A DNA stretch of 64,000 nucleotides from Antedon mediterranea. Lineage: Eukaryota; Echinodermata; Crinoidea; Comatulida; Antedonidae. The stretch lies in contig NC_092680.1 in the NCBI RefSeq assembly GCF_964355755.1, positions 16,159,001-16,223,000 of the forward strand, given 5' to 3'. Positions 1 through 64,000 of the stretch are shown in pieces. Under the pieces are notes generated by a model, which saw only the letters and a list, made by a program, of their open reading frames with translations, had not been told where the DNA came from and did not search any database. Numbering within the stretch: position 1 is the stretch's first letter; every line of letters begins with the position of its first letter. The position numbers and the translations under genes were made by a program.

Positions 1-53
1 CACTATCAGTAGTAGTAGTAGTAGTAGTTATCTTGTTAGGACGTCTGGTTGCG

Positions 54-466
54 TTACCGATCTGTTCTTCTTGATATCTTATCCGCTGATTCAAGACAAG
101 AATGGTTTCGGTTATGGTTGAGAGTATACTTGGGATGCGTCGACATAGGACAGATCCAAGTTCCCTTTTTTCCTTTAGCATCTACACATGCTCTATGGTA
201 TTGTTTGTTGCACAGGGTGCATGTTATTGAGTTTTTGTTTTTATTGGTTAAGTTGCATCCTGTTACACATTCAATACCTTCTCTTCCAGTCATTAAAAAA
301 TCCTCTAGTATGTGTTTTTTCCCTTCCGCTTTAGTGTCATTTTCATTATTTACAAAAGATGACGTTGATTGCTGCGAAAATTGGATTAGGTCATTATCTG
401 ACTCCATTGTTTGTAGCTGGTCAAGCATGAAGACCGCGCTTGCCAGTAACGTGAATAGGGTTTGAT
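54..466 (-). CDS. PHD-finger ORF, probably retrotransposon ORF1 fragment
   Basis: The minus-strand frame is open from inside the neighbouring inverted-repeat element (590) to a stop at 54. The part below 467 looks coding. It has an acidic/polar stretch, then a Cys/His cluster CVTGC, CTLCNKQYHRACVD and WIC, the C4HC3 spacing of a PHD finger, although the last cysteine of the usual pair is not evident (WICPMSTH). PHD fingers of this kind occur in ORF1 proteins of CR1-like non-LTR retrotransposons and also in host chromatin proteins. No start, splice site or partner ORF was found here. The element at 467-984 interrupts or abuts the 5' side, so this is most likely a broken fragment. Function is not assigned beyond the zinc-finger fold. 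Confidence 0.45.
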
Positions 467-984
467 CAGTAGGGAGGTTTCGCAACCTTACGAATACGAT
501 AACGAAAACGGATACGTCATACATTTGTGAAACTGTTGAGCTGATCCCCATTTCATATTCGTAAAGCGTATTCGTGTTGACGAATATCACCAGTCATATT
601 CGTAACTACAAAACGAGTATAGTTTTTGATCTATTTGCACATTTTGCATTTGAATCAGGAATGATTCATGATTATAATATAATTATAGATTTATTGAAAG
701 TAATTTACTAAAGTAATTTACTAAAATGCCAAGTCAATTTTGATAAATAGCAGTTTTTAAAGTCCTCACACTCGCTTTGATGTTACGCTAGGCCTAGGCA
801 GCCAAGCACCAAGCAACACGTACCTGCGCTTCGCTCAAATTTACCGCAGTCATATTTTGGACGCACCCTCAATATTTCGTTGCCATGCGAAACAGATTTT
901 TTTATGGCTTACGAAAACGAATACGTGTGTGTGACGTATCCGTTTTCGTTATCGTATTCGTAAGGTTGCGAAACCTCCCTACTG
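467..984. mobile_element. 518-bp MITE-like element with ~50-bp terminal inverted repeats
   Basis: The left end begins CAGTAGGGAGGTTTCGCAAC and the right end is its reverse complement, GTTGCGAAACCTCCCTACTG. The match continues through TTACGAATACGATAACG and CGGATACGTCA, giving roughly 50 bp of inverted repeat. The interior has no coding frame beyond read-through of the left TIR. The target-site duplication is unclear: TTGA occurs near both flanks but not at symmetric positions. It is a non-autonomous DNA transposon of unassigned superfamily. Confidence 0.8.
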
Positions 985-2170
985 TTGACTGAGGTGTGAC
1001 AGGGACAATTACCTATTGACTGTAACAAGCTTGGCGTTGATTGGCTGATTCAGATATGATATTGTTCCATCGTTCATCAATAGATCACAATGATGGGATG
1101 GACCATATAGCTATTTGTTGCAGGTACTGGATCTTTAAGTTTATCTTTAGTGGGCCTAGCGTTGCTATGGTTCCAGAAATCCACTATTTAGTTCAATATC
1201 GACATCTGATCAAACACTTACGTAGTACATAGTGCTTTGGAGGTTATAAATCCGATCCTTACTTTCAATGAAAATGAAACAGATTTTAAACCAGTCTTAG
1301 CCGTGACTTCGTAGTGACCGATGTTTTATTGTTTGGCTATATGTTATAGCTCATCAGAATGAAAAGTGATTCTCGTGATTAAAACGTTTTCTGGAAGCTG
1401 TTGAATTGTCAATACGAATTCATGTACAAATTTTGCGTATTGGATGTTATGACGTCATCATATGGTCAGTTGAATTATAGAAGTCGTATTTTCATATTTT
1501 GCGTCATAGTTCATGACATTTAAAAGAGCGCGCATCCATATTCTACGTATCTAAACACTTTAATATGTAGTTGCTCAGATAATTCCCTTCCAAAATTGTT
1601 ATCTACGTGTTTCATTTCGATGACGTCATCATGTTAAAAATTGAATAAAAGACCGTCTCGTTATTTTCACCTATTTTGCACTGTATGTACTATTATACTG
1701 TATTATACATAGACACAAGATAGAGGGCACACTAACATTTTATTTTCTTCAGGTCACCATAGCATAATCGTTTTTTTTATGTTTTATGTACGCAATATTC
1801 TAACGTATGACGTGCACGTGGTTTTTGCGCGGCAAATAACCTAACTTGTCCATAGTGACGAGTTTAAATCTAGTTATTTTTACTTTTGTTTTCAATAATA
1901 CATCCGACATCGATTTAGCCAATTACAGAAACAATACTTTATACAGTCAGAAGCCTATTCATTACGAGCTTTCTTTTCATTTACAGTGATCGAATGTTAA
2001 TTTATTGCACGAGATACGTTTGCATTGTAGTGGGAACCAAGCTTTTAGGACAAACACGCATGCGCAAGTCTGACCAATGAAGTTTTGGTGCATAGGCTAT
2101 TATCAGGCCTGACATACGTCTTTGTTTGTCACAATGATAACAAAATAATCTTCGCGGATGCGTTTGTACA
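985..2170. other. Intergenic, upstream of the Ig receptor gene
   Basis: No convincing coding frame. The ATG-bearing frame at 1041-1232 is short and unlike any family I know. The word GTGGGAACCAAGCTT near 2031 matches the outer end of the MITE at 28747-28925, so one end of a related element may lie here. The 5' untranslated region and promoter of the Ig gene must be in the last few hundred bases, but I see no distinct core promoter. Confidence 0.5.
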
Positions 2171-5100
2171 ATGCGACGAATTCAGAAAAAAATTGTTTTT
2201 TTGTTTCTTATTTCATTTACAAATAGTCAAACACTTCCAATAGTCAATGTACAAGATGCTTATGTTACATTAGGTGAAGATGCCGTCATCAACTGCGATT
2301 ACACACTCACAAATACAAGAACTGTTCTTAGTGTTCAATGGTTGAATAGCACTTCAACAGGGGATGCGTTAAACATTCTTGTTAATACTCGTACATCTAA
2401 CCCAAATGGTAGATACACAGCTAGTGTACAAACTGGTGTTGCTACTCTTACAATTACGAAAGCAGTTTTAGCTGATGACGGATATTACCAATGTAGAATT
2501 GTTGATTCATCTTACGAAGTTGGTGAACATTTTGGAAAACTTTATGTCAATTGTAAGTATATATCATGCTTAAAATAGTACTAGCTTCTCTTTGAACTGA
2601 AAAAAATCAAATCTCACTTACTTGTAACTTACTTACTTGTAAGTTTGAAAAGTCTTAAGAATCACAACTAAAACGAACTGTGTTCATGAACGTTGAATAT
2701 TAAGTAAAATTCACCAACAACCGGGTAATACACTAAAAGGAATTCGGAAATTAAGTTATCGTAACATCGGATCCAGTCTAGGCCTAATAAAAACATTATT
2801 GTAATAATAAAAACAATAGTAGTGATAATTATACAACCGGGCCTTTAAAAAAATAACGACATTTTGGTTTGATCGATTGGTACATGATCTTCATCATGGG
2901 AGCAGGCTGGTTGCTTCCTGAACATCCCCCATCTCACCGGCCTAACATCCCCCACGTATTTCCCCCTGAACATTTTACTCGCGTGACATTTTCCCCTAGG
3001 ACCGTGTTCCCCTCCACTATGACATTTCTTCTAGACATTTGACAAATACCGGGAGAAAATGTCAGAGGATAAACCAGCCTAGAATTTTTTAAACATACAC
3101 ATTTCTGTTATCTTACAGATATTGATGACGTTATAAATAACATCACTTCATCTACTGATCCATCTTTTACAATGACATGTTCTGGAAATGGTAACCCTGT
3201 TCCTCAATTAGAGCTTTACCATAATGGGAACATCATAGCAAGTGACACTACAACGCTAACATACACAAGACATAGGGTGACAGAAGATGACAGTGGAAAC
3301 TACACATGTATAGCTAGTAATACTGTTGGAAAAAAGGAAAGTGCTGTGATACAACTAGATTACTGTAAGTGTACGTGTCTTCTCGGATAAGGACTATAAA
3401 CCGTAGGTCCAGTGTACACAACTAGCTCGTGTGCACTTTAAAGAACCTAGTACATCTTTCGAGACGAGTAGGGGGTTACCCCGGTGTATTAGTACATCAC
3501 AGCCACTGATCACCAACTGGGACTTCTGGGAGATCAGTCTTTGACTGAAGAGGTCACCCAGAACAAACAAACTTCTTACGCTCTTTGTGAGACTTGCTCC
3601 TTCAGTCAGTATTTTTAAATCACGACTGATCTGAAAGCCCATCTGTTCTCATCCGGTATTAATTAACTTATTCATTCATTCATTTATTCCTTCCCCGAAA
3701 CCTTGACTCAGAAATACCGGGATGGTGTCCGGCGGGGGATAGTTTAACCCTAGCTTAAGTTGTGCATGCTTCATTTACTCTCTATTCTTAATTCTGGCCC
3801 CGAAACCTTGACTCAGAAATACCGGGATGGTGTCCGGCGGGGGATAGTTTTACCTTAGTTAAGCATAGTTAAGCTTAGTTACATTTTTTTTTTTCACAGT
3901 ATTGATTGTCTCCATCCCCGAAACCTCGACTAAGAAATACTGGAATGGTGTCCGGCGGGGGATAGTTTATTACCATTAGTTAAGGTCCTATGTAAAGCAC
4001 CTAGAGGGGTCAGTGATCCATTAGGCGCTATATAAATACTGTTTATTATTATTATTATTCGCATTAAGGCAGCGATTGTTTTTCCTATACACACCATTAG
4101 AATAAATAAATAAACGCAAAGTATAAACACTAATGCTGTTAAGATATTTCTTACACTATCAAACTAGTTTGACAAAAAAAATGTGGTGTGCCCAAAATAT
4201 GTTGGTGATATGCCCAAATATGGTAGTGATATGACATCATGTCCATATATATGGTACATCACATTTTTTGCACATAAAGTTTTATAGTGAAGACAGAGCT
4301 TTGGTTACATAAGCGCTGTTTCTCGTGAAAATGGACATTTTAATGCATGTTATGGTATTTAATCCTACTGACGTCACTTCAATTCGACCGTTAATGAATA
4401 TTAAAACGAAGATGACAAACCCACATTAATCGCAGTGTACAGATTTTGTTTTGACAGGTATTACCAAACACACGAACGAAAAAGTTGCAGCTTTCCAAGA
4501 ATTACCTTGTTTCGCTTATCTATACGGTATTAAAACACAAGCAAAATAGCAATTTATTAGATAATAACAATCAAAGTCAACCACGGTACATATTTCGGAA
4601 CTTAATTTGACATACAGTTCCGTATAGTTTAATCAATAAAACCTAAGTGTTTATATATTTAGAAAATGAACTTAATGTGAAATAATAAAGCAATGATGCT
4701 ATTATAGGCCCTATTAAGAATTTTATTTCAAATAATTATTGTACAATTCGCGTAGTATTAAATGATATGTAAACAACAATAATCCAAGGGTCCTGGGTTC
4801 AAGTCCTGTCATATGTCACGATTTTTTCTCATGGCAACTTGAAACTCCACTCCCAAAGAGAAGGATAGTGAATAACTTATGGTTATCCTTAACAATTTGC
4901 CTAAAATGAGGATAAATAAATGAATGAATGAATAAATAAATATAAGTGACGTAAATGGCAGTCATTCAAATTACATCATGTTGTAGCCTACATTAAGGGC
5001 GTGGTCGACCAGCCATATCATTGTTTTTAATACTTGCAACTTCTTCATATTTACCGGTGAACCAGCACTGTCTTGAATCCGCTTTTGAATTTAGAGTGAC

Positions 5101-8100
5101 AATACCAACCACACGAAGGTTTATTTTCCATCAAATTTTAATTTCCTACATGAGCCCCCGATTGAGAATAATGCCTAATTATACTTGGACCTTAGAGGCG
5201 CGTACCAATGGATGATCTCACCATAAAGCCAAAATATAATTTGTGCCCAGTTTAACCCATCCAGTATTTTTTTTTTTTAGTTTTCAGCGTTTTTTGTTGT
5301 TTGTATTGTTTTTGTTCTGTCATGTAAGGTTGCAATTTCCGAGCAAATAAATAATGTATTTTTGTTCTCAGAATGGAAGATTTTAAATATTTATCTAAAC
5401 TGTATGTGATCACCCCATGCGTGCGTGTTTGTATGTGTAGAGCCATAGTTTTTTTATTCTGAATCTCACCAAACTCGGAAACAATGATCAATGACCCAAC
5501 ATCTCGCTGAATTTCGATATTGAAGGGGTTGGATCAAAATGCCAATGTCAATCTACATCTCAACGGAGATACAAAATAAAATAAACAAAATGCTAAATCA
5601 AAACCATTAAGTAAACAGCCAAAAAGAAATATATATATAATTTTTTTTTCGGGGAAACTTTTATGTAGGGTAATTTTACAGTAGGAGGTATGCACTTTCG
5701 GAGTGCCTTCTAGTTATGGATATGCCTATTTTACTATCTATATAACCTAAAACCACACATGTATGTTACCTTACAGATATTGATGACGTTTTAAATGATA
5801 TTACTTCATCTACTGATGCCTATTTTACAATGATATGTTCTGGAAATGGTAATCCTGTTCCTCAGTTAAAGCTTTACCATAATGGAAAGATCATAGCAAG
5901 TGACACTACAATACTAACATACACAAGACATATGGTGACAGAAGATGACAGTGGAAACTACACATGTATAGCTAGTAATACTGTTGGACACAAGGAAAGT
6001 GCTGTGATACAACTACATTACTGTAAGTGTAGACATCGGCATGTGCATGCCTTCTTACGCTCTCCTTGTCCCTGAAGCCTCTATTAGAACTAAATTTTGT
6101 TTGGTAAAAGCAACCAAACTCTTGTCCTATTTACCTTTCTATTCGCATTTAAGCAGTGATTGTTTTTTTTTTCATTTTATATAAACACAATTACAAAAAA
6201 AAATTATAATAGATAAATAAATAAATGGAAAATGTTTGCTTGATTGCTGTTAACAAATTGATTTTTCTTAGATAAAGCTTGCTTTTATTTACTTCACATA
6301 AGCGCCTTTCTGGTGAAAATTGTTACTATTGACATTTTAATGTTATCATATAATTCTACTGACGTCATCTATAAATTGGGCCATTAATGATTCTGATACT
6401 GAATACGAAGATGAAAAAAAACCCGTGGTGTAAAAAAATCGTGGTGTATAATATATATTTTGTTTGACATGTATTATAATTAGGCCTACCTGTCAAACAC
6501 AGGAACTAAATAACGGTAACTTTTATGAGAAGTTTTTATTCCAAGAATTAACTTGTTTCGCCTATCTATACGGTAGTAAATGCACGCAAAATAGCAATTT
6601 ATGAGACAATAGCAATCAAAGTTAATTATAGTACATGTTGCGGAACTTAATTTGAATTTTTATCGCGTAGCTTGGATTAAAAAGAAAACCACTATATAAT
6701 AATATATTATTAACGTAATTAATAAACTGATAAAGTATCATTTCCGATAATTTTGTTGGAAGTTATTTATAATTAATTGAACTAACTGGAAACAAAACAT
6801 ACATTAATTGTTTAATTAATAATATATTATATAATAATAATTAGGAGAGCCAATCCATAATAATGACGTACTGTAAGTGACCTTAAATCCTCTTTGAAGT
6901 AAGAGTTTCATTACCAGGCACATAGTTTATATTCCCTTAAATTGTGTCCAATTTAAGGAGACTAGGCCTATACAATATTCGGACCTCATGCCCAACCTCA
7001 CCATAAAGCCAATATTATTTGAGCCCAGTATATTTAACCCATTCATTAAAGGTTTTATATTTTAGCGTTTTGTTCCAACCTTCTGAACCGGTTCTGAGAT
7101 TAAGGTAGACATTCCTGGGCAAGTAAATAATATGTTTAGTCTCAGAATAGAGGATTTTAATTTAATATTATTCTGGAATTGTCTGTGCTTAAATTTGCAG
7201 ATTTGCAAAGCTAATTGGCATGTCTATTTTATTTATTGCAAAATGTAGTACCGTGTATTTGTTGAATATGATTAGGCCTTAGTTTTACAATTAAACTACT
7301 TACTTATTCAGTATAGTTATTATAGTTATTATATTATCATGGATGCGGCAAACTCGTTGTGCGGCTCAAAAATATGTTTGTTGTTGATGGCTATCTTTAA
7401 TGTTTATGTTTCGGATTATATACTTTAGGAACCGATAACATATAATTTCCAATAATTTTGTTGGCAGTTATTTTCAATGAATTGCAAACAAAACATTATT
7501 TAGCACTAATAGTGTGCTGTGAAAAGAGTGTTCACACCCACCGTATGTAACTTAAGATTCTAAAAAAAATCTTTAAAATATCCGGTGACATTCAGCCTTT
7601 TACAACAATGTAGGCCTAATCATGTCCAATCCGGTGAAATCAAAGCTGCGGTAGTAATCGGAATACCGCATATTATATGGATGCCTATTTGATTAAAAAT
7701 CTAAATAGGCCTAGGCCTAATCTATAACCAAAATATTATGCATTACAGATATTGATGACGTTATAAATAACATCACTTCATCTACTGATCCATCTTTTAC
7801 AATGACATGTTCTGGAAATGGTAATCCTGTTCCTCAGTTAGAGCTTTACTATAATGGGACCATCATAGCAAGTGACACTACAATGCTAACATACACAAGA
7901 GATAACGTGACAGAAGATGACAGTGGAAACTACACATGTATAGCTAGTAATACTGTTGGAAAAAGGGAAAGTACTGTGATACAACTAGATTACTGTAAGT
8001 GTGTAGACATCAGCATGTTCCTGCCTTCTTACTCTCTCTACTTTGGTAACTATTTTGTATATGAAATAAATTTGATTTGGCAAAAAGCAATCGAACTCTT

Positions 8101-11100
8101 TACCTATTTACCTTTCTACTCGCATTTTTTATTTCATATACACAAAAATCACAATAACTATTTAATAATAAATAGGCCTAAATCAATGCAAATTAAAGAA
8201 AGATTAATTAATTGCTGTATTGATATTTTTCTTAAACAAACCTGGTGAATAACTGCTTTTTCTTGTGAAAATTTTACGATTGACATTTTAATATTATAAT
8301 ATAATCATACTAACGTCACCTATAATGGGCCATTAATGATTCTGATACTTAATACAAAGACGAAAAACCCACATTAATCACAGTGTATACATTTTGTTTG
8401 ACAGGTCGTGTATTTAGGTAAACACACGAACAAAATTCTTTTATGATTTTTCCAAGAATTGACTTGTTCCGCCTTTCTTATATGCCTAATTAATAGGCAC
8501 GGCAGCAAATGCACACAGAAGAGCAATTTATTAGACAATAGCAATCAAAGTTAATTACAGTAGGCCTACATAACGCGGAACTTAATTTGAAATACAGTTC
8601 TGTATAATTTTGTTTTTTTCGCATAGCTTTGATGAAAAAGATAACCTGCACTATTAGGAGCCAATCCATAACAACCTAATAGATATTTCAAACATTATTA
8701 AACGGAATACTTTAATTAAATAAACTTATTTTGTTTATATTATAAAATAAACTGAATATGTCGTAATGAAGCAATGATGCTAGATGTAAAATTTTATACA
8801 AATAATTATTGTATAATTCACGTAGTATTAAATAATTTGTATATCATTTTCAATTGAACAATTTACTGTTTAGATCTTGTACGTGACTGGAATAATTGGA
8901 TTATTAATTGTAACAATGTTTCACACACATAAGTATCGTAAATTACATGAAGCCAAAAAATGCAGTGATTTACGCCATGTGGTAGTCTACAGTAGGGGCG
9001 TGAAACAGCCGTGCCATTGTGTTTAATCCTTGAAACTTCTTCGTGGGCGTGTCCGTCGTATTAAAATGGAAATCCACGGTCCCGATGGACCGCGATTTCC
9101 AGCTGGGGTAGCTCTGGTCCCACGTTTAAACAAGCCTACCCCCTTGTATTCAGCTAAAATATATCTAAAAGTATCCCAATGGAAATAAGCTGATAAGCTT
9201 TTTGGGCTATCCTGGAAAATCTTTTAAAATGTATTATTTGTAATGTCCGTAATTTATGTTATCACTTTGTATGTATTTTTTATGATGACTTTCCAAATAA
9301 ATTCAAATCAAATCAAATCTATATGAAAATTGCAAAGTTGAATTGATATTAATGCCTATTATTAATGTGCCTATTCTAATATAATCTAAAATAGCACACA
9401 TTTATGTTACATTACAGATATTGATGACGTTATAAATAACATCACTTCATCTACTGATCCATCTTTTACAATGACATGTTCTGGAAATGGTAATCCTGTT
9501 CCTCAATTAGAGCTTTACCATAATGGGACCATCATAGCAAGTGACACTACAATGCTAACATACACAAGGCATAGGGTGACAGAAGATGACAGTGGAAACT
9601 ACACATGTATAGCTAGTAATACTGTTGGAAAAAGGGAAAGTACTGTGATACAACTAGATTACTGTAAGTGTGTAGACATCAGCATGTTTGCCTTCTTACA
9701 CTCGAAGATCCCGCTTCGTGAATAAAAATGAGGGCGTATCAATTTTATCTCTGGTGCGCGTGCGTACAATTAAGGGACCAGTGCTGTTCCGTCGTACAAC
9801 CGGGCCGAGAATGTTAAAGAGTCGCTCTAATCAAGTTTGAACAATACCATGAAAGCACCAGTGGTATAATGGTTAGGACATCTGCATAACAAGCAGAAGG
9901 TTCCGGGTTCGAATCTCGGTTAGGGGGACTTTTTTCTCATTCTCACAGATTTCCTCATATTTATCGTTTCAAATTAATTAATTAAATTTCAATATATCAC
10001 CGGGCGGTTTAGAATTTATTCTATGCCTGTGACGTTTATATATAAAACAAACACAAATGTACGATACTCGGGTACAGCAAAAGAAGCTGTAATGACGCCA
10101 TAAGACGGGATTTTACGTCATACACATCAATAACCTCGCTACCAAATACGACTATATTCCGAAAAGTTACGTCACGTAACCGGAAATGGCATACGGTAAT
10201 TACGGTAAATTATGAAATCTCAAAGTCACAATATCATAAATAGGTTTTACTGTATATATTCGTATTCTCCAAGTCAAGACCTTTGAAATGACACCAAACA
10301 CGGCTATATTACGACGAAAATCGTTTGGCACCAAGGTACCATCTTCGAGACGTCATATGGCTGCATCCGATTTAAAATTAAAACATCCGGAGGACATGTC
10401 CTTGTAGTATACCCATGACAAATCCCTGCTCAATACTACAACGAATAAAGGATCGCACTTTTTTTCGATTGGTACCATTTTTAAGACGTCATAATTCTGC
10501 ATCCGGTTGAAATACGACAATTTTCTCTATATAGCTTTGTTCACCTATTACTCTAGTATATGCATGCCATGTTTCAGAGCCGTCAGACGACGCGTAAAGA
10601 ACTAGTAGGACTTGAAAGTTGGCTCAATAGTGTCCAGATGGAAGAGAAGATGAGAGAGTCCTAGACTCGGGTACCCGAGTAAAAAAGTATCTCTTCGGAG
10701 ATCCCGCTTCGTGAATAAATTACTGAAAGATGAGGGCGTATTGACAATTTGATCTCTGTGCGCGTGCGTACAATTAAGGGACCGCTGCAGGTTCCGTTGT
10801 AACACAATGCAAATACCAATGCAAATTAAATAAAGGACGATTTCTAGCTGTTAATTGTTTTTTTTGTTTCTTAGATAAACCTAGCTTTTATTCGCTTGGT
10901 TACATAAGCGCTGTTTCTGGTGAAAATGTTACTATTGAAATGTTAATGTTATCATACAACCCTACTGACGTCACCTATAATTGGGCCATAAATGATTCTG
11001 ATATTGTATATGAAGATGGCAAATCCACATTGACATTCACCGCACCAGATGTTAATGAACAGACAGAATATATGATAACAATGAATGTTACCAATAGCAT

Positions 11101-13434
11101 TGGATCTACAACCGATTTTGTAAACGTATCAATCTCCGGTACGATTTCATTTTTTCATTATCCTTACTTAGCTATCAAAAATGATATTCATCACCCATGT
11201 ATTTAAGTACTATTAAAACAATGATTCTGCAGGTACCGTTTGAAACATTGTCCATTATTATTGACACTTCATTTTGTTCATTTATTTTTCTCTTAGAGAA
11301 ACCACCATCCCTCATTAACATCTGCAGTCGTCTTATGATAGGAACATTTGTTATTGGCTTGATCGTTGGTTTATTAATTGGACTATGCTTTGGTATCAAT
11401 TGTTGCAAAAAAGCTACAAAGGTCGGTTATTACATAGTTATATTTTATACAGTTTATGTTATTGATATTTTTATTCGTTAATTACTTTTTATTTTATCTA
11501 AACCGCATGGATACATTACAGTAATTATCATACTGGATATCATTCATGATTGTATTCCCTAAAATAACTTCTCTTTGAAAAAACATCCAGAATATTAAAA
11601 AATACTGGATATCATTCATGATTGTATTCCCTAAAATAACTTCTAGAAGATTTTAAAAAAATCGTTTACATTTTGTTTTAATATAGAAAAGCTCACCACT
11701 CATACAAAACATGGACGATAACAAACAAGAAGTAGGTACTGTGTATTAATCCTAAGATCTTGAGAGAAATTTACAAAATTAATACGCCACATATTTCGCT
11801 CTATTTAACCATCCTTTCGGGCACTCTTATGGAAAGGTCAACATTTCAATATCACTGTCTACAAAAGTATATATTATTTAATTTGGGGTGGCTTTCATGC
11901 ATGCGGCCCATGGCTGTCATCACGCCTAAATTGAACGTAAATCTACAGAAGAACCCAATTAAAGTATACAAACGTATAATATTAGAAAATAAATGTCTTT
12001 ATTTCTTTGTCATCTGATCCTACATTGTTTGCTTTTAATGTTATGATATTTTTTTTCCCTTCTGGATCAAATAAATCGACTTGTGACTTATTCCCGCGAA
12101 AACAAGGCGAAATATGTTTTAACACTGATGGCCAACCCCTATAAGGGGACAGCTCTATTTTTTTTCCCTTCTGGATCAAATAAATCGACTTGTGACTTAT
12201 TCCCGCGCGCGAAACAAGGCGAAATATGTTTTAACACTGATGGCCGACCCCTATAAGGGGACAGCTCTAGAAGGAAATGAGGACACTTTTGTGTGTGCCA
12301 AACGGTGATTCGACCACTACCAAGGAGAAACTTTTTTCTATACAAAAACAAAACAAAAAAAGAAAATAATTATATTCCCTTTTGATGGTTATATTTCAAA
12401 ACAACTTTCTAAACATTTGAGTAAAGTCAAGAACGCGCGATTTACTGACATTTTCTAGGTATATTATGACGACATTTCCTCACAATTTAGGCATATTTAT
12501 ATATGAGGATAAGTCGTCCAACAATACAAATTAGTGAAAACGTTTTTAAACGTAGAAGTATATGCCTTCTATTTTCACGCTCTGGATACGATTTGTATAG
12601 GATAATATTCACCTTGGAGAAGTTTACAAAGTTGAAAGATTGTTTATAATACGTTATAGCTATGCAAGACATAGGTACTATAGTTTATAATACACAATAT
12701 GCTTACTTAGGCTTCATCATCATATTTTTTGTATGGTTTTTTATATGTTTAGCCTAAATGTTGTGCGTATATTCGGTACAATAATTACGTCGGAACTAGA
12801 TAAAAAGATTACTTCAGCGCAAATTTGGCGGTGTCATGAAACATGGTCAAAGTAAATTACCACCAGATAACATAACAACTTTTAACTTGTTCATAACTAA
12901 TCCAAAGTGTCCTGCATTTTTCAGTAGTTAATATATTCACCGATACGAAATGATTGTAATCCTAATTGTTTTATCTATAAATAAATCGAAATACAACACA
13001 TGAAAATAAATATTTACATGCATTATTGCAAAGTTAATGTTGGATGGAAAGCTAAGGTAGACGTGGGTATTATAATTTAAGGACAAACAATCATAAAGCT
13101 CTGTCTACACTATCAAACTTTATGTGACAAAAAAATGTGATGTGCCCATATATGGATATGATGACGCCATATCACTACCATATTTGGGTACATTACACTT
13201 TTTTGTCAAACTAGTTTGATATTGTTAAGGTTATTGGCATGAAAACAATACCTGCATAATATCAACATTACTCATGAAAAAAAGATAGAGATATTATTAT
13301 TAACAGCTTTTTTTGTTTCATCATATTCACAGACTTACATGAAATATGGGTTGAACACCGATGAGGATGAACAAGAAATGCGACATTATCACGTTATACA
13401 ACACAACGTGGAGGAGCCATGTTATGCTAATTAG
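2171..13434 (+). CDS. Transmembrane immunoglobulin-superfamily receptor, 9 exons
   Basis: Exons: 2171-2552, 3119-3364, 5777-6022, 7749-7994, 9418-9663, 10875-11138, 11297-11421, 11687-11731, 13333-13434; all junctions are GT-AG and phases agree (about 630 aa). Exon 1 has a hydrophobic signal peptide and a V-set domain (INCDY, VQWLN, DDGYYQCRI). Exons 2-5 are 246 bp each, phase 1-1, each one I/C2-set Ig domain (MTCSGNGNPVPQ or MICSGNG, DDSGNYTCIASNTVG). Exon 6 is an Ig-like domain that keeps the Trp (YNWAI) but lacks both canonical cysteines. Exon 7 holds one membrane helix (LMIGTFVIGLIVGLLIGL) followed by CCKK. Exons 8-9 form a cytoplasmic tail of about 50 residues with tyrosines in YMKYGL, HYHVI and CYAN. 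It is a type I cell-surface recognition or adhesion protein; the ligand and closest named family are unknown. I cannot exclude further exons or alternative inclusion of exons 2-5. Confidence 0.85.
3693..4062. repeat. Three copies of a ~50-bp unit, then a retroelement-like 3' tail
   Basis: CCCCGAAACC followed by GGTGTCCGGCGGGGGATAGT starts near 3693, 3798 and 3917. It is followed by AAAGCACCTAGAGGGGTCA, TAGGCGCTATATAAATA and (TTA)n. GCGCTATATAA plus a trinucleotide tail is a common ending of L2/CR1-type LINEs and the SINEs they mobilise. Confidence 0.65.
4148..4300. mobile_element. MITE family A, copy 1
   Basis: About 150 bp. The left end ACACTATCAAACTAGTTTG and right end CATAAAGTTTTATAGTGAAG followed by ACAGAGCT are inverted relatives. 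The interior carries CCAAATATGG-type words and ATGACATCAT. Two sister copies lie near 13097 and 20655. This one sits at the acceptor side of the decayed Ig exon copy 1. Confidence 0.75.
4301..4440 (+). pseudogene. Decayed copy 1 of the cysteine-less Ig exon
   Basis: Homologous to the intact exon at 10875-11138, sharing GGTTACATAAGCGCTGTTTC and CCTACTGACGTCAC. It lacks about 8 bp after GTGAAAATG, so it is frameshifted. Its 5' end and acceptor are replaced by the MITE ending at 4300. Confidence 0.8.
4780..4945 (+). repeat. SINE-like remnant with tRNA B-box and (AATG)n tail
   Basis: GGGTCCTGGGTTCAAGTCCT contains a pol III B-box (GGTTCAAGTCC). It is followed by TTTTTTCTCATGGCAACTTG and ends in an ATAAATGAATGAATGAATAA tail. 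It is 5' truncated. Confidence 0.55.
5380..5725. repeat. Dispersed repeat, also at 58440-58835
   Basis: Shared words in the same order at both loci: TCTCACCAAACT, CAATGATCAATGAC, then TTTTATGTAGGG, AATTTTACAGTAGG, GGAGT.CC and TCTAGTTAT. A third partial copy (GCTAAATCAAAAC, AAACAGCCA) is near 41230. No coding capacity; type unknown. Confidence 0.6.
6270..6440 (+). pseudogene. Decayed copy 2 of the cysteine-less Ig exon
   Basis: Aligns with 10875-11050. The acceptor CTTAG|ATAAA is preserved, but an extra T in GAAAATTGTTACTATTGA shifts the frame straight into a TGA. A poly-A run near 6415 breaks it again. Confidence 0.8.
6690..6840. repeat. AT-rich inverted repeat in the Ig gene intron
   Basis: ATATAATAATATATTATTAA near 6693 is mirrored by TTAATTAATAATATATTATA near 6811, with about 110 bp between. 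It may be a small MITE, but the low-complexity composition makes this uncertain. Confidence 0.4.
8223..8395 (+). pseudogene. Decayed copy 3 of the cysteine-less Ig exon
   Basis: Aligns with 10875-11060. The acceptor AG is mutated (CTTAAACAAACC versus CTTAGATAAACC in the intact exon), and an in-frame TAA follows in the stretch ATTTTAATATTATAA. This is a different lesion from those in the other two copies. Confidence 0.78.
9040..9330 (+). repeat. Probable LINE/SINE 3' end with AAATC-type tail
   Basis: A non-coding stretch ends TTTCCAAATAAATTCAAATC and then AAATCAAATC, a pentanucleotide tail typical of non-LTR retrotransposon 3' ends. It is a plus-strand insertion in the intron before Ig exon 5. 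Confidence 0.5.
9707..10805. repeat. Pair of ~100-bp direct repeats about 990 bp apart
   Basis: GATCCCGCTTCGTGAATAAA starts at 9707 and again at 10700. Both copies continue through ATGAGGGCGTAT, ATCTCT.GTGCGCGTGCG and TACAATTAAGGGACC. The pair brackets a block present only after Ig exon 5, between it and the intact exon 6, which explains the longer intron there. This could be a nested insertion or a local duplication. No LTR signature (TG...CA) is evident. Confidence 0.6.
9800..10020 (+). repeat. tRNA-Val(AAC)-derived SINE-like element
   Basis: Within it, GTGGTATAATGGTTAGGAC (A-box-like D arm), an anticodon stem TCTGC/GCAGA with loop ATAACAA (anticodon AAC) and GGTTCGAATCTCGG (T arm) fold like a tRNA. 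The two acceptor strands do not pair, so this is not a functional tRNA gene. A related diverged copy lies at about 17320-17540, and the leader GAGAATGTTAAAGAGT recurs at 15851. Confidence 0.6.
11529..11646. repeat. Two-copy ~72-bp tandem duplication in intron 7 of the Ig gene
   Basis: ATACTGGATATCATTCATGA, continuing TTGTATTCCCTAAAATAACTTCT, occurs starting near 11529 and 11602, with a short variable spacer. Intronic, no coding role. Confidence 0.75.
12048..12268. repeat. Two-copy ~108-bp tandem duplication in the last intron of the Ig gene
   Basis: TTTTTTTTCCCTTCTGGATC through CCCCTATAAGGGGACAGCTCT is present twice in direct orientation. The two copies are nearly identical; the second has CGCGCG where the first has CG. 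CCCCTATAAGGGG is itself palindromic. Confidence 0.8.
13097..13225. mobile_element. MITE family A, copy 2
   Basis: Begins AGCTCTGTCTACACTATCAA, then ACTTTATGTGACAAAAAAATG. It ends with the inverted relative TTTTTTGTCAAACTAGTTTG followed by ATATTGTT. It lies in the last intron of the Ig gene. Confidence 0.78.
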
Positions 13435-13439
13435 AGGAA

Positions 13440-14660
13440 GAAGAATATATTATTATTAAGTGTTATCAAATCACTACTTATATCACAAACATTATTTCTT
13501 ATGGGTCATTATTAGGCCTACATTTATTCCTAGCAATAGCCTTATTAGGTTGCGCTGCGGATTGGCCACCGGAACCAGACTTTATGCCGCGATATAAAAA
13601 GTTTGCGCAACGCGGCTGGTTTAGTACGTGATAAAAACTGGTTGGTAAAACAGAAATCTGTATGACTTATGATAATTAATGTATTTTTTTATTCAGTACA
13701 TATTGAAGTAGGACTAATCAAATAATGATATGGCATAGGCCTACTGTAACATGGGTCATTATATCCTTCAATGATACTTGATAGACCGATTATCTAGAAT
13801 TGTTTTTTATTTGTTATATTTGAAAATTGAAAACCTTCTCGATAAACCGACAATAGCAATATTCCAGGTGGGTAATAGCTTTTGTGTTGATAGAAAATTT
13901 ATATTATTAAGTGTTATCAAATCACTAATTATATCAAAAACATTATTACTTATGGGTCATTATTAAAAAGCTTCATTAGGTTGGGCTTCAGCTTGGTTTC
14001 TGAACCAGATTTTAGGCCGTGATATAAAAAGTTTGCGCAACGCTGGTTTACATAATTAAAAAACTGGTTGTTAAACAGAAATCTGTATGGTTAATGATAA
14101 TTCATGTAATTGTTTATTTAGTACAGATTGAAGTAAGTCTAATCAAATTATTTTCTTCAATGATACTTGACACATCGATTATCTAGAATTGTTTTTTATT
14201 TGTTTTATTTTTTTAACCCAAATAAGCCTATTTTTATTTTATACACAATCCGCCTACAGTCATTTATCATCATTACCAGTTATTTATCAATGTTAAAACT
14301 GATTAGTGCGATGTTTTATACAAACAGTAGGCCTAATGAACATTAACCAGTCAAAGTCTATTGATCTGCATCAATATTTACAAAACTAAGTGTAGCGACC
14401 ATTATAACGTCTCTTTAACATAATACAGTATTCCTCACATTTAGATATGTTTTTAACGTTCCGCAAACTATGAGCCGTGATTGAATTAGTGCCGGAGTCC
14501 TAGACCTAGTAACAGCTTCATTGCGTTGGGCTGCGACTTGGTCCCTGAACCAGATTTTAGGCCGCGCAACGCTGGTTTACGTGATAAAAACTGGTTATAA
14601 AACATAAGTCTGTTTGATAAAAGATAATGATCATGTATTTTTTCAGATTTTTTTTACAGA
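13440..14660. repeat. Three diverged tandem copies of a ~430-540 bp segment after the Ig gene
   Basis: TTATTAAGTGTTATCAAATC is at about 13454 and 13903. CCAGATTTTAGGCCG-type words (GAACCAGA.TTTA..CCG.GA) recur near 13573, 14005 and 14546. TTATCTAGAATTGTTTTTTA occurs at 13789 and 14179. The copies are diverged and non-coding, and may overlap the 3' UTR of the Ig gene. Confidence 0.65.
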
Positions 14661-17600
14661 TTGAATAACATGGGTCTTTTTTATTCTCTTTTTTTTTTAT
14701 TAATTATGAATTAATTTGAATACAATGTTTAAACAGAAATATTTTGGTTGTGAACAAAAAAAATGTTCCAACAAGCTCAATATTGGCATGCAATGTCCAT
14801 ATAATTTACACTTTATGATAAAAAGGCCCTTTTATTGTTATTATTTTAAAAGTAGATTCAGAATAACTTTTTATACGTTACAGTCTTGATTTAATTAATT
14901 TTAATTGGTTTTGTATATGCTTTGCAATTGTTGTGTTTCTCTTTTTACACTGAAATAAACTAGATTTTTTGATTATAAATACTTGAATACTTTTTTAAAC
15001 TGTAAGCGTCCGTCCGTACGCGTGTGTTATATGCCTACACACTACCGATACGCATTTTGTTTTTAATTATTGTATGAGGATTATAATATTATGTATGACA
15101 TGAAATATGGTTATGATGTGCAAGGACAACTAACTAAAAACGCGTAGTAAACTGTGAGTAGATCACGTAACTATTGATGAACTACATTCGGGCCATCGAC
15201 ATGAATACAGTAGCATGCTTATAGAAAGGTCCTTTAAAAATATCAATAATCCTAACCTTAACGCTAATCCTAACCAAAACGTTACTCCTAACCCTAATTA
15301 TTAACAACACTGTCATGAACATGCTCCTGTCTTTATCTTATCTTGACGGTCCAAATCATATCTGTTATGACTTATCATTAGTTCTGCTCTGCTCCCATGT
15401 TGGGAAAAACTAAACGATCTTTAAAGTGTTGGAATTGTGGTTTGTTTTTAAATTTAGTTAAACCATAATACTGAATGCTAAAACGCTTTATTTGTTCATT
15501 AATCATAATAAAATAAGAAAAGAAATTCATCTTAAAGATTAGAAAATATTAGTACGATGAAAATCAGATAAATATAAAATATAAACAAGAATCCGTATAC
15601 AGGTATAAATACACATACATTATTTCACAAAAGAGAAACTTTAAAATGCGGTTGCAATTTGGAAGTTCGTTCAACAAAGTTCAACATTGATAACAAGTTG
15701 TTTAACAAGTTTCATTTATTATTAGTGTATATATTTTATACTGTAGTATTTGATGCGGTATATATTGCAAAATAATATAGGCCTAATTGCGTATTTATTT
15801 ATTCAATTATATTCGTTCACATAGTTTTTAAGAATAAATGCGGTACAACGTCGAGAATGTTAAAGAGTTCGACTCGGCTTGAACATACAATGAAATGTCA
15901 GACGTGGTCTAATAGTTTCGATTAGATAGCGACTCTTTACAATTCTCGGCGTGGTAGTAGTAGTGTTTGATAAAGTAGTATTGCATATGCCATTTAAAAG
16001 TTTAAGGACTATTATCAATATTAGTAGATGCCAAATCCTTATAAATCATTTGACTTACAATTTAGTATTATTACTACAAATATTGTTTGTGACCTGCGTA
16101 AGCAAAAATACACAAGTTACAGATTTAAATATATGTAAACTGAGGTAATACTTCCATTATTGTTTTTGCTATAATATAAACACGAATTTTTATCACCGTA
16201 ACTCAGATTTTAAGTACCGGTATAAGATAAGTACAACTGTAAGATATGGAGTTGTACATTTGTTGTTTTTTTTCTGGAAAAAAAATATCTGGACAGTTAA
16301 ACATCTTTTTAAATAAAATGCTGTTTCACTTAAGAATGATCACGGTTTTCAAACGGCTTATGTCTACATTACCCCACACATCTCATGTTAAGCCACGGTA
16401 ACTAATAGGCCTATACATGTTAGTTATAATTTTTAAGATGTTTCTCAGATCAGTTAATTACTCACATTTTTACTTCGTACGATATTGATGCTTTCTGAAT
16501 TCAATGTATCCACCGCTACAACGACCGTATCATCAGACGTCGACAGCACAATGCAAAAAAATTGGTAGGTACATTAATTATCTTAAACCCTAAAGTACAT
16601 AGTTTACCGCGGTGGCGATGTGTAGATTGTGTACCTATCCAAAGTACAAGACCTCAGAACATCCGCCGACGTAAACTCAAATGACATGGTTTGGTTTGGT
16701 TCCCACCAGCCCCCTAGTGTTAGTACGTAATAAAGAGATATTATAGTTATATATTAGCCTGGGTGCAGTACAAATTTTGCGGGAAAAAAGTATAGGAAAA
16801 TTGTTTTCTTTTTTTTCTGATAGAGAATACCATATAGAATGTCAGAAAAAAAATTCCCATCCCAGGATCTTGGGGAAAATTTGTTACGGCACTTTCAAAT
16901 TTTGGCCTATATAACACACACAAATGCCTATTAACACACACAAATACCTATATATAGGGGATAGGGAAAACAAATTCACGTTTTTTTTTACTTGGAGTTG
17001 TGATATTCTATTATGTATTTTTTTAAAGAAATAAAAGTAATGTCAGAATCTAAGATATGATGACTTTTCCTATAAAATCATTCTGTTTGTATGCATTATT
17101 AGCGAATTTTAGTGAACACCTTATGGATACGACTAATGAATATTCATGTTTATTATGTGACGTTTCATGAGGGGTCCCTAACTTACATGTACGAAAAGAA
17201 ATATCGCGTCCGGGTCTCGTTACCCTTAAAGAAACAAATTATTTTTGTCTGATCAAATGACTTTGTTCATGTAGCGATTACCAGAAACTCGTACTTAATT
17301 CATTGTTTCAGTTTCGTCGTCTGTAAAGAGTCCACTCTCTAAGTACTATTAAGACGTAATAATACCTGTAAAGGAACCAACTCCAAGGACACTCCATAGA
17401 CAGAGAATTTGAACCATTCCAGTGATATTGTTAAGACGTCTGCATATAAAACTATAAAACAGCAGGTTCCCTGTTTGTTTTTATTCTCATTTTCCCATGT
17501 TTTAACTTAATTCTAAACCACCCAGTAATAACCAATAACGAAAATAAATTCGTACGGGTACAATGTTGAACCAATAAACAACATTACTGTCATTCAAATA

Positions 17601-20020
17601 AACTAGTGTTAGTTGATTTGGTATTTTATTTCACAATGTCATTGCGCCCATTATCTTTCCATGAATGTAGCCCTTATCTTGTTATGTTTACTGAACAAGC
17701 ACTAAAGTTATCAGTAAAGTTGAATTAATATTTGTACTTTATTTATTATGTATGTTTGTGAAATGTTATCTGTTACACTTACCAAGATAAAATATCGTAA
17801 TCAGTACTTTGACTGCGACAACTACATACTTTAGTTGCTACAAATCGCAGTATCGTTCCTACTGACGATCAATTAGCGCCCTGGTCATTAAACATGAACT
17901 TTTATCTCACCCTCTAAGACCATGTGGGACAAACGTTGTTTATTATACATCTTATTGTGAATCTTGCTTCTAGTTAGATACTTTTTTTTAACTCCTCTGT
18001 CGTTTTCTTTAACTATTATATTATTTTTTGAAGGATTTTCTTTCTTTCGTCAATTCACAACATTTCTCATTCAACGTTGAACAAGTATTAAGTAAAACAA
18101 CATTATTATAAGAGGATACGATAATAATTCCATTGGAGATCTGTCATTCAAATAAACGGCTAATTTATAAAATCAATATATTATACATTTTCTTTCGAAA
18201 TTAATATAAACTGATGATTTGTGTTTGCAGAGGTCTTGTTTAAATTCTTACGCGATTCTGTGGCTGTCAGTAGACGCTATGTCGGAGACTGTTACCAGTG
18301 TACCAGATACCTATCTGTATTAAGTACTTTTAATATACGATATCTCTGTCATTAGGTTCCTATCCAGAGACAATGTATAACGTCATATATAGCCTACTGC
18401 ATACAAGAGGTGGTGGGAGTTTTACAGGAAATTTAATTAATCTTAACAATGACATTATTAGTTTTGGGGACAAATATCCACATGTTACAATACACAAACA
18501 TATGAAGTAAATTGTCTTTCTCTATCTTACAAAAGGAACACAAGTCGGATTCAGTTAAACCGATCCTGAACATCCTTTCATGTTTTATTTAAATATAATT
18601 TTGTGTAGGTATTTAAATTGGAAAGCTTTTACTTTATTATTGAGGCTCAGGTTCAACCAGAGGCATAATCAAAGTTTCCGAGAACAATGTAGGCCTACAT
18701 GGATTAGAGGGTAAAAGCGAGCGAACGCTCAGCTCGTCAAAATTATTGTAAGTGTAGGAGGCATAAAGAACGGTACTCATTACTTATGAACAAAAATATT
18801 GAGAGAGGAAAATAGCTAACTAGATCTAAGGAACAAACATCATTCACGTGAAACTACTTGAAAGGAATACACGTACTTCGAATTATGACTGGCATCGGTG
18901 ATAAAAGGCATCGGTGATAAAAGGCATATAATCACATAAGGAAACGTGATAGCATACAAATACTAGTGACTCTAAGGATGTCAGTGAATATACCTTTAGA
19001 AACCCTCAATATTATCGAATTGATATAATAAAATACGCTTTAACCAGTAGGCATGTAAACACAACATTTACAAAATTTATATTCATACTAGCCAAACGTG
19101 TATCAGTTTAATTTTCAGCTATTTTATTGATGTTGTGTACGTTGACATAATGTGATGGTGCTAGTTACAGTCCGATATGCGTGAATAATTACTAGAATTA
19201 CGTAATGCATAAACCGCATCATTACAGAGAAAGATTAAAACTACTCTACTCTGGGTTTACTGCGGGTACGGGAGACCAGTGCACGTTATGCTATTGTAAC
19301 AACAGTGATGTGTTGTTTTGTACTTGTCGCCAGAAGATTATTGATCGACCGACATCCATGGCGGAGAACATGTAGTTCTGATGTATTAATGTAACCCACA
19401 TGCATAAGCCATCGTTTTCTCCATGGTTTGAGTATTATTTCCAGCTCACTGCAGTCGATTTGAAATAGGTTAGAATTATTTTGTCTAATAAAGCTTTAAA
19501 TATCAATGTACCGAATTCGGTTATCCGAGGTCATTCATACTCACTGCTGATTGAACGAAAGAAAAAATATCGTACGATTTATTTACATAATGTGTGAGGT
19601 TTTGACTGTATTAGAGACTCTTGCTGACAACAGCTTAATAAATGTGCTAAATCGTGCTACCAATTCACTATGTGGCATAGTATTATAAACTATATCAAAC
19701 ACATCGTATTAAATAAGAAGTTCCTTAACCGTCTGATCAATTTGGTTAACTCTGTTACTAATGCACTACTCGATAATGAATACTTTAGGCCTACTCTGTT
19801 CAATCTGTTACATACTGTAGACCTAGAGTACGGTAACAAATGATGTTGACATTGTATAGAAAATTAAATACTGTACCCGTAAAATGCTCATAAAACTATT
19901 TTTGTGGTACATGAAAAAAAAGAATTACATAATATAATACAAAGTTATAAACAAAATAAATATTTGTATGGTTAAAATTTCGTTAGAGTTAGACTTGTTT
20001 TACTGCATGTGATTTGTTGT
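14661..20020. other. Long gene-poor AT-rich stretch
   Basis: No credible coding exon was found on either strand. It contains short degenerate CCTAACCCTAA-like words at 15246-15300, the leader-like GAGAATGTTAAAGAG at 15851 with its inverse CTCTTTACAATTCTC near 15934 (a possible 100-bp inverted-repeat element at 15849-15950), and a diverged SINE-like block at about 17320-17540. Frames at 15951 and 16747 are short and unrecognisable. Confidence 0.5.
15849..15952. repeat. ~100-bp element with inverted ends
   Basis: GTCGAGAATGTTAAAGAGT at the left is mirrored by GACTCTTTACAATTCTCGGC at the right. The inner part AGACGTGGTCTAATAG..CGATTAGATAGCG has some tRNA-like flavour. It shares its left end with the SINE-like element at 9800. 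Confidence 0.5.
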
Positions 20021-20027
20021 TTTTACC

Positions 20028-21281
20028 TAAAATGTTGAGGGCATCATCTTGCATTCATTCCGTGGTGATGAGTTGTGGTAGTTGTCGTACATGAAAAGAA
20101 AAAAAAAGAATTACATATAATACAAAGTTTTAAACAAAATAAATATTTGTATGGTTGAAATTTAGACCCGAAGTTTATCTTGTGATTTGTTTTTTTTACC
20201 CAAAATGTTGAGAACATTATCTTGCAATAATTCATTGGTGAAGAGTTGTCGTAGTTCCCGTCGTACATGAAAAGAAAAAAAAAATTACAAATTTATAAAC
20301 AAATATTTGTAAGTAAATCTTTTGGTTTAAAATTAACAAGCTAGACTCGAAATATATGATTGTTTATTTGCTTACCTAACATTTCGGGGACAGGTTGTTG
20401 TGATAGTTGCCGTAATTCTAGGGGGAAAATACAAAGCTATGAAATAATAATAATATTTGTGTGTAAACGCTTAATTCAACTAGGTTAAGCCAGGCTCAAT
20501 CTTAAATTAATAACAAATGTGATTGTTTTACCTGAAATATTGAAAACTTTTCCTTGAACAACATCATCTCCAAGTCGATTTCCTAGTAGGTCGTAGAGTA
20601 GTAGTGCCCTCGCAAATAAGTATAAATTAATTATAATTAATTATACAAATTAACTTACAAGTGTCAAACTACCAAGACACTTAATATATACCTAAATATG
20701 TTAGTGAATGCTCAAACATCGCAGTAATAATATGACATCATCATTTCTATATACTTCACATTACTTAACATTTTTTTTAACACATGAAGTTTGATAGTGT
20801 AGACAGAGCTTAAAAATCATAGCTTTATTCAGTATTTTAACAAGTTACACAATAATGTATATACAGCTCAGACTATATATTAAAAAAACAAGGCCATATA
20901 ACATGGCTGCAGTCACGTGCGCAAATTTGAGTTAGTGTTTACCGATCGACCAACCGACCGACCAACCGACCGACATAGTGAGCTGTTTGCATGTGACTAA
21001 AAATGTCAACTACTAAGTTAAGACTTAATAATTATTTATTTTATTGAAATTAATTAAAATTGTAATTGAATATTCTTACCTGAAATCATCCGAGATATCA
21101 GTCGTGGCAGGGTTTCGTGAAAAAGAAAAAACAATCAAGTCATACTAACTATACAGTACTTATATAAAGTAAACTAAATCTTGAAAAAAAAAATACAATA
21201 TAATTTACCTATAACGGGTGAAAGGATTGCCCTGAATAAACGTCATGAATACCGTAGTTGCTGCTTCATTGGCAAACTAAG
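20028..21281 (-). pseudogene. Ladder of six related exon-like segments, at least partly decayed
   Basis: Minus-strand segments at about 21281-21213, 21117-21079, 20590-20531, 20417-20376, 20270-20201 and 20092-20028 are each followed by a donor-like GTAA or GTAAG. Read to end in phase 1, they encode related short helices such as LPRLISRMISG, GDDVVQGKVFNISG, LRQLSQQPVPEMLG and LRQLFTNELLQDNVLNILG. Several have proper acceptors (TTTCCCCCTAG, CTATCTTAG). Others lack an AG, and the first and last copies contain an in-frame stop in that frame. The family is unknown to me. They lie 3' of the kinase, on its strand. They are probably a dying exon array, or less likely alternative exons of a gene extending elsewhere. 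Confidence 0.4.
20655..20810. mobile_element. MITE family A, copy 3
   Basis: The right end ATGAAGTTTGATAGTGTAGA followed by CAGAGCT is the inverse of the family terminus AGCTCTGTCTACACTATCAA. The left end GTGTCAAACTA is degenerate. The interior has ATGACATCATCAT as in copy 1. It falls between two of the exon-like segments. Confidence 0.7.
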
Positions 21282-21916
21282 ATAGAAACAAATATAATAA
21301 CTAATAAAATAACTAATTTAGGATCAATATTTGAGATACAATGAACGCGAGAGGGCGCCTTTATGTTTCTAAATAGAATAATTATCAGAGTTATTTGCGT
21401 GACCAAGACTACTGGAAATAGCCGAAACGCAGCAAGTAAGTACCTGACAATTGGTTAACCGAAAAGTTACACATTTATTATATAAAAAAAGAATAATTAT
21501 CATTAATAGATTAAAAGAATTATCAGAGTGAAGAGATATAAAAACATCTAGTTAGTTATATTACATTTTTAATTTATTAACTTTGGAAATTATACATAAT
21601 AATTAATAACAAATCGTATATACTTACTTAGATACAATACTTACCAATAGCAACAGGTTCGTGTTTTTTTTAAATATTGTTATTGTTATATATACTATTA
21701 TTATCATTATGCGAGATTCGTTCTGTTTTTTATATATTTATTTTTAAAACTTAAGTATGAACATAAATAAACTAATATAATAAATAAGAGAGAGAAACAA
21801 ACATTGATGAATATATGTTTTTTATATTATTTAATGATGTTTATATTATCAATATTACTACTATATTATTCGTTAAATATTTGAACGCTATGAATGTGAA
21901 TAATAAAAAAAAATGT

Positions 21917-23141
21917 TTAAATCAAACGCTGGTTAATACCCCGGCATGATGGAATGATCTTTTCATTTTCATTGATGGTGTGCAAGATTTTGATTACAAG
22001 ATCAAGAGATAGTCGATCATCAGCATTGAATGCTGTACAAGCCTGTCCAAGGTCAATCATCTCCTTACTTCCAATTGCTAATGCTATGATCTTTAAAGCA
22101 TGACCGACAGAATACACGTCACCCTTAACTGAATCGCAAGCACCATTAAGATATTTTTCTGGTGCTACGTCTGGATAATCTTGGCGGAACTGTAGGCCCT
22201 CGTTCATCGATGAAAACGTTAACTTCTTATGTTCTCGTGGGTATTGCAGTCTGCATGCCATCCCGAAATCTGTAATCTTCGCTCTATAGGTGGTTCCATC
22301 GTGGTGGATTAAGATGTTTCTAAGCGCTACGTCATTGTGAAGCAGTCCTCTTTGATGGATGGTTTTGAGGGCAGTGACCACTTCTATTGCCATAGACATA
22401 CATTCAAGCGCACTTAATGACGGTTGTCCTGTTTGCAATACCTGCAGGAATGTTGTACTGGACATGTTGCGAATGTTTCCTATAAACTCCTGTACCATAC
22501 AGCATACCTGACCTTGGCGAAAAACGCCAAAGACTTGAGGAACTGAAGGTAGATCGTATAAAAACTTCATAACACGCGCTTCCATAACCATCTGGTACCA
22601 TGCTTCATCAGGATTGTTGTAACTATCCAAAAAAGCCGTCTTGACTGCGACAAGGAGTTGATGACCTGGAAATAGATTCGATGACATCAAGTCAACACGT
22701 CCATAACTTCCCTGCCCAAGACGTACAGGATTACGAAGGTGGGAGACGCATGTGCTATCCAATAACCTCATAAGCGGCAGCATTTCAGAAAGTTTTGATG
22801 TAGCATCTCTACAGTTACCAACGGATTTTGGTGAGGTGGTGGTGTTACTTGTCGACGAACTATCGAAGCTACTGGCAGATGACAATGGCCATTGCGATGA
22901 AGAAGATGATGGAACACTACCAAAACGTTTTCTTTGTGAATTCTTACCAAATGATAACGCGGATGTTGGTTTTTTAACAATACACTGGGGTGGAGAAGCG
23001 GTAGATGCCGAGGATGACGACGCCGCACTACGAACACGTTGCCTTGGGAGAATGATCTTTCCGGGTGATAGACCTGGTGGTATGGCAAGTATTTGGCCAG
23101 GAGAAAGCGCGAATGCTGATGACCGTTGCCGAGACGATTGC

Positions 23142-23177
<36 letters not shown>

Positions 23178-26100
23178 AATAATGACGATGATGACGATGA
23201 CGATGACGATGATGATGACGATGACGAACTTAAGTTGCTATCCGCTGATTCATCACTTCTGATACAAAAAAGATGAATTACTGCTGTCCAAATCCTTCTA
23301 AATATTGACTTTCTTCTTGCTTGCTGTGGTACCTCCTGTTGAGATCTACTTAATTCAAAACAAAACATTAGAATTAATTCATAACATTCACACTAAATTA
23401 TTCGATAGCGATGCTCTTCATTTAGCTTTGTAGGCCTACACTCAGCATGTTATCAGGGCTATGTCATATAAAGACTATCCTAGTATTTGTAAGCACAGGA
23501 GCTAGTCTTGTGGTACACAAATTACAATCACTTTTCTGCCTACCTTGACTACTGCAGACCCACGAACTAGGTCTAGTCTAGGACATACTGGCTATATTTA
23601 TTATTATTATTATTATTACATATAGGCATTAGGATTAGGTCTAGGTTAGTATAACTGTGATGGCCTACTTAATCTATATTAGGTAGGCATAGGAAGGATA
23701 TTTATAGCTCCTAATTTCCTAGGCCTAAGAATAAGAGTTTTTATTATGCCTAGGTTAGCTTGACATAGTTTAGCTAGGCTACCTATCTAGTATTTAGGCC
23801 TGCTTCAAGACAAGGCCATACTTAGGTTGAAAATCTCTCTCTAGTCTAGTAGCCTACAGTCTAGCCTAGTAGATAGAGGATAGACCTACCTACCTAGTTC
23901 ACTACTACCTAGTCTAGTACTTTAGCCTACTAGCGGCATAGTTAGTAATTACTACTTTCCTATCCTATCACTAGGTATCCCAATGAAGCGGATTTTCGTT
24001 ACCGCGATTTTAACACGTTCGTGAAATTTCAAAAAGTGACGTGTCTTTGAAGTTAAAAATATACTATTTCTTATATACACATGTGAATAAAAATTATATG
24101 TCTGGAAAGATCTTGTTTAAGGGATTATTTTCATATATTTTTAATCTATGTTTATTAAATATTGTAATAGAAAACGCGAGTTAAAAATGAGGTACAAAAG
24201 CCGGCGAGCCGAAATCCGCGCGCTAAAAATAACTTTGGAAAACACCTACCCATTTTCAAAACACGATCGCACGAGGTCCATAATAGGTGGTGGAGTAATT
24301 TTTGTTGCATGTTATCAGGCTTTAAATACTCTTTATTTTGATATGTAAATCGGTTATTATTATTATGTACATCCGCCTCAAATGTCAATTTTAACGATAA
24401 AAATTGAATTTTTTAGTCTTTCTCATTATCAAAATTTGGCTAATTTAGTATTGAATTGAAGCTAATTTATATTTCTGTTTGATAAACCACATCGTTTTAT
24501 TTGACTTTGCGTGGACCTCGTGCGAAGAGGCCAACAAGACCAACCACTGAAAAAAATAATCCCTACCAAAAATATCAGTGTTTACCATTTTCCTTACGGG
24601 GGGGATTCAGTTCTCCGCTTATTACTAAATTACCGTCGCCCAGACAATGTGCATGGTATGCATGTATTAGCGCGTTAATTAATGATTGGATAACCCCTGC
24701 AGTGGACTGTTCCATTTTCTGAACTAGTCTTCGCCGCACACGAGGCATGTCGAAAAATGTCGCCTCTCATGGAATATTTGCTTCGAAACGTCAATTTTAC
24801 CGATTTATTAAATTATTTAATAAGTGGAATATTTATAAATCTATTATATAAAGCAAGTACGTTAGGAAGAAATGTACCGAAGAAATTTAAGAAGCTTTGA
24901 TTTTGCTATGCAGCGGCCGTAAGCCATTCTATGTAGGCGGCCGAAACGCGCTTTGGCCTGTGTTGCCGTTGTATGTCTACGCTGTTTCTAGGCCTAAATT
25001 TTATTCCGTATATTTCAATTCAAAGTGCAACTTTCGGTTAGAATAATCGAAAGGGAAATAAAATTAAACATGTTACAATTATACCATTGAGGTAATTACT
25101 TTGTTAAATAAAAAATTTCTTCCCGATATTTCTTAGTCTTAGGCAGAATTTAGCGTCAGGCTTTTATTTAGACCTTAGGGGCCTATATAACTTAACTTGT
25201 AGTAGGCGCGGCCGAGTCTACGTTCGGCCCGGCGCTCCAAATGGAATCGAACACATAATAAGCACGGGCTTAATTCTTATTTTTGGCGGTTCGAAAATCA
25301 ATTAAAATACTATATGATTATAAATATAACTTTAAATACTAGAATTAAAAAAAAAATGTATACTTACGAAAAATAATATTTAATTAAAAGAAACAATACC
25401 CACACAGTTTTTTAACGCAATATTTTTTTTTTTCACATTTTAACATTTTTTAACAATATTTTATGTTGTATTTCAGAATTACCTACCTGTCAATATAAAT
25501 AACCTTACTAAAATACATATTACATTTTATGCAATGCAAAAAAAAAGAAGTTAATTCACACATTGGTTCAAAAGTTATGAATCATTTAAAGACAGGAACT
25601 TTTTGGGCATTTTTGAGACATTGGGAAAATCACGCGTAAAAAGCCCTCGGACGAATTTTGGAGGGCGATATCTAAAAAAAAATATGTCGAGGACACCCAA
25701 AAAAAAAAATTCTTGTACAACTCTGTCGTATCTATGGGTTTGGAAAAAATAAGAACTTTAAAATTATTAGTATAAAAGTTATAACCCTTCAAAAATGGGT
25801 TCAAATATAATTAGAAAAAGTGCCATTTTTCAAGCAAAAATCACTGTTTTTTGGGCACTTTAATGGACCATAACTTTTGAATGGATAATCCGATTTCAAT
25901 CATTTAAATTGCAAAAGTTTATGTTCAGTAAGTTCCTTCTGATTAACTGAAAGAAAAAGTACCATCATTAATTTGAATTTTTACATTGGGATACCTACTA
26001 TCACGAGGCCTAGCTAGGCCTAGTAGCTACTACTAGTACTAGTAAGCTACAGTACGTTTAGTTTTACGCACAGGGGCAAGCCTCTAGGCTAGGCCTAGCA

Positions 26101-27124
26101 AGACTATGCTAGACAAGGAAAGAGGGAGTAGGCATGATAGACTAGAGTACAGCAGTACTTTACGCACGGCTACTCTAGCTAGATAGAGGGTCGGGCTAGT
26201 AAGTCCTAGCTAGTAGTAGGCTACACTAGCCTAGCTAGTAGTACTAGTAAGGCTAGCTAGGCTCTCTCTAGCATAGGCCTAGATGTAGGCCCTCTAGTAT
26301 GCCTCTAGGCTAGGTTTTAGGCCCAACTAGGCTAGGACCTTCCTAGCCTAGGCCTAGGCATACTGTAGTATTTCTATTTATTAAGCCAACAGCTTTAGCT
26401 AGCTAGGCCTACTACTAGGCCTAGTACTACTAGTAGTACTACTACTAGGCCTAGGCCTACTACTACTGGGCGGGCCTAGTAGTAGCCTACCTAGGCTAAG
26501 CCCTTAGCCTAGCAGCCAGGCCAGGGAGCCTTAACAATTTATCATTTTATTAATTAAGGCTCCCTAGGCAATACCTAGCCTAAATGTAGGCCTCCTGTAG
26601 GCCTAGCTAGCCTGGCTTAGGCTATGCCTGCTACAGTACTAGCCTACTAGCCTAGCCTTAGGCCTAGGCTAGTAGTAGTAAAACTAGCTAGGCTTGCCAG
26701 CTAGGGCCTAGTTACTAGGCAGGCCTAGTAGGCCTGGCCTACTAGGTCTAGGCCTAGGTACTGCTACTAAATAAAAAGGGGCTGGCTGGCTGGGGCCGGG
26801 CCTAGCCCTAGCTAGCAAGGTTGGTTATAGGTTACCTACCTAGGCCTAGTAGGGCCTTCTACCTATATGCCTACTAGGCTAGTAGCTAGCCTAGGCTTCT
26901 CTGATCCTACGCCCTGAGTGTACTAGGCCTACACTAGTAGTAGGCCTAGGCTAGGCTAGTCCTTTTTAGGCCTAGGGCCTAGGCCTAGGCCTATGCCTAA
27001 CTAACGAAACAAACAATACATTTGTTCAAAGTCAAAAAAAAGCCTGGGCCTACCCTTCTTCATTTGGTTGGTTCATGATTTCTTGATGTTGAAGAAGCTC
27101 ATTCGAGTTGTTAATGTTGGCCAT
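21917..27124 (-). CDS. Serine-rich protein kinase, two coding exons
   Basis: Exon 2 (23345-21917) carries nearly everything. Exon 1 (27124-27054) is inferred: ATG, 23 codons, then phase-2 donor GG|GTAGGC joining acceptor TTAAGTAG|A in frame (NEEG-SQQEV), about 499 aa. The alternative is a start at 23368 with one exon of 483 aa. Numbered from 23368: a basic N-terminus, polyserine runs (47-62, 65-76) and a further Ser-rich linker to about 185, then the kinase domain with LGQGSYGRV (217), VAVK (Lys243), HND catalytic loop (Asp346) with Asn351, DFG (367-369) and APE (402-404). Catalytic Lys, Asp, Asn and DFG are all present, so it is probably active. HND replaces HRD, making it a non-RD kinase not expected to need activation-loop phosphorylation. 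VALRN is tyrosine-kinase-like, but the class is uncertain. An AATAAA lies downstream on this strand (complement at 21737-21742). Confidence 0.85.
23141..23227. repeat. (GAT/ATC)n microsatellite encoding polyserine
   Basis: An imperfect GAT repeat with GAC and AAT interruptions. On the minus strand it is read as TCA/TCG serine codons in the N-terminal part of the kinase. Length polymorphism would keep frame because the unit is 3 bp. Confidence 0.95.
23400..25984. other. Kinase intron 1, 3' part, no genes seen
   Basis: 23400-23990 is dense in TAGGCCTA, CTAGTCTA and CTACCTA words. 24000-25984 is AT-rich with occasional GC-rich islands (GCGGCCG near 24911, 24939 and 25208). The frames at 24148, 24501 and 25586 show no family resemblance and are not supported. 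Confidence 0.5.
25985..27000. repeat. Aperiodic CTAGGCCTA-rich block
   Basis: About 1 kb composed almost entirely of overlapping CTAG, TAGGCC, AGGCCTA and TAGTA words, including perfect short palindromes such as TAGGCCTAGGCCTA. No fixed period is visible, so it is not an ordinary satellite. It lies in the inferred first intron of the kinase, close to its first exon. Confidence 0.85.
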
Positions 27125-27890
27125 TGCTTGGTTAACAGAATCTTAGAATAATTTTCGAATTCGAATTTTGCTTAGTAACACGTTATGTGAAGACTACAGC
27201 ACACGTTAAAACAACTGATAGAGAGAAATCTCAGGTTGTTGTCGATTTTTAGGTGGCCGATTCGCTACTTATATAGATAATTAGTAGCGCGTACGCGTGC
27301 ACGTTCGAAATGCATCTTTTTGTTCTATGCGCGGTGAAAAGAACGGTCGGAACGTTCCATGGTTGCCATGATACACTTATCGAAATTCCATCGATCATTT
27401 TCGTTGAGAGCTGGGACAAAGATTGTATAGCGCCGCTAAACAATCTTTGGTTAGGAGCCCTGGCCTAGCCTATTATGCAAACTTACCAAGGCACTGTTAT
27501 TGACTGCTATTTTCAAATTGACTTTCTCCTAATGATACATGCCGGGGATACATGGTACCTGCTATAATCAATGGATGATTATGATTAATTTATGTCAACA
27601 AAATGTTACGCGAAATAAGGAAAGATGATATAATTCGGCCGGTTAGCAAGCAAGGAGGTTGCCGTATAGTCTTCCGATTTCCAACAATAAAATAACTCCT
27701 ACTTTCCTTCAATTCCCAATATGAAAGTATAGGTCAAGGCCTGGGCGGGCCTTTTGTATGCCTATTTTAGAAATAGTTATAATGAACACTCTCTAACTAA
27801 ACAAGTTATTAATTAGGAATACGTCATGCCTAGAGAGTAGGCCAGCTACTTTCTGTTTTAATTTGGTTGTCTAAAAAGGGGAAATTTTCT
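27125..27890. other. Probable kinase promoter side and intergenic
   Basis: No coding frame beyond weak antisense ORFs. GTACGCGTGCACG near 27291 and CGTTCGAAATGC give local CpG content, plausible for a 5' flank, but no core promoter element is clear. Confidence 0.35.
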
Positions 27891-27895
27891 TCAGA

Positions 27896-28119
27896 TAGGC
27901 CTAAAATAGGGGAGGCCTAAAACTAAGAAGATACGACCAAGAATTATTTTTGACAAAGAAAATGACAAAGAAATAGAAAAACAGAGAAAGGCGTGGGAAA
28001 AAAAGGTGACGGCCAAACGCGGGCCAAACGCCTTAAACCGAGCTACCCGCAGGCTACTACTCAAGAAACTAAAGAAACTAACTAAAAATGTTACCAACTT
28101 GTTATGTTATTTTTGCAGT
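27896..28119 (+). CDS. Possible basic coding exon, unrecognised
   Basis: After TAG at 27893-27895 the frame is open and strongly basic: RPRIIFDKENDKEIEKQ, AWEKKVTAKRGPNALNRA, then LLLKKLKKLTKNV. The composition looks like a nuclear or nucleic-acid-binding helix, and a donor-like site is lacking before the frame drifts into low-complexity sequence. No start codon is obvious. It may be a retroelement scrap or an isolated exon; I do not recognise it. Confidence 0.25.
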
Positions 28120-28348
28120 AGGCCTACACCACGTATAGTTATGAAAAGAACTGTTGTTTTTCTCGACGTTTCGATCAACAATAATAATAATATGCTTAAT
28201 CGTTCTCAGGAGTATCAAAGCATATTGATCGAAACGAATCAACAGTTGATTTCGCCATGCAACTTTTCAAACAATATAAGTAGTAACTTATATATATATA
28301 TAAATATGTATAGGCCTATACTAATAATTATTCGCGAGTAGGAAGGAG

Positions 28349-28645
28349 TCAACGAGGTTTGCCATAGTCAAATAGAAAGTAAAGTAATACAAATTCTGCT
28401 TTTATTGAATTACATTGCTTTAAAAAAAATTGACTTCGTTCAATTCTTCCTTTGAACTTTTCAATCGTATGTTTCTTCGCTGCTCTGAATTTACTTTTAA
28501 TTATAACGCTTTCCAAATTGACCGTTGATTCTCGGTCACTGTATCTATTTCCAAAGTATCGTAGGAATATTTGGTAATAAAACATTACATGTGCTTCGTT
28601 CACATAATAGTATCTTACCATTAACCTTACATACAGGCACCACAT
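28349..28645 (-). CDS. Unrecognised 98-aa ORF
   Basis: An ATG-to-stop frame with a balanced, basic-helical middle (NLESVIIKSKFRAAKKHTIE, KFKGRIERSQFFLKQ). It does not resemble any family I know. It could be an exon or a degraded transposon gene. Confidence 0.25.
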   Translation of the reverse strand: MWCLYVRLMVRYYYVNEAHVMFYYQIFLRYFGNRYSDRESTVNLESVIIKSKFRAAKKHTIEKFKGRIERSQFFLKQCNSIKAEFVLLYFLFDYGKPR

Positions 28646-28746
28646 GCTATATAAATGAGATGCTGTAATCCTGTATTACCAAATATTTCGCATAGGCCCT
28701 ATTTTTAGAATATAGGCCTATAACAATGTGTAATATCACAACGCTA

Positions 28747-28925
28747 AAGCTTGGTTCCCACTAGAACGTAACGCAAGGACGTAAACGCAACGCAAGCGTT
28801 TAACCAATGACAAGCGAAGTTATAGACAGTTAGCAATCACAAGCGAATAAGCCATCGCTTTTGATTGGTCAATTCACTTGCGTTGCGTTACGTCCTTGCG
28901 TTGCGTCGATAGTGGGAACCACGCT
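28747..28925. mobile_element. ~180-bp MITE with long inverted ends
   Basis: The left end AGCTTGGTTCCCACTAGAAC, continuing GTAACGCAAGGACGTAAACG and CAACGCAAGCG, is mirrored on the right by CTTGCGTTGCGTTACGTCC, TTGCGTTGCG and AGTGGGAACCACGCT. The centre has mirrored AAGCGA/TCGCTT words. No ORF. The terminus word also occurs at 2031. Confidence 0.85.
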
Positions 28926-30887
28926 GAAAGGGGCCATCTTGTTTTACTATATTATAATTATTTCTTATGAATACTTTTGGCATGCCGTCCAAAGTACATA
29001 CAAAAAATACCGTAGGCCTACTTGCTTTATTATGTTTTTATTTGCACAATCGATATAAAACGTCCATAATTATGTTTTTCCGCATATAGCTATTATATAC
29101 CAACCATCGATATATTGATGACGTAAAAAAGTGTCTTTATCTTTGGTACGAAATGTTAAAAATAGGACGTATCTGTTTGCTCTCTGTATTGCGGCTGAGT
29201 GCGTTGGATTTTATAATTTTTGCATAATTGCTCAAATGTCTAATATTAGTCATATTCAGCTTAAATCAGAAAATGTAAACATTGTGGCGCAATACTATGT
29301 TTCACAATCGCCTCGAACTGAATTATACAATTTGTTTTATAGATTAATTAAACCATAATAGGACTATATGCTACAGTCGTACAGTATGGTCACATGGTTT
29401 TATCTGACACAATTGTTATCTCAGCTTTTTTTTATCAACACGCCTCGCTATAGTTTATGCTTGCCATGTGATTGATTAATTCCGCATTAGGCCCTATGTG
29501 TCGTGTATAAGTTTTACTCAACGGAAAATTGATAGACAGTACTGAACGGCACAATTTATACGTTCAGCTTTCAAGTAAAACATTTTCTCGCGTAATCACC
29601 TCCTCCAGCCATGAATTTATATTTTTGTCTGAGATATTTGTGTGTTGGTAGGTGTGTTTGTTGCAGGATAATATCAGAACTGATGAAAGGCTCTTTACCA
29701 AATTTAAACCACGTATGTGGTCACGAACGACTCCATTCGATTTTGGAGGCAATCCTGACCAGAATTCCAATTCTAGACCGCTTTTTATTACTTTACTAAT
29801 TTTAGGCCGTAGTGTAATACGTCAAAAACTACAAGACGAATCTTTCTCTTTTTACTCAGGCGAAAGTTGCAACTCTCTGATTGCTCATTGTTAGTAGGCA
29901 TATTATTTCACTTTAAACATAACATTACTTTAGAAGATCAGTGTATTGGTTATATTTATTCAATAATACCGGTGCAGGAAATACAGGCATGTGATAAAAC
30001 AACCTATGCCTATGTACAAAAACATTATGTCTATGAACGTGTACAACACTAGTAGTTAACTTCAAAGCTATAAATAGATCAATCATAATTGTGTATTACA
30101 AAGATGATAAAAACTACTGTATGTAACAGGTATTTATTTAAGAGTTTCCAAGTAACATAAACAAAAATAGTCCATACCATACATACATTTTATAATATAA
30201 AGAATACTGTAATTGTTGCTATTTCTAGGTAAATAAATTAATAAACTTGAATTAAATTAAATAAAGTTTATATTCTTGTAGTGTTTCATGAGCATCGGAA
30301 TTTTGAGTAAATACCGTTGACATCAATCAAAACATGTTCACGCGTCATGCTAATAATAATACAGATACATTAAATAGAATCAACCTTCTTCATTAAGTTT
30401 ACATAATAATAAAGTGAAGGTTTACTAATTCAATAAAATCAACAATTTGGCGTATAATATATATTATGTACCTTTCCGTAATACTTTGTAAATCAATAAA
30501 TTGCATTTTTTAAATTTAGCACGCATAAAAAGACTATTATTGTTTATGGTTGTATGAAACAGATCATTTAATGTATAAAGTTTAATATTGTTCTAGAATA
30601 TTTAATTTAATTTTTTTCGTCGTGTTTGAAGGAATATCTCTAATTGCATTCCTTCATCAATCCAGATGTAGCACTGAATCATTGGAACGGTCTTAAAAAA
30701 TACAATCAACATGCTTTATAATTTTATAATACATGATTTAATAGAAAAACAAAGCCACATCTACACAATCATGTCAGTAATATTAAATATCCGGTCTGGT
30801 TAAAATTTATAATTTCAACCTTCATAATATTGTGAACTTTATTAATTATTGTATAACTTGGTAGAATATTCAAGTTTCTAGCAGAGT
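28926..30887. other. Gene-poor stretch
   Basis: Short frames (29131-29358, 29652-29894) have amino-acid composition not obviously random but no start, splice or family support. From about 30060 on it is AT-rich and featureless. Confidence 0.4.
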
Positions 30888-31027
30888 GGTATCTACGGTG
30901 GCTGATTTCCGGCCTAATACGGCGTTATAACGCCCTAATACGGCGTTATAACGCCCTAATTACGGCGTTATAACGCCGTATTATTATAAAATGTATTATT
31001 TGGCGGAAATCAGCCACCGTAGGTACC
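30888..31027. mobile_element. Foldback element with three internal palindromes
   Basis: The ends GGTATCTACGGTGGCTGATT..CC and GG..AATCAGCCACCGTAGGTACC are inverted repeats of about 25 bp. Between them GGCGTTATAACGCC, a perfect 14-bp palindrome, is repeated three times, spaced by CTAATAC or CTAATTAC. No ORF. Confidence 0.85.
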
Positions 31028-33867
31028 TCAATACATCATCAATATTTTTGCCAGTGTATTGTATTTTCTTGTATGTATTGTAAACTAACAATAATAATTT
31101 AAAGAAGTGCAATTTCTCAAAGAGTGTAATCATTTCTCAAAAGTAGAATAGGAATCTCCACCAACTATCAACATTTCTGCAATAAATTACAACAGATAGA
31201 TGTTACTTATTGGATCACAATTGTCTACATTGCTCAATATTTTATTGTTATAATCGTGTCAAATGTTGTATTGTCACAACTATACTGACAATACAAAATA
31301 AATGTTGACTTGGCTTATCATACAAAATTATGAATACCAATTTATATTTCAATTTTGCCAAAAGTGTAGTTTATACGAGTAGAATATGCTTTAACCAGAG
31401 ATAACTATTTTGTTTTGAGTTTTAATAGGGTCAATTTATACAAGTCCTTTTCAAAAAGACAACATAACGACAACATCTTAGTACAGTATAAACAATCAAT
31501 TTATTTATCAATATTATTGGCCCAGGTGAAAACAAACAAAAATTAAAATGACTGAATATCGTGGCTCAAATAATTTTTTAATTGGTTTAATAAATTTCTT
31601 TGGTTAAATGTTAAGCATAAAGTACTTAAAATAACATTTTATCAATGTCAATAAAAAAAATTATGAAAATGTCAATGTATGATTTAAAAATTCAAAAAAA
31701 TGTAGAATGCCAATGAATTTAAAAAGATGAAAATGTGCCAAAACTGTCAGAAATGCTAACATTATTCCTATAAAAATAATAAAAGTTAATTAAATACCTC
31801 CAAATTAATGTAAACCTCCACCTACACCCAAACGCATTCAATGTAAACATCCATATACCAACAACATTAACATTCATAATTAATAATCTATCTAAAATTA
31901 AACATCATTTTATATAACTACAATGAAATGACGAAAACATGAACAATAGTGCAGTGAATATCCTAATAAAATATTTACATACCTAGTTTATTATAAATAA
32001 AAGCAAATGTTTCATTTTAAACTTTGACCTTTGACCTTATCTTGCCATTGAACAAATAGATTTTGCACACAATTCACGGAAATATCATATGATACAGTAT
32101 AGGACTTTCCTTTGGGACACCCTACATATTCAGGAGACACTCCAGTATTAAGGGGACACTTAGCTGTGAAACAAGGGGAAATATTATAATCAAATAAATA
32201 TTTGATTTTGAAATTTCTGGCTTGACAGTTTTCACTGGTGAAATGTTGGCTGCTAAATTTTCAATTCTTTTAAATTTCTTGATTTCAGAAAATTTATAGT
32301 TCATCATTTTCATATATAGGCCTATATATGTTTTCCTCCTATTAAGGGGACAATTTCGGGTCTTGGTAGTGTCGCCTGAATACAACATGTTATGATTTTC
32401 AGAAAATAGTAAATGATACTAGTCAACCATCACAACACAAAACATCGGCATACCTAAATTAAGTCAGAAACCTACCTAAAAGTTACTTTATAATACATAG
32501 AATACCAAACACAACATATCATATAAAGTATATACAGTACAGTATATATATATAGTATTCATCTTTAAACATGATTAAAATGTTCCATTAAAAGGGACAA
32601 TAAAAAAATTGTATTAAAAATATATCAGCTGCAAACATTTTAAACTTTTAAAATTTATTTTCTGTAAATATTGCTTCCAATCAAGACAAATCAAACAAGG
32701 TAATACAATATGTAATAGTTATCTAAGTAGGCCTAACAAAAATAGTACAGTATAGTAACATACAAGTTTAGTAGTAGTTGAGATTAAATATCAATGTTCT
32801 GAAATGGTATTTTTTGAAAAAGTGGAGAGAATAATGTAATAATAAAAAGAGATGTAGATATGATAATGACAAGCCTCAATCAAATAAAATTTGGAGAAAT
32901 CCAGGGTCATCTTTTTTTTTTTCAAGAAAGTTGATGATTAAAAAGTTATTCAAAATTATTCGCATCACTCTTGCACTCATTGCAGTATTTTGTTGTAGAG
33001 GTTTTGGTAAACAGTCTACAAGTAAAAATAAAACTTTAGCAGTGTTGTTGCTATGTTGTGGTAAATGTATCGTTTTAAAGGCACTATCAGGTTTTGCTTT
33101 ATTTGATATATAGTTTAATATCATATTTTATTTATTTTATTTTCAGTTTTATTATTCCTATATTTGTGTTTATTTATGACCTTCCCAAAACAATTTATCA
33201 GTTATTAATTATTATTATTTAATAAGTTTTGTTTAGTAATTTCAATTTTGTTTCCATTAAATATGAAGTATGTTTTTTTTCCAGATCTAATTTCAAACTA
33301 ATATAACACTAATTGTATTGATAACCACACACTTTATTTTTCTTACCCTTCTTGAGGTTCACAATGTACTAATCATTTTTTTCTGATGTCATACTCATTT
33401 CTTTCTTAAAAAAAGAAAAAAAAATGAAAGGGATTATACTTATAACTTAAAATGAATGATAAATGATCAATATGTAATAATAATGATTTTTTCCAAGGTC
33501 TAAAACAGATTGGAAATATTCAGCGTTTGAACTTTGAGAAAGATCAATAGATCCTACAAATCGAAAGTGATAGTATTGAATTAAGTTACATGATATGCAA
33601 TGATGATGTACAGAATTATCTTAGCAAACAAATGGATTTTGACAAAGCAAAATGTATCACAGCCTGTCAATAGTGCACAGTTGGCATCCAATTAACCGAA
33701 CGAAATAATCTTACAATACAAAACATCTTTGAAAACAAATTCTGGTATCTGACATGGTTTAAAACCATGTTGATTTGGAATTAGTAGGCAACCTACTGCT
33801 GGTTGTTATTTAAAACTTATTTACCGATTGCACTGATATCTTCATCTTCATTTCCTACAATGAAAGT
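31028..33867. other. AT-rich intergenic, nothing recognised
   Basis: Very AT-rich on both strands with poly-A/T runs. Frames at 32122-32388 (-) and 32876-33124 (-) look like chance ORFs. Confidence 0.5.
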
Positions 33868-34155
33868 CAAACAGTGTTTCATTTCATTTCATTTCATTAT
33901 TTATTTGGTCTATTTAAGTATATACAAAACAAAAAAAACTGAAATTGGGGAGACCAGGGTCAACCTAAGTGAACTTAATCACTATAGCTGAGCCGGTTGA
34001 CCCAACCCAAAGTCAGTTTACACATAAAAGACAAAAAACAGTTACATTACAGCGAATCAAAATGAATATGAACTTTTCTAATGAAGGCTGATGGGCTTTC
34101 TAGGACTGCAGCATCTGTCAACGGTCTGGGAAGCTGGTCCCAGACATCAATGTTA
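33868..34155 (-). mobile_element. LINE 3' end fragment
   Basis: Read on the minus strand, 34155-34090 encodes VWDQLPRPLTDA and ESPSAFIRKV, like the C-terminal end of CR1/Jockey-type reverse transcriptases (W..LP..v..a.s...Fk..l). A short 3' UTR and a (TGAAA)n tail near 33870-33900 follow. It is heavily 5' truncated and decayed. Its 3' UTR shares AAGTGAAC.TAATCACTATA with the element at 62598. Confidence 0.6.
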
Positions 34156-34439
34156 TCTGTTATGCAGAAGTGCATACTGTAAATACATTTTTATTTCTAC
34201 AGGATATTATCTGACCCTTTATCTGACACAATTAAACCATTTAACGTTCATTAAAATTGTAATATTACAGTGTTGGTTTATGTGTGTGGACCTGGAATTT
34301 AGTCAAAAACTAAGTGGTCAGAGAAAACTATCGGTTTCAACATTCTCTTGATCTTGACCATTTCCTACAACAAAAATGTAAACAGTGTGCATATTATAAA
34401 TGTTATCTGCTGTATAGTGAGGCCGAAGCTCTAAATTAT

Positions 34440-35350
34440 AATTAGATAGCAATACATTTTTTTAAGTGCTAGGCATTAAGGGGGTCTATGTGTGCAAGAA
34501 TTAAAAATTTGACATTCAACAGCAATTGTACCAAATAGGGCAACCTTTCTTGTAATAATACATTTTTTTTAGGTGCTAGGCATTAATGGTTTCTGCTGGA
34601 TCTGTCTAATTTTATCTGTACTCTGTCCCTTGATAATGTTGTGTACATTTATAACAGTTAGGGTTAGATACTATGTGTGCACTAGTATTTTGTGATCAGT
34701 ATGGTCAGTAGAAAACGGAAAAAAAAAACAGATTTTAATTGTTCCATGTGTTTTGTTCCATTCAGCAATTGTACCAATAGGGCAACCTTTCTTGCAATAA
34801 TACATTTTTTTTTGTAGGTGCTAGGCATTAATGGTTTCTGCCGGATTTGTCTAATTTTATCTGTACACTCTGCTCCTTGAAAATGTTGTGTAAATTTATA
34901 ACAGTTAGGGTTAGTTACTGTGTGTGCACTAGTATTTTGTGATCTGGTCAGTAGAAAACAGAAAAAAGATTTTGTTCCATGTGTGCAAGAATTAACAATT
35001 TGGCATTCAACAGCAATTGTACCAATAGGGCAACCTTTCTTGCAATAATACATTTCGTTATGTGCTAGGCATTAATGGTTTCTAGTAGTAGTACTGGATT
35101 TGTTTAATTTTATTTGTACACAATATGCAATTAAAACATCTCAAAACATTTAAAAACTGCAATAACTGCCCCTTGATAATGGTTTGTATATTTATAATAG
35201 TTTGGGTTAGATACTGTGTGTGCATATAGTATTTTGTGATTATTATGGTCAGTTGAAAACGGAAAAATATGTTTTGTTCCATGTGTGCAAGAGGTAACAA
35301 TTTGACATTCAACAGCAATTGTACCAATAGGGCAACCTTTCTTGGAAAAA
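34440..35350. repeat. ~245-300 bp tandem repeat, about four copies
   Basis: CATTCA.CAGCAATTGTACCAA occurs at about 34513, 34759, 35004 and 35306. Each copy is followed by GGGCAACCTTTCTTG, TGCTAGGCATTAATGG, TAACAGTTTGGGTTAG-like words and TTTTGTGAT..GTATGGTCAG. Long open frames on the minus strand here simply follow the repeat period and have no support as genes. Confidence 0.85.
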
Positions 35351-36395
35351 AAAGATTTTATATTGATTGGAATAATCAGCTAACTTAATTATTGCTAATA
35401 ATTTAAATGGCAAACATAATTTTTGACTAGGCCTATAGAAGTTACAAGAGATAATAAGATAGATAAGTTGAACAGCCTTATTTACTAAGCACCTTGAAAG
35501 AAGCAATGAAATGAGTATGTGCATACATACTGTAACATCATAAGGAAGCTTTTGTTACAAGGTGGATTTTTCCCAAAAAAACATTATTTAAATTAAAACT
35601 TTTATACAGTATCTATATTCAAGTCTGACTACACTGTACTTTGAAAACACCATAGTTACATAGAAAGGAAGAAAAAAAATATTAAAGTTTTTGGAACTGT
35701 AGCAAAAACTTGCTTATATAAAAGCATAGAGTATGTAAAGATGAAATTGAAAGTGATGAAGACTATTAAATGAAGTAAATTCAGTATTTATCTATTCAAA
35801 CACACACAAAATAAATGCTTTGATCTGAATCAAGTTGTTGATACACCATGCAAATACCGTAAACAAGTAAAATAACCAACCAAGAAAAGTAATTATGATG
35901 ATCAACAAGCAATCTATTCAGTATACTGTAGCTCATTATCATAATTATAATAGTCATTTATAAATTCAATTCACAAGAATCTTCATAAGTTTGACTCCTG
36001 TTCCACAAACTATTTAATACCAAAATCACATCTTGGATTTAATTTTGCACTTTAAAAGTGAAAACAGTTATGGGTGGCTAAGAAATGTTATATTTCGACT
36101 ACTACTTTTATACTATGCACTAATTTTCTAACATAACTTCTACAACATATAATAGATTGCAGAACTGGGATATTAAGCTGATACATGCAATGATAAATAT
36201 GTAATGTAGTTTAATAAATTGTTAAAAATGTTGTCTAAAGTATTGTTCAAATACCATGCATTTAGTTTAAATTGTTTTTAATACATGCAGTATATTATAT
36301 TAATTAAAATTATAAAAATCATATAACCAATATAATAATTTCTAACCAGAGATTTAGTATAATTGCACAATTAATCTTATTAGAAATACTGTAAA
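35351..36395. other. 3' flank of the aquaporin gene
   Basis: AT-rich with no coding signal. The 3' UTR of the minus-strand aquaporin gene should extend into this stretch. Confidence 0.5.
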
Positions 36396-39300
36396 TCAAG
36401 AATCATCTTCAATTGGAAGAAGAGTGTAATCAATATTACCTTGAGATGCACTTGCTGTTTGCTGTTCTGGATCTCTTTGATCCTTTGTATGATTGTTTTC
36501 AATGAAAATGATGTAAACAAGTGCTCCAATGAATGACCCTACTACTGGCACGAATAATGGAATCACAGGCCACCAGTTAGGATTACTACAATTAAAATAA
36601 AGATGAATAAAGAACAAATAAATATTCTAAACTTGACAAAATCTGTCACTACACTCTTTCAGTCCCATTCAAGTCTCTGAAGAAGTATAATGAAAAATGA
36701 AAAACTCTAAAAAGAAAATACTCTATTATATTTGGTTGGAATCACAGGCCAACAGTTAGGATTATTACAATTAAAAGATGAATAAAGAACAAATAAATAT
36801 TTTAAACTTGACAAAATCTGTCACTACACACTTTCAGTACCATTCAAGTCTCTAGTATAAAACTCTAGCATACATGGATTTAATTCTATTGGATTGGTTG
36901 AATACTACATTTTGTTTGTTCTCTTACTCTATAAATTTGAGAAGATTTTTGGAAAAACTTAAAATATATAGATAGAAGAATGTGTTGTATGTATAAAATA
37001 ATTCAATCTCTTAACAAGGTCTCTTCTGCAAGGTTTGCATGGTATAGACATGTCAATGACAATAGTATAGTTACGGAGCCAAGAAGTTGTACAATATGAT
37101 GTTAGTTGACAAAACTTACCTTAGAAAGAAACATCCTCTGTTGCAAAACCTGTTAAACTTTGAAATATTTATAAACATAAACTTACTCAAAGGTACACAT
37201 TTGTTCACAACCAGCTATAAGGGCTACCAGCCTTCCAGCAAAATCTTGAAATGGATTGAAATAAAATGGCGCGTGGTAACTAAAAGCCATTCCAACCACT
37301 AACAAAAGTAATCCAATCAGGAACGGTTCAAAACTTTTTGGAGGTTTCACGGTTTTAAACGGTTCGTCCTTCTTCTCTTTCTTTTGGTTGTCAATGATTG
37401 CCAATACTCCAACAGCAAACAAAGAAGATTTCAAGAGCTTGCAAAAAAATTAAGAGATTACAATTAAAACATTACCACTTTATTCATTTCGTGTGTCAAG
37501 TACAACATTTTCAATGATAAACACATTTTATAAAATATACTGCAGTATTATCGGTCTTTTGAGTCCTATGAAAAAAAAAATGGTAGGGAGTGTAAGTTAT
37601 TTGAAATTCCAAGACTCTACTCTACCAGGAGTGAAATATAGTTCATGTTCATGCAGTGACTTAGACTTGCCCCAAGTCTGTAGTTACTACGGGGCTTTTC
37701 GATGTTCGTCTGAAGTACACATATGAAACTCCATATGTGCCAAAATATTTATCTTTTAATAATAATAACAGTTCATTCTTATACAGTGCATTTAAGCAAG
37801 CTCTCAATGCGCTGCAAATTATTACCCCGGTCATTATTATTAGGAATAAAAACGTATGGAAACATACTTCCATAATAATGCTCTCAGGGCTGCAAATTAA
37901 GGGGTATTTGGTCGCATTTGCGACCTAATTTTTCTGTTTGCGACTAAAGAAACAGAATAGGTCGCGCATAGCGCGACAAGATCGTCTGCTTGTGCGAGTT
38001 GTTTCAAATTGAAGTCGGGTGTGTTTTCCCCCTATTTCAAACACTGTGTAATTTAATCTCTCTAACTACGGAAGGCTCAGGAGTTTCCACTAGTCACCGC
38101 CGCCGCAAAGGAGTCAGGTTCATTCAAGCGTACAAAGCCCCTAAACATTTTACACTCGTTGTGATTGGAAGTTCGTCCATTTATTGCATGCTGCCTTACC
38201 CAATCACACAAAAGGACACCAAACACACAGCACAGTGTGACGCGCGGACGACACAAACCTCGTGGAAAATCACCTCCGTTTTAAAGAAGGAATATAAAAT
38301 CAATTGTACCCCCGTACACAGAAGTTAGCCAGGGCGGGCGCGGTAGATACAAAGGATTGTCGCCGCGCAGTCATCAGCATTTTTTAGGCAGTATGAATGG
38401 TTATATCATGATTAATAAATAATGTAATTAATGATATATATATAATAATATCTATTCATTATATAGATTAAACAGCAGTAATTGTTTATCAGTAGATTTA
38501 ATACTTTATTCCAGATTCTGATTATCGAAAATTATATATCAGAGAAAATACCGCAACTTTTCCTACGAAGTAGCTTCGTAGATAAAACAGGCTACGTTGT
38601 TGGCTTTGTAGGTTACATTGTTTGGCTTCGTTAGTAACCTCAATAAACAACCTCACGATGTTCTTAGTAAGTAACAAGGTGTGAAAATTATTATTTAATG
38701 TGTTATTTTTGACTGGCGGAGGAGGACCAATTTGTACATTACTAATAAATATATAAATTTAATATAATAGTTTTTATTCGTAAATATTTCATTCGTGTGT
38801 GTTTTTTTACTCTCAACGGCGAATATAAATTTCCCACAACGTAAACGTAGAGACACGATCCAACACAATGAACTATGCCAACTAATAAAAATAATATAGC
38901 GAACGTCCAGTCGATCCAGAAACATGCAAACAAAAAGATCGTAAACAATTCATTCTAAATATAGTATCAGAACGTTCAATCGGTCGCTCAAAAAGACTGC
39001 CGATAGAAGACCGTAATTAATACAGACCTAGTTTTTTGGTCACATGTCATGAAACGCGATACTCTGTTTTACCACCGCAAACCTCTCGCATGTTTTTTTT
39101 TACTCGGTACGAGGGGGATGGCTACAAAACAGTGTACCTGAATTTTGCGTCACATGAAACGTAATACAGCTCTAAACTGTTCCCACGGTTCGCACGTTTT
39201 TCCCCTCCAAATTCTGGTCGGGTCTTTTGTCGTAATAATAATTTACAAAGGCCTATGTTAAATCTTAACATGGAATATATATTTATTTTGCATATATTTT

Positions 39301-42300
39301 GTTGGTGTCCTAGCCAAGGTGTTGTTTTTATAATTCGCTAAATAAAACCAAGGTAGGATTGAATCATGTAGGCCGCTGAAACTCTCTCTGCGTGAGCTGA
39401 GGGCCTCGGGCCCGATTTCGTCTCGTCGGCGGATGTCCTGCCAAATTAGGACAACCGATGTGTAGGGCGGCTACAAAAATTAACGTCTAGGATTTTAATT
39501 AGCCAACAATACATGTTTGTTTCCATTGTTTATGCTCCTAACTAAAGGCGATGACATTGGTGTTTACAAATTACTAACCCTACGAACCACCGTACGATCG
39601 ACGCGTAGATATTATCATAAAATCGTAGGCATGGCAACGAACAATATTTTGGAAATTACAGGATATGTTTAGCCATTTTAGCGAACAATGACCTACGATC
39701 TATTTACGCGTAGGCTACGAAAGGTTACGCGAAGCAGTAATTTCTTTCTGTACCGTAAAAATAATAATTAATAGATCTTGCGTGAATATAATAAGTGGCG
39801 CATCATCAGGACCAGTGCCTAAATGTGCATAACCCAAATTAATTGAATTCTTCAGTGCTGAATTTTTGTGCTCAGAAATCGATTGAAACAACCTATAATT
39901 ACTCAAAAATCTCCCCCCCCCCAAAGCGGGGCCATTGGCGGCCTCCTGACCCCCAGCCTAAGGTTGTACTGTATTTCATTTTTATACACCCCCCCCCCCC
40001 CCACTAAACTAAAAACGGATCTGCGCGGATGGGGTTTGAGGTTAGTTGTCGATGAAAAGGTGCTACTAAAAAAATTGGTGGTGCTACCAAAAATTATTAT
40101 GAGCCATCATACAAATTTGATAGTGCTACCAAGTAAAAAAGTTAATTTGCAGCCCTGGCTCTAGTAAACTGTGTCTGGAACCCAGACTAGCAGTGTCTAT
40201 TCAAGCTTAGTCTTAGTCAATTTCACAATTTCACAGTAATAATTTAAAAGAAGCTGGTTGCAATTGGTGGATGCTTATTACTTAAATGGAGGGCCACAAT
40301 AATATTAAAGCATTGTTATACAATAGTAAATTCCTAAATGTATTATCAGAAATATTTTAGTAAAATATACTACTGTATATAAAGTAAATAAATCTAAATG
40401 ATAAATGACTTTGCTTTATATTTAAAATGAATGCAATTCTCATACCACGTCAAGTGAAGCGATTCCATAATTGCCACCATTCACAACTGAACAAAATAGG
40501 AGGCCAGTGTTGTCATCTTCAAAATCATTTAACTGGTCTACAAAAGAATATTATTGTGTGAAAAATACATTCATAAATGACGAACAATATCATATTGAAT
40601 AAAAGAACTGAGCCATGGGCGATTTAATATAATGTAACCATTCATCAAAATAGTATATACAGTCTATGCATATTATAGAATAAAAAAAAGAGACTTGAAA
40701 TGCAGTACAGTACAACTTTATTGGGTTGTTCCAACACAACCTGACAACTTGTTCCAACACAACCCGACTCCAAAACACGAGTCTAGATTCCTTCTCAAAC
40801 CAGGAGGTCTCTCACTGAACGTCCTCTATATTAGAGTAACATTCACTTGGTTACAATAATAGCACAATTTGATTGTCTAGTTGGTTAGACTTGCTTTATA
40901 TTGGTAGTTTAATATACACCACACTCTTTCCATGATGCGTGTTAAAAAGGGCATGGCCAGGAAATTGAGGAAATAGCCAATTGTACATTGTCTAGTTGGT
41001 TGGCAATTGCATTGCTATGCACATTAAATAATGAAACTTTATGAGGTGAATGTGGAAAATATTTTTATGAGTTGATAAATTGACGGCTTTATATTTATTA
41101 TTAATAGTTCCTTATATTTGTATAAAATAAATATATATATATATATATAAATCCAAAGGCAAATTACTGAAAAAATGACAATGCTGTGGGTATCAGTGGC
41201 TGGTTCTCAATGGAAATACAAAAAAAAAAGCGAAAAGCTAAATCAAAACGATAAAGTAAAACAGCCAGCTATAATGAAGCATTTTTGTGTACAATTGCTT
41301 ACATTGTATACATTTTTAAAGTAAAAATGGTATTGATACCAAATTAATTTTATGACTTCTTCTTCACCTTCTAAGGTTAATCATCATCTAAATTGGCCAA
41401 AGAAAATGTGGTGTTCAGAACTAATAATCCTAATTATTTTTTAATTATTCTTAATTTATCTTATTTTTAATTAATTATTTTTCTAATTATTTTTTAACAA
41501 TATAAACATATTATAATATCATATTATAACATCTGTTTACAAAATAGCTGCCAAAATAAAATCTATTTAATTACATAATTCAACAACAGTGTAATTAACA
41601 GAGCTACTCACCGAAATATAAACCCCAGATCAGAAATGAGCCTAAAAATGCCCCACAAAATTGGGCAGCTAGCAACAGCAACATGTCTTTAGTTTCAATC
41701 TTACCCATAAAACGGAAAACGAGGGTTAAACCTGGGTTTAAAAATCCAGCTGCAAATACAACAAAAAAGTACACAAATGTTTACTGTTTAGTTGTCTCAG
41801 TACAAAGTCTCAATAAGAGATTATAATTAGAGTTTCTAGAGCCGGTGGTGTTGCTCTATGATTCATAGTCAACATCTCTGCCCTGATAAGGGTTAGGATT
41901 ACTTTACATAAACCTGATGACAAAGACGAACAGCCCATTGGATGGCCACCTTGTATGGTTGTATGAATAATAATAAATCAATCCAAATAAGTGAATAATA
42001 ATAATACATATGTCTTATGGTTATATTTGAATAAAGTGCACTACATACTACTACTACTAATAAAACACTTTCTTTCTTTATTTCCATTCACAACAAAAAA
42101 GCATAAACATACATAACTATTCATTACAAAAATGAAAGAATGGAAAGGGGGAATCTCTGAAGTACAGCTTATAAGTAGAAACCCCTTGTTACATAGAGGT
42201 GGGATTATTATTACAATTTGCATTAACATTGAAATAGAAAGGGGGAATCTCTGAAGTACAGCTTATAAGTAGAAACCCCTTGTTACATAGAGGTGGAATT

Positions 42301-44130
42301 ATTATTACAATTTGCATTGCATTTGTATCAAAGTAATTAAGTTAGGCTACATAATACTGGGTCATATATTCTGTTATTATGTAAATCTTACCATTCTCAA
42401 TGCTTATATACAATCCCAGCATATATCCAAATGAAATGCCAAAGTTGATGTAGAAAATACCACTGGCATCATATGAAAATGTGTTATTTATTGAATTTTC
42501 TAAATTGTCATTGTTATAACAATTTACATTTGCCACCACATTGCCACTAATAAACTGTAAATAAAGATAAATATATTTATATCTAAAAAATATTTTAAGA
42601 TTGAATATTATTATTGTTATTATTACATTTCTTTACCCAGGGTAGCCCAAACAGTTTAAATTGGTTTTCATTAGGGCCCTGCATACAACATTATACATTG
42701 TTAAAAACTCAGCAGAGACTTAGTTATTATTAAATACAGTACATCATACAGTAGTCTCAACAGGCAAATTATTTCATGATGTGTTCTCTAACAAAAAAAC
42801 TTGTGGACTGTCTTGTTTAACAAGTTTGTGAAAGTGGCATGAATAGGTTTGTCATGGGTGTTAAATTGTTGAGACATTTGCAAACGAGAGTGGCTTATTG
42901 TAATACCACTCTTTCGAAAAAAGAAGCCATTTCAGTTTTGAAAACATCTCTGATGATCGGGTAAGAAAATCGCAGTTTAGAATTAGTCTAGCTGCTCTTT
43001 TTATACACTTGTTAAGCAAAGTATTATGTGATATCGCCCTCCTCATAATGTACAGCAGTAGTCCAGTGATGGTCTAACTAAGCTTACATAAAGTATGTAT
43101 AGACTGCGTTGGAGGACACAATACCGTACTCTGCTTAATAACATACCAAGTTTATATGAAACTGTTTTCATGATATGTTCGACATGTGGCATCCAACCTA
43201 AAGTCTCACCAATTATTACCCCTAAGCATTTGCAATGCATTTCTCTAAACAATTACAGTATTATCAATATTAATATCAAAATCGACTGGAAATTTTCTTT
43301 TTTGGATCCAATGAGCATAGATTTAGTATGAGTGCAGTAGGTTGATTTAATTTATTTTAGAGTTGTTTAAATAAAATTTATCTATTTAAAATACGAAGAA
43401 TAAAATGTTTAAACAAATGAAAAAAGACATCACACTATCACAGAATCCATGGTGACCAACACAATATTTAAAATCAAAAATTGATTTAATAAAATTAAAA
43501 TGTTCATGATGAGCAAAATTTAAAATATGGAAAACAGGTTATTCTTAGTGTAAGAAGACACGTCAGGCCCCAGTATATATAATATAATGACAATGGCAAT
43601 TTACAAAGTGTGGAATAGCGATTGTTTCACAGTTTCATTAACCCTTATGAATAATCATCATGATGTAATTGTAATGTAAATATTATCAAATAAAATTAGA
43701 AAATGACTAGGCCTAGGCCTAGCCTAAGTTTAATAGGCCTACATTTGGTCCTGGATCCAATTCCAAGGAAAGTGTTTTTACATCGTCATTTACCACACTT
43801 TTTTTTACAAAGCCTTGTTTGTAGGGAGGAAATGCCTGCTGAGATCAGGTTACAGCTAGCGCCTAGGCCTATTATATAAAAGATCATACAGTACATGTTA
43901 TAACAGTGCAGTGGAGTGCAGTGGTGGTAGACACACCTTCTTTTGTTGCGAGTCATCACCACTCACTCCCCGACCTACCTATCTAGGCTAGGCCTAATAG
44001 TAGTACTAGGCTAGTACTGATCACTTACAACAAATATGAACATTCCAAGTAATTCAGAAAATACTTGTTTCCACCCGCTTTTTGATGCACAACTACATTT
44101 TTCAAATGTGCTTTCATACCACAGCCCCAT
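36396..44130 (-). CDS. Aquaporin-family channel with non-canonical NPG and NPF boxes, 6 exons
   Basis: Exons on the minus strand: 44130-44029, 42554-42392, 41749-41612, 40537-40446, 37437-37187, 36585-36396. All junctions are GT-AG, phases agree, and the total is 311 aa, a normal aquaporin length. Helix 1 is in exon 1 (ELLGMFIFV) and helix 2 in exon 2 (GISFGYMLGLYISIE). Exon 3 has the first half-helix AGFLNPGLTLVFRF and helix 3 (LLAAQFCGAFLGSFLIWGLY). Exon 4 carries an extended loop C. Exon 5 has helices 4-5 (SSLFAVGVLAII, PFLIGLLLLVVGMAFSY) and the second half-helix FYFNPFQDFAGRL. Exon 6 has helix 6 (WWPVIPLFVPVVGSFIGALV) and a polar tail. The Asp after the second box (NPFQD) recalls aquaglyceroporins (NPARD). 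NPA is NPG in loop B and NPF in loop E, and the invariant selectivity-filter Arg is Gln. Substrate cannot be predicted. Confidence 0.9.
36736..36855 (-). pseudogene. Partial duplicate of the start of aquaporin exon 6
   Basis: GGAATCACAGGCCA.CAGTTA, GGATTA.TACAATTAAAA and TTGACAAAATCTGTCACTAC match 36557-36680 in the same orientation about 178 bp away. Only the first codons of the exon and its upstream intron were copied, so this is a truncated pseudoexon with an acceptor-like site. Confidence 0.8.
37885..40157. mobile_element. 2.27-kb non-autonomous DNA transposon in the aquaporin intron
   Basis: The left end is CAGGGCTGCAAATTAA and the right end TTAATTTGCAGCCCTG, a perfect 16-bp inverted repeat. 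GCTCT directly flanks both ends (a possible 5-bp target duplication). CAGGG-type termini recall hAT elements, though an 8-bp duplication would be usual there. No transposase was recognised. The interior is patchwork: GTCGCATTTGCGAC and GTCGCGCATAGCGCGAC palindromes near 37910-37978, GGTGCTAC repeats near 40059, and a C-rich run at 39989-40002. The short frames inside (37990-38328, 38695-38948) show no known domain. Confidence 0.75.
42143..42325. repeat. Two-copy 94-bp tandem duplication in aquaporin intron 2
   Basis: GAAAGGGGGAATCTCTGAAG starts at 42143 and 42237, and the copies match through ATTATTATTACAATTTGCATT with one visible difference. It is a very recent event. Confidence 0.9.
42605..43345 (-). 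mobile_element. 5'-truncated LINE, reverse transcriptase C-terminus
   Basis: Minus-strand frames give KSMLIGS, then KCLGVIIGETLGWMPHVEHI, KLGMLLSRVRYCV and LYVSLVRPSLDYCCTL. After a frameshift near 43045 come LNKCIKRAARLILNCDF and MFSKLKWLLF. These are the usual terminal motifs of CR1/Jockey-type reverse transcriptases. The 3' UTR ends with GGGCTACCCTGGGTAAAGAA followed by (AAT)n. It is inactive: frameshifted, with a stop before REMHCKCLG. It lies in intron 1 of the aquaporin gene on the same strand. Confidence 0.85.
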
Positions 44131-46708
44131 GATTATCTATTAGGCCTAGCTAGACTAGCTAGAACGGTATACGTCACGCGGGTAAGTCCAAAAAATATTT
44201 ATAGAAAAGGGGAATTCCCTAAGTCACATGATGATGAAACGCCCTCAACCAAAAACTTTTGGAAAACTGAGCTCTCTATCTATATATAAATTTACGTAAG
44301 GGCAAAATTCGGTAAATCGCGCCTTACTTTTAGAATTTTTACTCGATGGTATATAAAGTTGGTTCGTACTTTCGGTACTGATTTTAACCACCTGATGTAA
44401 CCCTGTTTACTAATTAAATTAAGTTAGATAATTAGTTATTGACGATTAAAAAGAATTTAGGTTCAACGATTTGCCCCAAATAGGGGTGTGTTCTGATCGT
44501 GGTATACACTGTCTAATGGATGTCCATCTTGAAAAATACCCGCCACAAAAATGCGAGGAGGCTTCGCATTTTCCTATCTCCTCCTACGATAATTGTTTTT
44601 AATAGCTGAAAACCGGTTGAACAGCTCGAGTACAGTATCATAATGTTGAAGACAGGCCGATTTTCTTAAAAAATACTATTGTGATAGATTTAATATACGT
44701 TTATACAAATGTATTGAATTGCGATGAATGGAACATTCCAATATCTGTGTCGTTCCACAAGTGTCTATTCCCTCAGGCGTCGTAAAGGCAAGTACTGTAT
44801 ACTCATAACAGAAATTCGATCCATTTTTTTTTCAATCTGTGCTGCAGAGGTTGGATATATAGATTTTTTTTAACGGATAATGAGCTAGCGTTTTCAGTCG
44901 CCGTATATTATGTACAAATCTTTATTATTGCAGTTAAACCACCCACGTGACATCATCACCCTTCCCTCACTGGCATGAGTAGCGTTGTAAAGCCAGTAGA
45001 GGATAGGCCTACGGTGCATCACATGCCCTAAACGCAGAACAACTTTGGTGGGTAGGGTTAAGGAACCAACTTAAGTATGAATTGGCTCTAAGAAACAATT
45101 GAAAACCATGGCCTACTAATTAAGTTGAGTTAGATGATTTAATATTTATTGACGATTAAATCGAATTTATCATTTGCCACGAATAGGGGTGGTTTTCACA
45201 AATTGTTTTACATTATATAAACATATTATACACGTCGTAGTGATCATGTATCGTTACATGTACTGTACTATTTCAATCGACTAGGACGGTTATAGTTTCA
45301 ACAAAGTATTATATCGCAATGTTTTACTGTGTTTAGTGGTATATTATTTGTAAAACATGAAAACAATTAATATTTCGTTACTACATGGATAAAGAATATA
45401 TTAAAAAATTGTTCCTCTTTGCACCCCTCCTCTTTCCCATCCCTCAACCCTAATGTTACATACCAAACACAAATTAAGTTTGTTTAAATTTGACTTAAAC
45501 AATTGGTCTCATTTTGTGACAAGTTTCTCTTTTGGAAGTAATTCCCAGGGTGCTAATTTTAGTTCAGTAAATAAATCACAGTGTCTATTTATTCGTTCCT
45601 GTAAACGACATGTATTATTGTCCTGCGGTACGTACATTTGAAATCGCCAGTTTTTTAACGTTGAAATTATTATGTATTCGAGAACCATCTGTGGGCACGA
45701 CCTAGATGGTACGCGAGCGAAGCGAGCGTACCATCTAGTTAAAATAATTCAAAATAATTATCATGTGGCTTCTTGCCTATGTTTTTGCTCCTTCTTGTAA
45801 ATGTGCTTTTATTTTTATTGTAGGTGTTTAAATTAGGCCTAATTGTTTGTATCATGCTGCATATAGTTTTCAGATTTGTTCGTATTGTTTTACAGAATAA
45901 TAAGATGCCTCCAGACGTTTACAAAGTTCTCTTCAACAAAAATTAATAATAAATAAATAATATTATATTATAATGTTTGTTAGGCAGGATAGTCAGATGC
46001 TCATCATTATGACTCCGTTTTCGGACTTTTTTGTTGTCTTGGACAATCTGTTCGGTTTATTAGGCTTCCTGGTTTACCGTATTTAACAATAGCCTAACAC
46101 TTAGGCCTACTTTCTTTTTACACTCGTATCCACAGCGCATAGAGACTATTTGCTACTGTTTGCGCTATACATTTATTTAAAACCATTAATAATAAAATAC
46201 AGTATTATTTATTAATTTTTATTTTCATTGCAATTAATTCACAGAATATGTTATATACAGTAGTTAATTATTTAAAATTCTTATAGTCATAGGCCCCTAT
46301 AAGTATTATTAGTCCATGGCCTGATAAGCAACTGTATCTTCAATAGTAAATGATTTAAAAAAATAGGATACTTTTCACCACATATACATTCCACAATTAC
46401 TTTTCCCAGTCTGCTGGGAGGCCTAGTTATTGTCTTATTTGTATATGTTAGTCCATCGGTCGGCGTTTTGATTTTTCTGAAATTGGGAGCTCAGGTATAC
46501 GTGAATATGCACATAGGCCTATGTGCTAAAATATTATCTTATTTTTTATTAATTTCGGTCTAGAACCTAGACTGCACCACCAGCTGCATTTTAAATATAT
46601 TGATTTTTCTATGAATTATACTCTGTAGTCATCATAGTCCAGGCCATAATAAAATTATGGCCATCGTTAAAATCAATTAGGCCTACATGTTTTTTCCCAC
46701 ATATTTTT
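44131..46708. other. Intergenic between the aquaporin and TIR-death genes
   Basis: No exon found. The aquaporin promoter should lie just above 44130 and the 3' end of the TIR-death gene just below 46709, with an AATAAA complement at 46545-46550. It contains the hairpin at 45702-45738. Confidence 0.45.
45702..45738. repeat. 37-bp near-perfect palindrome
   Basis: CTAGATGGTACGC is mirrored by GCGTACCATCTAG, with the short self-complementary middle GAGCGAAGCGA. It would form a stable hairpin. There is no poly-T or bacterial context, so it is not called a terminator. Confidence 0.85.
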
Positions 46709-49700
46709 TCATTTCTTTTCTTCTAATTCTTCAACAAGTTCAGCAAGGTCAATTCGTCCAGCTTTTTTCAGTGCCGTGTGTAAAATATTTACTCTGTTGT
46801 CCCCTCGTTTGGTTGTCTTTTTCCATTCTAGCAACATGGCAACTGCCTGTTCTTCTGTGTCTCCTTGATGTTTCGATGACATTTTCTCTTGTTTAGAATA
46901 CGGCACTCCGAGAAATGTAGCCAGTTTTCTCCAATCGCTGCCTAATTCATCGGCCAATTCTCGAAAAACAACTTCTGTTAGTGGACAGGTATCTGAATTA
47001 ACAAAAAAAATAGGGTATAGTGTTTTCATCTTATTGAATCATAGCCTACGTCACTCATCCTGGCCATGGTGCCTAATTTTCAGACGTAGGAGCATTACAC
47101 AAAATGTCTTTCCACTATAACAACGGTTAAGGAAAACTCACTGCATTTTATGTGCAATCATATTGACTCTAGTTCATGCTTTTCTCGTATAATATACATA
47201 TTATAAAAACCAGATGATAGCCTGCTCAATGAAGGCGGTTAACAAAACAAGTGTAGGCTTACAAAATACCTAACAGGTACGGTCGCTTCTAACTTATAGT
47301 ATATCGGATAAAAGGAAAGCCTTCATTTTAAATAAAAGTCGTTACCTGATTTTTTTAGTTGAGACTGGATTGGGAGTGAAGTAGACGTCATTGGATTTGA
47401 TATACTCGGTAGCGAAACAGCCTAAAAATGAAATAAACAATCAAAATTGTATGTTTGTTGTAATAAGAAAACGGAATCAGTGGACTCCTTTTTGTAAAGT
47501 ACGCAATAAGATTATTATTCATTTCATTTAATTTTTCCTCATGTAAATACCACCATCCCCAAATTAGGTTCACTAGATACTATCTAACTGACTATCGCAA
47601 GTCGATTAGTACAAGTCTAGTAAATGATATGTACCTATATGTGTACATAACTGATTCCAGTTAGATAGTATCAAGTGACAGCAAGGTAATCGGGTGATGA
47701 TTTTTGTTGTGGAAATTAAACATACGCACCTCCGCATCTCGAAACACAGATCGTAAACCAAGTTGCTGTAACAGCTCATATATCTTAGTTTCAAAAATTA
47801 TAGGATCAGTAGCTTCAGAAAAGTCTACGTAAAGATGTCCACCAAATATTGTAGCAACCCAGCCGTCAGGAGAATAGTCGGCCTGCATTTTAATCGGAAT
47901 AAATTCCTTCTTAAATTGACGCATACAGTTTCCTTCTAATAATCAAAAAGTCGAATATAGTTGTTAACAGGGAAAATAGTGTACCATCTGATAAAACAGT
48001 CAATATGTGAAACCCACGTAGGCTTGTAGATGTTTACAGTAGGTATAATTAGGCCTACCAATTTAAGCCCGTATGGTTAGCTTATTGAAAAGGTCTATTT
48101 CAATTTACAAAGCTAAAAATTATAATTTTAGGAAGATTGTTTTCCTTTGTTTGACTTCCCAATGTATAACTACAAGGACCGTTTGATCACATTATTTTGG
48201 TAGGCCTACTAACTATGCGGGGAAAAAACGTCGATGAAAGCCCTTATTTTATTTTCATTAAAGCTAATGGTATTATAGTCGTCAACACACCTGATTTGCA
48301 ATTATCACTATGTTGGTATTTATCAGAAAAGCAAGCCAGAACAACAGCAGCATTTTTCACCGCAATTGCCATTGTGTCGAAGATAAAGCCATGCATCTTT
48401 TCTATGTCTATCCATACGTTGTAACCATGTTGTTTCAGACGATCTGCAATTTTTCGAACCATTCTAAGACAAATAATTAGTTGTATATATCATTATGTTT
48501 TCATTGAAATGCATTGATATCGTGTGTCCACCTAAATTGTTTAGGCCTATAGATAAATCATCCAATTTGGACATTATATATTAATAATATTAAACATTCT
48601 GAATATAAAATAGGGATAATAATAATTTATTTTATGATAATGTAACTTTGATGCTATTATTTTAAAACTGGAAATGCTATTTTGTTGTCAGGTGAATAAA
48701 CATCTCAATCTTTACAGAAGCACCATGTTAAATATTAGCTGTATGTTTGTTTCTTGTAATTCAATTGCATTCTGCATATAGCCGGTTTGACACATGAATG
48801 CAACTCCAACACATTTCTCTTCGTAATAAAAAAAAAAGTCAAAAGTAATATAAAGCAAGCATGTATAAAGTAATTGACAAGAAGCATCCAGTAGCTTGAT
48901 AGCTGATTCATCGATTATGCTTATGATCGATCGATTGAATGTAGAAATCAATATCAGTAGGTATACATATACTGTAGAAGGATATTTTGACATTTTAATG
49001 AAAATAACACTTACGCTTGATCATCCCATTGATAACTCATCATAATATATCCTGGAGCCTACAAAAAGTCCATTAACATACATTGGCAACAACAAAATAA
49101 AATATGAAAAAAAAACAAATAACAATGGGACAAACGTTATAATAACAAAATTATAATATTTAATCCTTGCTTTAGTCTACAAACTCCAACTAAATATTTT
49201 GCTTACAATGACGTATAGTTTAAGTTTGTTTCAATGTAGGCCTATAAGCTTTGAGGTATTACGATCCACTGTGATAAACACTGCGTATTACCTCTCCCGT
49301 CCCCGCCCCCGCCCCGCTAAAAAAGTGTTAATTGCAAGTTAATTAAAGCAACTTTAATCTAAAAACAATCTGCAGTAAACTTATACACGATTTATACAAA
49401 ATAATTTAAAAAGTACCATTATAAGTACGGTATCTTTATGTTACAGTAAAGACAACTAAAATGGTAGCTATAGCCGGGTGGTGACCAGTGTGTAGCCCAC
49501 AATCATGTCACAATGTAACGCATAGAAGTGCAGTACTTTATTGCACGATGTTCAAAATAACGAAATAAACACAAAGTTTATTATTTAGGTACGTTAACCA
49601 CATTTGAATTAAAATATTTAAATAAATTTGGACATTATTAACATTTAATTAGTCCGTCTCTCAAAAATAGGTATTTACTACACATAAACTTACTAAAAGC

Positions 49701-49833
49701 AAGGCTATCAAATAACAATCAACATTAGCAGTGGCTTAAATAATTGGAAACCATGCATTAATGCTGCTAATAAACTATTGTAAGGGTTACCGGTTTTTAA
49801 AACATTTCATGCACTTATTTAACTTACATCCAT
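46709..49833 (-). CDS. TIR - death domain adaptor-like protein, 6 exons
   Basis: Exons on the minus strand: 49833-49828 (only MD), 49058-49015, 48463-48291, 47935-47730, 47421-47346, 46992-46709; GT-AG throughout with consistent phases, 262 aa. The TIR domain occupies about residues 4-150: GYIMMSYQWDD (box 1), NVWIDIEKMHG (box 2 region), AAVVLACFSDKYQHSDNCKS, FIPIKMQADYSPDGWVATIF. A Ser/Thr/Pro linker follows, then a death domain at about 170-255 (ELADELGSDWRKLATFLGV, LLEWKKTT, LHTALKKAGRIDLAELVEEL). MyD88 has the same two modules in the opposite order. The position matching the SARM1 catalytic Glu appears to be His (DIEKMH), so NADase activity is not expected; this is inference. It is probably a cytosolic adaptor bridging TIR and death-domain partners. 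The tiny first exon is the least certain part. Confidence 0.85.
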
Positions 49834-50466
49834 AGTTGGTTAAACTTGTAGGTCGTCAAAAGTTGCTTACAAACGAGAAAATAAACGCCTAAAAATACAC
49901 TTGATTACCGTTAATAAGTAAACTCTTTGTGTAAAAATTAGCCTTTTAAAAGGCGTAAAATAAAGTCTCTTATGATTCATTTGTAAAGGAAGTTTAAAAT
50001 TTCCTGTTTATTGAAGTGCGCCATCATTATTTTTTTCTCTCCTTGTTTTAGGATTTTACTTTAAATTTGAACAGAACTGAATGTTACTTGGCTCACGTTC
50101 AATGTTGTAATAGTAATTCTTTAATCGACCTTTTATTATATCAGTCAATTCTGTAAACAAAACATATTATTCGAAACTATATATAATATTCTGGTAAGAT
50201 CTATTGATGTTATATCTTAGCTCTCTTTCAAATCTAATTTCACCCAAAATGTATACTAGCTCCGGTTCAGTTTATCACTCAATGTTAAACGTCATAATAT
50301 TAGTTTTCATTTCGTTGATAATCTAAACACGGTCAAATCAACCTACTAAATGCTAGACTATTTATTTGATTCACCAGTTCTATTTTATTTTAGGAGGTTA
50401 CTACAACATGCTTGGTCATTATTAAAATTAATATTTATAATTACAACTGTGGGTCTAGAACATGCT
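49834..50466. other. Spacer between the two TIR genes
   Basis: An AATAAA complement at 50361-50366 lies about 100 bp past the stop of the upstream gene, supporting separate transcripts. The rest would be the promoter of the TIR-death gene; no element is recognised. Confidence 0.45.
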
Positions 50467-53400
50467 TTAACTAGGAGAGCACTCAGCAATGTTCTTATCC
50501 AATTCAGGCATAGTTCCAGTCTGCTGTTCAGACTCAATATGCTGCTGAGTGTCCTGCAACCACTGCACGAGATCTTTTCTTCCAATATCATCGAGTGCCT
50601 CTGAAAGTGTCTTCATCGAGTCTGATTGACTGTTTTGTCCTTGATGCCATTTTCCCAGCATCACATAACATCGACGAGTTACGGTTTTATAATCTTTCTG
50701 CAACTTCTGAATTGTTGAAGTCGCAACCTCAAGTCGTTGAGCTAATTTCGACCAATGTAATGAAATTCTCTCAGAAAGACCCTTCATAACAGCCTCAGAT
50801 AATGGGCCTAATCGTAAGAAATCAAAGTAAATTAAATTAAAATTGTTTAAAAGAAATTATATCATTCGAATTTTGTATTTCCATGTTCATAAAAAATCCT
50901 AAATTCTTACCTTCGGCACTGAAATACAAAACACCATCGATCTTGCTAATTGGGGCCTCCTGGATAAAAAAAATAACACTTTTATACTACTGTATTACTT
51001 TAAAAATGTTACCTAATCGAAATAAATCGAAACCGAAAGCCATTCCATCACATTATGTTAGGTAATGCGAAAAAAGTACTTAAAACACTATTTTTAGTCT
51101 TTTTTTCCCCTTTTGGACAAATAAAATGAATTATGAACTAACAACGGTTTTGCATACTGTATGTTGAGAATTTGGTAAGTTCATACCTTTGTTATGTCGA
51201 CATGGACTCTACCAACTTCGATGAACTTTAGATGGTTTGATGAAGTTTCATTCCGACCATTATCAATATTAGCAACATAAAAACTAATATTCCCACGATG
51301 TTTTTCAGAACCCCAGTTCATCTCTTGATTGATAGGTTTCATCAGAAATGTATATTCAATCGTTTGGTTTTGGTGAAATCTCAACATAATGTTATCTTTT
51401 CGGCTCTTCACTTCTTTTACGTTTCCATCCAAACATACTTTTATATGTTGGCCTTCTCTTATCGCTATGTCTTCACTCTGGAAGATAATATTATAGCAAG
51501 AAACTGTTGTAAGCTGTCGAAGAAGCTCATCTAACTCGTTTACAAATACCACTCGCAGAATCGCCTGCCTGTCATTTCCTTTCTGCTGACCTAAAATGAT
51601 GTTTATGTAGAATGTGTTCACTTGGTTCTTTAGATGTCTTGCAATTACTGGTAAGTTGGTCAAGATTGTTGTTTGAAGAGCAATTACCGTTATACTGATT
51701 AGAAAGAAACATGATGATAAGAAAAATAGATGCGTTTTGTTCAACATTATCCTTCTTATAATTGACAGACTGTTGACAAAAAAAATGGTGAGTATTCTAA
51801 GGGATGTTAATGACATTGGTGATGAAGATGAAATGACAACGGTGATGAAGATGATGGTGATAAACATGAAATAAAGATTGATAATAATAAAACAATAAAT
51901 TAAAGGGTAAAACATACCTTTTACAAATATTCAACAACTTAAATCTTAGTGTTCCCTTCGACCCATCGGCGACAACATTACACGGGATAACTGACCATCT
52001 TATCTTGTTTGTAGAAGTCAAGATATGGTAACCAATCATGATTTCATTTTCCCCATCTTTAATGGACTCCAGCTCTCCGCTGGTGAATTGAACATGCTCA
52101 GTTCTCCTCATCTTTGGGCATGGTAAAACAATCTCTCCCGGTAGTAAACAATCTTCCATATCCTTTTCTGGTAGTAGCGATAGAAATGGACTACATGAAA
52201 TCAAACCGCCACAGCCTTGAACATTTACATTCGAATTTGCGATAACCGACTGATGAATACATTCTACCTGTACAGAATGTAAAGAATGAAAATTGGTTAT
52301 AAATTCCCGAATTCTAATAAAACAACATTATCATAGGCCTACATAACTATCTTAAACTACATTTAACTAGTTTAAACTGACAGCTTATCTTTAAACTACC
52401 CATTGTCATTACTTCTTAAACAAACTTTATTTGTGCATACTGGAGGCCGAATTTGAACTCTTTAACAGTATCATGTTTTACAGAATTGGAAAAATAATAA
52501 AATTATAAAACAGTAAATCACCTTTTAGTATATTAATATATTTTGAATTTGCAATGTTTAAAGAAATTACTGAGATCAGTATAAAATCGAATAGAAATAT
52601 CACCATGGCAAAAAATACTATGTGTAAATATTTTGTTAAATTAGGTGAAAGTATAAAGTACCTCCAGTAATATTTTTTTTATAGTAGGCCGAAAAAAGAT
52701 TTTTAAAAAAATAAATCGATAATTGTTTTTGCTTAATTATTGCAAAATTGAGAGAAATATAATTTTAAAATAAAAAACATCATTTACGCCTAATATTTGT
52801 TCTCACCAGAAGTTTTGCCGTCAAACCAAAAGAATTTTCTCCGTAGGTTATTTCTACGTCCGGAACGTTTTTGGATCGTATAGTTCCACCTTCTTGTAAA
52901 ATACTAACATCGTATTCCTTATGGCGATGGATGATAGCATACATACCAAGTACAGTTACTTCAATTTCAAGAAATCTAACACCCTAGACAAGAAAATTGG
53001 TCAATAATGTTACGTACCCAATGAATGTTACTTATGTAAAAATGTATGGAATCAGTAGCAAGATTTTTTTTTCAGCTAACTGGTACTGTTGGTTCAGTTA
53101 TATCTTTGGAAATGTCCGTGATACCAGGGAGTTTTACATCTCTCTGGTAATAACGATTGTTAGTGCTAAAAATATCACACAAAAGATGTCACGTATTTAG
53201 AAAATTGCTATATTATGGGGTATTTAGTTTATCTTTTTAGATGTACAATTCACGGATTATACCGTGTTGCTTCCCATATCATTGGCTTATAGTTTTTTTT
53301 TTACCTAAAGAAAATAACTTTTACGAAGATCATACTAAATGCAATATGAAATAACTGGCAGTTAAAAAACTATTATTTATTTCTATTTAATTTATTATAA

Positions 53401-55999
53401 ATTTTTTTGTAAATGACTGAATACCTGATGTTCTTCAAAGACTTTCTCAAACTTATGAGGAATTACGTCATTCCAACTTTTCCCACCATCGTTCGAGCAC
53501 AATACTACAAGTTCATTCACTTGACCATCCAGCAATTCCTTTCTGATTGGTATTGCCAAATAAATAAACGGCTTAACAGATTTTCTTACAGGTTCCAGGT
53601 TCAAGATATCACATACTATCACGTCGCCGTCGTTTAATGGTATGGTAGTGTCTTGGCGTGGGTTGGTTGCAACAAATGGTTCACCGTCAATGTGTTCAAC
53701 TGGTGATCGTATAACGCACAGCAGTTGGTTATTATGGTCTTGTACACTGAAATGAAATTATTGATATTGTTAGACAGATTATAGTTTTATTTGTTTACAT
53801 ATTTGTATACATGTATTTTTTGTGAATCAATTAATTATCAATTATCAAAACACACCTTATAGTTTTCCAGTTGCTTAATGGTACAGTGTGATTTACTTTC
53901 GCTTGAGAGTCTTTGTTTTTCAACTCTGCAAACAACAAAGACAAAACGAAGAAAAAACTGTCAACACAGTTGCGTCAGTTAATCAATTTGATAATGTAAT
54001 GGATGGATCTCCCATTACATCAATGTTTGAACGCATGTCGTTTTTTTATATCGTTAATGTTTGTATGTGCTTAATACATTTAGACTGTTTTCTCGATAAG
54101 GCAATAGTTTGCCACATGGAGTCTAGTGACAGCTACAGAACCGCCACCTCTAGTGCTTAGCTTCATTTCTTCCTAATAGTTTATGATTGATTATTTGAAT
54201 TTATTATATCATACTTTACTTTAACACAGTTAGAGAATCTTTAACAAACTGGTACAAACTGGTACAAACTGGAACAAACTGGTACAATGACAAAGAATTA
54301 ATGCACATGTTATCTTACTATTTGAACAGTCTGCGACTATTGAAGTCAGTAAACATTTACTCTTGGAAATTGTATCGTTAGAAGAATCAAAAGAACCCAT
54401 GAACTAAAAAAAAAGAATTATTGTGATGTATTTTTGTTATTAGAAGATGTTTTTTCTATCTAATCGTCTGCCTCTTGAAGTTCAATATAGCAATTTGTAT
54501 TTTCACTCATCTATCTTTTTGTCAAAAATGTTGTTGTTGTCTAAAATCTTTTTTTTTATTCTTATTTTTAAAGAATCTCCATATTTTTTACCAATATAAT
54601 AGATCCACACTCTATGTTTGAATCTTTTTATCATTAAAGGTAATTGTCACTTTCTGATTTCTGATTAATGTTTTTAAACATTTATGATCGAAAGGTGACT
54701 CCATGAAGTTATATAAGAATAAGATCAGAACTTTTAGAAAACGGTTATTTGCTAATCTTGTTGTGGATAAATACAATTCACTACCAGATAAGTTCTCGAG
54801 CTAGTGCCAATGAAGTATCCACCAAGTAAGTTAATTTCCTGTTAATGCACAAATGTTTGAGGAAAAGTCAAGACTATATTTTTCGACTATATTCCTACTT
54901 GTTAAAGTTATGTCGCATGGCTGTTACAGATAGTACTGGGTGTTCTGTACAGTTCATTTTCATTGAAATGCAATGTCATTTATGTTTCAAAAGAATATGA
55001 ATACTTTACATTGTTTGTTTGTTTTACCTACCTGATTATTTGACCTAAGGCAGTATTCGAGATGCATCATGATAGCCTGGAATTTACTACCGTCTTCCGC
55101 TTTTGTAAAGTCGACTTTGTTGGTAGATCGAACCTCTCCCCACCTCTCAATGTTAAGACCGGTCTCTAACACTAATGTTATAAATCCCTTTTCATATTTT
55201 GCTATAGATTCACCAACTAACAACAAAAATAATAAATACAACAGAGGACAATTTTTATTTAGTCCTGAGGATGTTAACTGCACAAATAATTTATTATTGT
55301 ACAAATATTTTAGCAATAGGCCTAATAGGTTCTAACAATGACACCTTACCTTTTTGACAAGTAAAACTCTGTTCGTATTTTTTAGAGAAACACCCAAGAA
55401 CAAAGCGTGAGTGCTGTACAATTTCTGATGTGCTTAAAACTCTGTCGCTTTTGAAGATTTCATCTAGAAGTACATCATACCCACTGTCAAGTAATTTCTT
55501 GCCAACCTTTTTGGCCATTCTTAAAACGGGAATAATAATAATGATCGAACAGAAAACTATATAATCTTTTTTTTCCTTGATTATTAATACACATAGCTTT
55601 CGTTTACGTACCTCACTTTTTTGTCAGAATGACTATTTAATTCGACAGCTGCGTGGTCGTGTATGCGTCGTGGAAACAAAACTTCTTTTTTATCAACATC
55701 TTTCTCATAATACGCCTCGACACTTACGATGATAATGATTTGTAACAGGGATTTCGATGACCATCATGTTAGGATGATGGTTCATCGTTGACATCATCAT
55801 CCATTTCTTTTTCCCTTTATTTATTAACTTTAATCATTTTATGAATTATATTAAAAAAATTATATATTAAAACTTATTTCTAAATAAAAAAAATCAATTG
55901 AAATAGTATGTCTAGTCTTTTTTTCATTACATCATTTAATACTAACCCATCATCTTCCCGGTTATAGCTAAGTAGTATGTAGCCAGATGATTGATTTCC
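50467..55999 (-). CDS. TIR - ZU5 - ZU5 - UPA - death domain protein (PIDD1-like tail), 11 exons found
   Basis: Exons on the minus strand: 55999-55947, 55519-55350, 55216-55032, 54403-54319, 53925-53856, 53746-53425, 52983-52807, 52267-51918, 51694-51187, 50959-50911, 50807-50467; phases agree, 769 aa without the missing first exon. TIR at about 6-136 (GYILLSYNREDD, FVLGCFSKKYEQSFTC, GFITLVLETGL). A linker follows to about 190. First ZU5 about 190-310 (KPFIYLAIPI, ELVVLCSNDGGKSWNDV, VTVLGMYAII). Second ZU5 about 315-475 (QEGGTIRSKNVPDVEI, PGEIVLPCP, TNKIRWSVI). UPA about 475-640 (NTFYINIILGQQ, ILRVVFVNELDELL). Death domain about 665-755 (LHWSKLAQRLEV, MLGKWHQGQ, LSEALDDIGRKDLVQWL). ZU5-ZU5-UPA-death is the PIDD1 layout, but a TIR stands where PIDD1 has leucine-rich repeats. 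The HF-S autocleavage motif seems absent from both ZU5 ends. It is probably a cytosolic death-fold scaffold. The start codon exon was not located. Confidence 0.85.
54247..54288. repeat. 10-bp tandem repeat in an intron
   Basis: CAAACTGGTA is repeated four times (one copy reads CAAACTGGAA). It is intronic to the TIR-ZU5-UPA-death gene. Confidence 0.85.
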
Positions 56000-56896
56000 C
56001 TGCAAAAAAAAACGGCTCATAATTAATAATTGCAAAATATGGAAGGCGAAGATGAGGATAAAAGAAGTACTGTCAACATTACATAGATATATAAACGTAA
56101 ACGTTGGGAGGTTTATCCAATACAAAATAAAATGGTCTTTTACACATTGGATATACCATTCTGTGTGATACTTCCCACAACATCCCTCAGTTATGTAATA
56201 TTTAGACATATTATCCATTAGTTATAATTGAGGAGCAGGTATAGATCCAAGATGTAATACAAACGGTGTGGGCCTAACTCGCCACTCAAATCATCCAGTA
56301 TTCGCAAACACTATTTGCTCGCAAACACATTATACACGTATGGTCATCTACCGAAATTCATATTTAGAATTGGGTGACTCAATCAATGATGATGCAAAAC
56401 CAGCTACATATTTTAACCACGGAGGTAAAACTAAGCAAATATTACAAAGCTCTAACCAATTTTAAACCTTTGAAAACAATTACACTGATGCTGAATCCCC
56501 TACCTACCCAAATTACAGTGAATTACCATCGTCGTAGAGAGACATACTCACCCCCATATTATGTCCTTGGTTGTTTGTCTCCAAATTAATACCAACTAAT
56601 AGTGCGCTCTATGACAACTGATAATTATTGATACATGGCATAAAGGCAATCAAAAGTAGTATTTTTTTATATTCTATAAAATTCATAAGCAGGTTTTGAT
56701 TGTGACATTATGGATGTCATTACTATTAATGGGTGTACTATTAGTATCATCTATGTAAATTAAAAGTACTAAGACGTAGGCCTACATTCATTTTAATTTA
56801 TACAAAGTATATCGTCTGATAAGCTGCATCTTCGTTACCTACGTCAGTCAAGATTAATTTCAGTTTATGTAAGAACAACGAACAAAAGGTCTAAAC

Positions 56897-56952
56897 GGTT
56901 TATTGTTGACTGGGTTTATTGTTGACTGGGTTTATTGTTGACTGGGTTTAAG
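56897..56952. repeat. Three-copy 18-bp tandem repeat
   Basis: TTTATTGTTGACTGGG with a GT-type junction is repeated three times in direct orientation. Non-coding. Confidence 0.85.
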
Positions 56953-58439
56953 GACGATGGAGCTTTGTCTTCAGTTTAGTCTTAGTATTTTCAATCAATA
57001 TTAGGCCTTTAAAGAATTTATTTTCCCCAAAAAACATCAAAAATGAAGATGAATAAAATCATATTTGAATATGCCATGTTGCAGTTTAATAAAGTTATTC
57101 ATTTATGTAGGCCTAGAGAAAAAAACAACAAACATATTAATTGTATAAAGACACCATTTTTACGACAGGAAATTGACTATATTTTTACTATTATGTGAGC
57201 ATATTCAACAACAAAAATGTTTGAAAACCAATTTTTAGGGGAACAATATCTTTTCAATATCCTATCAATTTTCAAAGTAGGAATGCGACTATCATTTTTC
57301 ATTATCTACAAAAGTGGGGTGCTCGGGGACACACATAATAACACATGCTTGTCTTAAATCCTCTGACTCAGATTATGTAAATACTTGCCTATGTTACTGA
57401 ACAACAAACTCAATGACTTTTGGTTGCTAGCATTAGTAAGCAAAATGATATTTACTGCAACTGGTCTATTGTGTACATTATTTTAATAATGATTGCTTCT
57501 AGAAACGATCAACTTTTCAAATCAATATTTTGTGTTTATTTATTTCTTCGTCGTCATTATCGACAACGCTAATGACTTGAAGGAAGCTATCTTTTTTCCC
57601 CTTTTTAATCGTTATATTTTATATGCAAATGAAAATAAATGTAAGAATTAGTTGAAACTGGTTGCTGTAACCAATAATAGTGATTAGTTGAAGCTAGTTA
57701 TTTATTATTTATTCACTCCCTCATTCATTCATTTTATATATTCATTTATATTGTTGGTAAAGTAAAACCCAACACTTCTGTGTACGTTAAGGTATCTTTA
57801 TATAAGTTTGGTAGATATCTTATTAGCCCGATAACGTTACGCCAAGGAAGGATCGAATTTCCTTAGTGACACGTTAACGTTAATGGCCAAGTGTTCAATT
57901 ATTAATTTTTGATACAGAAGAACACCGCAACAAAGTGTCAGGCACTTTTTTAATGAGATAATGATTTTACTTGTATACAATAAACAATTCATTCGCAATA
58001 AATCAGTGACATTGTTCATGTAAAACAATTCACATCGCAGCCTAATTATAATTTAGATTAATAAATAACAAATTATAATAAGGTAATTATTCCAAATAAT
58101 CTGTAATCCTTCAACACATTGTTTTAAATTTAACAACGTCAAAAATACACATAAATATTCATATAAAGGTAATTTGTAACCGTTATCAGTTTTACTCCAT
58201 TGAAAATTAACAATGTTATCTAATAACAAAGTTTGTTTTTGATAGTCCAAAACGGTAATATCCTGCGACCAAAGAAACCTAAAGACAGCTTCATACGACT
58301 GATTAGCGGTGATGATTAACGAAATGGAAAATCAAACAAGATATATAACATTGATTTGAAGATCTTTCTTCATTTTGTTCCCTATTTAAAAAAATTTAAT
58401 ATTGACAAGAGTTCTTCACAAATGATACAATCATTTATA

Positions 58440-58835
58440 TTGATAATCATTTTATTCATCCACATTCATCGAATTTTCCTTTTCTTATAATTTTCTCACC
58501 AAACTTAGCCACAATGATCAATGACACATCATATAATTGTGGTTAATTTTTGAAGGGTCAAGGTCGAAGATCAAGGTCCACCAAAAAAAAAAAAAATAAT
58601 AATAATAAACAAAAAAAACCTCAGTGGGACTTGAACCAGCGATCTCAACTGTGAGAGGCTGGATACATAACCATTACACCACACTGTCATCCACACCTTT
58701 GTAGTGTGCAGTTAGCATATTTACACTTAGAACTAATAAAAAAAAATGTAAAAAAAAAATATTCAGGGGGCATTTTATGTAGGGGAATTTTACAGTAGGC
58801 GGAGGTTTGTACTCTCGGAGTACCCTCTAGTTATA
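58440..58835. repeat. Dispersed repeat with embedded tRNA-like (SINE) piece
   Basis: The flanking parts match 5380-5725 (CTCACCAAACT, CAATGATCAATGAC and TTTTATGTAGGG.AATTTTAC). Between them, 58625-58692 on the minus strand carries GCTGGTTCAAGTCC (B-box) and GGTGTAATGGTTATGTATCC (A-box-like), so a tRNA-derived SINE seems to be inserted in or part of this copy. The copy at 5380 lacks it. Confidence 0.55.
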
Positions 58836-60894
58836 CATTTCAACATCTTTAAACAAATTACAATATCCTATAATTTTTTTTTTATCGCAAGGGTAATTCT
58901 TTTTATTTATAATTGTGAATACGCCTACATGACTTTTGAGTTTAAAAGTTGTACCTTATTCCAGCAGCAAAAAAAGAACAGGGATAAAATTACTAATATT
59001 TGTAGTCATTGGGTTGCTGTAAATACTATATTAAATCAGTTAATAGGTATATTTCCAAAACAAAAAAATGTTAAAGATGATGTTGCAGTTCAACGATGGA
59101 AAAATAAAACAATTAGGCCTAACAAAATCACGTTGGCTAAATTTCGCATGATGTGAAGTTTAACGATTCCACCGCAGGAAATCGCCTATCAGTAATTAGT
59201 GATTTTATTTTTATTATTAAACGCGTAGAATTCTATCTGAAAAAAGGTGAATTCCAATTTCATTTTAATGAGTACGACGATGTTTTATAATTTCAGTATA
59301 TGAAATTCATTAATGCACAGAAGCCTTAGTGAATATCGACGACACTGCAATAGGTTCTTCCGAAGTAGATGTTTCGTCATCTATAGAAATATATCAACAT
59401 ACATTAAGTATGCGAGATACAGTAATTAATTTAATAGGTTACAAACTATACATGAACTAATAATAATTATTATTATTTGGTTTGACGCTTTTGCAACAGC
59501 GGCACAAACAATCGATAGTGCATCTTAATTATAACATTATAAAATAGGATTAAATTATAATACTATAGATAACTATATGATAAGTACAGGTATATTTAAA
59601 TAGTCCTGTCTGAAGATAAGATTGAATCCAAGTGTCCAACGGCGCAAAGTGCACCGCCAGCACAACCCGTTAACAGAACCAGTGGAGGTAGATCAAAAAC
59701 AGCAAGCGACAAAATCACTAGATAATCACGAAGACAAAATATTGATAGTATTTGGTAGAGTTATATTATTTTTTCGTACCTTTCATCAAGCTTTTTCATC
59801 GATTTTGATACGTTCTAATACAAGTAACTCCAAAAAATAACTAACCCTAATCCTCACCCAACAACCACAACCAACGGTTTTTAAAAACTAAATAATCACT
59901 GATAGTTACTGGTAAAGTGAGTAAAGCCGATTTTAACCAATATCTTAGAAAATATGGACAGGTTCTTCTTTGCCCAATATTAAACACTTCTTTTGGTGGA
60001 GATGGTGGGTGAGTTTTGGTAGTGCTGGTTTTTGGTAATTGCCTTGTTGAGCATTTTGAAATAAAATCATTATATAAAATATACTTAATACCTTACCGAT
60101 ACCGCATTTACAATACAGTTGGTCATTGGAATACACTTTGAGTACTTCAATATATTGGACATAATACTATTTTTTCACAGTAAGTTATTTAAATTATTCC
60201 AATGATTTATATTAAATTATTGTGTTGATCCGATAGTTAATGGACGTACTAGGTATAGTTGATTCGTCCCCTTCGTGGCGCCTTGATAAGATTTCACGTC
60301 TGACGAGCACAATATTGAATATATCGTAAGCCTCTACCAAATTAAGAGAATACATGGCGTAAATATTATGTCGTATCAGAACCAGCACTCTACATCAAAG
60401 CAATATTTCGTCCATATGATTCACTTTTCGTTTTTTTTTTGGTTTTTGTTTATAGAATTAATTAAATCCATCCATGTTTGCTTTACCCACAAATTCTCCA
60501 TTTTCAACTTCATCATTCTCCAAACTTCAGTTGTACAGGACCGATCATATTTTCGATCCTTAAATGTATTGTAGCCTATGAAATCGTAGTGTATCTGCAG
60601 CTTGTTTGTAGTTCACGTGCTTATCTTCCATAAGGTCCAGGGTTCAATCATGAAAGAGTGACTAGGGTTCATTTTGTAACTCACGATTTATACTCAACTA
60701 TGATGAAGCATCAAATGAAACTTAGTTTCAACAAGGAAGAATATAAATTATAGTTTATCCATTCTGTTATTGGCGTTTCTCGCTGTTGAATGGATGCGAG
60801 TGAAATAAAAAGGAAAAGACGATGTTATCTTGAAAGAGGAAATTCTGATTAATCGTACATTTTATTTATTTCCACAAAGCAGCTTGTAGGAGCA

Positions 60895-61758
60895 ATGGCG
60901 TCATCGAATTATGAGAGAACACACTTGCTGACAATTGAACCTGATACCTACTGGTCAATGACTTCTGATATTGTTGATGTTGAATTTGATATTAATGGGA
61001 ACATTCTTGTCTGCAACTCGACCGATGAAATTATAAAGTTCAATCAACAAGGCAAATTTTTATCAAAATTTTCCGTTGGTCTTAACAGAAAAATAAAGGG
61101 AATGTCGTGTAATAAAAAGGGTCAAATTTTTATGACCGATGACAACGCAAAAGAAGTGATAGTCTGTGATGGTAAGGGTCAAGTAACGTTCACATTTTTA
61201 GTATCACGTGATCCAATTCATCCCAGAGGATTAGTAGTTTCAAAAGAAACGGGAGATGTGTTTGTTGTGGACAGTTACGCGAAAAATGTTCTACGATTCA
61301 CAGAAGATGGGAAATCATTAAAGACATTTAGGCCTATAGGCATATATAATGAGGTAAAGGGAAACTTAGTTTCCCCATTTTATATAGCCTTGGATTCAAA
61401 CCAAAATGTACTTGTAAACGATACGGAGCAGAATCGTGTCCAAGTATTTCGACCAGACGACGGTCAGTTTGTCCGATCTCTACGTGGATGTCGCCATCCA
61501 GGAACGTCTTTAGAATTCTTAAATCAACCGAATGGTATTGCTGTTTTTGAAAACGGAGCTGTAGCCGTCGGTTCACAAGCTGGGTTGTTTGTTTGTAAGA
61601 ATGAATCATACGGGCCCATACTTCGTAGGTTTGACGATAAAAACAGTTCGAACAGCATTATGGGTACTAAAGGTATTGCTACTTACCGTAACATTTTGGC
61701 AGTCGCATTATCGATAGCAAATGCCGAGTCCACCATCGAGTTATTTAAGGATTCATAA
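60895..61758 (+). CDS. NHL-repeat beta-propeller protein, single exon
   Basis: 287 aa from ATGGCGTCATCG to TAA, consistent with six NHL-type blades: DVEFDINGNILVCNSTDEII; GMSCNKKGQIFMTDDNAKEV; GLVVSKETGDVFVVDSYAKN; YIALDSNQNVLVNDTEQNRV; GIAVFENGAVAVGSQAGL; GIATYRNILAVALSIANA. This is the C-terminal module of TRIM-NHL proteins such as TRIM2/3/71, but no RING, B-box, coiled coil or filamin domain precedes it in the frame. An acceptor-like TTGTAG at 60884-60889 just before the ATG allows an upstream exon, though I found none resembling RBCC in the preceding 5 kb. An AATAAA lies at 62004-62009. It probably acts as a protein- or RNA-binding propeller; partner unknown. Confidence 0.85.
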   Translation: MASSNYERTHLLTIEPDTYWSMTSDIVDVEFDINGNILVCNSTDEIIKFNQQGKFLSKFSVGLNRKIKGMSCNKKGQIFMTDDNAKEVIVCDGKGQVTFTFLVSRDPIHPRGLVVSKETGDVFVVDSYAKNVLRFTEDGKSLKTFRPIGIYNEVKGNLVSPFYIALDSNQNVLVNDTEQNRVQVFRPDDGQFVRSLRGCRHPGTSLEFLNQPNGIAVFENGAVAVGSQAGLFVCKNESYGPILRRFDDKNSSNSIMGTKGIATYRNILAVALSIANAESTIELFKDS

Positions 61759-62597
61759 TAATTTTAAGATATTAGCTTTTAAGAATGTGGTGTTCTTTGA
61801 TAAAATTGCGACAAGCGAACCAGAAAGGTTTCATTGATTATCAATATACAAATGTATAACTATTAGACGTATTTAAAAAAAGACATTTGGTAAATTATTA
61901 AATTTAGAAAGCAAAACTATTTTTACTCATATTAATTTTAGAAGCAAAAGAGCAATCCTAAGAAATTGTAGAAGTGTCTCAAACATGTTGGTGTCTTTAG
62001 GTAAATAAAAGGAAACACCAAGTAACTATATAATACATCAACACATAACGATATAATATTCATGACAAAAAGGAAGATGCCGATACATTAGATATTTATT
62101 TCACCGATGAGGTGGTGAACTTATCAGAGAAATTGCCGCTCCTTGGTAATGTTACGACATAATGCTATAAAGGAAAGGGTGTATTGTTAAATGAGTTTTC
62201 GTCTGAATAGGTTTCTGAAAAGAATTAACTATTTAAAGTAACAATAAAGCCGTTGATCTGAATGCTTTACTAGATTGCTTAAGGATAGGACTCTAGTCTA
62301 TGTTAACAAATACAAACATTATAAACATATTTATACAGTTGTGTAATTTAGGGTTCCAAAAGTGATCCAAAATCGAAGTTTGTAACTTTCGACCTGTTTT
62401 TACCTTGTCTATGATGACAAGGTTTCGAACCTTTTACTAAATAGACCATGGCTTTATTTCAATAGTAAATTGTTATGATTTTCAGTCTGGTTTGAGATCA
62501 TCTATTGATTCACCTGGCAGAATGTAAGGAGTATTGGTAATTAACTGCCATGGTTAATTACTGATCTTTCATCTTAAAGTCCCTAGTCTCTCTAGTC
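61759..62597. other. 3' flank of the NHL gene
   Basis: The 3' UTR runs to about the AATAAA at 62004-62009. Beyond it I see nothing coding. GACCTGTTTTTACCTTGTC/ACAAGGTTTCGAACC near 62390-62430 contains a B-box-like word but no tRNA fold. Confidence 0.45.
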
Positions 62598-63470
62598 TAT
62601 TATTATTATTATTTATTGCCAAAAACCAGTTACAAACAAACAAAAACACAGAAACTAAGGGAGTAGGCAGGAACCTAAAAGTGAACCTAATCACTATAAC
62701 AAGAGTTCAGGTTCCGTACTCCCAAAGTAACAACAATGATATAAAATAAACTATATAAAAATATTTAAATAACAAATAGACGAATCAACAGTGTCAATAT
62801 AAAATAAACGGATAAAATACATAATAGTCGATTCAACAAAGTCAATATAAAACATGTGATTTAAGTGAATTTAAAAATGTTGGAAAACTGTCTAAAATTA
62901 AAGAATTTTTAATCATTTCCGGTAATTCTTCCCACAACCTAGGGAATATATTAATAGCGGAATGATGAAGACAATTGGTTCGAGCATAGTGATGAATGAA
63001 CTTAAGTGTATCAAGGTGACGGCCATTAACAACTATAGATTGACAAACACTACTACAATCAACCGTTCCAATAAGTGATTTACAAAAGGATAACAGAAGA
63101 TAATTTCTTCGATTAGATAGTGTAGGCCAATTTAGCTTAGTGAGACGTTCCTCGTATTCCATTTCACTTCTTGTTTGTTTAAGGACAAGCCTAGTAGCCC
63201 TTCGCTGGACTGCCAAGTTTTTTGGTTCGAGGCAACCACGCTGGGACACCATATTCAAGGATGGGGACAATGAGAGCTTTATAGAGTGAGAAAATAGCTG
63301 AAGGGGATAATCCTCCTGCAATACTAGTAATAAAACCCAACATTCGATTTGAACGAGAAATAATTAGTAATCAATCTATTCTTATTGGAAAGTTGAAAGA
63401 AGTGTTACTAGTTTGGAAAGTCAATGCAATGGTTTTATTAAATGGTTTGCATAATTGTTGATAATGGTGG
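62598..63470 (-). mobile_element. 5'-truncated, frameshifted CR1/Jockey-like LINE
   Basis: Minus-strand frames give MLGFITSIAGGLSPSAIF, SLYKALIVPILEYGVPAW, then a frameshift near 63220, then AVQRRATRLVLKQTRSEMEY, KLNWPTLSNRRNYLLLSF, FPRLWEELPEMIKNSLI, FPTFLNSLKSH and a stop at 62842. This is the distal reverse-transcriptase/C-terminal part. A 3' UTR follows (GGTTCACTTTTAGGTTCC region), and the end is TTTTTGGCAATAAATAATAA, an (AAT)n tail. Above 63350 the coding similarity fades. Confidence 0.88.
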
Positions 63471-64000
63471 ACCGTTAACCCTAACCCCAACCCTTGGTAA
63501 AAATAAGGGATGGACATTTTGAACTCTTGTTGCTCCTACGTAAATGATTTGGAATCTCTAACTAAATGTGTAGGCCTATGCTTATAATTATTGCGCTTGT
63601 GGTTTCTGCAATAAAAAAAAAGTAATCAAATTCAAACTAGAAACTGAACCGTGTATCAATAGAACATGACCCAAAATAATTGAAGCAATGCCTATAATTG
63701 TATTATTGTTATTATTATGTCAATAGGGTTCATTTACCCTAACTTTTGTATCTCAATCGATCCAACTACTGTAAAGTATGTCATGGCTCTAGGCTAGTTC
63801 ATGGGCTGTTCAGGATTTTATGTAGGCCTAGTATAATAATTTATATTTGTTTAATATAGTATATTCGAGAAAGGTAAGCAATTATAGCCCTTCTTAACCT
63901 GCTGGATGCTAAATCTATGAACCAATAATCCATTCATTGCGGAGAATGTTACCACGATGATTTTCTGGGAATTTACAGTAGTAAAGTATAAGGCATCAGC
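63471..64000. other. Window end, nothing recognised
   Basis: No coding frame, RNA or clear repeat. A short TAACCCTAACCCCAACCC word at 63477 is too brief to be telomeric. Confidence 0.5.

Follow-up and report, generated by a model that had tools for sequence, protein, structure and literature searches.

Does the minus strand of this window (the whole stretch analysed, 64,000 nucleotides) carry a single gene in which a TIR domain is followed by two ZU5 domains, a UPA domain and a death domain (DD), and what kind of signalling protein would it encode? The initial annotation joined eleven minus-strand exons in frame into a protein of 769 aa. Splice assembly bears this out: from 55999 down to 50467, the 11 exons form one open frame, with AG acceptors and GT donors, and reading from 55999 with the acceptor at 51694 reproduces 769 aa. 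Using the alternative acceptor 51769 inserts 25 extra hydrophobic residues (the 796-aa form). These are absent from a second gene found on C11, and it is by comparison with this gene that acceptor 51694 was preferred. A two-codon exon at 56557-56552 (ATGGGG, donor GTGAGT) contains a start codon and may supply the start of the gene, for a total of 771 aa; it is not supported by the second gene, whose start differs. The features are as follows.

56552..56557, minus strand, possible first coding exon encoding Met-Gly (phase fits TIR exon 1; donor GTGAGT)
55947..55999, minus strand, TIR exon 1, GYILLSYNRED (splice assembly, Pfam)
55350..55519, minus strand, TIR exon 2 (splice assembly, Pfam)
55032..55216, minus strand, TIR exon 3 (splice assembly, Pfam)
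54319..54403, minus strand, linker exon (splice assembly)
53856..53925, minus strand, linker exon (splice assembly); with the previous one, a single linker exon in the second gene
53425..53746, minus strand, ZU5-a exon (profile match to the first ZU5 of ankyrin)
52807..52983, minus strand, end of ZU5-a and start of ZU5-b (splice assembly, phmmer, profile searches)
51918..52267, minus strand, ZU5-b exon (splice assembly, phmmer, three-gene profile)
51187..51694, minus strand, putative UPA exon (position, collinearity with ankyrin, second gene)
50911..50959, minus strand, short linker exon between UPA and DD (splice assembly, second gene)
50467..50807, minus strand, DD exon and stop (Pfam, phmmer, two-gene profile)
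46709..49058, minus strand, adjoining TIR-DD gene (exon phases, domain matches)

The five proposed domains are not equally well recognised. In the 796-aa form, Pfam identifies TIR_2 (PF13676, E = 3.6e-10, 40.8 bits against a cut-off of 28) and Death (E = 2.1e-9, over the cut-off). ZU5 and UPA give no Pfam match at E ≤ 1 in this form with its 25 extra residues, nor as separate pieces with a limit of E = 10, which is nominal since the HMMER filters discard most matches above about 0.1. The initial annotation would have taken a lack of significant ZU5, UPA and Death hits as a refutation, and with Pfam half of this holds. The middle part was recovered through ankyrins. Among 14 rows of a phmmer search with the 771-aa form, Ankyrin-1 is matched at E = 8.1e-6 over query residues 294-745, from the second ZU5 to the DD, and a profile built from both TIR-ZU5 genes retrieves Ankyrin-1 (8e-13) and Ankyrin-2 (2.6e-12) among 37 PDB rows. 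With a ZU5-ZU5-UPA profile of three genes, from which the DD was removed, ankyrins 1-3 make up the top five of nine PDB rows, with E-values from 1.8e-15 to 1.4e-12 covering the ZU5 part. Judging from these matches, the ZU5-ZU5 module is homologous to that of ankyrin. The putative UPA is the weakest domain call and is recognised only together with its neighbours: by itself it gives no significant stretch with the three-gene profile (i-E of 51 and 69), and together with the DD it reaches an i-E of 0.0012 with the two-gene profile, collinear with the UPA-DD of ankyrin. Structure predictions of single exons (UPA and ZU5-a) had mean pLDDT of 35.3 and 40.4, too low for use. The solved death domains closest to the two-gene profile are those of RIPK1 (8.3e-8) and then PIDD (9e-7). 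Similarity between death domains is no predictor of the binding partner.

The second complete gene (C11:9089254-9083815, 795 aa) lies 7 Mb from the window gene and has the same domain order. The two proteins are 24% identical, and 9 of 9 comparable introns are in equal phase, an agreement that is strong but not fully independent, as the exon borders of both genes were set by visual inspection guided by the reading frame. Its TIR alone scores 21.3 bits, under the TIR_2 cut-off of 28. That another full-length gene shares both the domain order and the intron phases indicates that the TIR-ZU5-ZU5-UPA-DD order is more than chance, and the sequence supports the window locus as one gene with this order. 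A third relative, at C7:24.04 Mb, has ZU5-ZU5-UPA-DD and equal phases at three shared ZU5/UPA borders (judged from exon lengths); Pfam identifies only Death in it, with no ZU5 or UPA. At C7, an LRR-like pattern scan of 20 kb, read by eye, revealed no convincing repeat, and two ORFs upstream have no Pfam match at E ≤ 0.01. When the ZU5-DD part of the second gene was compared with the genome (46 matches), UPA-region matches were confined to three loci, the window gene, the second gene and the C7 relative, the remainder being ZU5 or death-domain stretches. A canonical LRR-PIDD1 was not found by an exon-by-exon search of the genome, which can miss one.

Adjoining the window gene is a TIR-DD gene (exons 49058-49015, 48463-48291, 47935-47730, 47421-47346 and 46992-46709), whose TIR and DD exon phases are those of the window gene. 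It has no ZU5 or UPA match and its start codon was not located. Four MyD88-like loci with the DD before the TIR are found at C11:5.62-5.66 Mb. For the genome-wide domain pairs we used a table with all 78 TIR scan positions (plus 3 added by hand), all 69 ZU5 positions (plus 2 by hand) and 67 of 150 Death positions, the other 83 being chiefly arrays on C3, C5 and C9; the Death scan itself scored 150 of 181 candidates. Within this table, only the window gene and the second gene have a TIR followed by a ZU5 within 15 kb on one strand. The reverse pair, ZU5 followed by TIR, occurs four times, once from the window gene to its TIR-DD neighbour and three times on C1, 12.8-14.7 kb apart. The rows added by hand belong to the window and second genes, as the family scans miss their TIR and ZU5 exons, and these scans may miss other genes of the TIR-ZU5 type too.

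The C-terminal part had been called PIDD1-type. The predicted order ZU5-ZU5-UPA-DD is indeed that of PIDD1 (LRR-ZU5-ZU5-UPA-DD), whose DD is also matched by the two-gene profile, but ankyrin has that order too. The comparison between both is unequal, since the solved ZU5 relatives returned were ankyrins and PIDD1 was present only as death-domain chains. PIDD1 has LRRs where the window gene has a TIR, and no LRR was matched by Pfam at E ≤ 1 in the window protein. PIDD1 also has the self-cleavage motif HF/S behind each of its ZU5s, as described in the excerpts consulted of PMC3210808 and PMC11637483, and the ZU5-UPA part of the window gene has none. The motif [HS]F[ST] is absent from the ZU5-UPA part of the window, C11 and C7 genes, its sole match in the window protein falling within the TIR, and the UNC5CL-like gene of the same genome (C3:36.96 Mb) contains HFT. 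With neither LRRs nor an HF/S-type motif in its predicted ZU5-UPA part, the window gene is not a PIDD1 proper, and its product should be incapable of PIDD1-type self-cleavage.

Other known systems share parts of this architecture. Ankyrins 1-3 (ANK repeats-ZU5-ZU5-UPA-DD) match the ZU5 module best in sequence and are collinear down to the DD, but they carry ankyrin repeats instead of an N-terminal TIR. UNC5CL and UNC5 have the ZU5-UPA-DD tail, but with a single ZU5 and a membrane segment (by eye). In MyD88, the DD precedes the TIR. The window gene has both domains in the inverse order, TIR first and DD last, with about 450 aa of ZU5-ZU5-UPA inserted. The FIIND of NLRP1 and CARD8 places a ZU5-UPA fold beside a death-fold domain, as predicted for the window gene, but it self-cleaves at SF/S (excerpts of PMC3210808), which the window ZU5-UPA part does not have. 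Literature searches of open-access papers found neither a TIR-ZU5 or TIR-PIDD fusion nor a link between UNC5CL and IRAK.

Several explanations for this protein were considered. An artefact of the gene model (two genes read as one) or a dead, untranscribed copy is highly improbable: the start codon is unproven and acceptor 51694 was chosen over 51769 by comparison, but the frame is open through all exons with GT-AG borders and a second locus has the same order and intron phases. An NAD+-cleaving TIR enzyme controlled by the ZU5-ZU5-UPA-DD scaffold, comparable to SARM1 or plant TIRs, appears improbable. In its favour, 17 of the 20 PDB rows that the TIR profile gives at E ≤ 1 belong to TIRs of bacteria (Cat1), plants and SARM1, NADases among them, although each match is weak (0.0068 to 0.85); the other three rows are aldolases. 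No TLR or MyD88 row appears and the window TIR matches TIR_2 and not PF01582, so that nothing in the sequence points to binding of Toll-type receptors. In plant TIRs, the catalytic glutamate is found three residues past a conserved Cys. This glutamate is absent from both TIR-ZU5 genes (Cys-Gln-Lys-Val in the window gene and Cys-Lys-Thr-Ile in the second) and present in the TIR-DD neighbour (Cys-Lys-Ser-Glu), although the position lies at an exon border, which makes the test non-final.

An ankyrin-like membrane or cytoskeletal scaffold carrying a TIR, with no role in death signalling, would agree with the significant PDB matches of the ZU5s, all to ankyrins. However, those rows include no PIDD1 ZU5 or UPA and thus cannot favour PIDD1, no ankyrin repeat was matched by Pfam at E ≤ 1 in the window protein, and the adjoining TIR-DD gene points to TIR/DD signalling; we regard such a scaffold as quite improbable. 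The initial annotation suggested that the TIR is wired to a PIDDosome-like scaffold. In that case RAIDD, which the DD of PIDD1 binds, would be recruited by the DD together with a caspase-2-like protease, and the TIR would take the place of the LRRs as input. Candidates for the RAIDD component are available, two CARD-DD gene candidates having been found in the genome. One is clearly RAIDD-like, its two best PDB matches being the RAIDD CARD (3.9e-8) and the CRADD DD (5.9e-6), and the other is less clear (Ankyrin-2 DD 2e-6 as best, CRADD DD 9.3e-6, RAIDD CARD 0.0012). The match to the PIDD DD also agrees with it, but the RIPK1 DD scores better, and the cleavage motif is missing: data in the excerpts of PMC11637483 strongly suggest that RAIDD/caspase-2 activation requires PIDD1 self-cleavage at S588, giving PIDD1-CC. 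The wiring is therefore possible but unlikely. A self-cleavage-free version, in which TIR activation would assemble a RAIDD/caspase-2-like complex via the ZU5-ZU5-UPA clamp in a diverged two-gene family, is more doubtful still.

We tentatively favour, at somewhat less than even chances, a cytosolic, non-cleaving adaptor with inverted MyD88 order, in which the DD would be held by a ZU5-ZU5-UPA clamp. Its clamp, input and output are what we infer. The TIR would act as input, binding the TIRs of activated receptors or adaptors, or oligomerising, and the closed ZU5-ZU5-UPA block would restrain the C-terminal DD. Clustering of the TIRs would then free or concentrate the DD, and since the cleavage motif is missing, the release would occur by conformation and not by PIDD1-like self-cleavage. 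Once released, the DD could nucleate a death-domain complex together with a partner of the IRAK, RIPK or RAIDD type, and the output would be NF-kB-type signalling or the activation of caspases. The TIR matches described above, with no TLR or MyD88 row among them, count against this reading and somewhat lower our confidence in it.

The ZU5 and UPA parts of this two-gene family are invisible to standard Pfam annotation. With Pfam picking up no more than TIR and Death in this protein, surveys of TIR combinations, such as the one comparing amphioxus, sea urchin and human (PMC2575513), could have missed such ZU5-ZU5-UPA middle parts. The junction of a TIR with a ZU5-ZU5-UPA-DD core, as predicted here, suggests that immune sensing is coupled directly to a scaffold for cell death or inflammation. 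TIR adaptors on the one hand and PIDD-type death-domain scaffolds on the other are known from different branches of immune and stress signalling. If one protein carries both, these branches would have been connected directly in one animal lineage or more, and the ZU5-ZU5-UPA cassette would be a movable gate, able to stand between an input and a death domain even when it lacks its self-cleavage chemistry.

The window gene, a minus-strand gene of the order TIR-ZU5-ZU5-UPA-DD (DD, death domain), had been proposed in the initial annotation to consist of eleven in-frame exons. These are borne out from 55999 to 50467 with AG/GT borders, and the 769-aa product was reproduced with the acceptor at 51694. 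An alternative acceptor at 51769 adds 25 hydrophobic residues, which are absent in the second gene of the same order found on this contig. A candidate two-codon exon at 56557-56552 on the minus strand (ATGGGG followed by GTGAGT) would supply a start codon and a length of 771 aa. Judging from sequence, its assignment as the first coding exon is a guess; translation may instead begin without splicing, a few codons upstream of 55999.

In the genome assembly of A. mediterranea (354 Mb in 18 contigs, with the window at C11:16159001-16223000), the ZU5-DD part as query gave 11 matches, 5 from the window gene itself and 3 at C11:9.084-9.087 Mb. The latter belong to the second gene, with ten exons (C11:9089254-9083815) encoding 795 aa with a TIR at the front followed by ZU5-ZU5-UPA-DD. 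Pairwise identity is 23.9% (5-742 against 11-780), and all 9 comparable introns are in equal phase (2,1,0,2,0,0,2,0,1), the window gene having one more linker intron and the candidate start intron. Because the exon borders of both genes were picked by eye, guided by the reading frame, this agreement, though strong, is not wholly independent evidence. In Pfam, the TIR of the second gene taken by itself is weak (TIR_2 21.3 bits, cut-off 28), and its Death passes with 36.1 bits. Its ZU5-DD part led to a third relative at C7:24043030 (37% identity in UPA), a partial assembly of six exons plus a Death exon that reads as ZU5-ZU5-UPA-DD, with intron phases, taken from exon lengths, equal at the three shared ZU5/UPA borders. 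Neither TIR nor LRR was detected in this gene (C7:24041195-24045986). None of the 78 TIR_2 places of the genome scan is on C7; the scan fails on the split TIR exons of the window and second genes as well, so a TIR at C7 may have escaped detection. The C7 gene could be the PIDD1 counterpart in this genome.

In the 796-aa form of the window gene, Pfam recovered two domains that pass their cut-offs, TIR_2 at 3.6e-10 and Death at 2.1e-9, with no ZU5 or UPA match at E<=1. Separate ZU5 and UPA pieces gave no match to these families with the limit set to 10, where HMMER filtering discards the majority of matches weaker than about 0.1. Pfam thus bore out half of the refutation criterion given in the initial annotation, showing no ZU5 or UPA while recovering Death, and more sensitive searches against PDB were therefore performed. 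With the 771-aa form, single-sequence phmmer found Ankyrin-1 (8.1e-6) along 294-745, a stretch covering the second ZU5, the UPA and the DD. A profile of the two TIR-ZU5 genes retrieved 37 rows, including Ankyrin-1 (8e-13), Ankyrin-2 (2.6e-12) and the death domains of RIPK1 (8.3e-8) and PIDD (9e-7); the Ankyrin-1 match has one stretch, 266-398, over the ZU5 region (i-E 9.1e-6) and another, 577-806, over UPA-DD (i-E 0.0012). With three genes in the profile and the DD left out, ankyrins 1-3 occupied the top 5 of 9 rows (E 1.8e-15 to 1.4e-12), matched across the ZU5 part, and the UPA stretch by itself was not significant (i-E 51 and 69). On these results, we consider the predicted ZU5-ZU5 pair solid and the UPA likely.

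The window also contains a neighbouring TIR-DD gene and four features recognized by eye:

49058-46709, minus strand, TIR-DD gene (Pfam TIR_2 1.6e-20, Death 2.8e-14)
2141-11206, plus strand, Ig-like domains of a receptor
21917-23392, minus strand, ORF of a protein kinase, serine-rich at its start
60853-61758, plus strand, NHL-repeat-like ORF
62842-63363, minus strand, reverse-transcriptase-like relic

The neighbour, without any ZU5 or UPA match in Pfam, has the inverted order of MyD88 and five exons (phases 2,1,0,1), with the TIR exons and the entry into the DD exon phased as in the window gene. Its TIR is nearer to the window TIR (29.8%, E 2.6e-17 at a set database size) than to that of the second gene (2.2e-14), and its DD is nearest to the second gene's (3.5e-11), followed by those of the C7 gene (5.3e-8) and the window gene (1.2e-7). 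Since the forms with and without the middle cassette stand side by side, we suggest that it was gained or lost by exon shuffling. Another TIR-to-DD pair, 2.3 kb apart, is found at C3:7.85 Mb.

Genome-wide, Pfam places comprise 78 TIR_2 (E<=0.01), at least 150 Death, 69 ZU5 (E<=1), 4 UPA and 17 CARD, counted as exon matches and thus lower bounds, Death being scored for 150 of 181 candidates. Many ZU5 places form arrays on C4 and C1; others are on C10 and C2, and several on C10 and C7 adjoin a Death match. Four tandem DD-to-TIR (MyD88-like) loci lie at C11:5.616-5.664 Mb, each with two more TIR matches downstream. CARD and Death occur together at C9:2.118 Mb, with RAIDD CARD (3.9e-8) and CRADD DD (5.9e-6) as the top two PDB matches, and at C9:24.351 Mb, with Ankyrin-2 DD on top (2e-6), CRADD DD at 9.3e-6 and RAIDD CARD at 0.0012. 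Only the window and second genes have a TIR followed by a ZU5 within 15 kb in a neighbour table holding 67 of the 150 Death places, to which the rows of these two genes were added by hand.

PIDD1 self-cleaves at HF/S after each ZU5, and CARD8 and NLRP1 at SF/S, as described in PMC3210808; data of one group, as presented in PMC11637483, strongly suggest that the second PIDD1 cut (producing PIDD1-CC) is required for RAIDD/caspase-2 activation. A motif scan of the window, second and C7 genes found no [HS]F[ST] within their ZU5-UPA parts, the sole match in the window protein being inside the TIR, so self-cleavage of this protein would not be expected. The UNC5CL-like gene of A. mediterranea has HFT. 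The window gene fits none of PIDD1, ankyrin and MyD88, because it shares a similar tail with the first two but has neither the LRR and HF/S of PIDD1 nor ankyrin repeats, and carries the TIR and DD of MyD88 in reversed order. No report of this fusion was found in the open-access literature searched; relatives may exist in databases under different names. Descriptions in that literature include fusions of TRADD-N proteins with a UPA-ZU5 module and lineage-specific TRADD-N expansions in marine animals (PMC8195603), NACHT-ZU5 genes and a sponge gene joining TIR with DEATH (PMC12909245), and a tally of TIR combinations, 28 for amphioxus and about six for sea urchin (PMC2575513, where the term 'ZU5' occurs zero times).

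Against PDB, 17 of the 20 rows of the TIR profile are bacterial, plant and SARM1 TIRs (best E 0.0068), with no TLR or MyD88 among the 20, a result that counts against a Toll-receptor input. An enzymatic TIR is tentatively disfavoured, since the glutamate at Cys+3 that is catalytic in plant TIRs is missing in both TIR-ZU5 genes, at a position on an exon border, which limits the test; Cys-x-x-Glu is kept in the neighbour TIR. On the most likely reading, the window gene encodes a TIR adaptor in which the ZU5-ZU5-UPA block would restrain the DD, and clustering of the TIR would free or concentrate it. This clamp is proposed by analogy with known ZU5-UPA-DD supramodules, and the partner of the DD may be of IRAK, RIPK or RAIDD type. 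The candidate N-terminus, MGGNQSSG (56557-56552 joined to 55999-55947), fits an N-myristoylation pattern (Gly2, Ser6); the second gene instead begins with MDPTSRHS, without this pattern. If true, N-myristoylation would place the TIR of the window gene at a membrane.
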